The notes beneath the pieces were generated by a model. It had not been told where the DNA came from. It ran no database searches and was given only the letters and a program-made list of their open reading frames with translations. A DNA stretch of 29,465 bases, from IMG/VR virus record IMGVR_UViG_3300009181_000253, positions 1-29,465 of that record; one strand, 5' to 3'. The DNA is from a virus. Shown here in pieces: positions 1-29,465 of this stretch; the first letter of the stretch is position 1; every line of letters starts with the position of its first letter. The position numbers were made by a program, and so were the translations under genes.

Positions 1-201
1 AATTTCGTGGATAGATTCGTGGATCGCCGTACCCTGCATAAGCGGAAAGGTATTAGCCCAATGTTTAATAGTATGAGGCTTAGGATGAAACCTCCCAATG
101 GCAGTATGCCTATCGTTAGTAAGATCACTAGAGAAATGTAGATACTCATCAGCCCTAGGCTCACTAATCTTCCACTTAATAACATCAATCAGTTCCTTCA
201 T
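1..201 (-). CDS. Probable PD-(D/E)XK (RecB/Cas4-like) exonuclease, N-terminal part only
   Basis: The first 67 codons of a leftward gene are present; the rest lies beyond the left edge. The reading frame is open from the ATG at 201 to base 1. The segment ends in GTAIHESIHEI (residues 57-67), which resembles the conserved start of the nuclease core in RecB/Cas4-type PD-(D/E)XK exonucleases, where a Gly-Thr-x-x-His helix precedes the catalytic acids. The catalytic residues would be downstream and cannot be seen, so the assignment rests on one motif. An AGAGGAG ribosome site lies just upstream, inside the 3' end of the preceding gene, which overlaps this one by 17 bases. It is the fifth gene after promoter A. 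Phage enzymes of this kind act in recombination or DNA-end processing. Confidence 0.5.
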   Translation of the reverse strand, partial: MKELIDVIKWKISEPRADEYLHFSSDLTNDRHTAIGRFHPKPHTIKHWANTFPLMQGTAIHESIHEI

Positions 202-382
202 CGTTCTCCTCTAGTGTTTCAGTAAACTTAACGAGTGTTTCACCATCAGCATCATACACATGACCAAGTACATAATTATTAATCTTCACAAACTCTAGGC
301 TTGCGACCTGCTGACCTTCACAAAAAACGCCACATATAACACCACGATCATTATAACAAGTAGCAACACTAATTGCGCTCAT
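185..382 (-). CDS. Small hypothetical early protein (65 aa)
   Basis: I do not recognise this 65-residue protein. It begins MSAISVATCY, looks like a small soluble beta-rich domain, and has an acidic C-terminus (LEENDEGTD). A longer in-frame version could start further upstream, but the ATG at 382 has a strong AAGGAGG site about ten bases before it, and the longer form would lie within the separate microgene at 369-485. It overlaps both neighbours: its start lies inside the end of the 38-residue gene, and its end overlaps the start of the putative exonuclease. This suggests translational coupling in the promoter A operon. Confidence 0.7.
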   Translation of the reverse strand: MSAISVATCYNDRGVICGVFCEGQQVASLEFVKINNYVLGHVYDADGETLVKFTETLEENDEGTD

Positions 383-485
383 TCTTTCGTGCCTCCTTAG
401 CAGCCTGTTTCTTAGCGCCACGCTCTAGCCGCTTACGCATGTTCTCCTCCAACTTAGCCTTTTTCATACCCTTAACGGTAGCCAC
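369..485 (-). CDS. Basic microprotein (38 aa), GTG start
   Basis: A 38-codon gene fills the gap between two larger genes. It starts at GTG on the stop of the upstream gene (TAGTG) and has AAGGAG about nine bases upstream. The product begins MATVKGMKKAKLEEN and is rich in Lys, Arg, Glu and Ala, with a likely single amphipathic helix (KRLERGAKKQAAKEARKNER) and a net positive charge. Its last codons overlap the start of the 65-residue gene and carry that gene's ribosome site. A start at the internal ATG (position 467) is possible but has poorer spacing. The function is unknown. A nucleic-acid-binding or inhibitor peptide would fit the charge, but that is only a guess. Confidence 0.6.
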   Translation of the reverse strand: MATVKGMKKAKLEENMRKRLERGAKKQAAKEARKNERN

Positions 486-718
486 TATACTTTCTCCTTA
501 GGTTTAAATTTAATACACGTTGCAATGAAACCAGACTTACCACTAGCAGATGGATGACGGCGATAAGCATACACCTTATAGCCCGACTCATACAACAAGT
601 CAGTAGCATCACACAACCCATCTACCTGACCCAACTTAACACCATCCGCAGCAACATTCCACTTCTCATTCTTACTACGCTTAACAGTAGCATCTACCAT
701 ATTCTTAAACTTACTCAT
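485..718 (-). CDS. Hypothetical early protein (77 aa)
   Basis: This 77-residue protein begins MSKFKNMVDATVKRSKNEKW. I do not recognise the family. It has a basic N-terminus, a central stretch with DGVKLGQVDGLCDATDLL, and a Lys-rich tail (KFKPKEKV). The ATG at 718 is preferred over an in-frame TTG one codon earlier because GAAGGA lies seven bases upstream of it. It overlaps the end of the 50-residue gene by eight bases and hands over to the next gene through a TAGTG junction. Confidence 0.75.
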   Translation of the reverse strand: MSKFKNMVDATVKRSKNEKWNVAADGVKLGQVDGLCDATDLLYESGYKVYAYRRHPSASGKSGFIATCIKFKPKEKV

Positions 719-863
719 CAATATCCTTCATAACTACAGTACCATCATTATATATAGTAATGTACTGTGCCTTAAGATCATATAACTTTTCTCTCATCTC
801 TTGTATAATAACTTCTATCTCATGATCCCATTCAGGAGTACTCATATAATCCTCACTAGTCAT
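711..863 (-). CDS. Hypothetical early protein (50 aa), first gene after promoter A
   Basis: A 50-residue acidic protein begins MTSEDYMSTPEWDHEIE. It has a predicted helix (IIQEMREKLYDLKAQ) followed by two short strands (YITIYNDGTVVMKDI). A longer in-frame reading would start 33 bases upstream, between the ribosome site and the promoter. The ATG at 863 is chosen because AGAAAGGA lies at good spacing and promoter A ends about 25 bases upstream. The family is unknown. As the first gene of this five-gene operon it may be made early and in high amount. Confidence 0.75.
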   Translation of the reverse strand: MTSEDYMSTPEWDHEIEVIIQEMREKLYDLKAQYITIYNDGTVVMKDIDE

Positions 864-886
864 AGTGTCCTTTCTATTCTTCTTGT

Positions 887-915
887 ACAATAGCACACTT
901 AGTACCTAATGTCAA
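887..915 (-). promoter_or_regulatory. Promoter A, sigma70 type, leftward
   Basis: On the minus strand there is a perfect TTGACA (-35, 915-910), a 17-base spacer and TATTGT (-10, 892-887). The start would lie near 880, giving a short leader before the ATG at 863. It serves the block 863 to 1 and below. The -35 is followed by TT, as in promoters B, C and D. Confidence 0.8.
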
Positions 916-919
916 GCCC

Positions 920-937
920 CGTTACAATACTGTTACA
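920..937 (-). promoter_or_regulatory. Tandem 11-bp-spaced box upstream of promoter A
   Basis: Minus-strand half sites TGTAACAGTAT and TGTAACG repeat with an 11-base period, ending four bases before the -35 of promoter A. Matching boxes occur at promoters B, C and D (same orientation) and near E (opposite orientation). The spacing of one helical turn suggests a dimeric or tandem-binding regulator. Its identity is unknown. Confidence 0.55.
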
Positions 938-956
938 TATAAGGAATACTTATATG

Positions 957-1166
957 CTACTCACTACCACCATAACTACAGGGGTTATGATCATAACCAA
1001 GGTTATGCATATCAATACTAATCCAAGCATCAAGAGCATCACGAATAAGAAACGCCTGCTTCTCATCAGAACACTCGGCAATACCTAGGTAAGTATCATT
1101 CTCTAGATCGTTGCATACTAGTACGAAGTATGACTCACCAATCAGGGCAACAATAGCGTCAATCAT
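957..1166 (-). CDS. Hypothetical protein (69 aa)
   Basis: A 69-residue acidic protein begins MIDAIVALIGESYFVLVC. It has two beta-type stretches (ESYFVLVCND, TYLGIAEC) and a helix (DEKQAFLIRDALDAW). It is not a family I recognise, but the layout resembles a small alpha/beta domain. The start overlaps the stop of the SET gene (TAATG) and has TGAGGAG upstream. It is the last gene of the block running from 3720, ending just before promoter A. Confidence 0.75.
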   Translation of the reverse strand: MIDAIVALIGESYFVLVCNDLENDTYLGIAECSDEKQAFLIRDALDAWISIDMHNLGYDHNPCSYGGSE

Positions 1167-1579
1167 TACAACTCCTCAAACCATACATCATCACCATAAC
1201 TAATAGTCAACTCTTCTCCACACGCTACATCTCGAACAGTAATAAACTTAAGCGCATTAAAAGGGTAAGAAAAATTAGACACCTCGTCAACATCGCCAAT
1301 AGACCACATCTCATAGAGACAATTCTTTTCAGACGAATGATTAAACAACGAGCCAACACCCATCGCAAACGCTAACCTGTTTTCATCCCAAGTAAACACA
1401 TACCCAGCCGCATCTGTTTCATTAAAGGAATCTAGATCATTGTTCTTTAGCAAAAGAACGGGAGCAATATGAACAGTCGTGTTCTCTGGCAAGTCGGATG
1501 ATGCGAACACTCCAACACCATGCTTCCACGACTGGTTCACATACACTCTCTCTCCTGCTGTTAAACGCCGTTCATTCAT
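1166..1579 (-). CDS. SET-domain protein, putative lysine methyltransferase (137 aa)
   Basis: The whole 137-residue protein is a compact SET domain. Seen in order are GVGVFAS (21-27, the Gly-x-Gly-x-Phe cofactor-binding start), GSLFNHS with Asn86 (76-86, the NHxxxxN-type motif) and GEELTISYG (121-129), whose Tyr128 fits the catalytic tyrosine of the family. SET enzymes transfer methyl groups from S-adenosylmethionine to protein lysines. There is no pre-SET or other partner domain, as in short bacterial and viral SET proteins. ATG at 1579 is chosen over an in-frame GTG one codon earlier because it overlaps the previous stop (TGATG) and has GGAGAAG upstream. The target is unknown; host chromatin or RNA-polymerase-associated proteins, or phage proteins, are all possible. 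The domain call is firm, the activity inferred. Confidence 0.85.
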   Translation of the reverse strand: MNERRLTAGERVYVNQSWKHGVGVFASSDLPENTTVHIAPVLLLKNNDLDSFNETDAAGYVFTWDENRLAFAMGVGSLFNHSSEKNCLYEMWSIGDVDEVSNFSYPFNALKFITVRDVACGEELTISYGDDVWFEEL

Positions 1580-1764
1580 CACACTTCTCCATACTCGTGA
1601 GCAACAATAGAAATATTCTGTAACACATACTCAATAAAGTCTGCGGGAATATCCCCATTAATAATAGCCTCAGGATCTTCACACTCATAATCAACATGCA
1701 CCTGCATCGCATCAAACGAAGGCTCGAAGATCAACTCTACATCAAACGTATAAGGATTAATCAT
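1579..1764 (-). CDS. Hypothetical acidic protein (61 aa)
   Basis: A 61-residue, strongly acidic protein begins MINPYTFDVELIFEPSFDAM. It starts within the stop region of the upstream gene (ATGA overlap) and ends within the start region of the SET gene. GAGG upstream is a fair ribosome site. The sequence reads as two beta strands followed by a helix (PADFIEYVLQNISIVAHEYG). No family is recognised. Confidence 0.7.
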   Translation of the reverse strand: MINPYTFDVELIFEPSFDAMQVHVDYECEDPEAIINGDIPADFIEYVLQNISIVAHEYGEV

Positions 1765-1970
1765 GCCGTAGCCTCTTTGCTTAGAATGTTAAGCATATAA
1801 TATGCAAACTCTTTATCCTCTGTCCAAGCCACAGTCTTATCAAAAGGCTCTGTCTTAGGCTCACTAAACGGAAACGAATACTCCGTAGTACGAGTACCCT
1901 CAACAACAATAAGGTACTGCGGGGTTCTATAATGGGTTGTCTCTTTAATATAATAATTATAACTAGACAT
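1761..1970 (-). CDS. Hypothetical protein (69 aa)
   Basis: A 69-residue protein begins MSSYNYYIKETTHYRTPQY. A longer in-frame reading to 2120 overlaps the 112-residue gene almost fully and has a hydrophobic, unnatural N-terminus. The ATG at 1970 is chosen because AAGGAGAT sits at ideal spacing. It is rich in Tyr, Thr and Glu, with beta-type stretches (YLIVVEGTRTTEYSF) and a C-terminal helix (EFAYYMLNILSKEA). The function is unknown. Confidence 0.75.
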   Translation of the reverse strand: MSSYNYYIKETTHYRTPQYLIVVEGTRTTEYSFPFSEPKTEPFDKTVAWTEDKEFAYYMLNILSKEATA

Positions 1971-2301
1971 TTGTAATCTCCTTAAGATTAGCATTGACCC
2001 ACTCGGTAGTGAGCGAGGTCGTTTCACCTTCATCATCACAGTTTCCGACAATAAGCATATTGCCAGCGATCCAATCATCACCATAGATAGCCTTGTGTGA
2101 CCAAGCAAGGTTGGTAGCATAGGTATTCTTAGGCAATCCTTCTAACTTACCTTCCTCATTTACATAAGCCGTAGCACCATCAAGGTACACACCCTCAATG
2201 TATCCGCCTACACAAGCCACCATATCATCGTAACTAATAGATGTTGGCTCCTTGATGATACAAACATCGCCCTGCGAATTGATTACTGCATAAGTAAACA
2301 T
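1963..2301 (-). CDS. Hypothetical protein (112 aa)
   Basis: A 112-residue acidic protein begins MFTYAVINSQGDVCIIKEP. It has features common in small phage proteins: an N-terminal strand pair, a Gly/Tyr-rich middle (GGYIEGVYLDGATAYVNEEGK) and a negatively charged second half (GNCDDEGETTS). This resembles phage proteins in which a short strand-turn-strand is followed by a region counting or scaling a value, but I cannot name the family. It starts at ATG overlapping the previous stop (TAATG) and has GATGAGG upstream. Confidence 0.75.
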   Translation of the reverse strand: MFTYAVINSQGDVCIIKEPTSISYDDMVACVGGYIEGVYLDGATAYVNEEGKLEGLPKNTYATNLAWSHKAIYGDDWIAGNMLIVGNCDDEGETTSLTTEWVNANLKEITNV

Positions 2302-2501
2302 TATACCTCATCCTCTACTTTCGTAACATTAGCCTGATCTTCTACATCATACTCCATGTAGTAAGACTCAAGCCCATCCTTACCAACCTGCTGTATAGCC
2401 TCAGTCATGGCGTTCCTCCAATCCGTAGCCTGCACCCTACAAGTAACCTGCACAGGTACCTCTAGAGTAACATAATACGCCTTCTTCTGGCAATTGCACA
2501 T
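2301..2501 (-). CDS. Hypothetical protein with Cys-rich N-terminus (66 aa)
   Basis: A 66-residue protein begins MCNCQKKAYYVTLEVPVQVTCRV. It has three cysteines in the first 21 residues, then a predicted helix (DWRNAMTEAIQQVGKDG). The beta-strand/helix order resembles small phage proteins of unknown function that handle a repeated input. The ATG at 2501 is preferred over an in-frame GTG four codons upstream because it forms a TAATG junction and has GAGGTGG upstream. The cysteines (CxC) are too few for a sure metal site. Confidence 0.7.
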   Translation of the reverse strand: MCNCQKKAYYVTLEVPVQVTCRVQATDWRNAMTEAIQQVGKDGLESYYMEYDVEDQANVTKVEDEV

Positions 2502-2764
2502 TATACTTTCCACCTCACACCTTCACTAATAATAGGAAACGAATCGTCACTAGCCTCATCACAATACTCATACCAATCAGCCCTAACCTCAGCCTCAAAA
2601 GCATCAATAGCCCTATAATCGCCGAACGTCATACGCTGATCCTCATCAACATCAGCCCAATAAGCCTCAGTCACATCATCCATCATACGATCAATGGCAC
2701 TATCTGTTAGATCATTATACACTCTATCTCCTTCGTCGTCCATTTGATAATCAAACTCTAGCAT
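2501..2764 (-). CDS. Hypothetical highly acidic protein (87 aa)
   Basis: An 87-residue protein begins MLEFDYQMDDEGDRVYND. Asp and Glu make up more than a quarter of it by eye. It is probably mostly helical with many aromatic residues (AYWADVDED, ADWYEYCDEASDD). The charge recalls DNA-mimic or inhibitor proteins, such as anti-restriction proteins, which would suit a position next to ArdC, but no motif supports that. The start at 2764 has GGGGGTGAG upstream. A 47-base gap separates it from the ArdC gene. Confidence 0.7.
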   Translation of the reverse strand: MLEFDYQMDDEGDRVYNDLTDSAIDRMMDDVTEAYWADVDEDQRMTFGDYRAIDAFEAEVRADWYEYCDEASDDSFPIISEGVRWKV

Positions 2765-2792
2765 ACTCTCACCCCCTTGTCGAGTCGTAAAT

Positions 2793-2811
2793 TGTTTAGA
2801 TATTGTAAAGA
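2793..2811 (+). promoter_or_regulatory. Tandem 11-bp-spaced box after ArdC
   Basis: Half sites TGTTTAGATAT and TGTAAAGA lie on the plus strand with an 11-base period, matching the boxes at promoters B and C, in the 47-base gap between the ArdC gene and the next gene. No good promoter is visible next to it: the nearest -35-like hexamer would put the start inside the downstream gene. It may be a secondary binding site or a decayed copy. Confidence 0.35.
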
Positions 2812-3720
2812 TTATGCGACAGCATAGGTATTCTCCATCACCATATTAGCCGCGTAACTAGCCGCATTAGCAGCAGAGAACAACAACTTAGGCTCAGCCT
2901 TACAACGCTTAGCCCATGCCTTCAGGTAAGCAGCAGACTGGGAATCATCAAGAGGCACACCAGTATTAGCACATAAGAACGCTGCACCAAACTCAGCAAC
3001 TAATTCTTCTTTTGCATACTTATCACCACCAAACGTACCAAGATCCAGCCGGTTAGTGCGAGACTCATGCCCCGTACTGTGTGCAATCTCGTGGAACAGA
3101 GTGTGATAGTAGGATTCTAGCGTTTGGAATTGATCAACGTCAGGCATTGTAATGCTGTCCAATTGTGGAGTGTAGAATGCACGATCACCACCATGAATCA
3201 AACCATGCTTCAGCGTATCACACCACTCAGCCGTAATCAACTGTGCCTCACCATACTCATCATGCTCATGATCATAACCCTCAACCATTACATCAGGCAA
3301 CTCGAAGGTATCAATACCATCAATCTGCGAACCATTAAAGACCCTGTAGTAGCGCTGAAACCACGAAGTCTTAGTCTCAACCTCACCCGTAGACTCATCC
3401 TCTACGTCACGTTGAGTAGACTTATTGTAGATGATGATCGTAGACTTGCTGCCCTTCTTCACCTGCATACCCTCATCTAGGCTGTTCATTGTGTAGAATC
3501 GTGGATCATTCCAACCATTCTGCTCAACAAGAAACGATAGGTACATGCTATTAAACCCTGTATAGGGACGGTTACTGATACCGTTTCGCGGCATCATCGC
3601 ATCACCCCTACCCCGCACAATCCAAGGCTTAGACCACGGAGCCACACCAGATTCCATCAAGGCAATAAGCCCTTCGGTAATCTCGGCGTGTACCTCTGCA
3701 ATGTCAAACTTCTTCTTCAT
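2812..3720 (-). CDS. ardC: ArdC-type antirestriction protein with zincin metallopeptidase domain (302 aa)
   Basis: Two domains are visible. The N-terminal ssDNA-binding domain (about 1-140) has the family pattern: an initial helix, APWSKPW (27-33), then NGISNRPYTGFN (46-57). The C-terminal zincin domain carries HEIAH (210-214) followed by STGH (215-218), and EELVAEFGAAFL (238-249), which supplies the third zinc ligand. ArdC proteins bind single-stranded DNA and protect incoming DNA from restriction; phage and plasmid versions are usually about 300 residues, as here. The start is fixed by GAGGAAAG before ATG 3720 and by promoter B upstream. It is the first gene of the 3720-957 block, as expected for a protein needed soon after DNA entry. 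Known activity is from plasmid relatives; protection by this copy is inferred. Confidence 0.92.
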   Translation of the reverse strand: MKKKFDIAEVHAEITEGLIALMESGVAPWSKPWIVRGRGDAMMPRNGISNRPYTGFNSMYLSFLVEQNGWNDPRFYTMNSLDEGMQVKKGSKSTIIIYNKSTQRDVEDESTGEVETKTSWFQRYYRVFNGSQIDGIDTFELPDVMVEGYDHEHDEYGEAQLITAEWCDTLKHGLIHGGDRAFYTPQLDSITMPDVDQFQTLESYYHTLFHEIAHSTGHESRTNRLDLGTFGGDKYAKEELVAEFGAAFLCANTGVPLDDSQSAAYLKAWAKRCKAEPKLLFSAANAASYAANMVMENTYAVA

Positions 3721-3749
3721 TTTGCTTTCCTCTTTCGGTTAGTAATCAA

Positions 3750-3777
3750 ACACTAGCAGACAATCCGCCAATGTCAA
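3750..3777 (-). promoter_or_regulatory. Promoter B, leftward, driving ardC
   Basis: Minus strand TTGACA (3777-3772), a 16-base spacer and TAGTGT (3755-3750); a 17-base spacer would give AGTGTT. The first bases after the -35 (TTGG) and the leader just before the gene (CGAAAGAGGAAAG) match promoter C's leader, so the two are probably co-regulated. The start lies about 25 bases before ATG 3720. Confidence 0.7.
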
Positions 3778-3780
3778 ACG

Positions 3781-3800
3781 ATCTTAACAATATCCTTACA
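3781..3800 (-). promoter_or_regulatory. Tandem 11-bp-spaced box upstream of promoter B
   Basis: Half sites TGTAAGGATAT and TGTTAAGA lie on the minus strand with an 11-base period, running into ATCGT just before the TTGACA of promoter B. The block from TTAAGATCG through the -35 matches promoter C closely. It directly follows the stop codon of the 23-residue gene. Confidence 0.6.
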
Positions 3801-3801
3801 T

Positions 3802-3873
3802 TTACTGGTGATAAATAACGTACAGCGCAGTAAACGCCACTAGCACTACCAGAAAGACGTCGATAGGCATCAT
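3802..3873 (-). CDS. Single-transmembrane microprotein (23 aa)
   Basis: A 23-codon gene begins MMPIDV and continues with a hydrophobic run (FLVVLVAFTALYVIY, residues 7-21) long enough to cross a membrane. It starts as an ATGA overlap with the stop of the 71-residue gene, so coupled translation is likely. It ends at the edge of the promoter B box. The hydrophobic composition, the overlapping start and the snug fit between gene and promoter support it being real, but no homologue is known to me. A membrane-acting early protein (superinfection exclusion, or host-membrane modulation) is possible. Confidence 0.5.
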   Translation of the reverse strand: MMPIDVFLVVLVAFTALYVIYHQ

Positions 3874-4085
3874 GCGAGACTACCCCTATTAAAGATTCTA
3901 TCCGCGTGAGTATAGCAAGCCGCATCCATTCGCGCACTATGCAAACTTTCATGCTCACTCATAAGGATATCATCGTTATTGTCCCACGGATTAACATACC
4001 ATACCTCGTACAATCCGTTGTCCGGGTCGATGATATGGTAGTCCCCAATTTGATCGCAGAATTTAGTATCCAAATTACGTTCCAT
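3870..4085 (-). CDS. Hypothetical protein (71 aa)
   Basis: A 71-residue protein begins MERNLDTKFCDQIGDYHII. The ATG at 4085 is preferred over an in-frame ATG five codons upstream because GAGAGGG sits at the right distance. Sequence features are a beta-rich middle (YHIIDPDNGLYEVWYVNPWDN) and a C-terminal helix with SLHSARMDAACYTHADRI. It resembles many small phage proteins that pair one beta sheet and one helix. No function is assigned. It ends in an ATGA overlap with the 23-residue TM gene. Confidence 0.75.
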   Translation of the reverse strand: MERNLDTKFCDQIGDYHIIDPDNGLYEVWYVNPWDNNDDILMSEHESLHSARMDAACYTHADRIFNRGSLA

Positions 4086-4106
4086 TTTACACCCTCTCAT
4101 TAGTAT

Positions 4107-4325
4107 TTATACAAAACAAGGCGGGACAATGGTCATAGGTACATACTCTACATGCTGACCATCCGCGCCATCATCGTCAAACTTTGCAACCATACGGCTA
4201 CAAAACTCTTTAGCATCTTGAGCAGATGCAAAAGGACCATAAGTATTTACCATCGTCATTTGCGTTGTATTTCCGTCATGGTACAGGTCATACCATACCA
4301 CACTATATGCGAGTCGTTCGATCAT
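4107..4325 (-). CDS. Hypothetical protein (72 aa)
   Basis: A 72-residue protein begins MIERLAYSVVWYDLYHDGN. The order is strand, strand, helix (SAQDAKEFCSRMVAKFDDD), strand, as in the previous gene, so the two may be distant duplicates. An AGAGAGG site lies upstream of ATG 4325, inside the end of the 32-residue gene. The final residues (VPMTIVPPCFV) are hydrophobic. No family is recognised. Confidence 0.75.
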   Translation of the reverse strand: MIERLAYSVVWYDLYHDGNTTQMTMVNTYGPFASAQDAKEFCSRMVAKFDDDGADGQHVEYVPMTIVPPCFV

Positions 4326-4329
4326 AATT

Positions 4330-4428
4330 TTACAGCCTCTCTAAGCGTATTTTATACCCCATTAGTAGGGTAGTACCTAAAGTACCTGCAAGAGCCTTAG
4401 CAGCGCCTACAGGTACCTTAGAATCCAT
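4330..4428 (-). CDS. Putative microprotein (32 aa)
   Basis: A 32-codon frame fills the gap between the 184- and 72-residue genes. It begins MDSKVPVGAAKALAGTLG and ends GYKIRLERL. Its stop lies four bases before the next ATG, and its last codons contain that gene's AGAGAGG site, the same packing as elsewhere in this arm. Codon use (GCT, AAG, CTT, GGT, ACT) matches the neighbours. The weak point is its own ribosome site, which is poor. It is Ala/Gly/Leu-rich and may be a small membrane-leaning helix. Confidence 0.4.
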   Translation of the reverse strand: MDSKVPVGAAKALAGTLGTTLLMGYKIRLERL

Positions 4429-4447
4429 CCTAGCACACTATCCCGTA

Positions 4448-5002
4448 CTAGTACGCGCTTCCCCGGAACGCAATCCAAATAGCCGCCTGCATATCTCGCG
4501 GAGTAGTGTCAAAGACTAGCGCAAGATTCTCGCAAGCCTCTGTTACCTCTCCCCGAATCTTAGGGGATACATCCGAACCGTAGCCTGCCGCTTTAGACAT
4601 TAGGCTATCTACCGTGACCAGATCCGTGCGTCCCACGATATTGGCATAGAATGCTGACACTTTAGCGCCAGTTACAAGCCGCGAATAGTAGTGTTCAGAC
4701 ATTACAGCCAAACCCTTCGCACTACTCGCACCTAGGATGCCATAATTTGCGCGGCGCTTATACACCGGACGAAACGAATCCTCCACAATCGCATGGGTAG
4801 CCTTGACATTCTGCGACCATCGCGCCCGTGGACTAGTGACCGCCATTACAGCCGCCGCACGTTGCACACTAATCCCGTGCGCTTTAGCAATTTCTACGCA
4901 TTCCTGCCGCGCCTTAGGGTACCACTCTGCACCCTGCCGTAGCATATCCTCCGTGCCTGCATCCTGCAAGATTCGGAAGTATTTATTGGTGATATTAGAC
5001 AT
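4448..5002 (-). CDS. Conserved actinophage-type protein (184 aa), function unknown
   Basis: This helical protein has motifs I associate with a family common in phages of actinobacteria (possibly DUF7178): WYPKARQECVEIAKAHG (27-43), AAVMAVTSPRARWSQN (49-64), KVSAFYANIVG (113-123), VTVDSL (128-133) and QAAIWIAFRG (173-182). Repeated helix-turn-helix segments resemble the fold of helix-hairpin-helix DNA glycosylases, but I see no clear catalytic Lys/Asp pair. In other phages it sits among early nucleic-acid genes, as here. The ATG at 5002 follows the 64-residue gene after two bases, with a weak ribosome site (GTGATGG), so coupling is likely. The family resemblance is from memory and the number is uncertain. 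Confidence 0.7.
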   Translation of the reverse strand: MSNITNKYFRILQDAGTEDMLRQGAEWYPKARQECVEIAKAHGISVQRAAAVMAVTSPRARWSQNVKATHAIVEDSFRPVYKRRANYGILGASSAKGLAVMSEHYYSRLVTGAKVSAFYANIVGRTDLVTVDSLMSKAAGYGSDVSPKIRGEVTEACENLALVFDTTPRDMQAAIWIAFRGSAY

Positions 5003-5004
5003 TT

Positions 5005-5199
5005 TTATACCATCACTTTCGTTAGATTACGGACGTAGCACACTTGATTCCAATCGTACCCCATACCCGTAACGTAATCGTACAGGTCGTTGTAAACAAA
5101 CTCTGCCGCTAGGCGCTGATTCTGGTATGATTCTACCGCCCAATAATCAGCCTGCCTCATTCGCGTTTCATCGAATTCTAATACCAATTCTGTTTCCAT
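5005..5199 (-). CDS. Hypothetical protein (64 aa), first gene after promoter C
   Basis: A 64-residue protein begins METELVLEFDETRMRQAD. It is mainly helical with many aromatics (YWAVESYQNQRLAAEFVYNDLYDYV). A longer in-frame reading would start at 5280, upstream of promoter C. The ATG at 5199 is chosen because GAGGAAAG lies at ideal spacing and the leader matches that of ardC. It leads the block 5199-3802, followed by the 184-residue gene. The function is unknown. Confidence 0.75.
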   Translation of the reverse strand: METELVLEFDETRMRQADYWAVESYQNQRLAAEFVYNDLYDYVTGMGYDWNQVCYVRNLTKVMV

Positions 5200-5227
5200 T
5201 TTACTTTCCTCTTTCGTTGATAGGTGA

Positions 5228-5256
5228 AACGTACCAGACCATTGACGGAATGTCAA
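5228..5256 (-). promoter_or_regulatory. Promoter C, leftward
   Basis: Minus strand TTGACA (5256-5251), 17-base spacer, TACGTT (5233-5228). The -10 is followed by a 12-base element, TTTCACCTATCA, also found at promoter D. The leader CGAAAGAGGAAAG just before the gene is shared with promoter B. It drives the block that starts at 5199. Confidence 0.65.
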
Positions 5257-5260
5257 ACGA

Positions 5261-5279
5261 TCTTTACAAATTCCGAACA
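5261..5279 (-). promoter_or_regulatory. Tandem 11-bp-spaced box upstream of promoter C
   Basis: Half sites TGTTCGGAATT and TGTAAAGA lie on the minus strand with an 11-base period, then TCGT directly before the TTGACA. The distance from box to -35 (four bases) equals that at promoter B. It sits between the stop of the 92-residue gene and the promoter. Confidence 0.55.
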
Positions 5280-5280
5280 A

Positions 5281-5559
5281 TTAGAATTTTTCCATCGAAT
5301 CCCAACGTGCGCGATCCTCTACCTTTTTAGCATTGACCTTCGCGGTTACGCCCGTATCCCAATTGTGTTGGGCGGTATCCTCTGCGAATTGTCGCAATGC
5401 GCGGCTAAAGTCAGCCTCCAAACGCCCAATCTTACGGTATAGCGCCATTTCTGCATCGGTGAACGTTCCACCATTGCTACCATCGGCACCATCCATCGCA
5501 TCCAGCGCCATGCTTACAGCGCCCATTACGCTAGTGAAATTCCTCTGCACTTCGCTCAT
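5281..5559 (-). CDS. Hypothetical helical protein (92 aa)
   Basis: A 92-residue protein begins MSEVQRNFTSVMGAVSMAL. A Gly/Asp/Ser-rich turn (MDGADGSNGGTFTDAE) is followed by a long charged helix (MALYRKIGRLEADFSRALRQFAED). The C-terminus is basic and acidic in turn. No family is recognised. The ATG at 5559 has AAAGGGG upstream. The tRNA-like element lies 35 bases upstream of the start in the same transcript, and the 3' end abuts the box of promoter C. Confidence 0.75.
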   Translation of the reverse strand: MSEVQRNFTSVMGAVSMALDAMDGADGSNGGTFTDAEMALYRKIGRLEADFSRALRQFAEDTAQHNWDTGVTAKVNAKKVEDRARWDSMEKF

Positions 5560-5593
5560 AGCATACCCCTTTACACTCTGCCATTATTGGCAA

Positions 5594-5634
5594 TACCCGG
5601 CGCGGAATCGAACCGCACTACAACCATTCGGGCA
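5594..5634 (-). ncRNA. tRNA-like acceptor/T-arm minihelix (no D or anticodon arm)
   Basis: On the minus strand, TGCCCG and CGGGTA pair as a 6-bp outer stem (one G-U). The inner stem GTGCGG/CCGCGC (6 bp, one U-G) carries the loop TTCGATT, which matches the universal tRNA T-loop pattern (T-T-C-Pur-A). The two stems stack without a gap on the 3' side, giving 12 bp, the length of a tRNA acceptor plus T stem. A 10-nt bulge (AATGGTTGTA) replaces the D and anticodon arms. No normal tRNA can be built from the flanks. A 5-bp hairpin follows at 5579-5592. Such a helix is the minimal substrate of RNase P, so it may be a processing site in the early mRNA. This is structural evidence only. Confidence 0.45.
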
Positions 5635-5648
5635 GACACTAGCACACT

Positions 5649-5855
5649 CTAGCGAATATCACCAGCCATTCGGCTGTTACCCCGCAAGCCAACCGGCGCA
5701 CAACTAACACGCCTAACCCGCCTCTGACGCAACACTCCAACGCCAACATACTTCGCCGCCACCTTAGCAGAGGGAACACTAGACAACCGCACAACACGAA
5801 ATACCTGCCCGTCAATCGTAACGGAAGGCTTACGGAAACCTTTTACGCTAGACAT
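5649..5855 (-). CDS. Hypothetical very basic protein (68 aa)
   Basis: A 68-residue protein begins MSSVKGFRKPSVTIDGQVF and is strongly positive, with an Arg-rich core (VLRQRRVRRVSCAPVGLRG). The first half looks like two beta strands. The charge suggests binding to nucleic acid, but no family motif is visible. Its start lies within the final codons of the 32-residue acidic gene upstream, and codon use matches the arm. The tRNA-like element follows 15 bases after its stop. Confidence 0.7.
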   Translation of the reverse strand: MSSVKGFRKPSVTIDGQVFRVVRLSSVPSAKVAAKYVGVGVLRQRRVRRVSCAPVGLRGNSRMAGDIR

Positions 5856-5946
5856 TCTCTGCCTCTACTTCCACCAAAAGGGACTCAATTAACGCCTCGA
5901 CCTCGGGCGTAAACACTTCCACCATATCATCATCATCATACAGCAT
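5848..5946 (-). CDS. Acidic microprotein (32 aa), first gene after promoters D/E
   Basis: A 32-codon gene begins MLYDDDDMVEVFTPEVEAL and ends ESLLVEVEAENV. It is very acidic, with a likely single helix. GAAAGG lies about eight bases before ATG 5946. It overlaps the next, strongly basic, protein by eight bases. The opposite charges of these two coupled products suggest they might bind each other, in the manner of a two-gene complex, but this is a guess from composition. Confidence 0.55.
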   Translation of the reverse strand: MLYDDDDMVEVFTPEVEALIESLLVEVEAENV

Positions 5947-6227
5947 TCTACTTGCCTTTCACTAGGGAATGGTGCGCCCATATTGCAATGGGACTAGCCG
6001 CGCTTGCCGCACCGGATATATCATCACCCACTAGGGTTTCACACTCATATGGCTACTAATAGGGTACGTTTAACAGGGTTACTGCCCGCGTTACCCGTTC
6101 GCCTATATAGGGAGGATAGCCTACCCGTTTCACTCATCACGATTGCGCCATACGCCTACCGTGCTAGTGACCTAGCGTCCTACTCTGCAGTGCGCTTCAC
6201 TTGCCGCCCTGCCTTGCTGATAGGTGA
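5947..6227 (-). other. Leader region between promoter D and the first early gene
   Basis: About 280 bases lie between the promoter D start and the acidic microgene. On the minus strand there are only tiny frames of 20-30 codons that follow each other with overlapping stops and starts (for instance one beginning MSETGRLSS), all with poor ribosome sites. No tRNA, riboswitch or terminator is recognised. It is richer in G+C than the AT-rich region to the right. A long structured leader or a run of micro-ORFs are both possible. Confidence 0.4.
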
Positions 6228-6256
6228 AATATGCCATGCCCGAAACCCAATGTCAA
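6228..6256 (-). promoter_or_regulatory. Promoter D, leftward
   Basis: Minus strand TTGACA (6256-6251), 17-base spacer, CATATT (6233-6228). The -10 runs into TTTCACCTATCA, the same 12 bases as at promoter C. A second -35-like hexamer, TTGACT, lies 18 bases upstream. It drives the first early block (5946, 5855, 5559), together with promoter E. Confidence 0.6.
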
Positions 6257-6269
6257 GGGGAATAGTCAA

Positions 6270-6288
6270 CCTTTACAAAATGCTTACA
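6270..6288 (-). promoter_or_regulatory. Tandem 11-bp-spaced box upstream of promoter D
   Basis: Half sites TGTAAGCATTT and TGTAAAGG lie on the minus strand with an 11-base period. The gap to the -35 is 13 bases, against four at A, B and C, a difference of about one helical turn, so the box would face the same side of the helix. Confidence 0.55.
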
Positions 6289-6291
6289 AAT

Positions 6292-6305
6292 CGAACAAGT
6301 GTTCT
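6292..6305. promoter_or_regulatory. LexA-type SOS box (GAAC-N4-GTTC)
   Basis: The 14 bases CGAACAAGTGTTCT carry the perfect inverted half sites GAAC and GTTC with four bases between, and match the Gram-positive/actinobacterial LexA (DinR) box at all but the last position. The box lies between promoters E and D, just upstream of D's tandem box, where a bound repressor could block transcript E or affect D. One copy was seen; a chance match cannot be excluded. Confidence 0.45.
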
Positions 6306-6341
6306 ATTCCTCTTTGATCTAAGAGAACGAACGGGCGAGCG

Positions 6342-6370
6342 CGAATAGCAGACCTCGACAACGTTGTCAA
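6342..6370 (-). promoter_or_regulatory. Promoter E, leftward, rightmost early promoter
   Basis: Minus strand TTGACA (6370-6365), 17-base spacer, TATTCG (6347-6342). The region before the -10 (GTCTGC) resembles promoter B (TGTCTGC) and A (TGTGC). It is in tandem with promoter D, about 115 bases upstream of it. A small inverted repeat (CTCTT/AAGAG) lies at 6312-6327, near the start of its transcript. Confidence 0.55.
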
Positions 6371-6379
6371 GAGCAATTA

Positions 6380-6398
6380 GGTAACAGAACGGTAACAG
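6380..6398 (+). promoter_or_regulatory. Tandem 11-bp-spaced GGTAACAG repeat next to promoter E
   Basis: GGTAACAG occurs twice, at 6380-6387 and 6391-6398, an 11-base period. GTAACAG also occurs in box A, but here the orientation relative to the promoter is reversed. The repeat ends nine bases from the promoter E -35. Confidence 0.45.
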
Positions 6399-6763
6399 TA
6401 ATGCTAATCGGCAGAGTAATAGCAGATACCCTCTGTTTACCCTGCAAATAAGCCAAGACAGCGATGTAGAGAGAATACAGGCTAGGGTACCTGTAAGCAT
6501 CGGAGAGCCTTAGAGGGCTGTTTCTGACGTTCTCACGGGGTATTGGTCACACGGCAACACTAACAACACTAAACAGAACCAAAGTGCTAAAGAATACAAC
6601 CACTACAATATACAATAGAATGGCTTAAACCCTAAGTAACAGAGAATAATAAGTAACGTATTTAATAAGATATACCTTATAGTTATGGTACTATAAAGAT
6701 ATAGTGTTGTAATTACCTTTACTATACGGCTGTTATATATATATATATATAGTATAGTAATAC

Positions 6764-6798
6764 TAGGCAAGGCGTTATATATATACAATCCTTGCCTA
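6764..6798. repeat. 9-bp inverted repeat with AT-rich 17-base centre
   Basis: TAGGCAAGG (6764-6772) and CCTTGCCTA (6790-6798) are perfect inverted copies. The 17-base centre contains TATATATA. This could be an operator, a cruciform or an origin element; it lacks a T tract on either side, so a terminator is unlikely. Confidence 0.5.
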
Positions 6799-7016
6799 AA
6801 TTGTATAAGCATACCAATAATGGCAATAAGCAAAAAAAAAGATGCGCCTATACGGTATATACCGGACACGAACCCCCGTTCAGCAGTGGTGATATATATA
6901 CAATGGACTGCATATAAATTTAGCACTTTATACTTTGATGTTACATTTTAGAGATTTGGTGCATTATTATAGGTAGAGGGTTATTTTTTTTTATTTTTGT
7001 TTGAGGATAGGGAGTT

Positions 7017-7154
7017 ATGTTTAATTCTAATGTGCAGCCTAAACGTGTTGTTAAGGAGCAGCGTAAGGAGTCTTGGTATTGTCATACTTGTGACTTGGAG
7101 CATCCGGCGTATTATTCTAAGTGTACTAAGTGTGGGGATCATCGTCCTCATTAA
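7017..7154 (+). CDS. Small zinc-ribbon protein (45 aa), first late gene
   Basis: A 45-residue protein begins MFNSNVQPKRVVKEQRKESW and then carries WYCHTCDL (20-27) and SKCTKCGDH (35-43): two CxxC knuckles, with cysteines 22, 25, 36 and 39, the layout of a zinc ribbon. The N-terminal half is basic. AGGGAG lies just before ATG 7017, and its stop overlaps the ribosome site (AAGGAG) of the terminase gene. Zinc ribbons bind nucleic acid or protein. At the head of a packaging operon it could help terminase or act in late transcription, but this is inferred from position. Confidence 0.7.
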   Translation: MFNSNVQPKRVVKEQRKESWYCHTCDLEHPAYYSKCTKCGDHRPH

Positions 7155-7163
7155 GGAGTTAGT

Positions 7164-8627
7164 GTGGCGGATTTTAGTGTTAGTAAAGGGGTTACGCTTG
7201 ATAAGGTAGCGTTGGCTGGTATGCTTGAGGCTTTTCCTGCTAAGTTTGGTTGGTTTCTTAGTGTGGGGTATCTTCCTCATTATTGGCAGACGTTGTTTCA
7301 TGCTAATAATAATGATGGTAGGCTTGTTAGGTTTAGGCACTTGGTGGCTGGTCGTCGTGGTGGTAAGACTCTTTCTGCTGCTTGGGAGGTTCTTTTTTAT
7401 TGTTTGTTTCCTGAGCAGTTTCATAAGGATTTGCATGGTACGGATCGGGATGATCCTTTGTGGGTGTGGGCTTTGTCTGCATCGTATAAGGTGGGTCGTC
7501 CTTCGTATCTTACTATGCGTAAGGTCATTAATGATGCTGGTTTGATCATTGGTAAGGATGTTAAGGAGAATCGAGGTGATCTTAGGTTCGAGTTTTCTAA
7601 TGGTTCTATGATTGAGTTCAAGTCGGCGGAGGATCCTCAGTCTCTTCGTGGTGCAGGCTTGGATATTCTTTGGATGGATGAGGCTGCTTTTATTAAATCA
7701 GACGAAGCGTGGCTGGTTACTCGCCCTTCACTCTCTGATAAGCAGGGTATGCTGATTACTACGACTACTCCTGATGGTAAGAACTGGTTTTATGACGAGT
7801 TTTGGGGTCCTGATGCTATGGCTGATGATCAGATTGGTCGTGTAGAGTACCGAAGTATTGATAATCCTTATTTTGCTAAGTCAGAATGGGAGTATGTGAA
7901 GCAAAGATACCATCCACTCTTGTTTAATCAGGAGTATTGTGCTGCTTTTGACTCTATGGCGGGTAGGGATTTGTCTGGTGAGTGGCTTAAGTACTATGAT
8001 AATAGTGATTTGAGGAATGATGAGGGACAACCGTTGAAATTGCGTCGTTATATGGGCGTGGATCCGGCTGTTAGTATGAGTGGGAAAGGCGACAGGTTCG
8101 TTATTAGCGTTGTTGGAGTATCTGACTCTAATCAAGTGTTCTTGTTGGAGCAGTACGCGGCGCGAATCCCATTTGCGGAACAATTGGAGAAAATTGAGGA
8201 GTATTATATTAATTTTAAGCCTGAACTCATCGGCATCGAGTCGAATGCTTATCAGGCCGCGCTAGTTCAGCAGGCTGAACGATTACCTTCAATGCCTCCT
8301 ATTGTTCCTATCTTCGCTAAGGGTAAAAAGTTCGAGCGTATCCTTGCGATGAGTCCTTTGTTTAGGATTGGTAAGATTAAAATTAAGAAGGATCATCGTG
8401 ATTTTATTGATGAGTGGATTAATTATGATTCTGCCATGAGTAAGCCTAAGGATGACTGTTTGGATAGTGTGGAGATTGCTCTTAGGTGTGCGGGAGCCTT
8501 GCTTGGGGATTATACTGTAACTGAAACTAGTAATAATAATCTGCCAGACTGGATTCTCTCTGATAGGCCGGGAGTGAACAAGAAAGAAAACAATATTTAT
8601 GATGATGTTATGGGGAGTGAGTGGTGA
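7164..8627 (+). CDS. terL: Terminase large subunit (487 aa)
   Basis: This is the DNA-packaging motor: an ATPase that drives DNA into the procapsid and a nuclease that cuts the concatemer. The Walker A motif AGRRGGKT is at 62-69, Walker B LDILWMDE at 166-173 (Asp172, Glu173) and the coupling motif TTTP at 200-203. The RNase H-like nuclease has Asp300 (GVDPA), Glu359 (IGIES) and Asp434 (DDCLDS). All expected catalytic residues are present and the length is typical. It starts at GTG 7164, nine bases downstream of AAGGAG. It ends in an overlap with the following small gene. Confidence 0.95.
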   Translation: MADFSVSKGVTLDKVALAGMLEAFPAKFGWFLSVGYLPHYWQTLFHANNNDGRLVRFRHLVAGRRGGKTLSAAWEVLFYCLFPEQFHKDLHGTDRDDPLWVWALSASYKVGRPSYLTMRKVINDAGLIIGKDVKENRGDLRFEFSNGSMIEFKSAEDPQSLRGAGLDILWMDEAAFIKSDEAWLVTRPSLSDKQGMLITTTTPDGKNWFYDEFWGPDAMADDQIGRVEYRSIDNPYFAKSEWEYVKQRYHPLLFNQEYCAAFDSMAGRDLSGEWLKYYDNSDLRNDEGQPLKLRRYMGVDPAVSMSGKGDRFVISVVGVSDSNQVFLLEQYAARIPFAEQLEKIEEYYINFKPELIGIESNAYQAALVQQAERLPSMPPIVPIFAKGKKFERILAMSPLFRIGKIKIKKDHRDFIDEWINYDSAMSKPKDDCLDSVEIALRCAGALLGDYTVTETSNNNLPDWILSDRPGVNKKENNIYDDVMGSEW

Positions 8628-8968
8628 ATAGTCTTATAGAGTTTAGTATTTATAGTAGTGGTGCTGATGCTATTACTGGGGAGCGTATCTTTCCGGGCGA
8701 AAGCGTTATAGATACTAATATTGCTAATGTGCCTGTTCCTTACATGGGGGACACGCTTACACGATTCGTTAAGGAGTCTACAATTGTTTGGTTGGCAGAG
8801 TCGGCAGGATACACTCTTACTAGAAGTAATGAGGGAGATCCTAGCGACACAGAAGATGTGGTTGGAGAAGATGCTAGTGTTGGAGGAGGAGAAACTCCGC
8901 TTGGATCGCCTCAGGATAGAGGGAGCAAGTCCTCTAACGGACGTACCGCTGGGACAGTTAAGGGTTGA
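8621..8968 (+). CDS. Hypothetical protein (115 aa) with overprinted C-terminus
   Basis: The frame begins MVNSLIEFSIYSSGADAIT (GTG at 8621 or 8624) with GGGGAG upstream, overlapping the terminase stop. Residues 1-70 look like a real domain, with a hydrophobic helix (TIVWLAESAGYTLTR). From about residue 70 it is low-complexity (EDASVGGGETPLGS) while a second frame is also open. I do not recognise it. Many podoviruses carry a small unknown protein between terminase and portal. A frameshift joining this frame to the next gene cannot be ruled out. Confidence 0.6.
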   Translation: MVNSLIEFSIYSSGADAITGERIFPGESVIDTNIANVPVPYMGDTLTRFVKESTIVWLAESAGYTLTRSNEGDPSDTEDVVGEDASVGGGETPLGSPQDRGSKSSNGRTAGTVKG

Positions 8969-9083
8969 TGAGGATCAGCAAGACGCTGATTGGGCATTAA
9001 AACAAGGAATCATTAGTCCTGCGGAATATAAAGAGTTACTTAGTACGGCTGGATTAGAACCTTCTGATCTAGAATTTGCTTAG
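8829..9083 (+). CDS. Small coiled-coil protein before portal (about 84 aa)
   Basis: This frame, +1 to the previous gene and overlapping it for 140 bases, begins MREILATQKMWLEKM. It has a strongly heptad-like helix (LEKMLVLEEEKLRLDRLR), and then a second helical part with ADWALKQGIISPAEYKELL. The start is uncertain: ATG 8829 has only a weak ribosome site, whereas TTG 8898 has GGAGGAGGAG at good distance and would give 61 residues without the coiled coil. The clean heptads favour the longer form. Its function is unknown; its end is seven bases before the portal ribosome site. Confidence 0.6.
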   Translation: MREILATQKMWLEKMLVLEEEKLRLDRLRIEGASPLTDVPLGQLRVDEDQQDADWALKQGIISPAEYKELLSTAGLEPSDLEFA

Positions 9084-9093
9084 GAGGCTACGG

Positions 9094-11433
9094 TTGCACG
9101 AGACTAGTACACAATTAGGAGACACAAATACTACTGGTTTTGCTCCGGCAACTAGTCTCGTTAGTCGTGTCGATGAACTACAGCGAGGCCGCGACCAGAT
9201 GGAACGCGCATGGAAAATTAACCTTAGTTTCTATAAGGGAAAACAATACGTCTTCTATAATAAGCGTACTCGCCGCATCGAGAGCCTAGCGACAGAAGAC
9301 GGAGATAAGCCACGCTATCGTGTCCGTATCGTAGCAAACCAGATTGCTCCTAATAGTATGGGATTGCTCGCCCGTCTTACGAAGAGCAAGCCGCAGTTTT
9401 TTGCTACTCCGACTAGTGCTGGGTATGAGAATCAGAAGGCTACTGAGGTGGCTGAGAATCTGTTGGATCATTGGTGGAATAAGTTTAGTCTTAGTGAGAA
9501 GCGTGAGGAGGCGATGCTTTGGAGTATCATTTGTGGTAACGGGTTTTGGAAGATTAGTTGGGATGATAAGGTTGGGTCTAGTATTAAGTTGATGCTTGAT
9601 CCTGTTAATGGTCAGCCTATTATTGATCCTCTTCTTGAGCGTTTGTTTCGTGAGAATCTTCAGAGTATGAATGTTCCTGAGGAGCAGTTTGAGACTGAGG
9701 TGTTTGAGGGTGATATTCGTGTTGATGTTATTAGTCCTTTTAATGTGTTTCTTGATGATTCTGCTCAGGTGTTTGAGGATTGTAAGTATGCTTTTTGTTC
9801 GCATCCTATGGGTGTGGAGGAGGTGTATAGTCGGTTTGGTGTGCGTTTGAAGGCTAATGCTATTAATCGTTATCCTGATGAGTCTCTTCCGGGTATGTAT
9901 TCGTTTTCTTCTGGGCAGACTAAGGAGAATGTGCGAGAGATTTTTTATGGTTATTTTGTTCCTACTGCTGCTAATCCTATGGGTAGGGTTGTTGCGTTTA
10001 CTAAGGCTCCTGATATTGTGTTGTATGATGTTCCTTGGCCTTATCCGTTTAACGAGTTGCCTTTGGTTAAGTTTCCGGGGTTGCGTATTCCGGGTCAGTT
10101 GTGGGATACGTCGGTTGTTGAGCAGGGTGTTCCTTTGCAGAAGGAACTTAATCGTACGCTTAGTCAGTTGATTGAGTATAAGAATTTGACGTTGAAGCCG
10201 CAGATGTTGGCTCCGGTTGGTTCTTTGCGTCAGCGTATGACTGATGAGCCGGGTGCTATCTTTGAGTATAATCCTGTGGCGGGTAAGGTGCCTGAGGCTA
10301 TTCCTATTCCGGGGTTGCCGAGTTATGTTACTCAGCATCTTCAGGATATGGGTCAGCGTTTGAAGGATGTGTTTGGTTTGACTGAACTTATGCAGGGTAC
10401 TGTGCCTCCTAATGTTGAGGCTGGTGTTGCTATTGATCTTCTTCAGGAGGCTGCTACTGATCGTTTGGCTCCTCAGATTCTTATGATGGAGAAGGCGTTG
10501 GAGCGGTGTGGTAACTTGATTCTTAATCTTGCTCAGAAGTATTATACTGAGCCTAGGCTTATGTTGCTTAGTGGTGGTGCTGGTTCTAAGCCTCGTGTGG
10601 AGCAGTTTGAGCACGCTGATATTCTTAGTGGTATTCAGATTCGTGTTGAGGCTGGTTCTGGTTTGCCGCGTACTCGTGCGGGTAAGCAGGCTCGAGTTTT
10701 TCAGATGCTTAATATGGGTTTGATTACTCCTAGTAAGGCGTATAAGTATTTGGATCTCGCTGACTTTAAGAATCTTCAGGCTCAGTTTCAGGCTGATGAG
10801 GATCAGGCTATGCGTGAGCATGATAAGTTGATTGATGGTATGATTGTTAATGTTAGTGCGGCTAATGCTGCTCAGGCTGAGTTAATGAATCAGGAACAGA
10901 ATCCTGAGTTTGATCCTGAGACTGGCGAGCCGGTTCAAGCGGATCAAGATTTGTTGCAGCAGAGTATGGATGCTGGGTTGCAGCCTTTGACGTTTGAGAA
11001 TAAGACTACGCATTTGGAAACGCATGGTGCGTATATGAAGTCGCAAGAGTTCGAGTTGCTTCCTCCTGATATTCAGGCTAGGTTCTATAAGCATTTTGAG
11101 TTGACGCAGCAGGCTATTGCGGCTGAGTCTAATCCGCCTGTTGAGCCGCCTCGCGTGTCGCTTCAGTTGCGTGGTGCTGTTGGGCCTACGGTTGGTTCGA
11201 AGATGCTTAATCAGGCTGGTGTGGATAATGTTACACCTGAAGAGTTGTTGGAGCCTCCGCTTGATACGGTGGTTATTGATAATAAGGATAAGCCTAATGC
11301 TGGTGATGAGACTGCTATGGATCAATCTAAGATTCAGCAGGACTTGCTTAATAAGATTATGGAGCAGGATATGATGAATTCTCAGAAGCAGCGGTTTGCT
11401 ACCTTGGAGGAGGCGCGAAAGGTTGGCTTCTAG
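9094..11433 (+). CDS. Portal protein (779 aa)
   Basis: This is the dodecameric vertex protein through which DNA enters and leaves the head. The N-terminus has the portal pattern of a helix followed by WKINLSFYKGKQYVFYNKRT. Further on are WWNKFSLSEKREEA, a KISWDDKVG strand, VDVISPFNVFLDDSA, and a long helical C-terminus rich in Gln and Asp/Glu. The size is near P22-like podovirus portals (about 700-800 residues). TTG 9094 is taken as the start because TTAGGAGG lies at ideal spacing; an in-frame TTG at 9076 lies on the ribosome site itself. It is followed by the HTH gene with a short overlap. The 5' end (to about 9390) has a different third-base choice from the rest. Confidence 0.9.
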   Translation: MHETSTQLGDTNTTGFAPATSLVSRVDELQRGRDQMERAWKINLSFYKGKQYVFYNKRTRRIESLATEDGDKPRYRVRIVANQIAPNSMGLLARLTKSKPQFFATPTSAGYENQKATEVAENLLDHWWNKFSLSEKREEAMLWSIICGNGFWKISWDDKVGSSIKLMLDPVNGQPIIDPLLERLFRENLQSMNVPEEQFETEVFEGDIRVDVISPFNVFLDDSAQVFEDCKYAFCSHPMGVEEVYSRFGVRLKANAINRYPDESLPGMYSFSSGQTKENVREIFYGYFVPTAANPMGRVVAFTKAPDIVLYDVPWPYPFNELPLVKFPGLRIPGQLWDTSVVEQGVPLQKELNRTLSQLIEYKNLTLKPQMLAPVGSLRQRMTDEPGAIFEYNPVAGKVPEAIPIPGLPSYVTQHLQDMGQRLKDVFGLTELMQGTVPPNVEAGVAIDLLQEAATDRLAPQILMMEKALERCGNLILNLAQKYYTEPRLMLLSGGAGSKPRVEQFEHADILSGIQIRVEAGSGLPRTRAGKQARVFQMLNMGLITPSKAYKYLDLADFKNLQAQFQADEDQAMREHDKLIDGMIVNVSAANAAQAELMNQEQNPEFDPETGEPVQADQDLLQQSMDAGLQPLTFENKTTHLETHGAYMKSQEFELLPPDIQARFYKHFELTQQAIAAESNPPVEPPRVSLQLRGAVGPTVGSKMLNQAGVDNVTPEELLEPPLDTVVIDNKDKPNAGDETAMDQSKIQQDLLNKIMEQDMMNSQKQRFATLEEARKVGF
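9098..9161. repeat. 11-bp inverted repeat at the portal start
   Basis: ACGAGACTAGT (9098-9108) and ACTAGTCTCGT (9151-9161) are perfect inverted copies with a 42-base centre, beginning just after the portal start codon. The RNA could form a hairpin that affects translation of the portal gene. Confidence 0.4.
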
Positions 11434-11938
11434 GACAGAGTGGACGGATGAGGCGAAGGCACAGATTTATGTGCAGTGGGTTGCGAATGATCGTAATGTT
11501 CGTAAGACTTCGCGCGAGTTTGGTATCCCTCATGGGACGCTGCGTTATTGGACTAAGGAGTGGGAGGCGAATGGTCCTCCTACAGAGTTGAATGATATTA
11601 TTGCAAACGATGCGTATGAGTTTGTGCATCACGCTAATCGGGTACGCGAACAGGCAATGCTTAAGTTAGAGGAACTTATTCCTCAGGCAGAATCAAAGCA
11701 ATTGTCTGCAATCGCTACTGTGGTTGGTATTATGGATGATAAGATTCGTCTTGCGTCCGGTCTTGCTACGAGGCGTACGGAGAATACTTATGTGCTTCCT
11801 AGTCAGAGTGATGTTAAAGAACTTATGGGTGCGTTTGTTGAAGGGCTTATTAGTGCGGCAGATGATCGTGCTAATGAGGTTATTGATGTTGAAGTTGTGG
11901 AGCAACCCGATTTGGGACTCCCTAAACCCAAGGAGTAG
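11423..11938 (+). CDS. HTH protein, candidate terminase small subunit (171 aa)
   Basis: The N-terminal region (about 5-50) is a homeodomain-like helix-turn-helix: EAKAQIYVQWVANDRN followed by KTSREFGIPHGTLRYWTKEWE. The middle is helical, and VVGIMDDKIRLASGLATRRTE (about 105-125) matches a pattern common in terminase small subunits (an Asp-Lys-x-x-Leu-x-x-Gly helix end). The C-terminus is acidic. Terminase small subunits recognise the packaging site and load the large subunit. The usual place is just before terL, so this position after portal is unusual. TTG 11423 is chosen because GGAGGAGG lies nine bases upstream; the frame overlaps the portal end. An alternative is a DNA-binding regulator. 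Confidence 0.55.
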   Translation: MASRTEWTDEAKAQIYVQWVANDRNVRKTSREFGIPHGTLRYWTKEWEANGPPTELNDIIANDAYEFVHHANRVREQAMLKLEELIPQAESKQLSAIATVVGIMDDKIRLASGLATRRTENTYVLPSQSDVKELMGAFVEGLISAADDRANEVIDVEVVEQPDLGLPKPKE

Positions 11939-11941
11939 ATA

Positions 11942-12745
11942 GTGGATATTGATATGGAAGGCGCTATTAATGCGCTTGTTTCGGATGACGTTCCGGTTAT
12001 GGACACGCCTATGGACAACACTCTTTATGAGGAGCAGGTTGTTGAGGAATCCTTTACTGGTCTTGATCCGTCTAGTCTTCCCGAAGATCTTCAGTTGTAT
12101 TATAAGAATATGCAGGCTGATTATACTAGGAAGACACAGGAGATTGCTGAGCAGCGTAAGCAGTATCAGCAGTTAACTGAGTATGGAATTGATCCAAATT
12201 ATGCGTTGGAAGCGGTTGGCTTCTTGCAGCGGTTGGACGATGACCCGGCTTTTGCGGCTGATGTTGCTCGTCAATTAGCGCCGATGGAAGAATACCCAGC
12301 GACAGAACAATACTACGATGAAGAGAGTGTTCCTTACGATAATGCTAGTGGAGATTACGATTATATTTCTCCAAGTTTGCAGGCTGAGTTAGAGTCTATG
12401 CGCGAGTTTCGTTCTTCGTTTAATGAGCAGCAACAGGAACAGGCAATGCTTGTTGAGTTGCATCAGGAGGAAACGTATATTCGTGAGCAGTATCCGCATT
12501 ATAATGAAACGGATATTGAGAATATTTATCAGGTTGCTCATGCTACTGATGGTGATCTTCTTGCAGCGCAAGAGGTTTATACTAGTATGGAGCAGAGTAT
12601 CTTGAATAAGTATCTACAATCTAAACAGATTCCACAAGGGCTTACGAGTCCTAGTGGTGGTCCTGCGAGTGTTCCGGGTAGGTCTTTTGCTAATCTTGAT
12701 GAGGCGCATAAGGCTGCTATGGAGAGGTTGCGTAATCTTCAATAA
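11942..12745 (+). CDS. Scaffolding protein (267 aa)
   Basis: It is acidic and mostly helical, as scaffolds are. The segment LPEDLQLYYKNMQADYTRKTQE (46-67) is the signature of podovirus- and siphovirus-type head scaffolds, followed by a Gln-rich coiled-coil region and an acidic centre. The C-terminus has an amphipathic helix (LDEAHKAAMERLRNLQ) of the type that binds the coat protein. It sits directly before the capsid gene, the normal place. GTG 11942 follows AAGGAG. It directs procapsid assembly and is lost before maturation. Confidence 0.85.
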   Translation: MDIDMEGAINALVSDDVPVMDTPMDNTLYEEQVVEESFTGLDPSSLPEDLQLYYKNMQADYTRKTQEIAEQRKQYQQLTEYGIDPNYALEAVGFLQRLDDDPAFAADVARQLAPMEEYPATEQYYDEESVPYDNASGDYDYISPSLQAELESMREFRSSFNEQQQEQAMLVELHQEETYIREQYPHYNETDIENIYQVAHATDGDLLAAQEVYTSMEQSILNKYLQSKQIPQGLTSPSGGPASVPGRSFANLDEAHKAAMERLRNLQ

Positions 12746-12771
12746 TTAATTAATATTATTGGAGGTCTATA

Positions 12772-14133
12772 ATGGCTGGTGGAACGTTAACTACTGTTGA
12801 CGCTATTCTCAAGGAGTATTACCTTGGGCCGGTGCAAGAACAGTTGAATAATGAAGTTCTTCTTCTGTCGCGTATTGAAGCGCGTTCGGAAGATCTTGTT
12901 GGTAAAGCGGCATTCGTGCCGCTGCATACTGGACGTTCGTCTGGTATTGGTGCTGTTGGTGAAGACGCAGCGTTGCCTGCGGCTGGTAATCAGTCGTATG
13001 CTCGCGCTGAGTATGATCTTAAGTACTTGTATGGTCGGATTCGAGTTACGGGTCCGTCGATGGCTAAGACTAAGAGTGACGCTGGTGCTTTCCTTCAGAC
13101 CCTTAAGGGCGAGATGGACGGCGTTCGTGCCGACTTGACGAAGGATCTTGCTCGTCAGATTTATGGTACGGGTGACGGTGTTATTGGTGTTGGTACTCCT
13201 GATGCTACGACTGCTACGACGCATACGATTACGCTTGCGGATTGGGAGCCGTTGAAGAAGGGGCAGTTCTATGTTGGTCAACTCGTCAACTGTTTTGTTG
13301 AGTCTACGGGTGTTGCTACTGCTGGTACGATTACAGAGTTTACGATTTCGGCTGTTGCTATTGTGGCTGCCGCAACGTCAACCCTTACGATTACTAGTAC
13401 TAGTGTTGCCATGACTGCTGTGCGAGTTGCTATTACTCGTTCTGGTAGTGTTACTGCGGCTCAAGCATTGGATCGTTTTAATAACACGACTCGTTCTAAT
13501 GAGATTGATGGTCTTACTCGTGTGGTTAATGTGTTTACTCCTGCTGCGGCTGCTGCAACGAATGGTACTATTGCTAGTGCTACTCTTGCTACTGCTCAGG
13601 GTAAGTCTGGTTCGCTTGGTAAGATTGACGCTTACTCGTCAACGTATTGGGATAATCAGCGTACGTTCGGTGCTACGCCGGGTACTGCTGAGGCTCTTAC
13701 GATCATGCGTGTGCAACAGGCTATTAACCTTGGTCGTCAGAAGGGCGCTACGCCTTCTGCGATTATTACGTCGCTTGGTGTGCAGCGTGAGTTCTATCGT
13801 CTGCTTCAGGCTAATCAGCAGTTCGTTGCTCCGGGTGATACCGCGTATGCGTCTGGTTTTAGTACGCTGACGTATAATGGTATGCCGGTCATTGCTGATC
13901 TGGATGCTCCGTTTGGTAAGATGTTTATTCTGGACGAGTCTACACTTAAGGTGTTCTCGGATCAGGATTGGCACTTCCTTGATGGGGATGGTCAGACGCT
14001 TCGTCAGGTTTCGGATCGTGACGCTTATGAGGCTATCATGGTTCGCTACATGAATATGGGTGCTACGAATCGTAACAAGAACGTTGTCATTAATGATATT
14101 AATGTTAACGGTGTTGCTGACGCTGGTATCTAA
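12772..14133 (+). CDS. Major capsid protein (453 aa), HK97-fold type
   Basis: The N-terminus (TLTTVDAILKEYYLGPVQEQL, then LLSRIEARSEDLVGKAAFVPLHTGRSSGIGAVGEDAALP) is typical of a capsid family found in many tailed phages, with an extended arm, then the P-domain helix and A-domain. A Thr/Ala/Val-rich insertion at about 140-235 may be an extra surface domain. The region YAEYDLKYLYGRIRVTGPSM-like at 73-95 fits the E-loop neighbourhood. GGAGG lies before ATG 12772. A terminator follows the gene, in agreement with high expression. Order scaffold-capsid supports the call. Confidence 0.9.
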   Translation: MAGGTLTTVDAILKEYYLGPVQEQLNNEVLLLSRIEARSEDLVGKAAFVPLHTGRSSGIGAVGEDAALPAAGNQSYARAEYDLKYLYGRIRVTGPSMAKTKSDAGAFLQTLKGEMDGVRADLTKDLARQIYGTGDGVIGVGTPDATTATTHTITLADWEPLKKGQFYVGQLVNCFVESTGVATAGTITEFTISAVAIVAAATSTLTITSTSVAMTAVRVAITRSGSVTAAQALDRFNNTTRSNEIDGLTRVVNVFTPAAAAATNGTIASATLATAQGKSGSLGKIDAYSSTYWDNQRTFGATPGTAEALTIMRVQQAINLGRQKGATPSAIITSLGVQREFYRLLQANQQFVAPGDTAYASGFSTLTYNGMPVIADLDAPFGKMFILDESTLKVFSDQDWHFLDGDGQTLRQVSDRDAYEAIMVRYMNMGATNRNKNVVINDINVNGVADAGI

Positions 14134-14141
14134 GAATAAGT

Positions 14142-14174
14142 GGGAGGGGGGCTTCGGCTCCTCTCCCATTCTTT
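14142..14174 (+). terminator. Rho-independent terminator after the capsid gene
   Basis: GGGAGGGGGGC and GCTCCTCTCCC pair as an 11-bp stem (two G-U pairs) closed by a TTCG tetraloop and followed by ATTCTTT. The T run is broken, so termination may be partial, letting some transcripts pass to the tail genes. Confidence 0.8.
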
Positions 14175-14194
14175 ATAGAGAGGAGGCACGGATT

Positions 14195-14461
14195 ATGAGT
14201 GGGGCGTGGACTCGTAAAGCAGGTAAGAACCCTGAAGGCGGATTAAATCAAACTGGGCGAGACTCGTATAATCGTGCGAACAATGCTAATCTTCAGGCTC
14301 CAGTTAGCGCAGCGGAGGCTAGTAATTCTCCTAAGGCCGCTAATCGTAGGAAAAGTTTTTGTGCTAGGATGAAAGGTATGAAGAAGCGGAATACTTCTGC
14401 TAAGACTGCTAATGATCCTAATAGTCGTATTAATAAGAGTTTAAGGAAGTGGGATTGTTAA
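14195..14461 (+). CDS. Small conserved phage protein, RK-rich (88 aa; DUF6321-like)
   Basis: The protein begins MSGAWTRKAGKNPEGGLNQ and has the pattern SPKAANRRKSFCARMKGM (near 43-60) and RKWDC at the C-terminus. I know this pattern from a widespread small family of phages and bacteria (I believe DUF6321). Its role is unknown; in several phages it sits among head genes. It is basic and has two cysteines (positions 54 and 88). ATG 14195 has GAGAGGAGG upstream. The longer in-frame reading that begins inside the capsid gene would cross the terminator and is not used. Confidence 0.75.
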   Translation: MSGAWTRKAGKNPEGGLNQTGRDSYNRANNANLQAPVSAAEASNSPKAANRRKSFCARMKGMKKRNTSAKTANDPNSRINKSLRKWDC

Positions 14462-14462
14462 G

Positions 14463-14888
14463 GTGAAGATTTATATTCCTGGTCGTGGTAGTGTGGATTC
14501 TGATGTGTATAAGGTTGATGCTGCTGTGCGTCAGTATAATGAGCGGCTTAGTTTTAAGTTGAATGAGGATACACAAGATTATTGTATTTATATGCGTATG
14601 CCTCGTCCTGAACCCGACTTGCCTATTCTCGGGTTTGGTCGTACGGTTCCTCATCCTGATGCTGCTTGTAAGAAGTTGTGGGAGTCTGATACTATGATTC
14701 ATGGTGATAAGATTCTTAATGATATTCTTAAGTCGCAGGAAGAGTTTAAGAAGGCTAAGCATTATGCGGCGGATCAGGCTACTCAAGATTCTGCTGAGCG
14801 TATTGAGTATTTGATGCGTAGTCGTGGGGATAGTCCTGTTATTAAAAGTACAAGAAAGGTGGTGAAGAAGAATGACAATCATGACTGA
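14463..14888 (+). CDS. Hypothetical head-region protein (141 aa)
   Basis: A 141-residue protein begins MKIYIPGRGSVDSDVYKVD at a GTG one base after the previous stop. A compact first part (to about 80) contains LPILGFGRTVPHPDA, and the second part is a charged helix ending in a Lys-rich tail (KSTRKVVKKNDNHD). The place between capsid and gp4-like adaptor suggests a head or head-completion role. It overlaps the next gene by 17 bases. I do not recognise the family. Confidence 0.75.
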   Translation: MKIYIPGRGSVDSDVYKVDAAVRQYNERLSFKLNEDTQDYCIYMRMPRPEPDLPILGFGRTVPHPDAACKKLWESDTMIHGDKILNDILKSQEEFKKAKHYAADQATQDSAERIEYLMRSRGDSPVIKSTRKVVKKNDNHD

Positions 14889-15504
14889 TTGGATTGATAC
14901 AATGCAGGATTATGGTTTTGAGGATTTTGAGCAGACCACCCTTGCAAGGCTTCTTGATGATGCTCATAAGGAAGTGTGTCTTCGTGAGCCTTGGCCTTTT
15001 CTTGAAAAGCAAGAGACTATTGTACAGGCGGGTAATGATGATACGGTTACTACTGTAGGTAGTCTTGGGCAGGTTCTTGCGTTTGTTAATACAACGGATA
15101 ATAATGTTCTTGTTCCTATGCGTAATGATGTTCAATTTAAAGATTTTGTTTATGATTTGACTGAGGTAGCGGTGCCTACTCGTTACTATTTTATTGCTGA
15201 TCAGTTATACTTGTGGCCTATTCCTGATGGGAGTAAGACGTTAAAGATTCGTTATTTGCAGCAACCCGGTACGCTGACTGTGGCTAGTCTTGATGCGGAT
15301 ATTCTTTGGCCTTCTCGTCACGATAGTGTCGTCTTGTATAGTGCTCTTAGTAAGGCTTATCTTATTAATGATGATCCTCAGAGTGCTGTTATGCAGCAGG
15401 TTATGGAACAACGGTTGCAGGTTGCGCGTAACGATTTGTGGATGAAACAGTTTGATCGTACTGATCGGGTTATTGTTCTTGACGATAATGATTATACTTT
15501 TTAG
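14872..15504 (+). CDS. Head-tail adaptor, P22 gp4-like (210 aa)
   Basis: The N-terminal helix with DWIDTMQDYGFEDF and LDDAHKEVCLREPWPFLEKQE is the pattern of podovirus gp4-type adaptors (a helix ending in a REPWPF motif). The middle is a beta sandwich with RYYFIADQLYLWPIPDG (99-115), and the C-terminus is helical with an extended tail. Such proteins form a dodecameric ring under the portal, close the DNA-filled head and accept the tail hub. P22 gp4 is also a muramidase; I see no catalytic motif here. Order portal, capsid, adaptor, hub supports the call. Confidence 0.8.
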   Translation: MTIMTDWIDTMQDYGFEDFEQTTLARLLDDAHKEVCLREPWPFLEKQETIVQAGNDDTVTTVGSLGQVLAFVNTTDNNVLVPMRNDVQFKDFVYDLTEVAVPTRYYFIADQLYLWPIPDGSKTLKIRYLQQPGTLTVASLDADILWPSRHDSVVLYSALSKAYLINDDPQSAVMQQVMEQRLQVARNDLWMKQFDRTDRVIVLDDNDYTF

Positions 15505-15519
15505 AGAAGGGGAGGTACT

Positions 15520-18378
15520 ATGAGTTTGCAGTTTACTAGTGTGCCTCCTATTCCTAGGGGTATGAATCTGGCTGGTCCCCCACTTTTTATTGATGATTCT
15601 TATTGTCGGTGGATGCAGGATGTTCTTGTTGATCGTCCGGGCCAGTTGCGTATGCGTGGTCCGTTGGGGTATTGGTATGATGCTACTACGGATAGTATTG
15701 GTTTGAGTGAGGGTCAGCAGATTATTGGTGCGTGTGAGACTACGATTAGTAATTCTACTGGTATTCCTGAGTGGCGTGGCGCTATCTTTGTTGCTAAGGG
15801 TCCAGACAATGATACTCTTGCTGCACAATCTACTGGTGTGAGTGCGCGTATTACCACTAATGGTTTTATGAATGTCTTTAAAAAGGTTAATGATGTTCCG
15901 GCTATTGTTGGTACTGTTAATCTTCCTTTTAATCTTAATGTTCAATATAATTATGATGAGAAGCGTTGGGTTAATCTTACTACGATTGATGCTAAGGCTG
16001 CGCTTGGTGGTGGTGTTTGGGTTGGTGTGATTGATGATGTTACTAATACTAGTGATTCTGGTGCTTCTGCTTTGTTTTTTTGGAAGGGTGGTGGGCAGGT
16101 TCCTGTTAGTATTGGTAGTGCTTCTTGGGATGTTGGTAGCACTACTCCAAATGTAATTACTCACTCTTCTACTACTGGTGTTGAGTCGGGTATGTTTGCT
16201 TTTTATAATAATGGTACTACAGAACGCTATCTTGGTACTGTTGTAAGCACTACTAGCACTACTGTTACTTTAGAGAAAAATGTTTTAGCGCGTACCGTAA
16301 CTGAAAGCGTTAGTGGACTTACTGTTATTTATCGTAGTATTCGTGGCTTTGTTCATCAGTATGGTAGGGGTTTTGCTAATTATGATGGTGGTGCTTATCT
16401 TACTGGTGGTGGTATCGGTACTGATGCTGAAGGGCTTTTTAAGGCTGCTAAGTTAACGGCTGGTACAAGTATCTCTACTCATTATGCTTATGTGTATCGT
16501 AATAGTGATTATCAGTATGTTGGTAGGATTCTATATAATGGTACTGTTAGTAATACGCAGGTTCAACTTGCGGCTGGCGCTAATGAGCGAGCGATGACAG
16601 TTAGTCAGTATGTACAGAATGAGGCTTATGTTATTATTCGAGATGATACTGATGCTTATCATGGTGCTGCTACTTATGATAGTATTGCTGCGCCTATTAA
16701 TCTTATTGATAGGCGGCCCGATATGGCCCCAACAAAACTTACTCTTACTAGTGGCACTAAAGCGCCACTACCCGCTCCGGGTATACTTAACTCTACCTAC
16801 GCAGGACGACAATGGTTTGCAAACTTTAACACCACAGAAAACGCTTATGATATTAATATTAATCGTGTTGTATTCTCTAGTAAGGATAATCCAGAGAATA
16901 TTAATCTTTGTCAAGATGCGTCGGATAGTATTGTGGTGCCGGGTCGTGAGAACATTATTGGTATTGCTGGGTCTACTTCTGGTTTGCTTGTCTTCCTTGA
17001 AAACAAGACGTATATTATTCGCGGCACTAAGCGCTCTAACTTTGCATTACAAGAACTCTACCCCGATGGTTGTATCAGTACGACTAGTATTGTTCAGGTT
17101 GGTGGTGGTGTAATCTGGGCAGGCAAGCAGGGCATCTATTATTATGATGGGGCTACTGTACGCAACTTTACTTCTGAAGCACTCGGCGTTTACTATACTG
17201 ATGGTATTAAGGGTTTTAATTTAGCGAAGAATAGTGTTTATGCTTTTGTTTATAATAATTATCTTATTATGAATTTTACTAAGTGGTTTAGTAATTATTC
17301 GTTGCGTCGGTGGCAGTCGGCTGGAGAGTTTACAACGGACGGTATTACTTATCAGGACATTACTAATAATAGTTCTGTTGGTATAGTTAATCCTACTAAG
17401 ATTTGTTTTGCTATTTATCTTCCTACTGGGGCTATTACTAGTATGAGTAATTTTACTCCTCGCGGTTATATGACGGGTATTATGGCGGCTAATACGGCTA
17501 CTAATAGTATCTCTCCTCCTAAGGGTAATACTGGTACATTGTTTGATTTGAAAACATTGTTTACTGAGAACATTGATAATGAGGCTACGGATGGTGTCTT
17601 TAAGTCTTATTATTCTAATGATATTGTTTATTCTACTAGTACTGGTACTAGTGCTAATGGTCCAGATTTTTATATTGAGACTAAGCAATACAATTTTGAT
17701 GAGACTACTCTTGTTAAGTGGTGGCGTAAACTAATGTTTAATATTAAGATTAGTCAGGGCGCTATGATGGTTGAGTTTGTTGATGTTAATAATCAGAGTT
17801 TAGTGGAACCTGTGACTCGTTCTAGTCCGGTTGAGTATAATAGTTCTGATGAGAACGGGTTTTTTATTGTTGATGCTACCCAGTTTGTTTGGGATTATTA
17901 TGAGAATCTAGGTGTTACGCTTCTCGATCTTACTTGGCAGGATATTGAAGATACTCGTAAGTATTGGACGGAGTACTTTACGGGACAAGAGATTAGGTAC
18001 TCTAAGTGGTTGGGTATCCGTAAGACGAGTCTTGGTTTCCGGGTACATACGTTGTGTGGTTTTACTTTGTTTACTCTTGCTGTTACTAATAAGTCTTTAA
18101 CTAGTAATGTTGCTTCTCTTACTGTCGCTGATTCTAGTTCTATTATTGTTGGTGATAATATTCTTGTTAATATTAATGATGCTGCTTTTGATGGTTTGTG
18201 GCGTGTGCAGACTAATAGTGGTAATGTTGTTACTTATGATCGAACGTACGATAATGTGACTAGTGTGGCTGTTACTAATCCGTTGTATACTATTGGCTCG
18301 GAAGTTATTCCAGAAATCGTTGCAATCAACGATTGGGTATGGGGATTGAAACCATTAAGGCCCGGTAGAAACCGATGA
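15520..18378 (+). CDS. Tail hub/nozzle protein, P22 gp10-like (952 aa)
   Basis: The N-terminus (FTSVPPIPRGMNLAGPP) and the many beta strands throughout, with propeller-like segments (FLENKTYIIRGTKRSNF, GGVIWAGKQGIYYYDGATVRNF), resemble the tail-hub or nozzle proteins of P22-type podoviruses, which attach to gp4 and close the tail tube. It is longer than P22 gp10 (about 470), and the excess lies mostly in a middle region (about 100-420) and a C-terminal region (about 780-952), which may carry tail-fibre attachment or extra beta domains. GGGGAGG lies before ATG 15520. The last codons overlap the next start (ATGA). Confidence 0.8.
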   Translation: MSLQFTSVPPIPRGMNLAGPPLFIDDSYCRWMQDVLVDRPGQLRMRGPLGYWYDATTDSIGLSEGQQIIGACETTISNSTGIPEWRGAIFVAKGPDNDTLAAQSTGVSARITTNGFMNVFKKVNDVPAIVGTVNLPFNLNVQYNYDEKRWVNLTTIDAKAALGGGVWVGVIDDVTNTSDSGASALFFWKGGGQVPVSIGSASWDVGSTTPNVITHSSTTGVESGMFAFYNNGTTERYLGTVVSTTSTTVTLEKNVLARTVTESVSGLTVIYRSIRGFVHQYGRGFANYDGGAYLTGGGIGTDAEGLFKAAKLTAGTSISTHYAYVYRNSDYQYVGRILYNGTVSNTQVQLAAGANERAMTVSQYVQNEAYVIIRDDTDAYHGAATYDSIAAPINLIDRRPDMAPTKLTLTSGTKAPLPAPGILNSTYAGRQWFANFNTTENAYDININRVVFSSKDNPENINLCQDASDSIVVPGRENIIGIAGSTSGLLVFLENKTYIIRGTKRSNFALQELYPDGCISTTSIVQVGGGVIWAGKQGIYYYDGATVRNFTSEALGVYYTDGIKGFNLAKNSVYAFVYNNYLIMNFTKWFSNYSLRRWQSAGEFTTDGITYQDITNNSSVGIVNPTKICFAIYLPTGAITSMSNFTPRGYMTGIMAANTATNSISPPKGNTGTLFDLKTLFTENIDNEATDGVFKSYYSNDIVYSTSTGTSANGPDFYIETKQYNFDETTLVKWWRKLMFNIKISQGAMMVEFVDVNNQSLVEPVTRSSPVEYNSSDENGFFIVDATQFVWDYYENLGVTLLDLTWQDIEDTRKYWTEYFTGQEIRYSKWLGIRKTSLGFRVHTLCGFTLFTLAVTNKSLTSNVASLTVADSSSIIVGDNILVNINDAAFDGLWRVQTNSGNVVTYDRTYDNVTSVAVTNPLYTIGSEVIPEIVAINDWVWGLKPLRPGRNR

Positions 18379-19964
18379 TTGGACTACCAAATTTTGATTT
18401 AACAAACCAGAGTGGTAAACAAAAGTTTGTAGAATACGTTGTTGGGCTTATGCGTAATGAGATTATTGTGTTTACTGCTAGTTATAATGATTTTGAAGAT
18501 GAGAGTCGTTCTTCTTTGCCTGATGGTTTACTTGTTAATAATCATAGAATTGGGCTTAATGTTAATAAGCCTGTTGCTGGTGATGTTACTCCGGGTACTT
18601 ATTATACTAGTACTGATGTTGCTGGTGGTACTACTTATAGGTCTGATGGTATTGATTGGGTTGCGGTTGCTGCGGGTGTTACTCCGGGTAATCTTACTGG
18701 TGATGTTACTAGTGTGGGGTTGGCGACTAGTATTGCTCCGAATGTTATTGTTGATGCTGATGTTAATGTTTCAGCAGCGATTGCTTATTCTAAGTTGAAT
18801 CTTGCTCTTAGTATTGTAAACGCTGACGTTAACGCAAGTGCTGCTATTAGTTACTCTAAACTTAATCTTAATAATAGTATTGTAAGCGGAGATATTGTTA
18901 GTTTGGTTTGGTCTAAAATTACAAGCACACCCACTACGCTTAGTGGTTATGGCATTACTGATGCTGTTAATAGTGTTACTACTCGTACTGCTAATACTGT
19001 ATTTTCTGGTCCTACTACTGGAGTAGCAGTAGCGCCTACGTTTAGGGCCTTAGTTGCAGCAGATATTCCTACACTTACTCTTGCTAAAATTAGTGATGCT
19101 GGTACTGCGGCTGCTAAGAATATTCCTGCTTCTGGTAATGCTAGTGCTACTGAGGTTGTTTATGGTAGTGATACTAGGCTTACTACTGCTGCGGCAAATC
19201 AAGTTATGTATAAAAACAGTTCTAATGTTGCTGTTGGTAACGCTACGTTTACTTTTGATACTAGTGCTCTTTATGTTCCTTACCTTAAGGTTAATACTGC
19301 TTCTGGTGATGAGGGTGGACAAATTGATCTTATAAAATCGGTAACTAATACTACTTTAAGTGCTGGTGTTAGTATTGACGTTTACCGAGATAAATTTAGG
19401 ATTTATGAGAGTGGCGGAACAAACAGGGGCTATTACCTTGACATGACAGAAGGGCTTGCTAGTGGGGCATCACAAATTGTTTCTAAAGATACTAGTGGTA
19501 ACTTTACTGCTGGTACTATTACGGCAGCATTAACAGGTACCGCTTCGACTGCTACAGCGCTTATTACAAATAGTGTTCTTACGGCACCAGCAGAAGTTTT
19601 TGCTACTCGCGCCGCTATGACAGGTACTGTTAACTATGATGTTAGTACTCAGGCTGTGTTGTATGCTAATGCTAATGCTACTGCTAACTGGACTCTTAAT
19701 GTTCGTGCTAGTTCTAGTGTTTCTTTAAACACGCTGCTTGGTGTTAATCAGGCTATTACTATTACGCTTATTAATCAGACTGGTACTACGGCTTATTATC
19801 AGACTGCTATGCAGATTGATAGTACTAGTGTTACTCCTAAATGGGTTAATGGTTCGGCCCCTGCTGCGGGTAACGCTTCGTCTAATGATGTGTATACGTT
19901 TACTATTCTTAAGACTGCGAGTGCTACATATACTGTGTTTGCTAGTTTGGTTCGGTGGGCATAG
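18375..19964 (+). CDS. Tail fibre protein (529 aa)
   Basis: The N-terminus (PNFDLTNQSGKQKFVEYVV) would anchor it on the tail. It carries typical fibre repeats: two copies of a DADVNVSAAIAYSKLNL-like unit (about 125-170), SGYGITDAV (187-195), and TSGNFTAGTITAALTGTAST (about 380-400). A variable C-terminus follows. Such repeats form trimeric shafts. The C-terminal part (about 405-529) has many beta strands and is the likely receptor-binding tip. It overlaps the hub gene by four bases. Strong Thr/Ser/Ala/Val bias fits a fibre. A chaperone for it may be one of the small genes downstream. Confidence 0.85.
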   Translation: MIGLPNFDLTNQSGKQKFVEYVVGLMRNEIIVFTASYNDFEDESRSSLPDGLLVNNHRIGLNVNKPVAGDVTPGTYYTSTDVAGGTTYRSDGIDWVAVAAGVTPGNLTGDVTSVGLATSIAPNVIVDADVNVSAAIAYSKLNLALSIVNADVNASAAISYSKLNLNNSIVSGDIVSLVWSKITSTPTTLSGYGITDAVNSVTTRTANTVFSGPTTGVAVAPTFRALVAADIPTLTLAKISDAGTAAAKNIPASGNASATEVVYGSDTRLTTAAANQVMYKNSSNVAVGNATFTFDTSALYVPYLKVNTASGDEGGQIDLIKSVTNTTLSAGVSIDVYRDKFRIYESGGTNRGYYLDMTEGLASGASQIVSKDTSGNFTAGTITAALTGTASTATALITNSVLTAPAEVFATRAAMTGTVNYDVSTQAVLYANANATANWTLNVRASSSVSLNTLLGVNQAITITLINQTGTTAYYQTAMQIDSTSVTPKWVNGSAPAAGNASSNDVYTFTILKTASATYTVFASLVRWA

Positions 19965-21025
19965 TGAGTCCTTTGCGTTCTACGTTTGCTTCAGCGTCTT
20001 ATCGAGGATATTTGCCAAGTTTTTATGCTTCGCTTACTAATTTCAATGGTTTTGGAACCAAATACTCTAACCCTGCTACATTACCTGCCGGAGATGGCAA
20101 TGGTATAGCGTTTTCTCCTAGCGGTACTGATATTGCAGTAGCACACAGCACTACTCCGTATATTTCAGCGTATCCTTGGAGCAGCGGTTTTGGTACTAAG
20201 TATACAAATCCAACACCACTACCCGGAGGCAATGGTTCTAGTGTAGCGTTTTCTCCTAGTGACAATTATATTGCAGTAGGACATTCTAATCCTACGTATG
20301 TTTCTGCGTATTCTTGGAGCAGCGGTTTTGGTACTAGAAGTTTAGGCGGCCCGAATGTCGGTGATCTTAATGGTGTAACGTTTAATTCTGGTGCTAGTGT
20401 TTTTGCAGCGGTAGGTAGTCTTACTCCTTACATTACGGCGCTTAGGTTTAATAATGGTTTTATTGGTGGTACATATTCTGTGCCTTCTACGCTGCCGACC
20501 GCTAGGGGTAATGGTGTAGCGTTTTCTTCTAATGGTGCTGATATTGCAGTAGCACACAATACTACGCCGTATATTTCAGCGTATCCGTTTACTTCTCTTT
20601 CTATTGGTGGTGGTTTTGGTACTAAGTACGCTAATCCCGCTACACTACCTCCTGGTACTTGTAATGGTGTAGCGTTTAGTAGTGTTACTGAGTCTATTGC
20701 AGTAGCACACAATAGTAGTCCGTATATGTCTGCGTATCCTTGGAGCAGCGGTTTTGGTACTAAGTACGCTAATCCCGCTACGTTGCCTGCTAATATTGGT
20801 AATGGTATAGCGTTTTCTCCTAGTAATAATAGTGTTGCAGTAGCACACAATAGTACTCCGTATATTTCAGTATACCCTTGGACTAGGACCTTTGGTACCA
20901 AGTATGCTAATCCTGCTACAGTACCTGCTAGTACAGGTAGTGGTGTAGCGTTTAATCTTAATACTGGGGCTATTGGAATAGCACACACTAATACTCCATA
21001 TGTTTCAGTGTACCCATCAACATAA
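19964..21025 (+). CDS. Tail protein with seven-bladed beta-propeller repeats (353 aa)
   Basis: After a short N-terminus (to about residue 25), the protein is seven repeats of about 43 residues with the pattern FGTKYxNPATLPxG, then GNGVAFSPS, then IAVAHSxxPYISAYPWSSG. Seven such units are the size of one closed WD40-like beta-propeller. Blades 1, 2, 5, 6 and 7 are close to each other; blades 3 and 4 have diverged. DNA repeats accompany them. It follows the fibre gene by a TAGTG junction; a GTG three codons earlier (19955) is an alternative start. In a tail cluster it likely binds the host surface or another tail part; binding partners are unknown. Confidence 0.8.
   Translation: MSPLRSTFASASYRGYLPSFYASLTNFNGFGTKYSNPATLPAGDGNGIAFSPSGTDIAVAHSTTPYISAYPWSSGFGTKYTNPTPLPGGNGSSVAFSPSDNYIAVGHSNPTYVSAYSWSSGFGTRSLGGPNVGDLNGVTFNSGASVFAAVGSLTPYITALRFNNGFIGGTYSVPSTLPTARGNGVAFSSNGADIAVAHNTTPYISAYPFTSLSIGGGFGTKYANPATLPPGTCNGVAFSSVTESIAVAHNSSPYMSAYPWSSGFGTKYANPATLPANIGNGIAFSPSNNSVAVAHNSTPYISVYPWTRTFGTKYANPATVPASTGSGVAFNLNTGAIGIAHTNTPYVSVYPST
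20065..20999 (+). repeat. DNA-level tandem repeats of the propeller gene
   Basis: About seven units of 125-155 bases repeat the same short stretches: GGAGCAGCGGTTTTGGTACT near 20178, 20315 and 20742; TTTTGGTACTAAGTACGCTA near 20613 and 20753; GCAGTAGCACACA near 20135, 20546, 20699 and 20838. Near-identical bases in some units suggest recent duplication or repair between blades. Confidence 0.7.
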
Positions 21026-21042
21026 AAATAAAGGAAAATATA

Positions 21043-21435
21043 ATGCTAATTGTTACAAACGAACAGATCCTCTCTGATCTTGCAGATAATATTGTTGCAC
21101 GAACACACGAGGTTCACCAATACGATACGAATATTAATAATTATAAGATGCTTCTTGAGAAGTACCCTGTTGCGTGGCCTGAGCATCTAGATCAGTTTAG
21201 GGGTATGGAGCCTCATGCGGCTGCCTCTCAATGCGGTGTGGAGGACATTGAAGAGTTGGCTGCTTGTCAACAGGCTGAGCGTGTGTCTTACTTGTTTAAG
21301 ACTGAGATGGTTGAGCGTTCTAAGGCTGCTGCTATTCTTGAGGTTCTTAAGGAGCAGATGCCTGATGATGTTGAGGAGGCGGCTATTACTGCTGCTATTG
21401 AGCGTCGCGCTGCGGCAATGAGCCAGTCTGTTTAA
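21043..21435 (+). CDS. Hypothetical helical protein (130 aa), possibly a tail-fibre assembly factor
   Basis: A 130-residue acidic protein begins MLIVTNEQILSDLADNIVA. It is nearly all helical with a likely coiled coil (LFKTEMVERSKAAAILEVLKEQMPDDVEEAAI), ending in an Ala-rich helix. AAGGAAAA precedes ATG 21043. Such short helical proteins directly after fibre genes are often fibre assembly chaperones, but this has no clear match to the known families, so the role is inferred from position. A gap of 50 AT-rich bases follows before the next gene. Confidence 0.7.
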   Translation: MLIVTNEQILSDLADNIVARTHEVHQYDTNINNYKMLLEKYPVAWPEHLDQFRGMEPHAAASQCGVEDIEELAACQQAERVSYLFKTEMVERSKAAAILEVLKEQMPDDVEEAAITAAIERRAAAMSQSV

Positions 21436-21485
21436 TCAATAAGATAAAAATTAATTTTATTATAAGTACAAAGGGGATATAAATC

Positions 21486-21908
21486 ATGGCAGTAACAACA
21501 AACTTTTCGTTCACCAAACTCGTAGGTACTGACTACGCAGGCTATAGCACTATCAACGTTCTTATTGACAGTATTGATACGCTTCTTAATGTTCGTATCC
21601 CATCTACAGGTGGTCCCGCTAGCGCTGCTCCAGTCAGCACAGCAACTAACCTTACTGTTGCTACAACAAGCAAATCAATTATTTGTACTGCTGTTGCTGT
21701 TCTTACGCTTCCTGCTGCTGCTACTTATACTGGTCGTGAACTTCTAATTAAAAATACTACGGCTGCAACGGTTACGTCTGCTTCTAGTAATGTTGTTCCG
21801 CTTAGTGGTGCGCAAACGGCTAGTACCGCTATTCTTGCTGCTACGGCTGGTAAGTGGGCATTACTTGTTAGTAATGGTACTAACTGGGTTATTATGGCGA
21901 GCAACTAG
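21486..21908 (+). CDS. Small tail-fibre-like protein (140 aa)
   Basis: A 140-residue protein begins MAVTTNFSFTKLVGTDYAG. It has a Thr/Ser/Ala/Val-rich beta structure: an N-terminal part (FTKLVGTDYAGYSTINVLIDSID) then LPAAATYTGRELLIKNTTAATVTSASS (75-100), a pattern seen in phage fibre or baseplate tip domains. AAAGGGGAT precedes the ATG. It may be a second receptor-binding protein or a cap on the tail. It is unusually rich in plain short side chains, like the fibre before it. Confidence 0.65.
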   Translation: MAVTTNFSFTKLVGTDYAGYSTINVLIDSIDTLLNVRIPSTGGPASAAPVSTATNLTVATTSKSIICTAVAVLTLPAAATYTGRELLIKNTTAATVTSASSNVVPLSGAQTASTAILAATAGKWALLVSNGTNWVIMASN

Positions 21909-21919
21909 GGGGGTGACGA

Positions 21920-22912
21920 GTGGCTACTACTACAGCAACCGACGTATTATCTGCTACAGATAATTATGGTAAGGCTCGAAACGCATTTGAACTGGCGTTA
22001 AAGCAGGCCTCTAATCAGCGCGAGTCTGCTATGATTGGTCTTGGTGCGGATTTTACTAGTCAGGTAGGTAATACGCTTACTCCTGGTGAGGTTGCGACGG
22101 CGTATGGGTCTGGTGGGGATCCTTCTAATCTTACTATTCGTACTGGTTTTGGTGAGGGTGCTCTTGCGACTATTGATAAGACTGCGGTTGGTAATGTTTA
22201 TCAGGGGCAGGAGGCTCTTGATGAGCGTGGTGTTGGTGGTACTAGTGGTATTAGTCAGCAGGCTAAGACGCTTATGGGTGATCAGCAGGGGTTGGCTAGT
22301 CAGTCTGCTGTGCAAGATTTTCAGGGCGCGGTTGCTGAGGCCAATCTTGGGGAGGCGAGCGCTAAATATGATTTGGCTAGTGCTGAGGGCGCTCTTGATA
22401 CTGCTACTGGTGATGAGAGTCCTATTCCTAAGCCTGAAGGTAAACCTAAGGGTAAACCTAAGGGTAAACCTAAGGGTAAACCTAAGGGACAGCCACAAGG
22501 TAAGCCTAAGGGACAGCCTAAGGGACAGCCTAAGGCTAATAAACAGAAGCCTCAAGGTAATAAACAGAAGCCTCAAGGTAATAAGCCTCAAGGTAATAAG
22601 CCTCAAGGACGGAAGCCTCAGGGACAGCCGCAAGGTAAACCTCAGGGACAGCCGCCGGTCAAGCCAAAGCCAAAGCCAACGCCACAGCAGAAGCCTCAGG
22701 GACAGAAACCTCAGGGACAGCCGCAAGGTAAACCTCAAGGACAAGGTAAGCCAGCGCCTAAGGGTAATGTTATTCCGAAGCCGCCGCCAAAGCCGCCGGT
22801 CAAGCCGGAGCCTAAGCCACAGCCTAAGCCACAGCCAAAGCCCACGCCGCAGCAGAAGCCAGAGCCACAGCCACAGCCAAAGCCCACGCCAACAAAGAAA
22901 AAAGGTAGGTGA
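21920..22912 (+). CDS. Structural protein with Pro/Lys/Gln/Gly-rich disordered half (330 aa)
   Basis: Residues 1-165 form a helical, Gln/Ala/Gly-rich domain (DVLSATDNYGKARNAFELAL, QQAKTLMGDQQGLASQSAV). Residues 170-330 are a repeat region built from PKGKPKGQ, NKQKPQG, KPQGQPQG and finally QPKPTPQQKPEP, with no hydrophobic residues: strongly basic and disordered. GGGGGG with GTGACGA precedes the GTG start (21920). In position it lies between fibres and the 1859-residue virion protein, so it is likely a virion protein, either injected or on the surface. A basic disordered tail could bind DNA or cell-surface polymers. The family of the N-terminus is unknown. Confidence 0.7.
   Translation: MATTTATDVLSATDNYGKARNAFELALKQASNQRESAMIGLGADFTSQVGNTLTPGEVATAYGSGGDPSNLTIRTGFGEGALATIDKTAVGNVYQGQEALDERGVGGTSGISQQAKTLMGDQQGLASQSAVQDFQGAVAEANLGEASAKYDLASAEGALDTATGDESPIPKPEGKPKGKPKGKPKGKPKGQPQGKPKGQPKGQPKANKQKPQGNKQKPQGNKPQGNKPQGRKPQGQPQGKPQGQPPVKPKPKPTPQQKPQGQKPQGQPQGKPQGQGKPAPKGNVIPKPPPKPPVKPEPKPQPKPQPKPTPQQKPEPQPQPKPTPTKKKGR
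22428..22908 (+). repeat. Low-complexity coding repeat (PKGK / KPQG units)
   Basis: Units of 12-15 bases (for instance GGTAAACCTAAG repeated four times in a row, then CCTCAAGGTAAT and CCTCAGGGACAG forms) encode the disordered tail of the 330-residue protein. Third bases vary little inside runs, so copy number may change by slippage. The opposite strand is open for 313 codons here only as a by-product. Confidence 0.75.
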
Positions 22913-22918
22913 AAAATA

Positions 22919-23437
22919 ATGGCACATAAACCGGGACATAAAAATAAGAATAAAAATAAGAATAAAAATAAGAATAAAGTTCAGTTAACTCCGGCACAAC
23001 AAGCAGAATTAAAAACAGCAGAACAAGAAACACTTGCTAATATTAGACTATCGGCGCTTAATCAGAATCGCGCTTCTACTGCGGCTCTTTATTATGCTAA
23101 TAGTTTGGCTGCTCCGATTCAAGATATTGGGCAGGCTGCTGCTGCTGGTGGTAAGTTTGTGGATACTAGTGAGGCTGAGGGTTATCAGAGTCCTGTTACT
23201 GGGCAAATGACTAATTACCTTAAGGGTACTGTTAAGGATCCTTTTATTGGTCTTCGTGAGGCTGCTATTCAACAGCGTGTTATGGTTGGTAAGAAGAAGT
23301 ATAAGAATAATTTGTTTGAGGCTATGAGGTCTGATTATCTTAAGGGTATTAAGGCTTCTAAGGCATCTGGTGGTAGTGGTACTGGTACTATTAATTATAA
23401 TAGTGGTAGTAGTTCGGGTCCAGTAGAAACAGGTTAA
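22919..23437 (+). CDS. Virion-associated protein with Lys-Asn tract (172 aa)
   Basis: The protein begins MAHKPGHKNKNKNKNK, an alternating Lys-Asn tract encoded by A-rich repeats, then a helical region (LTPAQQAELKTAEQETLANIRL, and SALNQNRASTAALYYAN), then a region with GLREAAIQQRVMVGKKKYKNNLFEAM and a Gly/Ser-rich tail. AGGTAGGTG precedes ATG 22919. The basic N-terminus may bind DNA or RNA. The A-rich repeat is prone to slippage and frameshifts. It lies between the 330-residue protein and the large virion protein; co-packaging with them is likely. No family is recognised. Confidence 0.7.
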   Translation: MAHKPGHKNKNKNKNKNKNKVQLTPAQQAELKTAEQETLANIRLSALNQNRASTAALYYANSLAAPIQDIGQAAAAGGKFVDTSEAEGYQSPVTGQMTNYLKGTVKDPFIGLREAAIQQRVMVGKKKYKNNLFEAMRSDYLKGIKASKASGGSGTGTINYNSGSSSGPVETG

Positions 23438-23456
23438 AACTATTTAAGGAGTTTGC

Positions 23457-26400
23457 ATGGCTTTTGGTGACTCGGGTAATCTAAATACAGATACGGGTAA
23501 GACTCCTACTGGTGGTACGGGAGTACTGACTAGGCCTGCTCCTAGGGATAGGATTAAACAGGATCTTATTCCGCGTAAGCGTAATCGTGGTAATAGTAGT
23601 CGTCCTGTTGCGCCTCGCGCTCCTGATCTTGATGCTAACATTAAGGATTGGGAACGTCCACGCTCGTACGAGATTATGAAGAATGTTGATACGATGTTGA
23701 GTCAGACTCGTTTCTCTGCGGTTAGTGCGTACTATGACAGTAAGGGTAAGGCATTTAATTTTAATCCTACTGATGTTGCTGGTATGATTAATAGTGGTGT
23801 CCTTGCTTATGGTAAGACTGGTGAGGCTGGGTATCGGGTACCTACTGCCGGTGTTAATGTTAATGCGCTTGACCAGTTCTTACGAGATAATTATAAACGT
23901 AATGCTAATGGTGGTTATAAGCGCGTGAAGCAGAATCTTGCTTTGTCTGATACGTTTAAGCAGAAGGCTGCTAGTAGTACTGCTGCGTTTGATCTGGGTC
24001 GTCGTGATCTTAATCCTGCTACACCTGCTGCTCTTCTTGTTGATGCGCCTAAGAAGAGTGTTGTTGGTGGCGAAGAGTATGACTATAGTAAGATGGCTAC
24101 AGAGTATATTAAGGATGCTGATACTTACGCTACTCTTAATAGTAAGATTCTTAAGAAGATTGCTGATGAGGGTGGTAATGCTATCCTTCAGAATATTCAG
24201 GAGAATGGTGCTACACCAGAGAATATTGAGGCTCTTAAGCCTTATATGTATTCGTTTGATGCTGAGTATGGTCAGGCTCAGATTCGTTGGATTGATGAGA
24301 CTTTCCTTGGTGGTCAGGGTAAGCAGGCTGTGGCTGATGCTGCTCGTCAAGCGTCTGATTTGGATCAGCGTAAGTACTTGTATGAGGAGCGCGTTAAGGA
24401 AGCGGCTAAGGTAGAGAAAGATAATAAGAAGAATATTGAGGCGGCTACTACTTCTTTCTTTAATACGGATCCTAATAAGGGTGCTATTATTCCTAAGTCT
24501 ATGTGGCTTAGTAATGCTGCTAGTCTTCTTGTTGCTGGTACTGGTGAGACTATTAGTACTGAGGCTTTGAATGAGATTTTTTATGCTGATGTTCAGAAGG
24601 GTACTTATAAGAATCTTAGTGATTCTGAGAAGATGGCTATTTATTCTAGTGTGGTGGCTGCTTATAGTGCGGGTAATTATATTCCGCCTCTTATGGTTGC
24701 TCGTGCTATTAGTTTTGAGGAGGAGTTGGCTAACAAGGGTCTTATGCCTGATCAGGTTAAGGCTAAGGATAACGCTAATAGTCAGGCTCTTACTGATTAT
24801 CTTAAGTCTCCTATTACTAAGGCTGCTACTAGTCTACCGGGTGGTGGAGCGCTTATTGCTACGGGTCTTATTGGTGGTCTGACTGCTGATAAGATTAATG
24901 AGGGTTTTGCGTCGGGACCATTATCGTCTACGCCTCTTAAAGATGGTTTTAGTATGGGTGATCTTGGGACTAATGCTCTTAAGAGTGTTGTTCGTAGTAC
25001 TATTAGTATGCCTCAAGGGTTTTATTATGGTGCTATTGATCCTACTGGTACTGTTAAGGCTATGGCTAATGATTATAAGAAACGTTATGGTAGTGTTGAG
25101 GGCTTTAAGCAGAGTGCTTATGAGGATCCTCTTGCTCCTATTATGGACGTTCTTAGTGTTCTTAGTTTTGTTGGTACGCTTGCTAAGGTTGGTCAAATAG
25201 CGCGTATTACGGCTGCTGCTCGTGGTGGTAAGGTTGCTATGGGTGTTGGTGAGATTGATATGGCTGCTTATAATGCTCATATTGATGATTGGTTGAATAC
25301 TCCTGCGGCTGAGCGTACTGGTCCTGCTCGTCCTCCTTCTGATTTTATGACTGATCCGCCTACTATTAGTGTTCGAGATTATGCTAAGTTAGCACGACAG
25401 GCTGCGCTTGGTTCTGAAGAATCAGCAATGGTTCTTGGTACTATTCTTAGTGATAGCAAGATGGGTTTGAATAGTGCTTATGTTCCTACGGCTATGGATA
25501 AGGCTGCTGCTTTCTTTGAGCCTCGTTATAGGATCATGACTCAACAGGAGGGTGCTCCGCTTCGTAAGACTGCTATTGCTGATCGTACTATTGAGGTTCT
25601 TCAGGAAACTATTCCTGAGACTACTAATGCTGCTGCTATTCGTTTTGCTGGTAATCCTCTTGCTCGTGGTCTTCAGAAGGTTAACTTTTATGCTCAACGT
25701 CAGGTTGCTAGGACTCCTGGTGCGTTGCCACAGTTGCTTGCGCAACTTCCGGGAGGCTATCAGTTTAGGTTTACTCGTGCTTTGCGTGAGGGTGATCCTG
25801 CTGTGCAGGATCTTATGGCTCGTGAGATGATTTATAATACTATGTTTGCTAGAGAGTTTGATGCTCTTAAGATGAATGATGCTGAGCAGTTGGCTGTGAT
25901 GGATATGGCTAGTGGTGAGATGTATTCTGCTACTAATCTTCGTACGATTGCCTTTAATCGTGTTGAACGCGCTAAGGCTATGGGTCTTGATCCTACTGAT
26001 AGTGCTATTATCGGTATGGCTGAGCAGGATTATAAGTTGTTTGATGATCCTTCATTTGTGCGTGAACTTGAGGCGGCTAAGAAGGCTATGCACGGCATGG
26101 AGGATGGTGTTATTTCTGAGCGTGGAGCACAGTTACGCGGTGCTGCTGAGCGTATGATCTTGTTGCGTGAGAAGACTAGTCATATGATTGGTCATTCGTG
26201 GGATGATTCTCGTGCTACTCGTGCTATGCAGTTGCGGTATCAGGTGGCTATGGAAGCGTTAGATCTTATGCCTGAGTCTGTGTTTAGAGAGTTGGGACAA
26301 GGCGTTAAGAAGGTAGTTAATCGTGTTGCTAGGCTTGCTAAACTTAATCCTGTGTTTCATTTGTATGAGATTAATCGTGCTGATGTTATGGATCTTCCTG

Positions 26401-29036
26401 ATGTTAATGGTGTTGCTCTTAGGGATACTGTTGGTGTTAGTGCGGCTGATTTGAAGATTGTGGCTGATCAGGTTGAGGCTTCGTTAGAGTATTTGCGTGG
26501 TGATCTTACTAATCGTACTAAGGGTGCTACTCCTGTTCTTGTTATTGAACGAGAGTTACCTAATCTTGTTGGTAATCGTGACTTTGTTATTGTTAAGCGT
26601 GTCCGTGTTGAGGGTGATGGTGCTCCTGATTCTAGTAGGGTTAGTCGTCAAGGTCTTCTTGATAGGCAAGAGTTGATTTTGCCTAAGGAGTTTTTTGTTA
26701 CAATTGAGAAGGGTAAAGGCAAGGGTCGTATTGAGCGTTGGGATAATACAAAGAAAGATGAGTTTGGGTTTACACAAGCACAAGAACGACTGAATGAGTT
26801 GATTCTTAATGAGATGGAAGCCTTGTATCCTAATGCTCGTGACTTTACTGATAAGGTTGCTAGTGAATCTCTTGGTGTGCGCGAGTCGTTTGCTTCGCGT
26901 AAGAATTTTAATAAAACTGTGGCTAGTGGTGTACTTAGTTTCAGGTATCAAGAGCAGGTTAATGCTCATGCTGCTTCTGTTCGTGCTAGGTTTAATAATG
27001 ATATTAGTAAACTTATTGATGCTCAGTCTGAGATTATTGCAATAGCAGATTTTGATCCTACGATTCATCAGGCTCTTCGTACTGCTAAGGTTTATCCTAC
27101 TCGTGCTATGGCTGAGAATACTTTACGCGCCCTTAATCGTGAGGGTACTATTGAAGAAGTTGTTCTTTCTAATGGTGAGAAGGCGTATGTTGCTAATGTT
27201 AGTTATTTTGATGTGACTGCTGCTACTATGAAGGAGATGCGGCTTCGTCGTGTTCTTGATTGGGATAAGGATCTTGCTGATAAGTACTTTCAGGGCATTG
27301 AAGATATTAAAACGCTTGATCCTAACTCTGCTATTGTGGTAGTGCCTAAGTATTTTGCTAAGAATATTGCTAATTCGTATAAGCGTAGCGAACTTCTTGC
27401 TATGAAAATTCTTGATAAGGGTACTGATTTCTTTAAGGTTCTTACTCTTAGTCTTAATCCTAGGTTTGTTCCACAACAGGTTATTGGTAGTGCCGTGATG
27501 CTTATGATGGCTTATCCTGATAAGGCTGGTCCTATTATGGGTAAGATGCTTGAGTATGCTGTACGTCAGTCGCATAATAAGATCTCTAAGTTAGTTGATG
27601 GTGATGACGTTGAGTTTCTTAATCATTCTACTGATTATATGGTTATGGAAGAGTATATGCCGCGTGATGTTACTGAAAGTATTATTCAACAGGATATGTT
27701 TCAAACAGCGCAGGCTAAGTTGCCGTCTAAGATGACTCGTTATGTTATGAATAGTGGTTATATGATTGCGTTTGCGTGGGAGAAGAATCTTCGCATTGCG
27801 CTTGGTCGTAAGATGGCTATGAATTATCCGGGTTTTGAAACGTTCGCTAAGACTAAAGTTGTTAAAGACTTTGCTAATGGTGATGTTACTATTCCGGGTA
27901 TGGCTCCTAGTATGTATAAGACTAACTCTCCGTTTGCTGCTGCGTTTAAGTTGCTTGCAGATCCAGAGTCTCCTTATTATGATCCTATGTTTCTTCGCGA
28001 GGTGCGTCATGGTACGGATATGGTTGCTGGTAATTATCGTGACTTTACTGCATTTGAGCGTAACATGCGTAACTTCCTTGTTCCATTCTATGCGTGGACT
28101 AGGCATTCTGCTATGTTCACTAAGCGTATGGTGCAGGAGCGGCCACTTACTGCTAATGCGTTGGCTTGGACTGGTAATTATGGATATGAGAAGACGCTTG
28201 AGATTGGTGGTTTACCAGAGTGGTTGTTGCAGACTCTTCCTATGCCACAATTCTTAGAGAATATTCTTGATCTTAATCCTCTTATGGATAATCGTGTTAG
28301 TGTTGGTGGTGTGATGCCGTTTGGTACGTTTGGTCAGAGTGTTGCTGCTGCTGGTAACTTGGCATTTGGTCGTAAGTTTGGTAATAGTGATTACATGGAT
28401 TTCGCTAGTCCATTTTTGCAGCAGTTGGAGGAACAGCGAACTGGTCGTAGTCTTTTGACTGGAGCACCTGTTCCAGATATGGGTATTGGGGAGAAGATTG
28501 TTGATGGTTTTGCTGGTTATCCTGTGATTGGTGCGGTTGTTAACTTGTTTAAGAACGAGTCACAGTTGAATGGTATGAGGGGTAATGAGAATCCTGAGGA
28601 TGTGTTTGTGGATGTTAATGATCCTAATTCTAAGTTGAGTATTCCTGCTGATAAGTTGAGTACTAAGTTTGAGACTGATTCTCCTACTGGTTTGTATAAC
28701 TTGTTTTCTCCTGCTAGGGCTTATAGTCTTGATCCTGAAGGTATCTCTAAGATGATTTCTACTGAGTTTAAGAAGGCTGGTGTTACTTTGCCTGCTAAGA
28801 ATAGTACTGAGTATAAGGGTATCTTTGCTACGATTAATAGTCTTCAGATTTGGAAGCGTAAGCGTGATTGGGTGCTTAATACTTATACTCCTGCTCATCA
28901 GGGGGATGCTCCTGAGTTGGTACTTCGGGCGCAACAACAGTTGGCTGCTGAGTTCCCACAGATTCCAAAGTCTACTCCTCCGGGGTTGGTTGAGAAGGTT
29001 CTTAATGGTTATATTACTTTACCGGGAGGTGGTTAG
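23457..29036 (+). CDS. Very large virion protein, putative ejected internal protein (1859 aa)
   Basis: At 1859 residues this is the largest gene. The N-terminal region (1-60) is basic and disordered. Hydrophobic stretches near 455-475 (GGGALIATGLIGGLTADK) and 560-595 (IMDVLSVLSFVGTLAKVGQIARITAAA) could insert in a membrane. The region about 1310-1570 (SLNPRFVPQQVIGSAVMLMM through ERNMRNFLVPFYAWTRHSAMF) has the NPRF and VPFYAWTRH patterns I associate with giant internal proteins of podoviruses. No lysozyme, protease or polymerase motif is visible. In podoviruses such proteins are stored in the head and ejected with DNA to cross the envelope. AAGGAG precedes ATG 23457. The absence of tape-measure or tail-tube genes argues against a tape-measure role. 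Confidence 0.65.
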   Translation: MAFGDSGNLNTDTGKTPTGGTGVLTRPAPRDRIKQDLIPRKRNRGNSSRPVAPRAPDLDANIKDWERPRSYEIMKNVDTMLSQTRFSAVSAYYDSKGKAFNFNPTDVAGMINSGVLAYGKTGEAGYRVPTAGVNVNALDQFLRDNYKRNANGGYKRVKQNLALSDTFKQKAASSTAAFDLGRRDLNPATPAALLVDAPKKSVVGGEEYDYSKMATEYIKDADTYATLNSKILKKIADEGGNAILQNIQENGATPENIEALKPYMYSFDAEYGQAQIRWIDETFLGGQGKQAVADAARQASDLDQRKYLYEERVKEAAKVEKDNKKNIEAATTSFFNTDPNKGAIIPKSMWLSNAASLLVAGTGETISTEALNEIFYADVQKGTYKNLSDSEKMAIYSSVVAAYSAGNYIPPLMVARAISFEEELANKGLMPDQVKAKDNANSQALTDYLKSPITKAATSLPGGGALIATGLIGGLTADKINEGFASGPLSSTPLKDGFSMGDLGTNALKSVVRSTISMPQGFYYGAIDPTGTVKAMANDYKKRYGSVEGFKQSAYEDPLAPIMDVLSVLSFVGTLAKVGQIARITAAARGGKVAMGVGEIDMAAYNAHIDDWLNTPAAERTGPARPPSDFMTDPPTISVRDYAKLARQAALGSEESAMVLGTILSDSKMGLNSAYVPTAMDKAAAFFEPRYRIMTQQEGAPLRKTAIADRTIEVLQETIPETTNAAAIRFAGNPLARGLQKVNFYAQRQVARTPGALPQLLAQLPGGYQFRFTRALREGDPAVQDLMAREMIYNTMFAREFDALKMNDAEQLAVMDMASGEMYSATNLRTIAFNRVERAKAMGLDPTDSAIIGMAEQDYKLFDDPSFVRELEAAKKAMHGMEDGVISERGAQLRGAAERMILLREKTSHMIGHSWDDSRATRAMQLRYQVAMEALDLMPESVFRELGQGVKKVVNRVARLAKLNPVFHLYEINRADVMDLPDVNGVALRDTVGVSAADLKIVADQVEASLEYLRGDLTNRTKGATPVLVIERELPNLVGNRDFVIVKRVRVEGDGAPDSSRVSRQGLLDRQELILPKEFFVTIEKGKGKGRIERWDNTKKDEFGFTQAQERLNELILNEMEALYPNARDFTDKVASESLGVRESFASRKNFNKTVASGVLSFRYQEQVNAHAASVRARFNNDISKLIDAQSEIIAIADFDPTIHQALRTAKVYPTRAMAENTLRALNREGTIEEVVLSNGEKAYVANVSYFDVTAATMKEMRLRRVLDWDKDLADKYFQGIEDIKTLDPNSAIVVVPKYFAKNIANSYKRSELLAMKILDKGTDFFKVLTLSLNPRFVPQQVIGSAVMLMMAYPDKAGPIMGKMLEYAVRQSHNKISKLVDGDDVEFLNHSTDYMVMEEYMPRDVTESIIQQDMFQTAQAKLPSKMTRYVMNSGYMIAFAWEKNLRIALGRKMAMNYPGFETFAKTKVVKDFANGDVTIPGMAPSMYKTNSPFAAAFKLLADPESPYYDPMFLREVRHGTDMVAGNYRDFTAFERNMRNFLVPFYAWTRHSAMFTKRMVQERPLTANALAWTGNYGYEKTLEIGGLPEWLLQTLPMPQFLENILDLNPLMDNRVSVGGVMPFGTFGQSVAAAGNLAFGRKFGNSDYMDFASPFLQQLEEQRTGRSLLTGAPVPDMGIGEKIVDGFAGYPVIGAVVNLFKNESQLNGMRGNENPEDVFVDVNDPNSKLSIPADKLSTKFETDSPTGLYNLFSPARAYSLDPEGISKMISTEFKKAGVTLPAKNSTEYKGIFATINSLQIWKRKRDWVLNTYTPAHQGDAPELVLRAQQQLAAEFPQIPKSTPPGLVEKVLNGYITLPGGG

Positions 29037-29038
29037 AT

Positions 29039-29278
29039 GTGAGCGAGGATAGTGTACAAGTTATTATGGTTAAACTTGAGCATATGGAGAGTCTTATTTC
29101 TCAGGTTCATGAGGAGGTTAAGCGCACTAATGGGCGTGTGACTGAGTTGGAGATGGAGAGTGCTGAGTGGAGGGGTCGTCTTGAGTCTCGTCGTATGTTT
29201 CATATGATTCTTACTACTGTTGCTAGTGGTTGTGTGCTTGCTGGTATTGTTTGGTTTATTACTCATTCGATTAATTAA
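29039..29278 (+). CDS. Holin-like single-TM protein (79 aa)
   Basis: A 79-residue protein with a coiled-coil first half (VKLEHMESLISQVHEEVKRT, then RVTELEMESAEWRGRLESRR) and one C-terminal membrane segment (about 53-76, MFHMILTTVASGCVLAGIVW). This is the layout of the XhlA/holin-associated and small holin-like proteins of Gram-positive phages. It starts at GTG overlapping the stop region of the large gene (GGGAGG upstream). A role in lysis is likely, but a virion membrane-anchor is possible because no endolysin has yet been seen. The true partner may lie beyond the right edge. Confidence 0.6.
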   Translation: MSEDSVQVIMVKLEHMESLISQVHEEVKRTNGRVTELEMESAEWRGRLESRRMFHMILTTVASGCVLAGIVWFITHSIN

Positions 29279-29279
29279 T

Positions 29280-29465
29280 ATGAGTAAATACGACACACAA
29301 TTAACGCCTCTTCAGGAGGCTAAGTATAAACTGGCTGCTAGTAACGCTAGGCGTACAAAGGATACTGCTGATTATGATCTTAGGGGTGCGTGGTTAAAGG
29401 ATCCTAAGAGTATTGGTGGTAAGGGGCATCTTACTGATGAGTTTAAGAAGCCTAATCATCCTACG
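29280..29465 (+). CDS. Start of a conserved phage protein (62 aa seen, cut by right edge)
   Basis: The frame begins MSKYDTQLTPLQEAKYKLA at 29280 and runs to the edge. The segment DYDLRGAWLK (31-40) followed by GHLTDEFKKPNHPT (49-62) matches a pattern that I have seen in many phage proteins (DxRGxW/F, G-H-x-x-D-x-x-K-x-PNHPT) located near tail or lysis genes. Its role is not known to me. It overlaps the holin-like gene at TAATATG, and its own ribosome site is poor, so coupling is likely. Confidence 0.65.
   Translation, partial: MSKYDTQLTPLQEAKYKLAASNARRTKDTADYDLRGAWLKDPKSIGGKGHLTDEFKKPNHPT

Follow-up and report, generated by a model that had tools for sequence, protein, structure and literature searches.

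Tandem boxes with an 11-bp period upstream of predicted early promoters in a lineage of uncultivated phages, probably of actinobacteria

Introduction

The response regulator MtrA recognizes short tandem sites in several actinobacteria. For Corynebacterium glutamicum a review gives the consensus (A/G)TAACAATttn(A/G)TAACAAT, and MtrA occupies positions upstream of the -35 element when it activates and the -10 region when it represses (PMC3353115). In Mycobacterium tuberculosis the site is a direct repeat, c-G-T/A-n-A-C/T-c, with 4-base spacing (PMC6265350), while in Streptomyces coelicolor GTnAC-type repeats with 5-base spacing are found, including an arrangement of three half-sites at bldD (PMC5650626). 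Among phages, genes of cyanophages are controlled via a Pho box by the host PhoBR system under phosphate starvation (PMC10976474), and cluster K mycobacteriophages carry a conserved start-associated sequence and, as extended start-associated sequences (ESAS), 17-bp inverted repeats (PMC3203893).

Here we analyse an uncultivated virus (IMGVR_UViG_3300009181_000253; the window is the whole stretch of 29,465 nt), in which paired, 11-base-spaced TTAC/GTAA boxes stand at fixed, helix-phased distances before strong promoters that are presumably the early ones; its relatives carry them too. Judged from phage-protein relatives only, the host is probably actinobacterial: relatives of the portal and DUF7178 proteins are actinophage proteins. 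Against such a host, the single relative of the terminase from a cellular genome is a Dehalococcoidia MAG contig (49% identity).

Results

Six boxes with an 11-bp period, A to F, lie in the leftward early arm, each upstream of a predicted sigma70-type promoter (Table 1). Half-site pairs had been listed for this region in an earlier note, and all of them are present where it placed them, with that period. Promoters A and C show every element of the sigma-A/sigma-70 extended -10 class (TTGACA, 17-bp spacer, TGn, TAnnnT), from which B departs in its spacer and D, E and F in the -10 or -35 element. Promoter F is uncertain because of its imperfect -35 and its overlap with the predicted start codon of ORF 2501-2764. 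Promoter E is situated ∼115 bp upstream of promoter D, and box and promoter A are kept before the orthologous genes in one relative (G012). A search of the left 7.2 kb against Rfam gave no family match.

Table 1. Boxes and predicted promoters of the leftward early arm
Feature	Positions	Strand	Sequence or elements	Remarks
Box A	920-937	-	TGTAACAGTATTGTAACG	reads toward own promoter
Promoter A, predicted	887-915	-	TTGACA-17-TATTGT, TGC extended -10	precedes ORFs 711-863 and 485-721
Box B	3782-3800	-	TGTAAGGATATTGTTAAGA	
Promoter B, predicted	3750-3777	-	TTGACA-16-TAGTGT, TGC extended -10	precedes ArdC (2812-3720)
Box C	5261-5279	-	TGTTCGGAATTTGTAAAGA	distal half-site imperfect
Promoter C, predicted	5228-5256	-	TTGACA-17-TACGTT, TGG extended -10	
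Box D	6270-6288	-	TGTAAGCATTTTGTAAAGG	about one helical turn farther from -35 than in A-C
Promoter D, predicted	6228-6256	-	TTGACA-17-CATATT, TGG upstream of -10	∼290-base leader downstream
Box E	6380-6398	+	GGTAACAGAACGGTAACAG	inverted relative to promoter E
Promoter E, predicted	6342-6370	-	TTGACA-17-TATTCG, TGC extended -10	weak -10
Box F	2793-2811	+	TGTTTAGATATTGTAAAGA	inverted relative to promoter F, gap 10
Promoter F, predicted	2755-2783	-	TCGACA-17-TAGAGT, TGC extended -10	uncertain

Shuffling controls set the boxes apart from background. Within the left 7 kb, TGT[AT]A-n6-TGT[AT]A occurs 4 times against 0.14 expected, a count that none of 200 dinucleotide shuffles reached, and GTAAC-n6-GTAAC (either strand) is found twice against 0.01 expected; the loose pattern TGT-n8-TGT alone is not significant there (9 versus 5.8 expected from dinucleotide shuffles). 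The gaps to TTGACA reported earlier, 4 bases at A, B and C and 13 at D, are correct by the box ends then used, but they do not make up the whole spacing rule, nor are all boxes equivalent. The boxes at 2793 and 6380 are on the + strand and thus inverted relative to their - strand promoters, a point that had escaped the earlier note, with a gap of exactly 10 to TCGACA (2783-2778) and TTGACA (6370-6365), and each of the two orientations has its own helically phased distances.

The module was found again in about ten related IMG/VR phages, where the box motif of the lineage can be written as TTACAAWATCTTTAC and T-W-A-C is near invariant in the half-sites. An unbiased count of every 4-mer and period upstream of TTGAC[AT] ranked GTAA at period 11 first (11 sites versus 0.32 expected; shuffle maximum 5), and promoters picked blind to the box carried one in 7 of 22 cases, against 0.09 expected. 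Distances from box to extended -10 are quantised, being 26-27 or 36 in one orientation and 20 or 30 in the other, so that orientation is linked to spacing and the alternatives within each orientation differ by one helical turn. In these three counts near-identical upstream regions were collapsed. Promoters with a poor -35 (TTGTTT, TAGCAT, TTGCGT) still have the box 20 from the extended -10, and a third in-phase half-site is present at 2/3 of them. Some good promoters of the lineage have no box. A comparison of TTGAC sites with good and poor -10 elements gave weak separation only, probably diluted by coding-region matches, and was superseded by the counts given above and below.

How much of this could be explained by chance matches together with duplication of a single promoter cassette, without selection for a box? 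Cassettes B and C align over 88 bp down to the RBS and ATG, and C and D have the box, the -35 and downstream sequence in common; B, C and D are therefore related and do not count as three independent observations. A pattern search over all viral contigs also put period 11 barely above period 12 (39 versus 34; 48 versus 41). Independent support beyond these cassettes comes from 23 sequences including the window, in which 18 GTWA pairs beside TTGAC[AT] are at period 11 and 0-3 at each other period from 7 to 16. Moreover, divergent relatives retain the exact box spacing though the bases change, and near-identical regions were collapsed in the counts above, so we disfavour chance and copying as a most improbable account. 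Since the collection-wide excess is nearly absent, we restrict the claim to this lineage. The module is indeed lineage-specific: in scans of Jasmine, Shocker, DS1 and ctEqG8, all of them distant relatives, no promoter had a box.

UP elements of strong sigma-70 promoters, for which A/T-only composition is a defining feature, offer another comparison. Like the boxes they lie just upstream of the -35 with about one helical turn between subsites, and A/T-rich flanks add to the likeness, so RNA polymerase might contact the repeats through its alpha C-terminal domain, as UP-like subsites, with no dedicated regulator involved. Subsites of UP elements, however, are unoriented and A/T-only, whereas every half-site here holds a recurring fixed word, GTWA/TWAC, with a near-invariant C (G on the other strand). 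Enrichment is specific to this word and does not extend to A/T-only words at other periods, and orientation is coupled to spacing, all of which makes an UP-like nature quite improbable. The boxes have instead two features of OmpR/PhoB-type tandem activator sites, direct repeats with a period of about 11 beside the -35 and helical phasing relative to RNA polymerase.

Among known sites, that of MtrA resembles the boxes most. All boxes have the 11-bp period of its consensus (8-bp direct repeat, 3-bp linker), and all six window boxes, like those of the relatives, stand upstream of the -35. When the C. glutamicum consensus was scanned over 58,894 window positions, box E ranked first and A, B and F fell in the top 22. 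Taken over all six flank positions of the consensus, agreement is weak (p = 0.046) and not significant in relatives alone, because at class II promoters the -35 itself makes up the flank on the promoter side. A test of the free half-site, made after this weak result and using bases that had played no part in selection, found the flank AAW after TWAC in 15 of 22 promoter boxes but in 14 of 93 other pairs (p = 2e-6). Reversing the consensus gives no valid control, as TAACAAT reads the same in both directions.

Discussion

Our data establish a site family with an 11-bp period, phased spacing, association with predicted promoters and conservation in relatives. We infer that a protein binds the boxes, and propose that they are tandem sites of a host OmpR/PhoB-family response regulator, most likely MtrA, which would activate the early promoters; we regard the chances of this proposal as evenly balanced. 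A regulator dimer would bind head-to-tail on the two half-sites TTACAAWATC-n-TTACAAW (GTAA-n7-GTAA on the other strand), just upstream of host sigma-A RNA polymerase and on a fixed helical face, and would recruit or stabilise the polymerase on TTGACA-17-TGnTAnnnT promoters. Leftward early genes, encoding the anti-restriction protein ArdC and small ORFs, could thus be expressed as soon as the DNA enters the cell, when no regulator of the phage is yet present; the virus would have borrowed a conserved actinobacterial regulator to turn them on. AfsQ1 and GlnR are other actinobacterial regulators with GTnAC-type repeats, and either could fit in place of MtrA.

The earlier note took the boxes for a dedicated early-gene site family of an activator or a repressor; spacing, promoter association and relatives bear out the family, and as to the choice, retention of the box where the -35 is degraded, together with helical phasing, favours an activator. 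Against the need for one, several boxed promoters come close to the consensus and ought to work unaided. Presumably strong as they are, these could rather be targets of repression, with the boxes acting as operators for a phage-encoded or host repressor of the early promoters, for example in a later shut-off, and MtrA does repress some genes. Yet the boxes lie upstream of the -35 and not over the -35/-10, while MtrA represses from the -10 region (PMC3353115), and the phasing and the poor -35 promoters fit activation, which leaves repression as a very doubtful reading.

The source of the regulator had been left between phage and host, with the remark that it is not encoded in the window. No OmpR-type DNA-binding domain (PF00486) was found in the window or in 24 relatives, which agrees with that remark and favours a host-encoded regulator; these 25 phage records also gave no WhiB domain. 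A phage-encoded regulator of a family outside Pfam recognition may still activate or time the early promoters from these boxes. It would account for the restriction of the box to one lineage, with none at promoters of distant actinophages and no enrichment over the control period across viral contigs, and the promoters do have genes for small, conserved proteins without known function as neighbours, among them window ORF 485-721, which has orthologues in a dozen relatives. Among the conserved unknowns that were scanned, however, a sigma-like pair gave the sole match to a DNA-binding family; a phage product would not yet be there when early promoters first must fire; and the motif resembles that of a known host regulator in period, core and flanks. 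We therefore consider a phage regulator unlikely, if less so than the UP-like and repressor readings.

Activation by host MtrA, if true, would mean that phages of this lineage, beyond relying on strong sigma promoters alone, take a cue from a host two-component system as soon as infection begins, and that the physiological state of the cell, through MtrA phosphorylation, would set early transcription. The fullest version, in which the lineage made host MtrA a standing activator of its early promoters, tied the start of infection to MtrAB signalling and had its sites copied, inverted and displaced by full helical turns, is one that we hold tentatively and doubt somewhat more than we believe. 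The motif itself could then be used to annotate early promoters across a large uncultivated phage group.

In the literature searched, PhoB control of some cyanophage genes is the one comparable case (PMC10976474). There, as predicted here, phage promoters carry sites for a host regulator of the OmpR/PhoB family; PhoB, however, is a nutrient-stress regulator acting on selected genes, whereas our boxes have a different motif and mark a set of strong, presumably early promoters. The start-associated sequences of cluster K (PMC3203893) are likewise short dispersed repeats upstream of many leftward or early actinophage genes, but ESAS are inverted repeats of 17 bp that adjoin start codons, while the boxes are tandem, with a period of 11 and a fixed distance to the -35/-10. 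Closest are the MtrA sites of Corynebacterium glutamicum, Streptomyces and Mycobacterium (PMC3353115, PMC5650626, PMC6265350, PMC13189361), with which the boxes share the 11-bp direct repeat, the TAAC/GTnAC core, an A/T-rich flank after the core and, as at MtrA-activated genes, a position upstream of the -35. Unlike these, the boxes are predicted from sequence alone, stand on phage promoters in both orientations, favour TTAC over TAAC and mostly begin with T where the half-site (A/G)TAACAAT has a purine.

RESULTS

Paired boxes of the leftward early arm

Six boxes with an 11-base period had been described in the earlier note, and both their positions and their period are confirmed (see table). 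Far from being equally frequent in shuffled sequence, the pattern is in excess in the left arm over dinucleotide shuffles: TGT[AT]A-n6-TGT[AT]A occurs 4 times (0.14 expected) and GTAAC-n6-GTAAC twice (0.01 expected), and the rest of the window, beyond 7 kb, has no match to either. Boxes A to D point toward their own TTGACA, while F and E, read on the opposite strand, each lie 10 bp upstream of a leftward promoter hexamer (TCGACA, 2783-2778, and TTGACA, 6370-6365, respectively). Promoter F and a predicted gene start overlap, and the -10 is weak in promoters D and E. Cassettes B and C are related from the box through the start codon, with 88 bp of similarity including RBS and ATG, and D is related to C; the three are therefore not counted as independent. 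It looks as if an early promoter with its leader had been copied before different genes.

Features of the window and of related records (L numbers are records of relatives)
Feature	Position	Direction	Remark
Box A	920-937
Box F	2793-2811
Box B	3782-3800
Box C	5261-5279
Box D	6270-6288
Box E	6380-6398
Leftward arm	1-6300	leftward	small genes
Conserved small gene	485-721		behind promoter A
SET-domain protein	1166-1582	-	PF00856, E 6e-13; leftward arm
ArdC-type anti-restriction protein	2812-3720		leftward arm
Cassette B	3720-3810	-
DUF7178-like protein	4448-5002		matches mycobacteriophage and Rhodococcus phage proteins
Cassette C	5200-5290	-
tRNA-like T-arm	5585-5640	-	GCGGTTCGATTCCGC
A/T-rich stretch	6660-6900		TATATATA runs
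Terminase	7164-8627	rightward
Portal	9076-11433	rightward
Major head protein	12772-14133	rightward
Sigma-like ORF pair	L101:2703-3240	-	outside window
Stem-loop copies upstream of ArdC	L119:3921-3993, L123:11595-11667, L222:3846-3917, L114:9494-9563, others

The same module in relatives

Contigs of relatives and a few shorter loci, with near-duplicates removed, gave 23 sequences (642 kb, window included). GTWA pairs adjoining TTGAC[AT] number 18 at period 11 versus 0-3 at each other period from 7 to 16, and control half-site words give no comparable peak beside TTGAC[AT] in the same sequences. The motif search over related genomes with shuffled controls, proposed in the earlier note, bears out the family: when every 4-mer was counted at every period upstream of TTGAC[AT], with similar sequences collapsed, GTAA at period 11 ranked first (11 observed versus 0.32 in shuffles, shuffle maximum 5). 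Among 22 promoters picked solely by TTGAC[AT]-N14-TGN-TANNNT, 7 carry the exact box (0.09 expected) and every other period is found at most once. Before the conserved small gene (promoter A in the window) most relatives keep a box, in either orientation and with changed bases; some good promoters of the lineage have no box. Jasmine, Shocker, DS1 and ctEqG8 showed no box at their promoters, and across all viral contigs period 11 hardly exceeds the period-12 control (39 versus 34 and 48 versus 41). The box pattern is thus a property of this lineage.

Upstream of ArdC, relatives carry a strongly covarying RNA stem-loop (compensatory changes in 11 of 18 pairs; loop GAACGAAGUGAAG or similar), each record having one copy or a few. 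It was not found in the window, where promoter B occupies its place.

Spacing and orientation

Spacing here is the distance that separates a box from the extended -10; the -35 was left aside. Class I boxes (GTWA toward the promoter) peak at 26-27, and 7 of 13 class II boxes (TWAC toward the promoter) lie at exactly 20; no comparable peak appears there when control periods are used. The outliers are about one turn off (D at 36; E, F and a box in a relative, G021:20740, at 30). A switch of orientation thus comes with a shift of half a turn, and positions of the same orientation differ by whole turns. Since GTWAC nearly equals its reverse complement, phase is assigned with more certainty than orientation.

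The candidate regulator

Response regulators of the OmpR/PhoB family typically bind tandem half-sites with an 11-bp period, and the phage motif reads, in one orientation, TTACAAWATCTTTAC. The MtrA site of C. glutamicum is (A/G)TAACAATttn(A/G)TAACAAT, upstream of the -35 when activating (PMC3353115); that of M. tuberculosis repeats c-G-T/A-n-A-C/T-c in degenerate form across a four-base gap (PMC6265350), and that of S. coelicolor has GTnAC-type repeats five bases apart (PMC5650626; see also PMC13189361). When 58,894 window positions were scored with the C. glutamicum consensus, box E was best; A, B and F ranked among the top 22, and C and D at about rank 108. The flanks, which played no part in selection, agree with MtrA: AAW follows TWAC in 15 of 22 promoter boxes versus 14 of 93 other pairs of period 11 (p = 2e-6, and 1.6e-4 in relatives alone). 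Unlike the C. glutamicum half-site, that of the phage mostly has T as its first base, and TTAC is commoner than TAAC. AfsQ1 and GlnR are also regulators with GTnAC repeats, and it is possible that one of these host proteins binds the boxes instead.

For MtrA as for any OmpR/PhoB-family candidate, the regulator would be a host protein if the family is right, since a search of 25 phage records, the window among them, found neither PF00486 nor WhiB domains; many records are fragments, so this absence is not proof. The regulator had been said to lie outside the window, which agrees with this search.

DISCUSSION

Among named phages the 29,465-base IMG/VR virus record has no near DNA relative. A related terminase is encoded in ∼80 IMG/VR contigs. 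The window is probably a fragment, given that its longest close relatives reach 42-46 kb. The nearest named relatives of its portal (25-28% identity) are those of Arthrobacter phage Jasmine and kin, Microbacterium phage Shocker and Cellulosimicrobium phage DS1, and since these and the DUF7178-like relatives are actinophage proteins, an actinobacterial host is likely. One contig assigned to a Dehalococcoidia MAG (L100, JADLBJ010000156.1) encodes a terminase 49% identical to that of the window; either it was mis-binned or the lineage has a wider host range. The A/T-rich stretch separates the leftward from the rightward gene blocks and is possibly a late control region or origin. ARAGORN calls no tRNA at the T-arm, which may be a tRNA remnant, as relatives place tRNA genes directly before box promoters.

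Whether the site family serves an activator or a repressor had been left open. The boxes lie upstream of the -35 with phase kept, not over the -35 or -10, and at three promoters of relatives with a poor -35 (G020:23209, TTGTTT; G030:21596, TAGCAT; L089:3435, TTGCGT) a box stands 20 from a good extended -10. These few cases favour an activator, and the bound protein would take over part of the work of the -35. G030:21596 and L089:3435 have three in-phase half-sites; by eye, G020:23429 appears to be a further triple box.

The box promoters would be early ones, judging from gene content and from a sigma-like gene pair in relatives. Of these two adjacent small ORFs, with orthologues side by side in at least 10 relatives, one has sigma-70 region 2 (PF04542, E 2.9e-7) and the other weakly resembles ECF region 4 (E 0.008). 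Reminiscent of SigO-RsoA, they are possibly a two-subunit phage sigma factor and could serve later genes.

In the literature searched, nothing relevant turned up on phage promoters controlled by MtrA or, PhoB apart, by another host response regulator. Cluster K mycobacteriophages carry repeated sequences linked to gene starts (PMC3203893), a design different from that of the boxes. Cyanophage promoters are known to use the host response regulator PhoB (PMC10976474), and those of the window would likewise use a host protein of this kind. Given this precedent, the MtrA-like boxes would be a variant of a known use of host response regulators at phage promoters.
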